Origin: a virus
Length of the DNA: 33,279 nucleotides
Direction: 5' to 3' (one strand)
IMG/VR virus record: IMGVR_UViG_3300025108_000207
Location: 1 to 33,279 of that record
Positions 1 to 33,279 of the stretch are shown one piece after another. Under the pieces are notes generated by a model. The model was given only the letters and a program-made list of their open reading frames with translations, did no database searches and was not told the DNA's origin. Every line of letters begins with the position of its first letter. The stretch's first letter is position 1. The translations under genes were made by a program, and so were the position numbers.

Positions 1-82
1 TTCTCAGCATTTCTATATCTTTTTGCATTAGTGCTACTTCTTGATTGCATAATTTGCATTCTGGGGGTGTTGTTACTATCAT
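1..82 (-). CDS. Start of a small CxxC protein, cut by the left window edge
   Basis: An ATG at 80-82 opens a frame that stays open to the window edge, giving 27 codons that begin MIVTTPPECKLC and continue with a polar, probably helical stretch (QKDIEMLR). It lies 43 bases downstream of the giant gene's stop codon, on the same strand, with an A/T-rich leader and no Shine-Dalgarno sequence, like its neighbours. The visible part holds one CxxC pair (CKLC). A short protein with a CxxC pair followed by a coiled-coil-like helix, placed after the ejection proteins, could be a lysis accessory or small membrane protein, but nothing visible proves this. The function is unknown and the gene is truncated by the window. 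Confidence 0.55.
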   Translation of the reverse strand, partial: MIVTTPPECKLCNQEVALMQKDIEMLR

Positions 83-125
83 TGTTATATAATCACTTAA
101 TTTTTCTTATTCTTAGTTTCGTTAT

Positions 126-3100
126 CTATAAATATTTTATTTTAATCTTTTTCTTTTTCTTTTTCTTTTTCTTTTTGTCTATTATTCCAACATCCCATTT
201 GCTCCAACCTAATAGCATCATTAACCTTTGCCAATCTTCATTCTTTTTATCTAAAGCATCTTGTATATTTTGCGTTTTACGGACAACCCTATGTATAGGT
301 ATATTCATAATAGCCTCTATAGTTTGTGCGCTAGCTTCTATACCCTTCGTGTTATCTAAACTTAATCCTTTTTTTAGTATTTCTTTTTTATTATATTTAA
401 AAGTGTTGCCAGTTTGATCTAATTTACTAAACTTAGAACCTATAGTAGGTGATATATTTAATAAAGCCTCACCAACCTCATTATAATCAGCATTATAACC
501 TTTTTCATTTTGTTCTAAGAATTTTAATACAGCGTTTTTGACTCCAGCTGCAATTGCTCCTTGTACACCCATACCTCTTAGGAACGAATCAGTCATGGTG
601 TTTACAGTTCTAATTTTCTTTTGAGCTATAATTTTATCATCTCCACCATTAGCCATTAAAGCGAATAATCCAGATTGTAACCCTGCAAATATTAAAGATT
701 GTATAGCTCCATAATAAGCTATTTTACTCATTTTATTTGTAAAAGAATTTTCTCCAAAACTACCTTTATATCTACCTTTAGATAAATCCAACATCTCTTT
801 CATCATTATCCTATTCATCTGTAAAGGCGTGTTTGCGAATGGTAGTATTAACCTACCCTCAAACGATGTTTGTTGTCTAGATAATAAATCAGCTCTTGAC
901 GACTGCTGTGTTTTTTCAGCTATAGCCTGGAAATCTAACCAAGCTTTTGATTCAGCTTCTTTAGTTTCTAAACCTTGTTTTTCATACATTCTAATTCTAT
1001 TACGAAGATATGTAGCTCCACCAGATGCAATAGCAAAACTATCCGCAACCTTTGTTGGGATATAACCTTGTTTTAATATCCAAGCTAAAGCTTTTTTTGC
1101 TTTATTTCCTTTACCATCAACTGCAGCAGCTAATTCAGCTTCAGTAACATTTATTTTTAAACCTTGACGTCTTTGTACTAACATATCAGAATTCATTATT
1201 TTCATAAAATCTTTCCAATATTGAGGTTGATTAGCAAAAGCTCTAGCTGCCGCAAGCGGATTATTTTCTGCGTGATTAATAAAGTTGACAGAAGAAATTA
1301 ACTGCAGTGTAGCTGATCTAGTATTTAGATTCATAATAGCACCAACAGATCCATTTAAGTAATTCATTACTTTATTACCAATTCTACCCATGTCTCTACC
1401 TCTTGTTCTACCTGTCTCCATTCTATTAAGCATATCTTCTATATCTGATCTCCACCTACTACCTAATCGTGACTCCATTTTATTTAAATTAGTCTCGGAA
1501 AATATTTCATTCTTAGCCTCTATCCAATCTGCAATATATTTTTGTCTATCAACAGTTCTACCAGTCTCACTAACTTCAGACGCTAATGTTTCCGCCCACC
1601 ATTCAGCGCTTGGTTTTTTAAGTCCAGTTTCTATTTTGGTTAACGTAGCGACTCTATCAGCATAAGATTGTAATTTAGGATTATTCTTAATATGCTCAAT
1701 TAACTTTGCTTCTGTTGTTGGAACTAAATCAGGAATTTTAAAACCATTCTTGTTCCAAATATAAACCCTCATAGCTTGATCTACTGTAAAGTTTGTTCCT
1801 TCAACAGCTTTATCAAGTTGTTTAGTTACATCTTTATTTTGTTTACGTAAAGACATATAGTCATTAAGTATAGTTTGTCTAGCTGTGTTTAAATCATTAA
1901 CACCTCTTTCCCATGGTTTATAAAAATTCTTCTCAAACCATTTTTTGTTTGCTATACCTTTTTTACCTTTACCTAATAATGGTTCTATTAACAATTCCAT
2001 ATCAGCGGCAGAATCAGGCATTATTATTCTTCGTCTCTTAATATCTTTACCTCTAACTTTACCTTCAGCTTTAGAAAACCTTTTTCCAGATTCAACACCT
2101 AAAGAGTGTTCCATTATCGTGTTAATATCAATATCTAATCTTTCACTAGCTAACGCTTGTTGCACATCAGATTTAATATCTAATTGATCTAATACTTTTT
2201 TAACAGGTTTAAGATTTTGCATCCCCTTTCTAACTTGTGGTTTAGCAAAATCTTTAGGTAATCCTTTAGCGTCAGGATCTAACTTTAAAACTTTCTTAAG
2301 ATCTAATCTTACCTTACCATCAACTGTTTTTATAACGTTCTTTAAGTCAGAATTCTTTTCTGCTACTTTCCACCCTATTTCTGTTACTTGATTGTTTAAT
2401 TTAACTCTTCCATACATATAAGCAATATCACCTTCAGTGTGTTGATGGTTTAACACGTCTCCTTTCTTCATAACGACATCATTAATACTCATATCTCCAA
2501 AAGGTTGACCCCAATTATTAACAGCACTCATTTTACCATCTGGAAAGAAATTATATGAAGCTGTGGCTTTTCCGTTTTTATTAAACTCTTTTATTTCAAC
2601 AATTCCACCCTTAGGATTATATCTTGTAGACTTAACTGTTTTGCCATTAACTCTATTTTCTACAATTTTAGTACCTTCAATATAACCATCTTGTGATTCT
2701 GCAAAAATTTCTGTTGTAACGGTTTTCTTGTCTTTGCTAACTGTTCTAGTTTCCCTAGTAGACTCTTCAATTTTACCGCCACCCATATCTACAAGTTCTA
2801 CTTTCTTCGTGACTCTGCCTTCTTTAACACTTATAGTAGGTCCATCTGTAGCATTATCCATTCTATCCCAGTATTGTCTGTTCGCATAAAAAGATGACAA
2901 TTTACCGTCTTGAAAAATTATTCTTTTTGGTCCTTTCTCGTAAGCTGTCCAATTATGCCAAGCATCATCCGTTAGTTTACCCTCTTTTGATCTATTTTCA
3001 TAATTAACCTCATAATAAAAACCTTCTTTACCAGGTTCTTTACGCTTTTTTATAGTAACAACAGCGCCTTCTTTTCGTTTCTTCTGAGCAAATGATTCTG

Positions 3101-6100
3101 CTTTTTGACGTGTTTTGAACTCGCCAAAACCAGTATCAAGTTTACTCGTTTGTGTAATACACCATGGGTTAGAATCTTTACCCCAATGAGTATCTATTAT
3201 ATCTCTAACAGCTTGTTGACCTTCTTTTGTATTTTGAACTTCATAAACAGTAATACCTCTTTCTTTGTGTTCTCCTGAAAAAGTAAATTCCTTTGTTTTA
3301 TTTGGGTCAAGAGGTTTCTTTTTAATTTTACCAGCATACTTTTCTATAAGTTCATTAGGATTTCTGTAAGAAAATATATCTTCTTTATATTTCTCAGCTA
3401 TTTCCACTGCTTGCTTTAGTTTATAAGCATCCTCTTTTAATTTTATATTACTTGTAGCTAACCATTTAGTAGTTATTTGCTCGTACTTTTTCTTCTTATT
3501 TGCTGGGACATTTAAAGTATCTATAAAATCGAACATATCGTCGACTGTTCTAGAAACCAAACCTTCTTTAACTAAATCAGGTCTATGTTTAGCTATGGTT
3601 TTTTCGTATTCTGATCTAAGTTTTGTAGATGCTAGTACTCCTCCGTAGGTATCAGGAGAATCTAACTTGTTTACATCTTGAACTTGAACAACCTTAGACC
3701 TAACATCCAATTGATCTAAAACATGCTTAACCTCCTTAACATTTTGAATTGCATCATCTACAAAATACATATCGTTATATCCCTCCGCAAACTTCTCTAA
3801 CATCCACATTGCTTTTGCTTCACCAGTACTATTACCTAATCCAGTAATATTTTTTAATGGTATATCAACTCCTTCACTTTTTAACCACTCATAAATTGCT
3901 GGGGCGCTCTCTTTAGCTCTAGCTGTTAATATAAAAACATTTTCATTACCAAACTTTTTAATTTGATTTTTAAGCTTTTCCATTAAAGGTCCTGGTTTTC
4001 CTTTTGTAACTTTATTGAAATCAGTGAAATCCATTTTCCAACCTTCATTTTTCAACTTTTCTCCTATAACAGGCCATTCATGAGATGCTATTTTTCTAGT
4101 TTCTTTTCCTTTAGTTGCTATAATATAATTTTCACTTATACCTACAGTCTCGTCAAAATCAAAAGTAGACATACCCCTTGCTTTCTTGTTTCTTTTTCTA
4201 CCTTCAGCCACAGCTTTGTCAATTGCTTTAGCAAGTCTATCTAATTTATCAGATCCCAACCCTTTAGTTGATCCTTTACCTACAATATTCTCTATTGGTT
4301 TTGCTTTTTCAACTTTTAACTTTCTACTACCAGTTGTGTTTTTTGAAGATAGCGTATGGTGTAGAGCGTTAGGTTCACCAAGTTTACTTGACAATTTTAA
4401 TAAAACGTCAAGTTGTTTTTTAGTATAATTTTCAAGTATAGTTTCCGCTATAGTTTGTGGTACTTCACTTTTAAAATCAACCATAGTTTCAGCAACTCCA
4501 GGTCGATATAATATATTTAATATAGAAGAAACTTCTCCAAGATTTTTATTTCCAAAAGTTTTTAAATAAGTAGTTCTACCGCCAAATAAACGTGAGTCAT
4601 ATATTATTTGATCTTGTTTAAGAGGCGTAGATTGTTCAAACAATTCATTTAAAACATCCATCTCTTTATTAAACTTTTTAGTATTAAACTTTTTTCCATT
4701 CCAATTTCTACCAAGAGAATCAAAGAAAGTATAAGCAAAATTCTGTAATTGTAATTGGTGCTCAGAGTGATACATCGTGCCTAAATGAGTTGGAGACTCT
4801 ATTTTTTCGCCAACAGGTATTCCAACCTCTATACTTCCCGCGGTTATTGTTGCTGTACCTTTTAAAGATCCGTTTGTAATATTAGTATGCCGCCTAACAT
4901 GTCTTAGCGCTGCCTGCACAGCCTCTTGTAATGTTAAATCATAGTCAGCGTGATTTTCAATTACATGCTTTATAGCGTTTAAATGGAATTGTCTTCTCAA
5001 TCTATTAGCTTCTAAAACTCTATTGAAATTTTCAGGTTTACCATTTGTCATCATCTCTCTACCTCGAGAGTGAACTATTTCAATTATCTTCTGTGTACTT
5101 TCACCTCTATTATGCGCGGCAACTACTTCATTAGCTAAATCTGTTTTAACTTTACCAGTATCTTTTATAATAGATTCACGAAGAAACCAAAATTCTGCAT
5201 CTTTAATATTTTTACCATTTCCAGTAAAAACTTCACCACCTAAATTATGATCATACCAACTATCTATCGTTTGTTTTTTTCCTTTTGGGTAACTTATTAA
5301 TTCATATCTTCCACCATCTTTATGACCCTCTATGTGAATCCAATCTCTATTTTTACCATTACTAAGATCTGAAACTATTATAGATTTCTTTCCTGTAGGA
5401 TAAAAATTACCTATAGCCGCTCCAAATTTATTTTGTACAGCTCTTGACGTTTCATTTTGGGTATAACTATCTACACCCTCCCCCGTTTTTATATTATGAA
5501 ATAATTGTTTAGCTTTTTTTCCCCAAGAGGTAGTTAGTTTTCCAAGCATATCTTGAAAACCTTTAGCTTCTATAGCCTCCATTTTAACATCAGGCTTAGG
5601 CATTCCTTCAGCCATTATTTCACCTACTTTTGCAGGATCAGCAATAGCGGCTTTACCCGCGTCTTCTATTTTTGCAACTTTATTTAACCAAGCGTCTGTT
5701 AATCCTTGTTCTCTAAATTTTTTATATTCAGGAGTTTTAAATAATGTATCGTAACCGTTAAGACCTGGTTTAACTTTTCCTTTAATTACATCTTCTATAA
5801 TTTGTTCAGCAAGTAATCTTTCACTAGCTAAACCCTCGTTTTTACCAGCCTCTAATTGTCTTGCCAAAGCACTTTCTTTTGGTAGTGCAGATCTAACAGA
5901 TTGTAAATATACATTCTTACCAACCTCCTGCATTACAGCTTTATAATGTTGTGGTGTTTTTAATGATTCCACAAACTTTTGTTCGAACTCAGTTTTATAT
6001 GCTTGATCAGTTGTTGTTTGGTATTTTATAAACGCTTCTGATTGCATAAATGGAGGTAATCCAGCTGCTGTTTGAGCTCTTTTCGATGTTGGCGTGAATA

Positions 6101-9100
6101 GTAATTCATTACCTAAATTCAATAGAACCTTTGGTACTCCAGCTGATTTACCTCTAACGACATCTGGAGCAACACTAGTCATATCTACTGGATCAATTTT
6201 ATCTTGTGCACCCTTAGAAATAGCTGTAAGTATCGCTGGAACGTTTTTGTAAACCTCCACTTCTTTACCATCTATAGTTTTTGTTTCTGTTTCTTCAACT
6301 TTATTTTTTACAGTTTGTAAATCTCCAGGTTTATTTTCTGTACCTTTAAGTTGCCAAGCTTGTGCTGTTTTTAATGCTTGACCTTTTTTACTAACAATTT
6401 GTCCATCTACTTCTTCAACTGTAGACATTTTGTCAGCGGTGGTTTTACTAATGCCCCAGAAGTTAGTTAATAAATCTTTTTCAATACTTTTTCTATATTG
6501 ATGTACAGAATTTTTATGACTAACGATTTTTTTATTATATTCTTTTTTTCTTTTACTAAATTCTTTTTTGCTTTCTCCAGAACGTTGGGGTTCTAGTTTT
6601 AATGCTAAGTTTCTTTTTAATTCTGGAATCGTAACTTGTGATTTTTCAACAATATTTCCTTTTAACCCTAACTCTTTAGATAAAGTCATTAAGTCCTGTT
6701 TGGCTACATAAGTCTCAGCTGTTTCTTCTGTTAATCCTCTTTCCTCTAACCACTTCATTCTCTCTAATTGAGCTCTAGGAGAAAAATCTTTAGTTTCAAG
6801 TTCCTCCATTAAAGGATCTTTAGGGGCCACAGGTTCTCGCACCGCCTCTCCTTCTACTTGTTTAGTAAACTTCTTTGATTGTAAATCCTCTACAATACCT
6901 TGAAACCTAACATCGAATTTACCACCAATAAATTTACCTAAAGGAAATGTCTTAGGATCAATATCACCTTCTCTTACTTTACGATTATAATCTGCTGTTA
7001 ATCCCTTTATACCGCGGGGACCAGTTAAAAACTCTCTTAAAACATCTTCTTTTATTACATCCCAACCTGGGGTTTGACTACGACTAGCCATTTTATTTAT
7101 AACCCTACCAGTACCAGCGGTTTTCTTACCCAAACTTGGATCATACATCTCTACAACTTTATATATATCAGCACCAGCTTCTAAATTTAAAATATCAGTT
7201 TCAAGTTTCTCCCTCATTTCAGGTTTAAGTTTAGAAACGTCAATTGCTTTTTTATCTTTTATATCTTTAATGGTTTTTGCATCAAGTGGTTTTACAGCTG
7301 ATTTTTGAAGCTCAGTATTAAAATCATTTTCTTCCTTATCTGATACTTGAATCGTAATAGGACGACCTTGATTATCGATTAATCTTTCAGATCCTAATCC
7401 AACTTGATTTTTATAAGTTTGTAATTTAATAGAAGCTCCCGGACCCAGTCCTTCAATTAATGGAGCTTTAACTCCTGGTTCCGCTATTGTTGGTTCAACC
7501 CCTGCTTCCATATTCTCTACTAACTCTGCAAGTTTTTCAAAATGTGGTAAATTAGTTTTTCCTCCGCCAATATTTTCATTATACTTTGCGAACCAATTTA
7601 CAATATCATTCATGGATCTATTATTTACAATAGCTTTTGTATCACCTTGAATCCACTTTTTTAACTGCCACCAACCATTACTATTTTTTATACCATTATA
7701 ATAACCACCGTTTCTTAAAGTTTCAGATATATAGGAGAATAATTCAGACTCTCTTACTTTAGCTAAATCCATTCCCTCTATAGCCGATACTTCTACTCCC
7801 TTCTGTTTTATAGCTTGATATAAAGTAAGATCTTCTTTAAGCTTTATTTTTCTCGTTATATCTAATAACTTTTTAATATTAACGGCCTTAGCTGGTTTAT
7901 TTTCCATCAACTTCATATAGAGCGGATGATGTAACTCATGACTTAATAATCCTGGAGTTATATCTTCAGGATCTATTTCTAACTCTACTTTATTGGTTTT
8001 TTTATTTACTTTAAACTCTCCTTTTCTACTTTTTTTATCTGGCTTTTTAAATGTTATATCAACCCCGTTATAACCCAATTCTTTATAATCTGCTTCAGCA
8101 GCTTTAGCTTCTTTTTTAGCCATAGCGGCTGCTTTTAAAGGATCTAAATAATCTTGAATCCCTTCGTTTTCATAAACTCGTCTTTTTGCAGCATTATAAA
8201 GATCGTTCCATTTATCAAAATTAGCTTGATCACCTTTCTTAATATTTCCTTTTTCATCAATATATTGACGTCTCTTTGTATCAAATTTACCCATACCTTT
8301 TTTAATACGAGAATGTGATTGAATATCAAATCTATTCATGTGAGTTGTAGCTAATCCAGCACCTAGAACTAAGTCGGTTATAATACCACCCATAACAGCA
8401 TCAGGGTCGTCATAGTTATTTTTTAAGAATACTTGCCAATCTTCATGGCCAGTAAGATCTTTAACTAATCCATTAAAAGCTGTACCAACTTGGTTACCAG
8501 TAGCCATTCTAACACCTCCAGAACTAAGTTTATACAAAGTGTTAAGCCAAGTTAATTTTGTTTTTAATGCTGGTGGTATCATTTTTCCAGCTAAAGAGAA
8601 ACCAATACCTTTTGGCATGCCTTCGATATCTCTTTCTACTCCTGTAAATACGAGTCCTTCACTAAGAGCTCCAACACCAGTTATAATACCTCTGTTAAAT
8701 AGAGTAGGTGCAACTACTTTAATACCAGATTCAGCGGCATAAGTACCAATTATTTGTTGTTGGGTCATTTTAGGGGTTATAGATATACCTCTTCTATTTG
8801 CCCACCTATTTGCTTGTTTAGTTATAGCTTTTTCTGAAAGATATGTACTTCCTTTTAAGAATCTACTTTTACCTAACGCTTGCGCCCACTTATTAATACC
8901 CATTAGATACTTAGCCCCGTTAACAAATTTTCCAAATCCTGCAAATTCTATAACCACCCTAGGTGTTCCACCAACACCCATTGCTATCATATCCGCGGTA
9001 CTGGTTTTAGAATGTTCTTTAGCAGCTCGACTTAAAGGAATATCCATTTGTTCGTATAATTCCTTTGTGGCCGCAACGGTTTGTGCTTCTGTCGCTCCAC

Positions 9101-10994
9101 CATTAATTACCGCGGTATTTTCGTCTGCTAAACCCGTGGAAGTGTAAAGCGCTCTTCCAGCTTGCTCCCACCAACCAGGCCAATCTGACTTGTCTATTGT
9201 GTCTATTCTTTCGTTTAATAAATAAATTCTTTTTAAACCCTCTAATTTTTTAATTAACTCAGCTTTTTGTTCAATTAAAACATCCCACTCATCTGATTTG
9301 GAATATCTGTAAACGTCTTTTCCATCAACAGTGGTGTACTGTATAGTTTTTTTAGGACGGAATTTAGAATTTCTTGTTTTATCCTCCCATTCTTTTAATG
9401 CAGCTGATGTTTTAACAAATTCTTCTTTTAAATCTTCTCTAGAAAATCCTTCAAAATTACCCATTGATTCTGCTACGCCATCTGTAAGATCTATTATCCC
9501 AGGACTTTTTGGATCTGCAATACCAGACGCTAATTTACCAGTATTAGAATCAAATAACGTTTTATAATTAGCTCTTGTTTTGTATTTATCTACGATTGGT
9601 TGTAAATCTTGGTTTAATTTTTTTATTACATCTGGGTCTTTTAAATCACCTTTTTCGTTTTCTTTATCTATTAGCAAATTCATTTCTGATATTGCCCCTT
9701 CAATATGATTAAAATTAGCTGAGTGTTGCTTTACAAAAGATCCATGAATACTATCCGCTGCTTCACTTTGACTATACCCCTCAGTGGTCATTAGTGATTT
9801 TGCTTGCTCGTTAATTTCTTTATTAGCATCCCTTTCGGCTAACTGAGCCCAATCAGCTGCAATATCACTATTAATAACGCCATGTACAATCTCATCAATA
9901 TCAACACTTGTAAGATTGTCAAAATTTACTCTAGCATTATCAAGCCACCCACCATGCTTAGCAATATCTGACATAACAGTGTCTATTAGAATTTCTTTAT
10001 TTTTTGGTGTTGCTATATTACTAAAGTTCGTTATACCTGTTCGCTTAAAAATATCATTTAAATTAGTTGGGTTTTCTAAATAGTTTTTTATAATACCTTT
10101 TGTAACTTCTTTTCTCTCTTTTTTAAACGCTGGTGTATCTTCAAATTGTGGTGTTTTAAAAAGCATAAACCTCTTTAATTCATCACTGGTATTCGCCCAA
10201 CCCAATTCCTTATAACTATCCGCGCCAACTCTAAAATTCATTTTATTACCATCACTTACCCTTTCAACAGTAAATTCATTACCAAGGGTACCAGCGGTGT
10301 CTACAATATAATCACTCCCTAAAATCTCCCCTAATTCATCTTTCATTAAATCTTCAGCATTCCATTTTTGAGAATGTTTGTCCCACACATTATCTATAGC
10401 GGTTTGTTGTTGTTGCCACGCTACAGGTTGTATTGCGATATCTCTTTGTTCAGAATTTATATACGTAGCCATATTCCACTTTAATCTTTCTAAACCCTCA
10501 TCCTCATCTGGTATAGGAAAAGCTCTTGAAGAATCCATCCACGGTAATTTTACTACTATTTGACCGCCAGCTAATCTAGTTCTTTTAAAAGTAACACCAT
10601 TATCTGAATGTCTATTATTAAGCTCCTTTAGATTAGAATCACTTATAAAATTATCTACAGACTCTCTATCTATAGTTAATTTATCAAAATTTGACTCGAT
10701 CATTGGTACATTTGTAACATCTGCTTCTGATGGGATAGTTTCGGTAAAGAAATTATCGTATTTAGATTTTTTCTCTTTCTTTTTTTCAACCACCTCTTTT
10801 TCTGGTTGTACCTTACTAGATTCTGTTTCAGCTATTCTATTTAATAATACTTCAGAACCATCGTCTGGTTCAGATTCTGTTTTTTCTAACTTACCAGGAT
10901 TTCTTTTATCCCATTCTCCAATAATAGTTTGTATATTCTCCTCTGATTGACCATCATCAACCATCTGTTGAATAATAGATTCTAACTCCTCCAT
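126..10994 (-). CDS. Giant (3622-residue) polyvalent internal virion protein, probably ejected with DNA
   Basis: Residues 1-35 form a short acidic helical start. Hydrophobic, Gly-rich segments lie near 668-700, 765-782 and 867-885. A zincin-like HELHH site is at 1019-1023. A HAD phosphatase-like domain spans about 2275-2435 (DFD at 2279-2281, T2357, DD at 2413-2414). A ~500-residue cassette follows. The C-terminal helical module includes LPFANTPLQMNR near 3382 and a probable membrane or amphipathic helix near 3428-3446. The protein ends in a run of ten lysines. This matches the class called polyvalent proteins: very large phage proteins carrying several effector or enzyme domains, thought to enter the cell with the genome. 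Its position after the tail genes and next to two other helical proteins supports an internal or ejected role. The start lies 2 bases after the upstream stop, with leader AAATAAAT. No RNA polymerase DFDGD motif is visible, unlike the virion polymerase of crAss-like phages. The overall function is inferred. Confidence 0.85.
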   Translation of the reverse strand: MEELESIIQQMVDDGQSEENIQTIIGEWDKRNPGKLEKTESEPDDGSEVLLNRIAETESSKVQPEKEVVEKKKEKKSKYDNFFTETIPSEADVTNVPMIESNFDKLTIDRESVDNFISDSNLKELNNRHSDNGVTFKRTRLAGGQIVVKLPWMDSSRAFPIPDEDEGLERLKWNMATYINSEQRDIAIQPVAWQQQQTAIDNVWDKHSQKWNAEDLMKDELGEILGSDYIVDTAGTLGNEFTVERVSDGNKMNFRVGADSYKELGWANTSDELKRFMLFKTPQFEDTPAFKKERKEVTKGIIKNYLENPTNLNDIFKRTGITNFSNIATPKNKEILIDTVMSDIAKHGGWLDNARVNFDNLTSVDIDEIVHGVINSDIAADWAQLAERDANKEINEQAKSLMTTEGYSQSEAADSIHGSFVKQHSANFNHIEGAISEMNLLIDKENEKGDLKDPDVIKKLNQDLQPIVDKYKTRANYKTLFDSNTGKLASGIADPKSPGIIDLTDGVAESMGNFEGFSREDLKEEFVKTSAALKEWEDKTRNSKFRPKKTIQYTTVDGKDVYRYSKSDEWDVLIEQKAELIKKLEGLKRIYLLNERIDTIDKSDWPGWWEQAGRALYTSTGLADENTAVINGGATEAQTVAATKELYEQMDIPLSRAAKEHSKTSTADMIAMGVGGTPRVVIEFAGFGKFVNGAKYLMGINKWAQALGKSRFLKGSTYLSEKAITKQANRWANRRGISITPKMTQQQIIGTYAAESGIKVVAPTLFNRGIITGVGALSEGLVFTGVERDIEGMPKGIGFSLAGKMIPPALKTKLTWLNTLYKLSSGGVRMATGNQVGTAFNGLVKDLTGHEDWQVFLKNNYDDPDAVMGGIITDLVLGAGLATTHMNRFDIQSHSRIKKGMGKFDTKRRQYIDEKGNIKKGDQANFDKWNDLYNAAKRRVYENEGIQDYLDPLKAAAMAKKEAKAAEADYKELGYNGVDITFKKPDKKSRKGEFKVNKKTNKVELEIDPEDITPGLLSHELHHPLYMKLMENKPAKAVNIKKLLDITRKIKLKEDLTLYQAIKQKGVEVSAIEGMDLAKVRESELFSYISETLRNGGYYNGIKNSNGWWQLKKWIQGDTKAIVNNRSMNDIVNWFAKYNENIGGGKTNLPHFEKLAELVENMEAGVEPTIAEPGVKAPLIEGLGPGASIKLQTYKNQVGLGSERLIDNQGRPITIQVSDKEENDFNTELQKSAVKPLDAKTIKDIKDKKAIDVSKLKPEMREKLETDILNLEAGADIYKVVEMYDPSLGKKTAGTGRVINKMASRSQTPGWDVIKEDVLREFLTGPRGIKGLTADYNRKVREGDIDPKTFPLGKFIGGKFDVRFQGIVEDLQSKKFTKQVEGEAVREPVAPKDPLMEELETKDFSPRAQLERMKWLEERGLTEETAETYVAKQDLMTLSKELGLKGNIVEKSQVTIPELKRNLALKLEPQRSGESKKEFSKRKKEYNKKIVSHKNSVHQYRKSIEKDLLTNFWGISKTTADKMSTVEEVDGQIVSKKGQALKTAQAWQLKGTENKPGDLQTVKNKVEETETKTIDGKEVEVYKNVPAILTAISKGAQDKIDPVDMTSVAPDVVRGKSAGVPKVLLNLGNELLFTPTSKRAQTAAGLPPFMQSEAFIKYQTTTDQAYKTEFEQKFVESLKTPQHYKAVMQEVGKNVYLQSVRSALPKESALARQLEAGKNEGLASERLLAEQIIEDVIKGKVKPGLNGYDTLFKTPEYKKFREQGLTDAWLNKVAKIEDAGKAAIADPAKVGEIMAEGMPKPDVKMEAIEAKGFQDMLGKLTTSWGKKAKQLFHNIKTGEGVDSYTQNETSRAVQNKFGAAIGNFYPTGKKSIIVSDLSNGKNRDWIHIEGHKDGGRYELISYPKGKKQTIDSWYDHNLGGEVFTGNGKNIKDAEFWFLRESIIKDTGKVKTDLANEVVAAHNRGESTQKIIEIVHSRGREMMTNGKPENFNRVLEANRLRRQFHLNAIKHVIENHADYDLTLQEAVQAALRHVRRHTNITNGSLKGTATITAGSIEVGIPVGEKIESPTHLGTMYHSEHQLQLQNFAYTFFDSLGRNWNGKKFNTKKFNKEMDVLNELFEQSTPLKQDQIIYDSRLFGGRTTYLKTFGNKNLGEVSSILNILYRPGVAETMVDFKSEVPQTIAETILENYTKKQLDVLLKLSSKLGEPNALHHTLSSKNTTGSRKLKVEKAKPIENIVGKGSTKGLGSDKLDRLAKAIDKAVAEGRKRNKKARGMSTFDFDETVGISENYIIATKGKETRKIASHEWPVIGEKLKNEGWKMDFTDFNKVTKGKPGPLMEKLKNQIKKFGNENVFILTARAKESAPAIYEWLKSEGVDIPLKNITGLGNSTGEAKAMWMLEKFAEGYNDMYFVDDAIQNVKEVKHVLDQLDVRSKVVQVQDVNKLDSPDTYGGVLASTKLRSEYEKTIAKHRPDLVKEGLVSRTVDDMFDFIDTLNVPANKKKKYEQITTKWLATSNIKLKEDAYKLKQAVEIAEKYKEDIFSYRNPNELIEKYAGKIKKKPLDPNKTKEFTFSGEHKERGITVYEVQNTKEGQQAVRDIIDTHWGKDSNPWCITQTSKLDTGFGEFKTRQKAESFAQKKRKEGAVVTIKKRKEPGKEGFYYEVNYENRSKEGKLTDDAWHNWTAYEKGPKRIIFQDGKLSSFYANRQYWDRMDNATDGPTISVKEGRVTKKVELVDMGGGKIEESTRETRTVSKDKKTVTTEIFAESQDGYIEGTKIVENRVNGKTVKSTRYNPKGGIVEIKEFNKNGKATASYNFFPDGKMSAVNNWGQPFGDMSINDVVMKKGDVLNHQHTEGDIAYMYGRVKLNNQVTEIGWKVAEKNSDLKNVIKTVDGKVRLDLKKVLKLDPDAKGLPKDFAKPQVRKGMQNLKPVKKVLDQLDIKSDVQQALASERLDIDINTIMEHSLGVESGKRFSKAEGKVRGKDIKRRRIIMPDSAADMELLIEPLLGKGKKGIANKKWFEKNFYKPWERGVNDLNTARQTILNDYMSLRKQNKDVTKQLDKAVEGTNFTVDQAMRVYIWNKNGFKIPDLVPTTEAKLIEHIKNNPKLQSYADRVATLTKIETGLKKPSAEWWAETLASEVSETGRTVDRQKYIADWIEAKNEIFSETNLNKMESRLGSRWRSDIEDMLNRMETGRTRGRDMGRIGNKVMNYLNGSVGAIMNLNTRSATLQLISSVNFINHAENNPLAAARAFANQPQYWKDFMKIMNSDMLVQRRQGLKINVTEAELAAAVDGKGNKAKKALAWILKQGYIPTKVADSFAIASGGATYLRNRIRMYEKQGLETKEAESKAWLDFQAIAEKTQQSSRADLLSRQQTSFEGRLILPFANTPLQMNRIMMKEMLDLSKGRYKGSFGENSFTNKMSKIAYYGAIQSLIFAGLQSGLFALMANGGDDKIIAQKKIRTVNTMTDSFLRGMGVQGAIAAGVKNAVLKFLEQNEKGYNADYNEVGEALLNISPTIGSKFSKLDQTGNTFKYNKKEILKKGLSLDNTKGIEASAQTIEAIMNIPIHRVVRKTQNIQDALDKKNEDWQRLMMLLGWSKWDVGIIDKKKKKKKKKKIKIKYL
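147..176 (-). repeat. Hexanucleotide microsatellite, five units, encoding a terminal polylysine run
   Basis: Five perfect head-to-tail copies of CTTTTT on the plus strand (AAAAAG on the coding strand) sit in the last codons of the giant gene and encode the lysine run before the IKIKYL end. Because the unit is six bases, gain or loss of whole units changes the lysine count by two without breaking the frame. A single-base slip within the A-runs would alter only the last few residues. Confidence 0.9.
2174..2219 (-). repeat. Imperfect direct repeat, copy 2 (right after the cassette in reading direction)
   Basis: These 46 bases match 3701-3746 at 35 of 46 positions by hand alignment, without gaps. 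Both copies encode VK-x-VLDQLD-[VI]-[RK]-S. The copies lie 1527 bases (509 codons) apart in the same frame. Confidence 0.75.
2205..3683 (-). other. Cassette inside the giant protein (about residues 2438-2930) with a WCIT-type domain and MORN-like repeats
   Basis: Between the HAD domain and the C-terminal helical module lies a segment of different character. It contains a domain with a short GITVYEV strand, then HWGKDSNPWCITQT, and later an aromatic block around YWDRMDN with many Trp and Tyr residues. After that come beta-rich repeats such as YNPKGGIVEIKEFNKNGK and SYNFFPDGKMS, which resemble MORN/YwqK-type repeats. Both ends are marked by related sequences: VLDQLDVRS at 2425-2433 and VLDQLDIKS at 2934-2942. 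I cannot assign the WCIT-type domain to a family. The boundaries are approximate. Confidence 0.5.
3690..4172 (-). other. HAD-superfamily phosphatase-like domain in the giant protein (residues 2275-2435)
   Basis: The four HAD landmarks occur in order and with plausible spacing: STFDFDET with the nucleophile Asp2279 and general acid Asp2281, FILTAR with Thr2357, a lysine in GEAKAMW, and MYFVDDAIQN with Asp2413 and Asp2414. These residues define a metal-dependent phosphohydrolase active site, and none is missing. The short span suggests a minimal core with a small cap. The substrate is unknown; polynucleotide 3'-phosphate or nucleotide phosphate are possibilities by analogy only. Confidence 0.85.
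3701..3746 (-). repeat. Imperfect direct repeat, copy 1 (end of the HAD domain)
   Basis: This is the partner of 2174-2219. It encodes the helix that follows the VDD motif of the HAD domain, about residues 2418-2432. In both copies a LAS[ET][RK]L motif follows downstream, at 2454-2459 after copy 1 and at 2948-2953 after copy 2. Confidence 0.75.
7695..8027 (-). other. Zincin-like metallopeptidase site in the giant protein (HELHH, residues 1019-1023)
   Basis: The motif ITPGLLSHELHHPLYMK contains the HExxH signature at 7926-7940. It follows a short basic strand region (KGEFKV, NKVELEIDP) and precedes helices with RESELFSYISETL, which could supply a third acidic zinc ligand. Polyvalent phage proteins often carry a zincin domain. 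Self-processing or cleavage of a host protein are both possible. The domain boundaries are estimates. Confidence 0.65.
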
Positions 10995-10996
10995 AT

Positions 10997-12514
10997 TTAT
11001 TTATTATCTAAATATTGGTTAATTAACGATTCTACTTCCGGATTTTTTTCAAATCCAGTGCCCATAACAGGTATATTTGGATTTCCACCCTCTGTAGCAT
11101 ACTGTGGTTCGCCATAACCTTTAGGTGGTGCTACTCCTAAACCACCAAGACCTAACATGCTAACTACTTCTGTTGTACGTATTTTATTCTTATCTTTTTT
11201 CCAACCTATTGTTTCTTTCTCTACACCTTCTTCTGTTATTGTTTTCCCTGTTAATCTCCATACTTCGCTATAACCATTACCTAATTGTACTAGTTTCGTT
11301 TTATTATCATTTGTATATTCAACACCTTTTCCTTTATATATACGTCTAACTCTATTTATGTTATCTAATCTCTGTTGTTCCCACTGTTTCGTTTCCTGTA
11401 CTTTCGGCGCTTTATAATTTTTCTTTTTCCATGCAGCAAGAGAATTTGCGTGAAATTGTTTTTGAACATCTATAAAGCTATCAATAGCAAATTGTTTATA
11501 TTCTGGACTACTTAAATCTTGTTCTTTTATAGTGTTTAAAGCGCCTTCGTATTCTAATGTCCCCGGTTTATAACCAAATTTCTTTTCTATAAAGGATTGT
11601 GCTGGAGTCATAAAACTTTTCCCAGCATCAGAATATTTATAATGTGTACCGCCAAGGAAATAACTATCAAAAGCTTCTGGAGACATTTCTTCAACTGCTT
11701 TAGCGGCATCTGCCCTTATTCCCAATTCAATTACATTATTCCACTCTGTGCCAGTGTTTCCAAGCTTTGTGCCATTATCTGCAAATGTACCCTCTACGTC
11801 ATGAGAAGAGGTGTCTTCATATTTATTAAATTGAATCTCGTTAAATGGAGTTTGTACTATTTCTGTTTCATCTACAAATCCCGCAGGACCAAAACCACCT
11901 TTACGTAATTCTTTAACTAATACTAATCTACCAGTTGCTGGATCTACCTCAAAAGATTTATCCATATCACCGTTAGCTAGGGCCATAGTGTTATCCATTC
12001 TAGGTCCGGTAGTTTTGCTACTCCATTTAGCTTTTATAGGTTTACCGTCTTCCCCTGCTAACATACCAGTTTTTATTACACCTTTATATTCATTTTTTAA
12101 CCGGAGCCTCTCAGTTGCATCAGCATGTAAGTTTTGTAGTTTCATTTCAGCATTGTCTATAAGAGCTCTTCCTTCTTTATATTTTTTACTATTACGAAAA
12201 CCATGCCAAGTAGAAATTAAATCCTGTCCTCTATTTCTTTCTTCTTGCCACTTGCTTATACTATCTTTATACAAACCTTTTAAAGGACCCCCTTCCTCCG
12301 CTATAGTACTTGCCCACTCAGCATCGTTTAATTCTGTTTTATCTGACAATTCTTTTTTCCTATCCCATGCACTATTAAAATATTTAAGCGCTTGCCCACC
12401 AACAAAAGAAAATAATTGTCTTGTCATTGGATCTATTTGAGATCTTCTTAGTTCCCCTGGCCCTGAAGCTGCTTTACCTACTTTATATAATGTACCTGCA
12501 TCTATTACTCCCAT
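10997..12514 (-). CDS. Probable internal/ejected virion protein, 505 residues
   Basis: The protein is soluble, polar and mainly helical in its N-terminal half (WDRKKELSDKTELNDAEW, KWQEERNRG). It has a Gly-rich hydrophobic patch near the end (MLGLGGLGVAPPKGYG) and no signal peptide. Its stop lies 2 bases before the giant gene's ATG, and its start lies 4 bases after the preceding gene's stop, so the three genes from 126 to 13556 appear to be translated together. Its order between the tail-region genes and the giant protein matches the internal (ejection) proteins of podoviruses. I recognise no enzymatic motif. The role rests on position and composition and could equally be a tail or cargo protein. 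Confidence 0.75.
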   Translation of the reverse strand: MGVIDAGTLYKVGKAASGPGELRRSQIDPMTRQLFSFVGGQALKYFNSAWDRKKELSDKTELNDAEWASTIAEEGGPLKGLYKDSISKWQEERNRGQDLISTWHGFRNSKKYKEGRALIDNAEMKLQNLHADATERLRLKNEYKGVIKTGMLAGEDGKPIKAKWSSKTTGPRMDNTMALANGDMDKSFEVDPATGRLVLVKELRKGGFGPAGFVDETEIVQTPFNEIQFNKYEDTSSHDVEGTFADNGTKLGNTGTEWNNVIELGIRADAAKAVEEMSPEAFDSYFLGGTHYKYSDAGKSFMTPAQSFIEKKFGYKPGTLEYEGALNTIKEQDLSSPEYKQFAIDSFIDVQKQFHANSLAAWKKKNYKAPKVQETKQWEQQRLDNINRVRRIYKGKGVEYTNDNKTKLVQLGNGYSEVWRLTGKTITEEGVEKETIGWKKDKNKIRTTEVVSMLGLGGLGVAPPKGYGEPQYATEGGNPNIPVMGTGFEKNPEVESLINQYLDNK

Positions 12515-12518
12515 ATTT

Positions 12519-13556
12519 CTAATTTTTTATTTTAATAAAATCAACATCTATTTTATTATAATCTACCATATCATAACCACTATTATGTTTTATAACTGCT
12601 TCTTGTGGTATTTCATCAGACATAACACCTTGCCAAATACCTTCACCAAATTCAGGATTTTTATATTCAAAGCTGTATATATTTATTCCACTAGGTGATT
12701 TACCAATTACTGTTATATTTTTCTTTAGTCTTCTATCACTAAGTTTTTGAACCCAACTTTTATCAGCTTGCTTAGAAGCTTGTGAACCTTCTACTAAACC
12801 AGCCTGCAATGCCATTAATCCTTGTTGTTTCTGGAGATCTAAGTTTTGTAAATCCATTTGACCACCACGTATTGCCATTTCAGTTTTCCATTGACCTTCT
12901 CTTGCTGTTTTATCTATATCAAGTTGTGTTGAACCGATTAATTTATCAACGTCAAATTGACCTTGTCTTATCATTTTATCAACTTCGAAACCTGCTTTCA
13001 TTTTCTTTTCTTTTGCATCAGCTTCCATTTGTTGTACTTGAGCAGCTCCTTTTGCAGACATAATTTTTCCTTCTCTTTCTTGACCACCTATATCGGCTCT
13101 TGTTGTTGCAGCTTGTTGTAACGCGGCGTTAGCCATACCTTGAACTTGTCCACCTGTCATCCCCATTGTTTTCATTGCCTCTAATTGTGAAGCTTGATTT
13201 TGTTGAAATTGCTTTTGAGCAAGTTCAGCGGCTTTAGTATCAACGCCTATATCTTCAAATTTATTTTCAAACTCTGTTTGCATCCCAGCAAGTGGATTAC
13301 CCATTCCAGCGAAAGGATTTGTCATGCCAAGAATTCTATTACCCGCACCTAATCCAGCCATTGGATTTGTTAGACCTTCGTATGCGTTTGTAAGTTCTGT
13401 ATCTCTAAAATTTTGCATGTCTCCAGCTAACGTCTCTTTATAATCATCAATCTCATTAGAAGCTCTTCTTTGACTTCCATCCCAATCTGTTACCGTAGCA
13501 GTTCCACCAAGCCAATTCTTTCGTCTTCTTTTAAACGGTGTTGTTTTTCTTGCCAT
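12519..13556 (-). CDS. Hendecad coiled-coil virion protein with C-terminal peptidase-S74-type chaperone domain
   Basis: The N-terminus is basic (KRRRKNW). Residues 63-92 carry repeats of NP[MFL]AG[LM]. Residues 105-270 are Gln/Met/Ala-rich and helical, with a clear 11-residue period from 195 to about 249 (MIRQGQFDVDK, LIGSTQLDIDK, TAREGQWKTEM, AIRGGQMDLQN). The last 73 residues match the intramolecular chaperone of endosialidases and tail spikes (peptidase S74). The conserved SDRRLKKNI starts at Ser273, followed by GINIYSFEYKNP, WQGVMSDEIP and DYNKIDVDF. In that family the domain trimerises the fibre and cuts itself off just before the conserved serine. Here it sits on a helical rather than beta-helical protein, near the ejection genes. 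A 52-base A/T-rich gap precedes the ATG. Confidence 0.8.
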   Translation of the reverse strand: MARKTTPFKRRRKNWLGGTATVTDWDGSQRRASNEIDDYKETLAGDMQNFRDTELTNAYEGLTNPMAGLGAGNRILGMTNPFAGMGNPLAGMQTEFENKFEDIGVDTKAAELAQKQFQQNQASQLEAMKTMGMTGGQVQGMANAALQQAATTRADIGGQEREGKIMSAKGAAQVQQMEADAKEKKMKAGFEVDKMIRQGQFDVDKLIGSTQLDIDKTAREGQWKTEMAIRGGQMDLQNLDLQKQQGLMALQAGLVEGSQASKQADKSWVQKLSDRRLKKNITVIGKSPSGINIYSFEYKNPEFGEGIWQGVMSDEIPQEAVIKHNSGYDMVDYNKIDVDFIKIKN

Positions 13557-13608
13557 AATTTAAATTTTTAATATATATTGTATATTTTATAATTACACTC
13601 TTTATTTA

Positions 13609-13980
13609 TTATTTACTACTCTCAAAAACCTCTGTTCCAACGCTAAATAGCTCAGCCTCTGTTGTCGAATCATTTCTAAATTCAACTTCCGCATAATAAC
13701 CAAGTATACTACTCATGTTAGCTTTGTTATCTTTACTAAACATTATATAGCTTCCCGCTGTTGGTGGTGGTGTTGTAATTAACATCATACAATCAATAGT
13801 TACTGTTCCAGTTGTAGGATCCCAAGTCCCAATCTGCGTAATTGGTCCTATTGATATCACATTGTTTAAACTTTGAGTATTATGAGTTCCAACAAGTACT
13901 GTGTTCGTATAATAAGCTACATCACCAACTTGTACTGATGTGTTTAATGGATTTGAAAATGTAAGTGTTATTGCTGGCAT
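13609..13980 (-). CDS. Small beta-rich structural protein, 123 residues
   Basis: The protein is short, beta-rich and soluble, with a Thr/Val-rich N-terminal half (ITLTFSNPLNTSVQVGDVAYY) and a distinctive end: SYIMFSKDNKANMSSILGYY, then AEVEFRNDSTTEAELFSVGTEVFESSK. I recall closely similar ends in small hypothetical proteins of uncultured marine phages, next to tail-fibre genes. It starts one base after the stop of the 481-residue gene, so translation is probably coupled. It is likely a minor virion or fibre-associated protein. No catalytic motif is visible and the precise role is unknown. Confidence 0.75.
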   Translation of the reverse strand: MPAITLTFSNPLNTSVQVGDVAYYTNTVLVGTHNTQSLNNVISIGPITQIGTWDPTTGTVTIDCMMLITTPPPTAGSYIMFSKDNKANMSSILGYYAEVEFRNDSTTEAELFSVGTEVFESSK

Positions 13981-13981
13981 A

Positions 13982-15427
13982 TTATGTTATTGTTATATAT
14001 ACAGGTGTTCTTGCGCTACTATTAGCCCCATCATTAGTATAAAAATAAAATTTATCTGTTCCTGTAAACCCAGTGTATGGTTTGTAAGTTGTTGTTCCAA
14101 CGCCAGACGCCCACGCGGTTGTAGTTACTACCCCATGTGAAGGCCAATCTCGCGCTTCCCAAACCGGTGTCTTAGTATCTTTATTATCATCAGTATCTAA
14201 CGATAATAAATCAAAAACTATAGATGTATCTTTAGTTGTTGTTATATATTGCGTATAAGCATTTGGAGTAACTGTTAAAAAGTTATCTGTTAATTGAGTA
14301 TAAGTCACGTCTTTCTTCCCAAACATACCAACTTGATAAGTACCGTTCAATGTTATAGTGTCACTACCACTTCCAGTAATATGAAGTCTTCCAGATATAG
14401 AGGTTGTATCATTTGAAAACGTTAACTCTATATTAGAAGGAATAAAATCTTTAGAATCAGTCGTTACACTGCTAGCGCTACCAACACTATCAATTAATCC
14501 AGTAATTTTTTTAGTAAAAGTTAATTGATCGAGTTGTATTAATTTTTGTTTTAAAGAAGTTGTAATATCAGTATCAGTGTCAATAGCTGTAATAGTAGTG
14601 TATCCTTTTATGTTACTCCCAGTTATAACCATACCAATAACTAGATTTTTTGTATCATTTAATCTAATTTTATTGCTAAATTTATCTTCATTATCATCAC
14701 TTATATTTGAATCAAATAACTTTGTATATGTATAACTACCACTATATATCATTCCTTCTTCTATAGGGGTCGCATATTGAGCTACATCACTAGGAGGTAA
14801 TGTTAAAACCATGTTTTCACTAGTCTTTTTTTCTCCGGTGTTTCTTTTTATATCGGTACTTTTTTTCAAATCTACTAATAGATTAGGATTTTTAGAAACA
14901 TATAATAAACCATCAGCGGGTGATATAGTAATGTTATAAACTATTTCTCCAAATTTCTTTGTATATGTAGAAGATGACGATGTAGTAAAATTATTAGGTA
15001 TCGTTTCTGCTAATGTCATTGCTTTTCCAACTAAAGTTGAATTACTACCTGATATTGAGTGTGATGACGTAGATGTCAGTGTAATCGTTGGGTTTGGGTA
15101 TTGTTTTAACTCGTGAGATACAATATCCTTATTGAGTTTTGTAAATACAGTTGGTAGAACTTCAATAGTATATGTTTCAACATTATCTACTCTAGTAAAA
15201 TTATTAGATTCATATACTGGAAATTTTTGTGACAATTTATATAAACCAGATTTAGGAATAATTATATCATTTAAATAATCCTCCAATATATTTTTTCCAG
15301 AACTATTTTTAATAATTAAAGTAAACCTAGCGCCAACATCACCAGAAACAACTATTTCACGTACACCACCATTAGCGTTAATAGTGCCTGTGTTAGAAAT
15401 TTTTAAAGAACTTATTGTTTTAATCAT
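13982..15427 (-). CDS. Surface/tail protein with C-terminal bacterial Ig-like (cadherin-like) domain, 481 residues
   Basis: The protein is beta-rich throughout and dominated by Ser, Thr, Asn and Asp, with no signal peptide or membrane segment. The last ~85 residues fit the cadherin-like Ig domain found in tandem in bacterial adhesins (Big_9 type): FDLLSLDTDDN, then SHGVVTTTAWASGVGTTTYKP, GFTGTDKFYFYTNDGANSSA and a final TPVYITIT strand. Such domains on phage tails or capsids usually bind carbohydrate or space out a fibre. The middle holds further beta-sandwich-like segments without a recognised family. It lies 11 bases downstream of the 2704-residue tail gene and one base upstream of the 123-residue gene. 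A decoration or receptor-contact role is inferred. Confidence 0.75.
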   Translation of the reverse strand: MIKTISSLKISNTGTINANGGVREIVVSGDVGARFTLIIKNSSGKNILEDYLNDIIIPKSGLYKLSQKFPVYESNNFTRVDNVETYTIEVLPTVFTKLNKDIVSHELKQYPNPTITLTSTSSHSISGSNSTLVGKAMTLAETIPNNFTTSSSSTYTKKFGEIVYNITISPADGLLYVSKNPNLLVDLKKSTDIKRNTGEKKTSENMVLTLPPSDVAQYATPIEEGMIYSGSYTYTKLFDSNISDDNEDKFSNKIRLNDTKNLVIGMVITGSNIKGYTTITAIDTDTDITTSLKQKLIQLDQLTFTKKITGLIDSVGSASSVTTDSKDFIPSNIELTFSNDTTSISGRLHITGSGSDTITLNGTYQVGMFGKKDVTYTQLTDNFLTVTPNAYTQYITTTKDTSIVFDLLSLDTDDNKDTKTPVWEARDWPSHGVVTTTAWASGVGTTTYKPYTGFTGTDKFYFYTNDGANSSARTPVYITIT

Positions 15428-15438
15428 TGTTAATTAAT

Positions 15439-18400
15439 TTATGAGCAACACGCGTTATTGCAAAGATTCCAATTAGCGTGAACAGTAGGAGTTGGATCTA
15501 TTATCTCACATCCACAAGTCCATCCTCCAGTGCAAGTACAATCTGTAGGATCACTCCAACCACTAAAATGTATAATATACCCTAGATTTGCAAATAACGC
15601 TTGTAAAGCGGTTTTAGATATAGCATTTGGAATAGTTAATCCTAAAGCATTATTACTAGCATAATCTTGACATTTTTTTATTATAGAATCAATATCTTGT
15701 AAACTAGGGTAAACACCAGGGGAGTTACTACTTGTAGATGGCGGTGTAATATTTAAATCAACCCCCGTAATGAAAGCCCACCAAGTATTACCGTATCCAG
15801 TACCAGATTGATCCATACAAGCATTTTGCAATAGTGCCGCGTAACCATACTCTACTCGTAATTTATAATTTTTAATACAACCACCACCATTTGGGCAACC
15901 CAAGTTTGGAATATGGAAACCCCATATATAATTTAAATGACCGTCCATTTGAGTGTCCCAAGTTTGAGTAGTCCCCTGAGATATTGGAACATTATTCCAA
16001 TTTGCATGTAGTAGATCACATGAGTCAACAGCGTAACCTTGATCGCAATCCCAGTTGTAAACACAACTACTATTGTCAAAAGTAGCATTTGCATTATAAT
16101 TAGTTGCTTCTTTTGCTGGATAATTAGGTATGTTAACTCCAAGCGAAGTATCATAACCATAAAAAGCCCAATACGCTTGGTTTTGATTACCATCATCTGT
16201 ACATCCAGGAACAGTATACGTACAACAATCTCCGGGAGAAGTACCTGGTCCACCACAAGCTGGGGTAGTTGTTGATGAACAACCGACAAGTCCTGGTTGT
16301 ATTACGCTATTGTCGCAAGGTAGTACGCCAGGTGTAGAATCATAGTTATTTGCTAAAGGATCTAAACAACCATATGCAGGTGGAACGCTACAACTACCAT
16401 CATCACATTGTGCAGCTGAATTGTAGTTTGACGCTAATGAATTTGTACAACCATATATCATGGGTACATTAGAGATAGTTACTAACGTGCCACTATAAGT
16501 GCATCCGTTAGAATCTACAACATCTATATAATAAGTAGTGCCCGGAGAAATAGCGGGTGCTGGAATTATTGGTGAAATTGTTTGAACATTTGGTTGACCC
16601 GAAGCTTGGTTAGTTCCAGAACCAACCACATTACTATTACTATCTGTAACAGTCCAATCATATGTTACTTGTTGGTCTGTAACAACCCAAAATTTTATTT
16701 GAGAATCTTGATATACACCACACGGTCCTTCAATCATACCATTTCCAGACTTAAGATGTACAATTGGATCTATACATGCGGCGGGATAAGTACAACTATT
16801 ATCATCACAAGTAGCTAATAGGTTATAGTTAGTTGCTATTGGATCCATACATCCATAGACACAATAAATACAACTACCATCATCACACGTAGCCGCTGAG
16901 TTATAGTTTGTTGTGCCAGTTGAACTCGTACACCCAAAAATACAATAATTACAACTATCAACCTCATGACATGTTACGAGTGGATTATAATTTAGTGCAG
17001 AATTAGGTGGGGTAGCATTTGGGTCTACGTAACCTGCTGGTCTTTGAGGATAATTTGGAATTTGACCATTATCTCCACACCCATAAACACAAGCAGCAGA
17101 ATTTACAGAGGTGGCTACATCTAATCCTTGGTATGAAAATTCTCTAGGATCTATGTTACCTCGCTGACTAATAGGTTTTCTCATGTTATTGTCCCAAGTT
17201 GTTGCGTCACCTTTTATTTGCGCAAACCATTTACCTTCCTTATCTTTAAATTCTAATTTTTTTGTTTCTTGTAAGTTAGTTATCATTTTATTTACAAACC
17301 ACCCGTCTTTTGCTATATTATCATAATATTCTGGATTAGTACTATCAAATTCAATAAACGCTTGACTGCCTTCGTAATTTAAAGTATTAAAACTTTTAAC
17401 AGAACCAGGTGATTCATTAAATAAGAAAGTTATAGATGAATAAGGAAACTGTTTATTATAAAAATTATTTCTAGGATTTGGTAAACCAGGTAGTTGATAT
17501 TTAGTATGATGTTTCCAAATGTTTTCACGTTTAGCAGTATAATAATTATTATTTAAACTAAATCCTTGTTCTTGTAAAAATGATTTAAAACTACTCCATC
17601 CTTTAACGTTTTCATTAAAAGTTAACGTATTTCCACCTAATTCAATAATCGCTCCCCCAGCTACAGTATCTAAATCATGATTATAAATAGTAAGATTGTA
17701 GTCACCTTTTCTTTCATCAAAACTACCAATTACCTCATAAGCATCTGGTAAATTATCAGTAAACCAATCTTTCATTCCAACATTAGATATTGGTGTTAAT
17801 CCATCTTGAGATAATCTTAGTACGGCTCCTTTATTTTTATCAGTAAAATACGATCTAAATGACGCTGAAGCAAATGATTCTGGATTTTTTGATATTCCAT
17901 AATTACCAGCATAAGTTATAGCCTGCCCTAAAACATTTGAGGTTGCAATCATATTTATATTACCATCTGCATTATATAACGCGTCTTTATTTGCTAATAT
18001 TTTTAAGCACTTTTCTTCACATAATGTAATTATATCAGTATCTCTTGAATATAGTTTTTGAATACTACCATAAGTTGGATTTAAATCTTTTGTTATACCT
18101 TCTGCTTCTATAAATTGATTTAAATTATTTATACCTGTTTTTGAATTAAATATACCAGAAAATATTAATCCATTACTTCTTCTTTCTTCTTTGTATGTTT
18201 TCGATATTGTTGTAGAAGCTTTAGGACCTTTATCTATAATAACTTCATTAAAATCATCTCTGATACGATTAGATTCTACACCGTTACCAAATGAATAACA
18301 ATTAAACCAAGGTGGTCTTATATATCTGTTTGCAATATTTTCATCTAATGTAAAGTATCCAGCTTGTTTATTTTGTATAAACTGAAGATTTAATGATACG

Positions 18401-21400
18401 TCTTGTTCAAATACCATTGCTTCTGTAGTGCTGCCATCAGCTCTATAAAATACTAAAATATCTCCTGGAAATGGAGAGTCAGAAGCTACTAATCCAGTAC
18501 TAGGATTACCATTACTATCAACTATTTTAATTTCGTTAGGAAAGGTTAGATCTAATGGGTTTAATGCAGTCCCAGAAAAATCATTCCAACTTTCTATAAG
18601 CATTGGACCAGTAGACCAAGGAATCCAACCAATTGGTATACCTGGATTAGCTTGCACGTAATCTGAATCTGCGGGTCTATATATTTTAACCTCAGATCCG
18701 ACGGGAGCATGTAATGTATTTGTTCTCTCATTTAATCTTGTGGCATATATTTGACCTATTTCATAATAAATATCTAAATCAATATCATTTTTTGGCTCTG
18801 TTTCCCATATAGCTGGATTTCCGCTACTAAAACTACCAGTAGCGCCAAAAACAGTTAAAGAAGATTCTGGTAAAAGTACTTGCCATGTAAAGGATCCACT
18901 TGTTACACCTCTGTCCGCATTATATTCTGCTGGTGGATTTATAGTGCCACCTACGGTAGGACTAACATAAGCTGTTCCATTCCAATATGTAGTTGATGTT
19001 GTACCAGAGTTTGATAATTGCCCACTACCCATACCATCATGCCTAACGCCGGGAGCTTTTAATGGTGCGGTATTACCAAAACTAGCAGTAGTCGTATTCC
19101 ACCTAGGATCATTTGTTGGTAAATATCCAGTTGGACCAGAACCTAATTCATCACCTGATAAGGTTCTAGCTTCAATAGTCCATCTTTGACTTCTATTCCA
19201 ATTAGCCGTATTCGAACTCGATTTTCCAAACACATCGTCGACTGGATTAGTAATCCCACTAATACCAAATGAATTAGCATTGGCAGTAGATTGATATATA
19301 ACTGAATTAGAAAAATAAGTGGTATTCCAATTAAAGTGAGTAAAACTACCAATATTATGAGAACTATGAGTAGTCATTCCAATTGTTTGGGTATTAAAAT
19401 GTATACTACTTTCTCCAACTCTCTTCCATCCACCTAAAGTGCCACCAGTATTATACCAGTCTGAAATTATAGTATTTGAGTTTTGTGTTTCGTATATAGT
19501 TTGGTCAGGATCTTCCGCCCATCTCCAAGTAGTCCCTGGAGTTGTAATAGCATTAATAAATATAACATCATCTATATATTTAACTGTATTACCACTTAAC
19601 CAAGCTGAATTGCAATTAGCGTTACAACCTGGCACGGTGTTAGAATATGGTATACCATAATTAGTGAGTAAATTTTGAATATCTTCACCACCAAATCCTA
19701 AGCAAGACAAATCAATATATACTGTATCCCCATTACTGTCATCATATATACCAGAATTATAAAGAAGATTCCCGCGTGACCCACCACTTGGTGATTTAAA
19801 ACGTCTATCTAATATTTCTTGATTTGTATAATTATTTCCTGGTTGTTCTTCTGCCCAAGGACGATAGGCGTTTGGACCAATCGCAAGTTGTGCGGGTAAT
19901 AAATTATCATTAATATCATCTCTTACATTTCCTAACGTGTTTTGATCATTTGTCGGATTATTTGGTATACTCGGTACTACGACATTGTTTACTCTAGGAT
20001 AACTCCACGCGGAATTACCTCCCGCTCCAATTACCGCCCCTGTACTATCAACTTCAAAATCTACTCGCGATGCTATATTAGAGAAAAACGTAAAAGACGG
20101 CATTCTTCCGTAAGTTTGAAACATTGAATTTTTACCTGATCTACCATCTATAAACCATCGAGAGGCATTACCATTTCCATTAGTAGTATCTTGAGCTTCA
20201 AATGATGTCCAAAATTGCTCTCCATTTCCTTGATGGTTAGTTGATATAGCCCAATCTGGACCTGAAATCGGATCGGCATTTGCTTGGCTAAATGAAGGAT
20301 AACCAGAAAAACGAACGGTAGCATGTCTTCCTGTTTGAAAGTTTTGAGCAGGACTTATATTAGAAGTTACAACGTTCAAATTATCAGTACCCCAACCATC
20401 CCAAGAATCAGTAGCATTAGATGTAGACCAATCGGAGTTTGGTTCAATAACCTGGCAAAGCATAGATGATATTATTCGATACGAATCTGCGTTTAAGTTA
20501 CTTTTTAATATTGTTTGTTCTAACGTTGGATCTTTATGAATTTTAACAAAAAATCTACCGTCAAATTCTGGTAAATATTTTACTTCTTCTTTAACAATTT
20601 CTATACTTAAAGTATCACTAGTTGAAAAAACCATATCTCCTTTAAAATCTCTATCTACTTTTATCTCATATTCAAGAGGACTAGAACTAGAAACAGGAAA
20701 AGAAGAAATTATATTATACCACTCACTTTTTATAACATCGGTACCTATTCTTATTTTTAAAGTATCTACTACTTGTGGCCCTGACACACTAGTATCCCAA
20801 CCTACACCTTCAAACTCTGTACCTACTATTCTAATAAAATCATTTAACGGTGTTGGAAACCCAGTAACTATTGCGTTACTAAATATAGCAGAACCTAATC
20901 CACTTAAAACTCCTATAGGAGTTTTAACAGTTTTTATAAATCTTGGGGCATCATTTTCAATTGCTAATATCTTATATTTAGCTGGATCTGATACAAAAAC
21001 ACTATTATCGTGTTCTTTTTTTAATATTAAAAACGTGTCTTCGAAACGTTCTTCATCTGTGTTTATGGATATTTTAGCTCTTTCTGAAGATGGAAAAGAC
21101 AACCAAATATTACCATCCTCTGCATCATACCATTTATCCATTGGTAAATTATAATATTCATTGGAGGTTTCTTTTATAAAAAATTTAAATGATTCAGCAA
21201 AATCAGGAACTATATTTTTAATAGCCATTTCAAAATGACTACTTTTATCGGCCCACTTTTTCTCATGATATTTCGCCATGTCTACATCTGAAAAAACTGG
21301 AGTTTCTCTACCATATTTATCTCTATAAATAATTCCGAGTTGATATGTTCTTAAAGTTTTTATTGATTTAGCTGGACCATAACTCCAAGCGTCTTTAACA

Positions 21401-23553
21401 TTTTCCTCTTCAGGTTGTAAATGTCCTACAGAATTACTACTTGATATATTAAAAAATAAATCTGTTTCTACTTCTGGAATTGATTCACAACCAATATTAC
21501 TACCAGTACTACAATTAACTTTGTCTATAGCGCTCAAATTATAATTTTGTAGATAGTTACCGTATAATAATCTATTACCAGTTATTTCTTGTGCTTTTGC
21601 TTTTCTTGGTACAGCATCCCAATGTCTTAGTAATTGATTTGGGGCAATGGTACCTTGAATCATTTCTGATTTTATTTGTATATATCCAGTGGTTTCTTCC
21701 CAGTATTTAATACTATTTGCAGTTTTACTTAACGCTTTCCATCTACTACTATTTCGCTCAATCTTTACTACAGAATATATATTAGAAATATCTGATTCTT
21801 TATAAACAACTTCTATAGATTCTACATCATCGGGTAATAAATTATTGTGTGGGATAAATCCTTTAATAGCTAACTTCCTTAATTTATTAGTCATATTAAG
21901 ATTATATCCCTTTTCAGGTAAATAATCCATTGGATTTTTATCTGGTAAAAACGCTACTTCGGTAAAAGGAGAATATGTCGAGTATTCTCCATCTTCATAT
22001 TTATATCTAATAGCAAATCTTGGAAATTTAAATATAAATAATTCTTCCTCTGTTTCTATTTCACTTATCCACCCAGTACTTGTATTATCTATGTTCCCAC
22101 TACTACTAATTATTTTCACTTTATATGATCCGTAATTCCAATCAGGACCTTCTAAAATTTCAGCTCTAATTTGTAACAATGGAGACGTGCCTGGTATAGA
22201 AAAAATAACAATATCACCAGTTGAATAAAATGGTACTATACTAAAATCTATAGTACATCCTGATGGCCATGCAGGCGGATTAGCACTTGTTGGAGGACAA
22301 GAGGTACATCCAACGCACGGTACTGAAGTGTTAGGAGCGGGTGTTGACGGCCCACCATAACTAATCCATATTTCATCTCCAGAATTTATAGTAGAAGTTG
22401 CAGTGTTCGAATTATAAAATGGATTAAACGGTATTCCAGTGTCGTCTTTATCATAAACTATCCCGTTAGTGTTTGTGTCTCCCTCTGTTCTCATCATTTC
22501 TAATACCGGTGTTAGATGAGGAGATTCTTTAATAACGGTTATATGTTTTTCTTCTATCGGTCTACCTCCAAATGATCCCGTTGGATCTTCGTCTCCTAAC
22601 CAAAATTTATCAGAAGAAAGATTTGCGGTAGGTATTTTTGTTACGAAATTTGTGTGGTGATAGGCGCTAAGGGGATTAGTTCCTGCAGATGTAAATGGAT
22701 GTCTACAACCTAATACACTTTTAGGAATGTGTATTTTTTTAGGTTCAGAATAATCATCTGTCCATAAAAGAAAATCATCAATGATACTGATACCGGTAAT
22801 AAAATTATCATGTTCAAAGTTAAGAACTCTTGGGGCAGAAAAAACTAAATTGTTAACAAGTGTAATTTCTAAATTAATTTCTCCAGTTAATTCAATATCA
22901 CGATAATTAGGATTAGTTAAAGGTAAGAATTTTTTTATTTTAGGTGGTTTTTTGTTAAAAGTATTAACATTACCACGGTTTGCTATAGCGCCGTTAACAT
23001 CAACAGTATATACGTTTAATTCCATACCTTCTCGTAAACCTTTTATATCTGGTATGCGTATTATATTGATAGGAGATGATGGTATTGCCCATCCTAAATA
23101 AAGACCAACGGCAACAGAATATATATCTACTAAAACAGGTTCGTTAACAGTAGCGTTAGATCGAACAATATAATCAGCAGATATGTAATTTTTTTGGTCA
23201 CCAAACGCCGGCCATGCATTTGTATTTATTTGGGGTGGAGGTCCTGCAACAAAACGATATCCCCAATCATTTTTTTCATCTACTATACTACCTATAGTTT
23301 TATTTTTATAAAAAGAACTCCCTATTCCATTTAACGATGGATATTCTATAGTGAGATCAGGTAAGTCAGCTTCTTGTTGAATACCAAATATCTTTTTATT
23401 GCCCATAGTAGTCTGAGCTGATCCTACATCATCTTCTTCTGATGAGGCTATCTCTATATTTAGAGCATCTCTATATTCACCGTTTGGAACTAGTCTTTCG
23501 TCCAGATCCTTATTCATACGACCGGATTGGAAACTACGCTTAAGCTCTGGCAT
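15439..23553 (-). CDS. Tail stabilisation/hub protein fused to a Cys-rich adhesin-like region, 2704 residues
   Basis: The N-terminus (FQSGRMNKDLDERLVPNGEY, then RDALNIEI) is the hallmark start of podoviral tail stabilisation proteins of the T7 gp12/P22 gp10 functional class, as I recall them from marine and crAss-like phages. Other familiar segments are WETEPKNDIDLDIYYE and RSYFTDKNKGAVLRLSQDG. A small Cys cluster (VPCVGCTSCPP) lies near residue 412. From about 2156 to 2500 the protein changes to Cys-rich repeats with a PKD/SprB-like segment (DVVDSNGC, Cys2351) between them. A further Cys-rich tail ends in CNNACCS. The hub part should sit below the portal ring, and the repeats probably project towards the cell surface. 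Four bases separate it from the 387-residue gene's stop. The length is far above the ~800 residues usual for a tail tubular B protein, so it is a fusion or an expanded form. Confidence 0.8.
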   Translation of the reverse strand: MPELKRSFQSGRMNKDLDERLVPNGEYRDALNIEIASSEEDDVGSAQTTMGNKKIFGIQQEADLPDLTIEYPSLNGIGSSFYKNKTIGSIVDEKNDWGYRFVAGPPPQINTNAWPAFGDQKNYISADYIVRSNATVNEPVLVDIYSVAVGLYLGWAIPSSPINIIRIPDIKGLREGMELNVYTVDVNGAIANRGNVNTFNKKPPKIKKFLPLTNPNYRDIELTGEINLEITLVNNLVFSAPRVLNFEHDNFITGISIIDDFLLWTDDYSEPKKIHIPKSVLGCRHPFTSAGTNPLSAYHHTNFVTKIPTANLSSDKFWLGDEDPTGSFGGRPIEEKHITVIKESPHLTPVLEMMRTEGDTNTNGIVYDKDDTGIPFNPFYNSNTATSTINSGDEIWISYGGPSTPAPNTSVPCVGCTSCPPTSANPPAWPSGCTIDFSIVPFYSTGDIVIFSIPGTSPLLQIRAEILEGPDWNYGSYKVKIISSSGNIDNTSTGWISEIETEEELFIFKFPRFAIRYKYEDGEYSTYSPFTEVAFLPDKNPMDYLPEKGYNLNMTNKLRKLAIKGFIPHNNLLPDDVESIEVVYKESDISNIYSVVKIERNSSRWKALSKTANSIKYWEETTGYIQIKSEMIQGTIAPNQLLRHWDAVPRKAKAQEITGNRLLYGNYLQNYNLSAIDKVNCSTGSNIGCESIPEVETDLFFNISSSNSVGHLQPEEENVKDAWSYGPAKSIKTLRTYQLGIIYRDKYGRETPVFSDVDMAKYHEKKWADKSSHFEMAIKNIVPDFAESFKFFIKETSNEYYNLPMDKWYDAEDGNIWLSFPSSERAKISINTDEERFEDTFLILKKEHDNSVFVSDPAKYKILAIENDAPRFIKTVKTPIGVLSGLGSAIFSNAIVTGFPTPLNDFIRIVGTEFEGVGWDTSVSGPQVVDTLKIRIGTDVIKSEWYNIISSFPVSSSSPLEYEIKVDRDFKGDMVFSTSDTLSIEIVKEEVKYLPEFDGRFFVKIHKDPTLEQTILKSNLNADSYRIISSMLCQVIEPNSDWSTSNATDSWDGWGTDNLNVVTSNISPAQNFQTGRHATVRFSGYPSFSQANADPISGPDWAISTNHQGNGEQFWTSFEAQDTTNGNGNASRWFIDGRSGKNSMFQTYGRMPSFTFFSNIASRVDFEVDSTGAVIGAGGNSAWSYPRVNNVVVPSIPNNPTNDQNTLGNVRDDINDNLLPAQLAIGPNAYRPWAEEQPGNNYTNQEILDRRFKSPSGGSRGNLLYNSGIYDDSNGDTVYIDLSCLGFGGEDIQNLLTNYGIPYSNTVPGCNANCNSAWLSGNTVKYIDDVIFINAITTPGTTWRWAEDPDQTIYETQNSNTIISDWYNTGGTLGGWKRVGESSIHFNTQTIGMTTHSSHNIGSFTHFNWNTTYFSNSVIYQSTANANSFGISGITNPVDDVFGKSSSNTANWNRSQRWTIEARTLSGDELGSGPTGYLPTNDPRWNTTTASFGNTAPLKAPGVRHDGMGSGQLSNSGTTSTTYWNGTAYVSPTVGGTINPPAEYNADRGVTSGSFTWQVLLPESSLTVFGATGSFSSGNPAIWETEPKNDIDLDIYYEIGQIYATRLNERTNTLHAPVGSEVKIYRPADSDYVQANPGIPIGWIPWSTGPMLIESWNDFSGTALNPLDLTFPNEIKIVDSNGNPSTGLVASDSPFPGDILVFYRADGSTTEAMVFEQDVSLNLQFIQNKQAGYFTLDENIANRYIRPPWFNCYSFGNGVESNRIRDDFNEVIIDKGPKASTTISKTYKEERRSNGLIFSGIFNSKTGINNLNQFIEAEGITKDLNPTYGSIQKLYSRDTDIITLCEEKCLKILANKDALYNADGNINMIATSNVLGQAITYAGNYGISKNPESFASASFRSYFTDKNKGAVLRLSQDGLTPISNVGMKDWFTDNLPDAYEVIGSFDERKGDYNLTIYNHDLDTVAGGAIIELGGNTLTFNENVKGWSSFKSFLQEQGFSLNNNYYTAKRENIWKHHTKYQLPGLPNPRNNFYNKQFPYSSITFLFNESPGSVKSFNTLNYEGSQAFIEFDSTNPEYYDNIAKDGWFVNKMITNLQETKKLEFKDKEGKWFAQIKGDATTWDNNMRKPISQRGNIDPREFSYQGLDVATSVNSAACVYGCGDNGQIPNYPQRPAGYVDPNATPPNSALNYNPLVTCHEVDSCNYCIFGCTSSTGTTNYNSAATCDDGSCIYCVYGCMDPIATNYNLLATCDDNSCTYPAACIDPIVHLKSGNGMIEGPCGVYQDSQIKFWVVTDQQVTYDWTVTDSNSNVVGSGTNQASGQPNVQTISPIIPAPAISPGTTYYIDVVDSNGCTYSGTLVTISNVPMIYGCTNSLASNYNSAAQCDDGSCSVPPAYGCLDPLANNYDSTPGVLPCDNSVIQPGLVGCSSTTTPACGGPGTSPGDCCTYTVPGCTDDGNQNQAYWAFYGYDTSLGVNIPNYPAKEATNYNANATFDNSSCVYNWDCDQGYAVDSCDLLHANWNNVPISQGTTQTWDTQMDGHLNYIWGFHIPNLGCPNGGGCIKNYKLRVEYGYAALLQNACMDQSGTGYGNTWWAFITGVDLNITPPSTSSNSPGVYPSLQDIDSIIKKCQDYASNNALGLTIPNAISKTALQALFANLGYIIHFSGWSDPTDCTCTGGWTCGCEIIDPTPTVHANWNLCNNACCS
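16055..17091 (-). repeat. Cys-rich Bacteroidota-type repeats in the tail protein (residues about 2156-2500)
   Basis: About seven units, some degenerate, follow the pattern GC-x-D/S-x-x-A-x-NY-x-x-x-A-x-CDDGSC. Clear units include FGCTSSTGTTNYNSA with CDDGSC, YGCMDPIATNYNLLA with CDDNSC, YGCTNSLASNYNSA with CDDGSC, YGCLDPLANNYD and GCTDDGNQ with NYNANA. The similarity is also visible in DNA: the 19 bases at 16389-16407 are identical to 16869-16887. Such units are common in secreted proteins of marine Flavobacteriia. The regular Cys spacing and DDGS loops suggest disulphides and perhaps calcium binding. Confidence 0.8.
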
Positions 23554-23556
23554 TTA

Positions 23557-24720
23557 TTAGTGTTTTATTTGTTTAGATTTTCCTCGTAAAATTTGAGTAA
23601 TTTCTTCAATTTTAATATTTGATAATCTTAATTTTGCTTTTCTCGTTTCAGCAAAACGCTCTCTTTTAAATCTATTTACAATATATTCTGGTATATTAAG
23701 TTTTGCGTTTACACATCCATATACAATATGTTTATATATCGCTTCTTCTGCAAGTTTGTGAACTTGCATTTCATCATCTTCACCAAGACTATCGCTTATA
23801 TAATCTAATACAACAGTTTTTCCTAAAATATTAGAACTAAAGTGTATTAAACCTTTTGCATCATTTATAAAAAATACTCCATTAACTTGCGCATATTGAG
23901 GATCTAATCCGTATCTTTCTCCTCCAGCTAACCAATAAGTATCATTTTGATAATCATCGTTATTATTTCCAGATGGACTCGTACTCTGATAAGAGGTTAA
24001 GGTATCAGATTTTTCTTCTGGGATTAAATCTGTTGTGTCTTCATCTCCAAGAGGAAGTGAATTTATTACAAAATCGAATGTACCATCTGCTTTTTGTTTT
24101 GGATTAAATGGATTAGATGTACTTTTTGCAGGATAAATAGTGTGCTTAATTCCCGAAGAATCACTCCATGTTAATTTAATATAATTAACATAATCGTGTG
24201 GTAATATCATTGTTAATGAAGCTGGCACTTCTATTTCTTGAGATTTAGTAGATTTAAAAGTATCAAAACTTAGTTCCGCTAAAGCACGGTGGGCATGAAA
24301 ACTAACGTCGCTTCTTTTTGTATTTGTTAATATTTTATCTTCTCCTATGTAGGTAGCCATAAAGTTATCAATAATATTTTCTAAACTTATAAATTGATAA
24401 TTACCAAAATTATTATATTCAAATATTATAGTATCATTACTAGCTGGAGCACCATAAGGATATAATCCAAGACTAAAATCTATATGCCACTTCTCAAGAG
24501 CGGTCCAACGAAACCAATATTGATGATTAAGTCCTCCACCAAAACCACCTTGAATTAACGTGCCGTTAATATAAACTTTAACAGGATGTGTTAATGCTGT
24601 GGTTCCAGTTGGAAAAGTTCCAATACTATCGCTAACTTTAAAAATAGTAGTTGTTCCATCACCAGTAAATTCTTTTTTACCACTATAATATTGTTGAGCG
24701 TTTTGTGTTAATAATCCCAT
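23557..24720 (-). CDS. Connector/tail-ring structural protein, 387 residues
   Basis: The first ~110 residues are beta-rich (KKEFTGDGTTTIFKVSDSIG, VKVYINGTLIQGG). The central part has SFHAHRALAELSFDTFKSTK, then IEVPASLTMILPHDYVNYIK, a pattern I recall in ring or tail-tube-type proteins of crAss-like and marine podoviruses beside the stabilisation gene. The C-terminus is helical and basic (EAIYKHIVYGCVNAKLNIPE, FKRERFAETRKAKLRLSNIK). Four bases follow the 234-residue gene's stop (TAA GTAA ATG), so translation is likely coupled. It probably forms one ring of the neck between portal and tail hub. A tail tubular A-like role is the main alternative name. Confidence 0.75.
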   Translation of the reverse strand: MGLLTQNAQQYYSGKKEFTGDGTTTIFKVSDSIGTFPTGTTALTHPVKVYINGTLIQGGFGGGLNHQYWFRWTALEKWHIDFSLGLYPYGAPASNDTIIFEYNNFGNYQFISLENIIDNFMATYIGEDKILTNTKRSDVSFHAHRALAELSFDTFKSTKSQEIEVPASLTMILPHDYVNYIKLTWSDSSGIKHTIYPAKSTSNPFNPKQKADGTFDFVINSLPLGDEDTTDLIPEEKSDTLTSYQSTSPSGNNNDDYQNDTYWLAGGERYGLDPQYAQVNGVFFINDAKGLIHFSSNILGKTVVLDYISDSLGEDDEMQVHKLAEEAIYKHIVYGCVNAKLNIPEYIVNRFKRERFAETRKAKLRLSNIKIEEITQILRGKSKQIKH

Positions 24721-24724
24721 TTAC

Positions 24725-25429
24725 TTATGCTTTTTGTTGTTGAATTTTTTGTACTTCTTCTTGGTTAGTTATACCTACTATATCTGGATGTTTTATAATA
24801 ACACCTGCTAATTCTAGTATTTTTATTACTAGGTTAGTTTCTTCCGCGTTGTGTAATTGAAAATTAACTGATGTACCGGCGTTATATAAAGCTTTTTCTC
24901 CAATAACATTATAACCCCATTCAACTTTTATAGGTTTATTTATTACTTCACAAGTAACACCTGTTGTAACTTGTCCAATAGATGTAGTTGCAGTGTTCCA
25001 TCCAAAAACTTCTATATCTTCTCCGCTAGTTGCGCTACTTCTATAAATAGGATTTCTTCGCAAACCAACTTCATGAAATTGAGAATTTATTATGTTATTT
25101 GCTTCATTAAAATCAACTTGCCTAACTTCATGTCCGTTTTGAAATATTCTACCTATTCTATAATTAGTAGGAAAAGTAGTTCCACTATTTACACTGCTTA
25201 TAGTAATAAATGGTGATAACTTATTTTCTATTAATTCTTCCATATCAGAAAACGTAGTTTCTTCACTTGGTTGTCTTTTGAATTGATTTAAATCGTAAAA
25301 GTATTGTTCAAATATTTCTAATTGAGCTTGATTAGCTAAAAGATTAAACTCTAATGGAGTTATGTATCCTCTTTGTTCTTTATTAGCTAATGCTAATACT
25401 CTTTGATAAACTGTGTCTATAAATATCAT
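24725..25429 (-). CDS. Head-tail connector-type structural protein, 234 residues
   Basis: The N-terminal helices (FIDTVYQRVLALANKEQRGY, ITPLEFNLLANQAQLEIFEQ) are followed by a beta-rich middle (FPTNYRIGRIF, EDIEVFGWNTA, CEVINKPIKVEWGYNV) and an amphipathic C-terminal helix (EETNLVIKILELAGVIIKHP) with a Gln-rich end. The layout and position between the small Cys protein and the next ring protein fit an adaptor binding the portal or the ring below it. The start at 25429 lies 5 bases after the preceding stop, with a leader of A and T only. No catalytic motif is visible. Assignment is by context and general pattern, not by a firm family match. Confidence 0.7.
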   Translation of the reverse strand: MIFIDTVYQRVLALANKEQRGYITPLEFNLLANQAQLEIFEQYFYDLNQFKRQPSEETTFSDMEELIENKLSPFITISSVNSGTTFPTNYRIGRIFQNGHEVRQVDFNEANNIINSQFHEVGLRRNPIYRSSATSGEDIEVFGWNTATTSIGQVTTGVTCEVINKPIKVEWGYNVIGEKALYNAGTSVNFQLHNAEETNLVIKILELAGVIIKHPDIVGITNQEEVQKIQQQKA

Positions 25430-25434
25430 AATTT

Positions 25435-25602
25435 TTATTTATAATTATAAGGAAATAATTTATTTAATTTTTCTTTCCTTTTATCACAACCACAATCTTT
25501 ATTAGTAGTTTTGTTAACTATATCAACTACTTTTTTTATTCCAGTTACTTTTGTTATTTTTTCAATTGTATCGCCTAATCCTTTAGATTTATTTAATTCC
25601 AT
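25435..25602 (-). CDS. Small conserved phage protein with CGC motif, 55 residues
   Basis: From the ATG at 25600-25602 the protein begins MELNKSKGLGDTIEKITKVT, continues with GIKKVVDIV and ends DCGCDKRKEKLNKLFPYNYK. It is small and basic. The CGC-x4-x3-LN-x-x-FPY end is a pattern I recall in small hypothetical proteins of marine phages. The Cys pair could bind metal or form a contact, but this is unproven. An in-frame GTG at 25630-25632 would add ten residues; I prefer the ATG because that GTG lies inside the stable hairpin at 25616-25656. It sits within the head-connector genes, so a virion or assembly role is plausible. Function is unknown. Confidence 0.7.
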   Translation of the reverse strand: MELNKSKGLGDTIEKITKVTGIKKVVDIVNKTTNKDCGCDKRKEKLNKLFPYNYK

Positions 25603-25615
25603 ACAATTTGTTTTA

Positions 25616-25656
25616 TGTAGTTTTGCAATCACCCCGTAGGGCGATCGCTCACTACA
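25616..25656 (-). promoter_or_regulatory. Structured RNA element with UACG tetraloop in the leader of the 55-residue gene
   Basis: In the minus-strand transcript, UGUAGU (25656-25651) pairs with ACUACA (25621-25616). Inside, after a small internal loop (GA against AAA), GCGAUCGCCC pairs with GGGUGAUUGC: ten pairs with two G-U wobbles, closed by the loop UACG. C(UACG)G is a member of the very stable UNCG tetraloop class. The element begins 6 bases after the 278-residue gene's stop codon and ends 13 bases before the ATG at 25602. No U-tract follows, so it is not a typical intrinsic terminator. It could be an RNA processing or stability element, or a translation control. Confidence 0.75.
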
Positions 25657-25662
25657 AGTTGA

Positions 25663-26499
25663 TTACGAATTTAATCGTTTTTCTATATTGGAGTAAATCT
25701 CCATTCCTTCATCAGTTTTAAACCAATGCGCTAAAGCAGTATATGGATGTTCATCAAATGGTATAACCATTAGTTTTCTTCCATTACTACCCCACAAAAA
25801 GTTTCTTTGATCAGAAGATAATCTTAATATTCCAGCTTCTACAGCTCTAATACCAAAATTTCTTAACATCACGTTCTCATCATCCGCAAGCTCTAAGAAG
25901 AGTTTAGGATTGTTTCTAGCAAATACTAGTAAATCACGTCTAAGTTCCTTAGAACTCAACCTAGATACCTCAGAACCTTTCTCAACACGCATAATAGCCT
26001 CTGCCATATCAATATCAATATTTCTAGCAGCGACAAGCGCTTCTACTTGTTGTTCTAGTATATCTATTTCATCAGCCGCTATAACGGAAGGTCTATACTC
26101 ATAATATATTTTATCTTTATGAGGATGATATAAACTTAGTAATTTTTGTAAAACTGTTTTTTCTTTTTCTACAAATAAAGTACCGTTTCTAAAAATAATA
26201 TGATCTAATCTTTGGTCACCTTTCATTTCGTCTACAAAAGAAGTTTTTTGATTTTGACAATATTTAAGTTCTCTTTCATAACCTTTTTCTTCGTCAAAAT
26301 AATAAATATTTGCAGATTTAATCATTCTAGATAAAGGTTTTTTATTACCTTTTAAATAATAAGCTCTATCTTTTATTTCCCATTCATTAGATGGTACTTT
26401 TCTTTCTCTTACTTTTGGTTGTTCTACAACCGGTGGTGTTTCTACCACGTCTTGAACTTGAGGTTCTTCCACCTCAACTTTTTTTGTTTTCTTTGACAT
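25663..26499 (-). CDS. Conserved head-module protein downstream of the capsid gene, 278 residues
   Basis: The N-terminal ~35 residues are charged and disordered (MSKKTKKVEVEEPQVQDVVE, then VVEQPKV). Next comes a compact domain with KDRAYYLKGNKKPLSRMIKS and HIIFRNGTLFVEKEKTVLQK, then a helical part (EIDILEQQVEALVAARNIDI, LRRDLLVFARNNPKLFLELA) and a conserved-looking end (FLWGSNGRKLMVIPFDEHPY). The N-terminus and leader resemble those of the scaffold-like gene. It is the first gene after the terminator that follows the capsid gene. Head completion, capsid decoration or internal head roles all fit; I recognise no enzymatic motif. I have seen this type only as a hypothetical protein next to capsid genes. 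Confidence 0.75.
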   Translation of the reverse strand: MSKKTKKVEVEEPQVQDVVETPPVVEQPKVRERKVPSNEWEIKDRAYYLKGNKKPLSRMIKSANIYYFDEEKGYERELKYCQNQKTSFVDEMKGDQRLDHIIFRNGTLFVEKEKTVLQKLLSLYHPHKDKIYYEYRPSVIAADEIDILEQQVEALVAARNIDIDMAEAIMRVEKGSEVSRLSSKELRRDLLVFARNNPKLFLELADDENVMLRNFGIRAVEAGILRLSSDQRNFLWGSNGRKLMVIPFDEHPYTALAHWFKTDEGMEIYSNIEKRLNS

Positions 26500-26533
26500 A
26501 ATATAATATATAATAAAATTAATAAAAATAAAA
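26500..26533 (-). repeat. AT-only leader shared with the scaffold-like gene (copy 2)
   Basis: The leader immediately before the 278-residue gene's ATG closely matches the leader at 29317-29345. Both contain ATAATATAATATA next to the start codon and ATTAATAAAAAT farther away. All bases except the two at the far edge are A or T, and no Shine-Dalgarno sequence is present. Confidence 0.6.
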
Positions 26534-26561
26534 GGACCGAGGCCGAAACCTCGGTTCTTTT
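26530..26561 (-). terminator. Intrinsic terminator after the major capsid gene
   Basis: The coding-strand hairpin has AAAAG-A-ACCGAGG pairing with CCTCGGT-C-CTTTT: 13 positions with one A-C mismatch and a 6-base loop (TTTCGG). It begins 14 bases after the capsid stop codon, and a T-rich run (CCTTTTATTTTTATT) follows. Read on the plus strand the mismatch becomes a G-U wobble, and that side ends in only four Ts. It most likely ends or attenuates transcription leaving the capsid gene, so that capsid messenger RNA exceeds that of the connector genes. Confidence 0.88.
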
Positions 26562-26575
26562 AAAGTAATAAATGC

Positions 26576-28087
26576 TTATTTCATTAACATGAAATTATTC
26601 GCACCTTGAGTAACTAAACATCTTTCAGAAAGCATGTGGATTTGCATCGCATCTAAAGCAGATGTAGCAGCTCCAACAGAACCAGTAGTCCATGTTTTAA
26701 GTTTTCTGTTGTCTGTTTGAGAAGCTCTGTATCTAACATGTAAGAAAGGTCGTCTAAGGTTCTTTCCTAACGCTTGGTCATAAACAGTAGATGTACCAGC
26801 TGGAACCATGACACCTCTAATCGCGTTAGCGCCAGCGTTGTCATTAACACCTCCTCTAGTAGCCTTATCGTTTAAGTATCTCATATCTGATTTGTAGAAA
26901 TCGTAAGAACCTCTACGGAATCCTGAGAAACCTAAATTAAGTGCCATATCTTCTGAGTTAGAGAATACCCCGTAAGAAGTACCACCAGCACCATAAGAAT
27001 TCATTGAAGCAAGCATATCATCCATTGCAAGAGACGTAGCTCTATTAACAAACATCATGTTTTCTTCAATTGCACCTTGACCATCAAACTCTGCTAAAAT
27101 AGCGTCAAATTCAGCTAAATCAGTAGCTGGGTTAACACCAGTAACACCAGAAGTCGTATTACCTCTATCTTCGATAGCGGCAAATAAACCTTCAGTTCCA
27201 ACTGTAGAACCAGTAGCGTATCCAAGAACAGCATCAACACCTTGAGCAGCACCAGAACCACCAGCACCGAAATTGTGAGAATCGTCATCTCCAAGTTCAC
27301 CTTCCAACATTGCCATTTCTAAGTGATCAGTAAAACGAGCTCTAGTATCAGCTTCAGCTTTTAAATACCATAAGTATCCAGCACCTCCACCTTCAGAAGT
27401 AACTTCAACCCAACCAATTTTACCTGTATCAGAACCCGATACTTCGTAGTAATCTCTGATAATAATTGGTTTGTTGGAGAAAGTTTTGAACTTAGGTTCG
27501 TTAGCTGTTCTACTATCGGAATGAGTACCATCTTTTGCGTTGTAACCAACACCTTTGGCCCACTCAGAACCATAAACCATTATAGTAGTTTTCTTGTTAC
27601 CAGTAGCTCCAGAAGTAGCGATCGTACTACCATCGTACGCAGCAACAGTAATATCACAGTCGTTCGTACCTGTCATTGATACTACTATAGCTTTATAAAC
27701 TCCATTAGGAGTTGCCACTACAACAGTATCAGATACTCTAATACCGTGTGTTACCGAAATACCAGCTTCAGCATAATTGTTTCCATCGATATCAGATTGT
27801 ACTGTGATAACATCATCCGCGTCTATATCACCTAAATAAGATAAGTGTAATCTACCTTGCTCCGACCAAATAACCTGGTCAGCAGTCATAGATTCTTCAG
27901 CCCCAACTTGTGATAAGAAGCCTGAAATAGTTCTCGGTCCGAAAACTTCAGCTTCTTTCTCCATTAGGTCTGGTACATATTGTTGACCCCATCCAGACGT
28001 GCTGTTGAGGTCTAAATAATTTGTTTCGAGTGTTTGCTTTATTGGAGCGGGCACACTATTCAAATTAGTTCCTGCAGTAATTGACAT
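26576..28087 (-). CDS. Major capsid protein (HK97-fold expected), 503 residues
   Basis: The position after portal and scaffold-like genes, a 503-residue length and sequence patterns all support the capsid protein. Near the N-terminus are YVPDLMEKEAEVFGPRTISG and QVIWSEQGRLHLSYLGD. The middle has KPIIIRDYYEVSGSD and LEMAMLEGELGDDD. The end, MQIHMLSERCLVTQGANNFM, is a pattern I recall in capsid proteins of marine and crAss-like podoviruses. Local base composition is richer in G and C than in the neighbours (hand counts of 22/60 at 27001-27060 and 30/60 at 27241-27300, against 15/60 at 25261-25320), which fits codon tuning of the most abundant protein. A strong terminator follows. No separate prohead protease gene is visible nearby. 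HK97 fold is inferred from family knowledge. Confidence 0.88.
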   Translation of the reverse strand: MSITAGTNLNSVPAPIKQTLETNYLDLNSTSGWGQQYVPDLMEKEAEVFGPRTISGFLSQVGAEESMTADQVIWSEQGRLHLSYLGDIDADDVITVQSDIDGNNYAEAGISVTHGIRVSDTVVVATPNGVYKAIVVSMTGTNDCDITVAAYDGSTIATSGATGNKKTTIMVYGSEWAKGVGYNAKDGTHSDSRTANEPKFKTFSNKPIIIRDYYEVSGSDTGKIGWVEVTSEGGGAGYLWYLKAEADTRARFTDHLEMAMLEGELGDDDSHNFGAGGSGAAQGVDAVLGYATGSTVGTEGLFAAIEDRGNTTSGVTGVNPATDLAEFDAILAEFDGQGAIEENMMFVNRATSLAMDDMLASMNSYGAGGTSYGVFSNSEDMALNLGFSGFRRGSYDFYKSDMRYLNDKATRGGVNDNAGANAIRGVMVPAGTSTVYDQALGKNLRRPFLHVRYRASQTDNRKLKTWTTGSVGAATSALDAMQIHMLSERCLVTQGANNFMLMK

Positions 28088-28107
28088 AATTTTGTAATTT
28101 TAAATTG

Positions 28108-29316
28108 TTATTTTTGTTTAATTTTAAACTTAAAGTCTTTAGCTGTGTCGCCTAAAACTTTAACTTTAATCCCACCAGCTTCCATCACACCATGGGATTG
28201 TCTAGGAGTCATATCTATATTTTTCGCACTTTCAATACTATTTTTCATAGCATCTGCTTTTCCTTGTTCATAAAAGTGGTTAGCTATAGCATCAGGATTC
28301 ATAGCGGTGTATAAAGCTTTGTGATAACCATTAGCATCTTTTAGTTGAAATTTGTCTTTGTCAAGAAACTTCTCAACAAAACTACCTAAATCAGCTTGAT
28401 CATTTTTTACTTTATTAACATCTTTCACGTTGAATCTAAATTTTTTATCTCCGACATTATATTCAAAACCTTTGAACTTGTCGTTAAATAAACTATTTGT
28501 TTTTTTAACAAAAACTTTTTGATTCGCTTCTATAGTATCGCTTTCTACCTTTGACTCCTTGTTGTATCTATCAAAGAAATCAATTGCTTTTTGTTGTTCT
28601 TGAGTCAACTTTGACCCAGCCTTGATATCTTCATAGTATTTGGACTTTAACCCGTCCAAGTGGTTTTTAGCGCTGGCAACTTGCTCTTTTAACGCTAATT
28701 GTTTTCTTTTTATTTCTATCTCATCGTCTACATCTTCATCCCAAGAGAATTGATCTTCTAATGTAAATCTTATTTCTTCTTCGGTTAAATGAGGTTTTGT
28801 TGTTGCATAATATTCCATTAGTAACGAAGCATCATCATAGTTATTATAGTCACGTTTCAACGCAACATAATCTTCTAAATTACCACCTGTTTCTTCCATG
28901 AAGTCCATTAGTTTTTGGACATTTTCTGGAATTGGTTTTCCAGTAGTTTCAGCTTCAGCAACAGCTTCTTCAACTTGCTCTTCTAGTTCTTCAACTGTTT
29001 CTTTTACCTCTTCATCTGTAATTTCTTCTAAAACAGGTTGTTCAACATTTTCTTCTGTAGGTTGTTCAACATCTTCTTTTTTATTAGTCGTTTCTTCAAC
29101 AATCTCTTCTTGAACATTCTCGATTTTTGTGGTATCCACTGGTTGTTCATTTTCCTCTGTTTTTGGTGGAGCACTTAAATCAACTTTGATAGGTTCGTCG
29201 TCTTGACTAATCTTTTTCATTGTTGGTTTCTTCTTCACTTTAATTTTTTCAACTGTATTGTCTACTTTTGGTTGTTCGATAGTCTCTTCTACTACCTCTG
29301 TTTTCTTTTTTGCCAT
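28108..29316 (-). CDS. Scaffold-like head assembly protein, 402 residues
   Basis: The N-terminal ~125 residues are highly charged and low in complexity, with Glu/Val/Gln/Pro repeats (EQPTEENVEQPV, EEVKETVEELEEQVEEAVAE). A helical, acidic middle follows (NVQKLMDFMEETGGNLEDYV, EEEIRFTLEDQFSWDED) with coiled-coil-like stretches (KRKQLALKEQVASAKNHLDG). The C-terminal part is basic (GIKVKVLGDTAKDFKFKIKQ). An acidic, helical, soluble protein encoded between portal and capsid genes is the usual picture of a scaffolding protein with a basic capsid-binding end. It lies 29 bases after the portal stop and 20 bases before the capsid ATG. No protease motif is evident. A minor structural protein is the alternative. 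Confidence 0.7.
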   Translation of the reverse strand: MAKKKTEVVEETIEQPKVDNTVEKIKVKKKPTMKKISQDDEPIKVDLSAPPKTEENEQPVDTTKIENVQEEIVEETTNKKEDVEQPTEENVEQPVLEEITDEEVKETVEELEEQVEEAVAEAETTGKPIPENVQKLMDFMEETGGNLEDYVALKRDYNNYDDASLLMEYYATTKPHLTEEEIRFTLEDQFSWDEDVDDEIEIKRKQLALKEQVASAKNHLDGLKSKYYEDIKAGSKLTQEQQKAIDFFDRYNKESKVESDTIEANQKVFVKKTNSLFNDKFKGFEYNVGDKKFRFNVKDVNKVKNDQADLGSFVEKFLDKDKFQLKDANGYHKALYTAMNPDAIANHFYEQGKADAMKNSIESAKNIDMTPRQSHGVMEAGGIKVKVLGDTAKDFKFKIKQK

Positions 29317-29345
29317 AATATAATATAATAATAATTAATAAAAAT
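29317..29345 (-). repeat. AT-only leader shared with the 278-residue gene (copy 1)
   Basis: The entire gap between the portal stop and the scaffold-like ATG consists of A and T and matches 26500-26533 over most of its length. Downstream, both genes share the 15 bases TACTTTTGGTTGTTC (plus strand, 29263-29277 and 26410-26424), which encode EQPKV in both proteins. Confidence 0.6.
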
Positions 29346-31754
29346 TTACTTAGGATCAAATGCACCTAAATTAAATCCACCGCTTAGTATATCATTACCT
29401 GCAGATTCGAAATTTTTAGGTGGTTTTCCACTATTTCTTTGATCTATAAGTTCGCTTTGTTGTGATGCTTGTATTTTTGTTCTTTCGTCTTTACGATCTT
29501 CTTTGTATTTTTCTTTTTCAATGTCACTCGTTTTCATTTGTTCTAGTGCTACATTTATTCTAAATTCATGATCCATTAGATCCTTTTTAATTTGAGATTC
29601 ATGATTTAAAACTAACATTTCATTTTGTGTTTTTGCACCTTCTATTTGCATTGTTGTTTGTGCAAGTGCTTGTGATTTAGTTATTTCCATTTTAGCAGCA
29701 GCTTGTTGTGCTTGAATGTTAGCTTCAGATTGTGCTTTTATATTTTCTTGCTGTATCTTCTGATCTTTATCTATCTTCCTTTTTCTACGTATTTTAAGTA
29801 ATTGGTTAGCAAGTTTTATATTTTTTATTTCCCTTAAATCAATCGCATCTTCTAATTCTATATTTTCTTTTGATAAAGCTATTTGGATATTGTTCTCTAA
29901 CATTGCTTTTTCTTCTTCATCAGGTTGTAATTCTATAAATATACCAAAATCGTATAAATGTAATTCACTCATTTCACTTAATACAGCAACGTTGTGCGTT
30001 CCTATAGCTTGAATAAAAGCATCTCTTGTAGGTGAGTATTCTATAATATCTGATATTCTAAGTGATAAACACTCAGCAGTTTCAGCAGTTAAGTATAACC
30101 CAGCTTGTAAAATGTGCCTTGTAGCAGTATTAGAATTAGCGGCGGCCATTTTTTGTATACCAACTAATGATTTAGGATCAGGCATACTACCATCTCTTGC
30201 TTCATTTAAACCAGTTACATCACGCATCATTTGAAGATAATAGTTATAATTTGCTATTAAAGTTTGTATTTTATTACTTCCAGCACCACTTTGTATTTCT
30301 TGAATAGGGATTTTACCTGGATTTCCATCTCCATCAGCAGTAAACGATCTACCTATAACACTACCGGTTTGAAAGAACATATTCAAAGCTTCTTGTGGAT
30401 TATAATTAGTTCCATTACCTAAATCAACCTCAGCTAAACCATCCACATCTAGATAAATACCATCTGGTACCATTTTAGCTAATACTTGCTGTAACTTAAG
30501 ATGTGTTAATTGAATCATGTCTGCAAAGCCTGTAATTCTACTAACTAAAGATTCTATTTTACCATTATATATTCTAGGAGCAACAATACTATAACTCATT
30601 TTAACTTTAGTAAAATCACTTTTAGGACGCATCATATTTTTAGACATTTCCCATTTCAAAAGCTTTTCTGTACCTACTATTAAAGCACCTTCATAAAGAC
30701 ACTCTATTGATCTTTGTAATTTACTATAACTACCTTCTTTAGCTTCTGGTGGATTAAAAGTATCGTTTTTAACTATCAATTTCTCAGAACCAGTATTAGT
30801 TTCTTTCACTTTATAAACTTCATTCATATATGTTTTATAATTAAAATATAGAATTTGAAGTTTATTACCATCTTCATCGTCAGGACTATAACGCATTTTA
30901 GTAACAGGGCCAGTTGTTTTTATTATTTCATCTAAGTCTTCATGCTCTAAGTGTGGGAATTGTTTGACTAACTCATTTATAGGAATTGATTTAATTTCCC
31001 CTGCATAATATATATCATCAAAATAAGGAGAATCTGTATGAGAATAAACTAAATTAACAGGATCAACATAATCTATAGTAACACCTTCTGATGTATTAAA
31101 TGATGTTTTTACTGCACCTATTCCTATAGTTGTTAAATCATAATAAAATCTTTTTTTCGTAAGATCGTAATTATTTCCATTAAGTAAAGTGTTTATTGCT
31201 TGTTCTTCAGCTAACTCAATTTCTTGTTTATAACTAAGCTGCATGTGTAACTCTAGTTCCTCCTCTGTACTAGGTAATTCTTCCGTGGGATTCTCCTGCA
31301 TATCTATTCCAAAAGAGTCACTTATAAATTGATTCCACTCCTTATTACGCATATCATTTAACATTGACTGCATATAAGCTGTACGTTTACTCATGCCATA
31401 TGGATCTTGGGAGTATGCTTTTATATCATAGACTCTATCCGCAATACCATTAACTACTATATCTACAAATTTTGGTATAATAGGAACTGGTTTCCAATCT
31501 AAATTTAAATAGGACAAATCACCATTTACAGATAATTCATCCTTATATTTTTGAATTGATTGCTCTCCGCGAGCGTATAATCTTAAATTATGAAAATTGT
31601 TTTTATTAGTGGAATATCGGCTTTTTTGTTTGTTATCATTAAGCCATTCGTTCTCAATAGCCTTAGCTATTTTTAAGCCATAATCATAACTTATTTTTTC
31701 TAAATCACTAACAACTTGACTTGGAAAAGAATTTTTTACAGTTGACTTTGCCAT
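29346..31754 (-). CDS. Portal protein, 802 residues
   Basis: The protein lies directly downstream of the terminase (2 bases between stop and ATG) and has the length typical of crAss-like and P22-like portals. Near residues 55-118 are NLRLYARGEQSIQKYKDEL, LNLDWKPVPIIPKFVDIVV and RVYDIKAYSQDP, a pattern I recall from crAss-like and marine podovirus portals. A central region with RIYNGKIESLVSRITGFADM and QLTHLKLQQVLAKMVPDGIY fits the portal core and crown. Residues ~620-775 form a long Lys/Glu/Gln-rich helical tail (AQSEANIQAQQAAAKMEITK, DIEKEKYKEDRKDERTK), as expected for a barrel. It should form the dodecameric DNA channel at one vertex and dock the terminase and the neck rings. Confidence 0.85.
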   Translation of the reverse strand: MAKSTVKNSFPSQVVSDLEKISYDYGLKIAKAIENEWLNDNKQKSRYSTNKNNFHNLRLYARGEQSIQKYKDELSVNGDLSYLNLDWKPVPIIPKFVDIVVNGIADRVYDIKAYSQDPYGMSKRTAYMQSMLNDMRNKEWNQFISDSFGIDMQENPTEELPSTEEELELHMQLSYKQEIELAEEQAINTLLNGNNYDLTKKRFYYDLTTIGIGAVKTSFNTSEGVTIDYVDPVNLVYSHTDSPYFDDIYYAGEIKSIPINELVKQFPHLEHEDLDEIIKTTGPVTKMRYSPDDEDGNKLQILYFNYKTYMNEVYKVKETNTGSEKLIVKNDTFNPPEAKEGSYSKLQRSIECLYEGALIVGTEKLLKWEMSKNMMRPKSDFTKVKMSYSIVAPRIYNGKIESLVSRITGFADMIQLTHLKLQQVLAKMVPDGIYLDVDGLAEVDLGNGTNYNPQEALNMFFQTGSVIGRSFTADGDGNPGKIPIQEIQSGAGSNKIQTLIANYNYYLQMMRDVTGLNEARDGSMPDPKSLVGIQKMAAANSNTATRHILQAGLYLTAETAECLSLRISDIIEYSPTRDAFIQAIGTHNVAVLSEMSELHLYDFGIFIELQPDEEEKAMLENNIQIALSKENIELEDAIDLREIKNIKLANQLLKIRRKRKIDKDQKIQQENIKAQSEANIQAQQAAAKMEITKSQALAQTTMQIEGAKTQNEMLVLNHESQIKKDLMDHEFRINVALEQMKTSDIEKEKYKEDRKDERTKIQASQQSELIDQRNSGKPPKNFESAGNDILSGGFNLGAFDPK

Positions 31755-31756
31755 CT

Positions 31757-33279
31757 TTAATTTTTAATTATTTTGGATATACTACCTTTATTTGAATATT
31801 TAGTAATATTTATATCTATTTTTGGTTTTTCTATTTTTGCGTTTGGAGCATATAAATGCCTATTGTTTGCCATAATTGCTAAACCTGAACTTATAGATGC
31901 ATCAAACTTTGTACGTTTAGTTATATCAAATCTAGTCCAATCATTTAGTAGAGCATTAAAATATAAATCTCCAAATGTTCCATCTTGCTGCATACCTACG
32001 TGATCTTGAATATACATCTCGATCGCAGCGGCATGCGCTTGTTTTATATCCTCGCTTGAGTTAGGAATTCCTCCAACTTCTTTTTCCGCGACAGACAACT
32101 TGTTCCATATCTTGTCCGGCCTGTTCATGCTAAATCCTCTATAACCTCTTCGTCTCAAGTAATAAAGTAATCTAGGCTTATTATTCTCACAAAGTATTGG
32201 CATACCGTAAAATACTATTGCCATTAAAACATCTTCAAAGAATATCTCTGCGGTAGGTGGTCTTGACAAGTATTCTAAAAAGAAACTATTTGCAGGGGCA
32301 TCTTCCATTGAAAATCTTGTTAATCCATGAAGCGCACCCTTAGAACCTTCTCCGTCCACCGTCCCTGATATATCATATGAGTCACATCCAAACGCCCCCA
32401 TATGTTCATTACCAGGATATCTTATACCATTCTTAAGTATAACTCTATTTTGTAATCCAGTTTTTGGAACCCAACTTACTTTAAATCTACCGTTTTGATC
32501 TGGGTAGAATATAACTTGTGTATCTTTTACCCCATTCACCCATTGGAAATTACCTTTTGTAACTCCAAGAGTTCTAGACATTTCTTCGTTATAATCTATT
32601 TGTTCATATATCTTAACTAGATTAAATATACTCCCTTTTGCTTCATCTCTAAACGCGTGCTCAGTAGTTTTAGGGAATTGCCTATAAAATTCATTTAATG
32701 CATCGTGATCTCCTTTTAAACCATCAGCTTCATTTTGCCAATGTTCTACAATGCCTATGTCTATTAATTCTCCATCTGGGCCGAGCACATCGCAGTCTGG
32801 TGTATCAAAAACTGGAATTCCGTACTCGTCAATAAATCCTTCGTAGTTCCATTCCATTGGGATAAACAAAGAATATAAACCAGACTTCGTTTGGCCATTT
32901 CTATTTCTCTTGGTGACATCTGACGCGTTATATAATTTCTTAAAATTGTCTCCACCTTTATCTAATGCATTTGAAGTTGAGCCCATCATACATTTACCAA
33001 TGATTCTACTACCTAATCGTAAACATGTTTTTGTGACTCTCCAGTTATTTAATATATTATCAGGTCTCTCCCATTTACCACTCTCATCGTGTACTAATAG
33101 GTTTAATTTTTCACCGTCATAACTATTATCTCCAGTATTCTTCCAATCAATAGTTGTATCTAAACCTTGTATATCCTCTAATTTTTCTTTAGATGTAATT
33201 TTTTTCCTTGTAAACTTGCTCGCAGGTACTCTATACGCTAACTCTGTTTTTGGACGATCCATACCATCTTGAATCGGTT
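31757..33279 (-). CDS. Terminase large subunit, 5' end beyond the right window edge
   Basis: The frame is open through the internal Met at 33260-33262 to the window edge, so the ATPase start with Walker A lies outside. Counting from that Met, Walker B is LNLLVHDESG (Asp59, Glu60) and the coupling motif is GSTSN (94-98). The RNase H-like nuclease domain has FGCDSYDISG (Asp294, Asp297), FYGMPILCEN (Glu359) and KFDASISSGLA (Asp454), so all expected acidic metal ligands are present. NKPRLLYYLRRRGYRGFSMN and RPDK form a block I recall in crAss-like terminases. The enzyme translocates DNA into the head through the portal and cuts the concatemer. Its stop is 2 bases before the portal ATG. Confidence 0.92.
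   Translation of the reverse strand, partial: PIQDGMDRPKTELAYRVPASKFTRKKITSKEKLEDIQGLDTTIDWKNTGDNSYDGEKLNLLVHDESGKWERPDNILNNWRVTKTCLRLGSRIIGKCMMGSTSNALDKGGDNFKKLYNASDVTKRNRNGQTKSGLYSLFIPMEWNYEGFIDEYGIPVFDTPDCDVLGPDGELIDIGIVEHWQNEADGLKGDHDALNEFYRQFPKTTEHAFRDEAKGSIFNLVKIYEQIDYNEEMSRTLGVTKGNFQWVNGVKDTQVIFYPDQNGRFKVSWVPKTGLQNRVILKNGIRYPGNEHMGAFGCDSYDISGTVDGEGSKGALHGLTRFSMEDAPANSFFLEYLSRPPTAEIFFEDVLMAIVFYGMPILCENNKPRLLYYLRRRGYRGFSMNRPDKIWNKLSVAEKEVGGIPNSSEDIKQAHAAAIEMYIQDHVGMQQDGTFGDLYFNALLNDWTRFDITKRTKFDASISSGLAIMANNRHLYAPNAKIEKPKIDINITKYSNKGSISKIIKN

Follow-up and report, generated by a model that had tools for sequence, protein, structure and literature searches.

A conserved, single-copy RNA hairpin at the boundary of head and neck genes in marine tailed phages

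Introduction

Phages with long late operons make capsid and connector proteins in very unequal quantities, which is usually put down to promoters and terminators. In the stretch of viral DNA analysed here (the window; IMG/VR record IMGVR_UViG_3300025108_000207, 33,279 nt), a strong hairpin lies between the head genes and the neck/tail genes. Neither a description of this hairpin nor a transcript map of the region was found in the open-access literature. The element itself is new and belongs to a kind already known; the function proposed below is read from the comparison of sequences.

Results

Genomic surroundings and structure of the hairpin

The window covers part of the genome of a tailed phage that is kin to cultured flavobacterial phages, namely Pervagoviridae (Cellulophaga phi38:1 and Calle_1), Elemovirus, Maribacter phage Panino and Manatee Spring MW202828 (about 36–51% portal identity). 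The genes are arranged in the order terminase, portal, scaffold-like protein, capsid (PHROG 13704), 278-aa protein (g278), hairpin, 55-aa protein (g55), 234-aa virion structural protein (g234), 387-aa virion protein and muzzle-like protein (table 1). A PDB search with the capsid protein gave no match. The 234- and 387-aa proteins are ring-like and the muzzle protein is crAss-type, and all of them lie on the neck/tail side of the hairpin; a Crassvirus muzzle C-terminal domain was detected in the 2704-aa protein (Pfam PF25729). The same protein (15439-23553, minus strand) also carries several cysteine repeats of the type YGCTNxxAxNYNxxAxxDDGSC. The late cluster ends with a 3622-aa protein without Pfam match (126-10994, minus strand). 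A KDCGCxxRK motif is conserved in the 55-aa protein.

Table 1. Positions of the hairpin, its parts and the neighbouring features in the window
Feature	Position	Strand	Details
Intercistronic RNA hairpin	25616-25656	minus	fold −25.3, z −7.07; covariance model match R1, E 6.2e-9; covariation
Outer helix of hairpin, 6 pairs	25651-25656 / 25616-25621	minus	TGTAGT / ACTACA
Inner helix of hairpin, 10 pairs with two G-U	25639-25648 / 25625-25634	minus	GCGATCGCCC / GGGTGATTGC
Hairpin loop UACG, cap C(UACG)G	25635-25638	minus	
A/U-rich unstructured spacer, 13 nt, from hairpin to next ATG	25603-25615	minus	
g278, 278-aa gene upstream of hairpin	25663-26499	minus	PHROG 34748
g55, 55-aa gene downstream of hairpin	25435-25602	minus	PHROG 32048
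g234, 234-aa virion structural protein gene, constant downstream gene	24725-25429	minus	PHROG 14543
503-aa gene, putative major capsid protein	26576-28087	minus	PHROG 13704; match to Calle_1 major capsid protein
Canonical intrinsic terminator past major capsid gene	26536-26555	minus	ACCGAGG-UUUCGG-CCUCGGU then CCUUUUAUUUUU
P1, near-invariant AT-only block abutting g278 ATG	26500-26525	minus	TTATTAATTTTATTATATATTATATT; candidate late promoter

The hairpin is 41 nt long and runs from 25656 to 25616 on the minus strand, the coding strand of all large genes. The RNA reads UGUAGU-GA-GCGAUCGCCC-UACG-GGGUGAUUGC-AAA-ACUACA, with an internal loop of 2/3 nt (GA vs AAA) between the two helices. It begins 6 nt past the stop codon of g278, which ends at 25663, and its end is followed 13 nt downstream by the ATG of g55 at 25602. 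These spacings had been described in an earlier note on this DNA, together with the coordinates, the helices of 6 and 10 pairs, the two G-U pairs, the UACG loop and the lack of a U-tract. All of these features were confirmed when read on the minus strand, which the note had left implicit.

On the minus strand the hairpin folded in its context to −25.3 kcal/mol, compared with a mean of −7.9 for shuffled sequences (z −7.07), and none of 200 shuffles was as low; the plus strand of the site reached only −15.3. When the window was scanned in 13,296 overlapping 41-nt pieces (5-nt step, both strands), values of about −16 or lower were found only at the hairpin site and at the terminator 26536-26555, both of which stand out. 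In exact register, the hairpin as a 41-nt piece folded to −22.7, and no other local fold of the window is as stable.

The site 25616-25656 thus has the stable GC-rich hairpin of an intrinsic terminator, and the sequence right after the stem (AAAACTACATAAAAC) is not the U-rich tract of one. A terminator scan of the window did not include the hairpin among its entries, and with no U-tract the identity of a canonical terminator was rejected. Assignment to a known RNA family was likewise rejected, as Rfam 15 gave no match in the window at curated score. The statement of the earlier note that most intergenic DNA consists only of A and T is correct for the remaining gaps of the window with the exception of 26500-26575, where a second GC-rich hairpin forms the canonical terminator.

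Conservation and compensatory base changes

IMG/VR was scanned twice with g278 homologues as protein anchors (best 80 matches each), which gave 116 distinct loci in which the gap is complete. This sample covers near and middle relatives, and five more distant cultured phages were examined separately. A strong hairpin, defined as a fold of −13 kcal/mol or lower in the first 58 nt past the stop codon, was present in 115 of the 116 distinct gaps of these related marine phages. The sole exception, L070, has three extra genes past g278, and a hairpin of the canonical terminator type lies behind these, before g55. The inserted genes (L070, 3945-5295) encode proteins of 107, 118 and 222 aa without PHROG match, possibly extra head or decoration proteins.

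The analysis of covariation used 24-nt cores with tetraloops, 32 of them distinct (320 cells). Standard pairs occupied 99.7% of the cells (89.7% when shuffled), the covariation score was 0.656 (0.425 when shuffled), and two-sided changes were found at seven of the ten inner-helix pairs. Sliding the register lowered the pairing to 33–53%. The inner helix therefore shows the compensatory changes of a conserved structured RNA element; missing pairs or uncompensated substitutions in relatives, which the earlier note had named as evidence against its element, were not what the gaps contained. G-U pairs were frequent, and the sense strand was more stable than the antisense strand in 50 of 52 gaps, indicating that the selected object is the RNA of the mRNA strand. 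Together with the UNCG loops on the sense strand, the G-U pairs show that the hairpin acts as RNA.

The hairpins fall into several classes. In class A, the type found in the window, the unpaired flank on the 5' side, TC(A/T)AAC, and the lower stem, TGTAG/CTACA, are nearly constant while the upstream gene falls to 55–60% amino-acid identity, a constancy to be read with the fact that class A loci were partly gathered with a pattern that fixes some bases of the flank and lower stem. No covariation was seen in the lower helix within class A; in the other classes this helix is swapped for different complementary arms. Indeed, in classes B, C, C7 and E and in the terminator type, the entire sequence is replaced at the same place. 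The class of the hairpin was poorly predicted by the tree of the 278-aa protein (37 changes), so that it follows g278 phylogeny only weakly.

Copy number and position

Of 25 large records, 23 contained a single strong match to a covariance model of the core; the remaining two have a 7-nt loop. In the window, too, the model found one strong copy. A dispersed repeat was accordingly rejected. Pattern scans of 2.9 million viral contigs detected at least 120 class A and 30 class B matches. Among the matches listed, 119 of 120 in class A and all 30 in class B lie directly behind a g278 homologue (149 of 150 together), and the one remaining match adjoins g234 at a contig end. Nothing in the bacterial and archaeal genome contigs searched matched the class A pattern, and a host-derived element was rejected on this basis. 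Single copy and fixed position were thus shown alongside RNA structure, conservation and sense-strand action. The analysis also yields a covariance model that has been tested, and a position that can serve as a single-copy marker for these phages.

The gene next to the hairpin was g234 in 58 of the 116 loci, g55 in 51, and another or undetermined gene in seven. The hairpin is retained ahead of the next gene where g55 is absent at this place. On the 278-aa protein tree, g55 was gained or lost in 33 changes. In 67 of 83 loci of the type without U-tract, the spacer from hairpin to ATG measured 11–15 nt, whichever gene comes next; its median in the terminator type was 57 nt. The distance from stop codon to hairpin is 6 nt in the window, and gaps of the terminator type had a median of 11 nt.

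Gaps with and without a U-tract

All five cultured relatives with the shared gene order (MW202828, Panino, Flavobacterium phage elemoE, phi38:1 and Calle_1) have a U-tract after a GC-rich hairpin in this gap, and in four of them a TAnnTTTG promoter (Bacteroidetes -7 element) lies past the hairpin. In the marine set, 33 gaps had a U-tract, and 31 of these also contained P2, a conserved promoter-like block CTAACCTTYCRCTTTATTATGTAACTATA between the terminator and the next ATG, which was found in none of the 82 gaps without U-tract. All 15 of 15 records of the U-tract/P2 type contained P2, each as a single copy, vs none of five of the other type. P2 is a candidate promoter. In loci of the L265-L335 type (e.g. 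the gap past g278 in L265), the single-copy block between the canonical terminator and the next gene reads CTAACCTTYCRCTTTATTATGTAACTATA(ATATAGTA). The U-tract state changed seven times on the best tree, with two well-supported independent pairs for its link with P2. Because these evolutionary events are few, the data are suggestive, not proof, of an association of U-tract and P2 across the marine gaps.

The gap of the window contained no U-tract, TAnnTTTG element, P1 or P2. In the 9 nt past the last G-C pair, class A had a mean of 1.8 T, compared with 7.3 in the terminator class D. The tail of class B reads UUUAUU, and two loci (L008 and L067) have a U-tract without the P2 block.

A hairpin was also found in the gap between the capsid gene and g278 at the loci examined, in most of them as a canonical U-tract terminator, followed by P1. 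Since a U-tract terminator is retained only 0.9 kb upstream, the missing U-tract is specific to the head/neck site and not a habit of the lineage. P1 is the putative late promoter of the transcript bearing the hairpin. A second AT-only block (ATTTTTATTAATTATTATTATATTATATT; 29317-29345, minus strand) abuts the ATG of the scaffold-like 402-aa gene and is almost invariant across relatives. The blocks at 26500-26525 and 29317-29345 are candidate phage late promoters in place of the flavobacterial TAnnTTTG type.

Discussion

Proposed function

The ancestral element would have been an ordinary intrinsic terminator, as is still found at this place in the cultured relatives, and in the lineage of the window the U-tract appears to have been lost, with no recognisable promoter after the hairpin. 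With neither of the two present, RNA polymerase would often have to read through. Provided that g278 is transcribed from P1 and that no recognisable start of transcription lies in the next gap, the neck and tail genes depend on read-through of the hairpin, and this is probably the case, unless a promoter of an unrecognised type lies inside the end of g278. The UNCG-capped stem would then work post-transcriptionally on the late mRNA, at the boundary of the head genes (capsid and 278-aa) and the neck/tail genes. It would mark the 3' terminus of the upstream message or shield it from 3'-5' exonucleases, and an endonuclease may or may not cut near the stem. In this way the hairpin probably sets how much message of each part survives.

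A precedent is the cip-cel operon of Clostridium cellulolyticum, in which very stable stem-loops, usually without U-run and conserved in relatives, lie behind genes of a multi-protein assembly (PMC4423207). Of 33 intergenic 3' stem-loops in that species, 28 have no U-run; the stem-loops set subunit ratios, the stability of the stem and the transcript ratios are correlated, and internal promoters are used instead in a relative that lacks the loops (PMC4423207). Like these SRPS stem-loops, in which a U-run is optional, the conserved hairpin is intergenic and directly behind its upstream gene, 6 nt past the stop. Unlike them, it lies among phage late genes and has a UNCG cap and a tightly fixed geometry. 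The hairpin is therefore proposed, with about an even chance of being so, to be an SRPS-like derivative of the head/neck-boundary terminator, one that no longer fully terminates and that marks or protects the upstream message at its 3' end. Conservation, compensation, sense-strand action, the single fixed copy, the terminators of cultured relatives, the U-tract/P2 census, the terminator upstream and the C. cellulolyticum precedent all support this reading. Of the functions named in the earlier note, a processing or stability element is thus the best supported. Control of the 55-residue gene was rejected, as g55 is missing here in about half of the relatives and the hairpin persists.

Alternative explanations

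The class B tail and the two U-tract loci without P2 count against a full loss of termination, and fit partial termination as an ancestral or shared function. They also keep close behind the SRPS-like reading its main rival, a partial intrinsic terminator (attenuator) whose stem, even without a good U-tract, pauses the polymerase and frees some transcripts, so that the neck/tail genes are transcribed less than the head genes. This has a real, if minority, chance of being correct. True terminators stand at the same position in the cultured relatives and in the P2 subgroup, and the extended A/U lower stem is one that many terminators have; the poor T content past the class A stem argues against it, as does the place of the hairpin within the footprint of the terminating ribosome, nearer to the stop codon than in the terminator type. 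The tight spacer to the ATG, kept regardless of the gene that follows, could instead reflect an insulator of translation, in which the stem keeps the A/U-rich start of the next gene unpaired and separates its initiation from ribosomes finishing g278. Initiation in Flavobacterium johnsoniae does require an A-rich region free of structure, with A at -3, -6, -12 and -13 (PMC6847099). Other genes of the window, however, have similar A/U leaders of about 20–30 nt without a hairpin, the terminator type has a long spacer, and a compact genome would by itself yield a short one, which makes an insulator unlikely.

Less probable still is an operator, i.e. a class A hairpin recognised by a phage or host protein that regulates the message. 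The near-constant flank and lower stem, the latter without covariation within class A, would suit a binding site, and to this extent another proposal of the earlier note, that a capsid or connector protein binds the element as a sensor, has some weak backing in one class. The exchange of the whole sequence in the other classes and in the terminator type shows that no single binding sequence is required, and the constancy within class A is in part that of the collecting pattern. The single copy per genome and the weak link to the 278-aa tree, which suggests that the junction may recombine, would also be expected of an element acting as DNA (a cruciform, packaging or recombination site). Such an element would not retain G-U pairs and sense-strand UNCG loops or fold more weakly on the antisense strand, and the cruciform in particular is disfavoured by the G-U pairs and the strand asymmetry. 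Chance is excluded by the z of −7 and the compensatory changes, and this last group of explanations is very improbable.

Comparison with other phage elements

GC-rich stems between the g278 homologue and the next gene are shared with phi38:1/Calle_1, elemoE, Panino and MW202828; their stems have U-tracts and, in four of the five, the TAnnTTTG promoter, and the hairpin of the window has neither. The head/neck boundary may be a place of exchangeable cassettes, either a terminator with an internal promoter or a U-less UNCG hairpin with read-through, an idea put forward tentatively and as rather less likely than not being so. If it were true, the control of virion stoichiometry in the lineage would have changed, at a single site, between a transcriptional and a post-transcriptional mode. 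The natural variants (terminator and promoter vs U-less hairpin) permit a direct comparison, at a well-supported RNA element of a widespread and mostly uncultured group of marine phages.

The PeSL (promoter-early stem-loop) cassettes of T4-type phages likewise place a stem-loop at a gene boundary and may be exchanged between genomes. Unlike in these, no promoter of the TAnnTTTG, P1 or P2 type stands next to the stem-loop in the gap of the window. Intercistronic C(UUCG)G hairpins were reportedly described in phage T4 by Tuerk et al. in 1988. They resemble the present element in structure, as stable UNCG-capped hairpins between phage genes, and differ from it in that the element described here occurs as a single copy at one position and covaries across marine phages.
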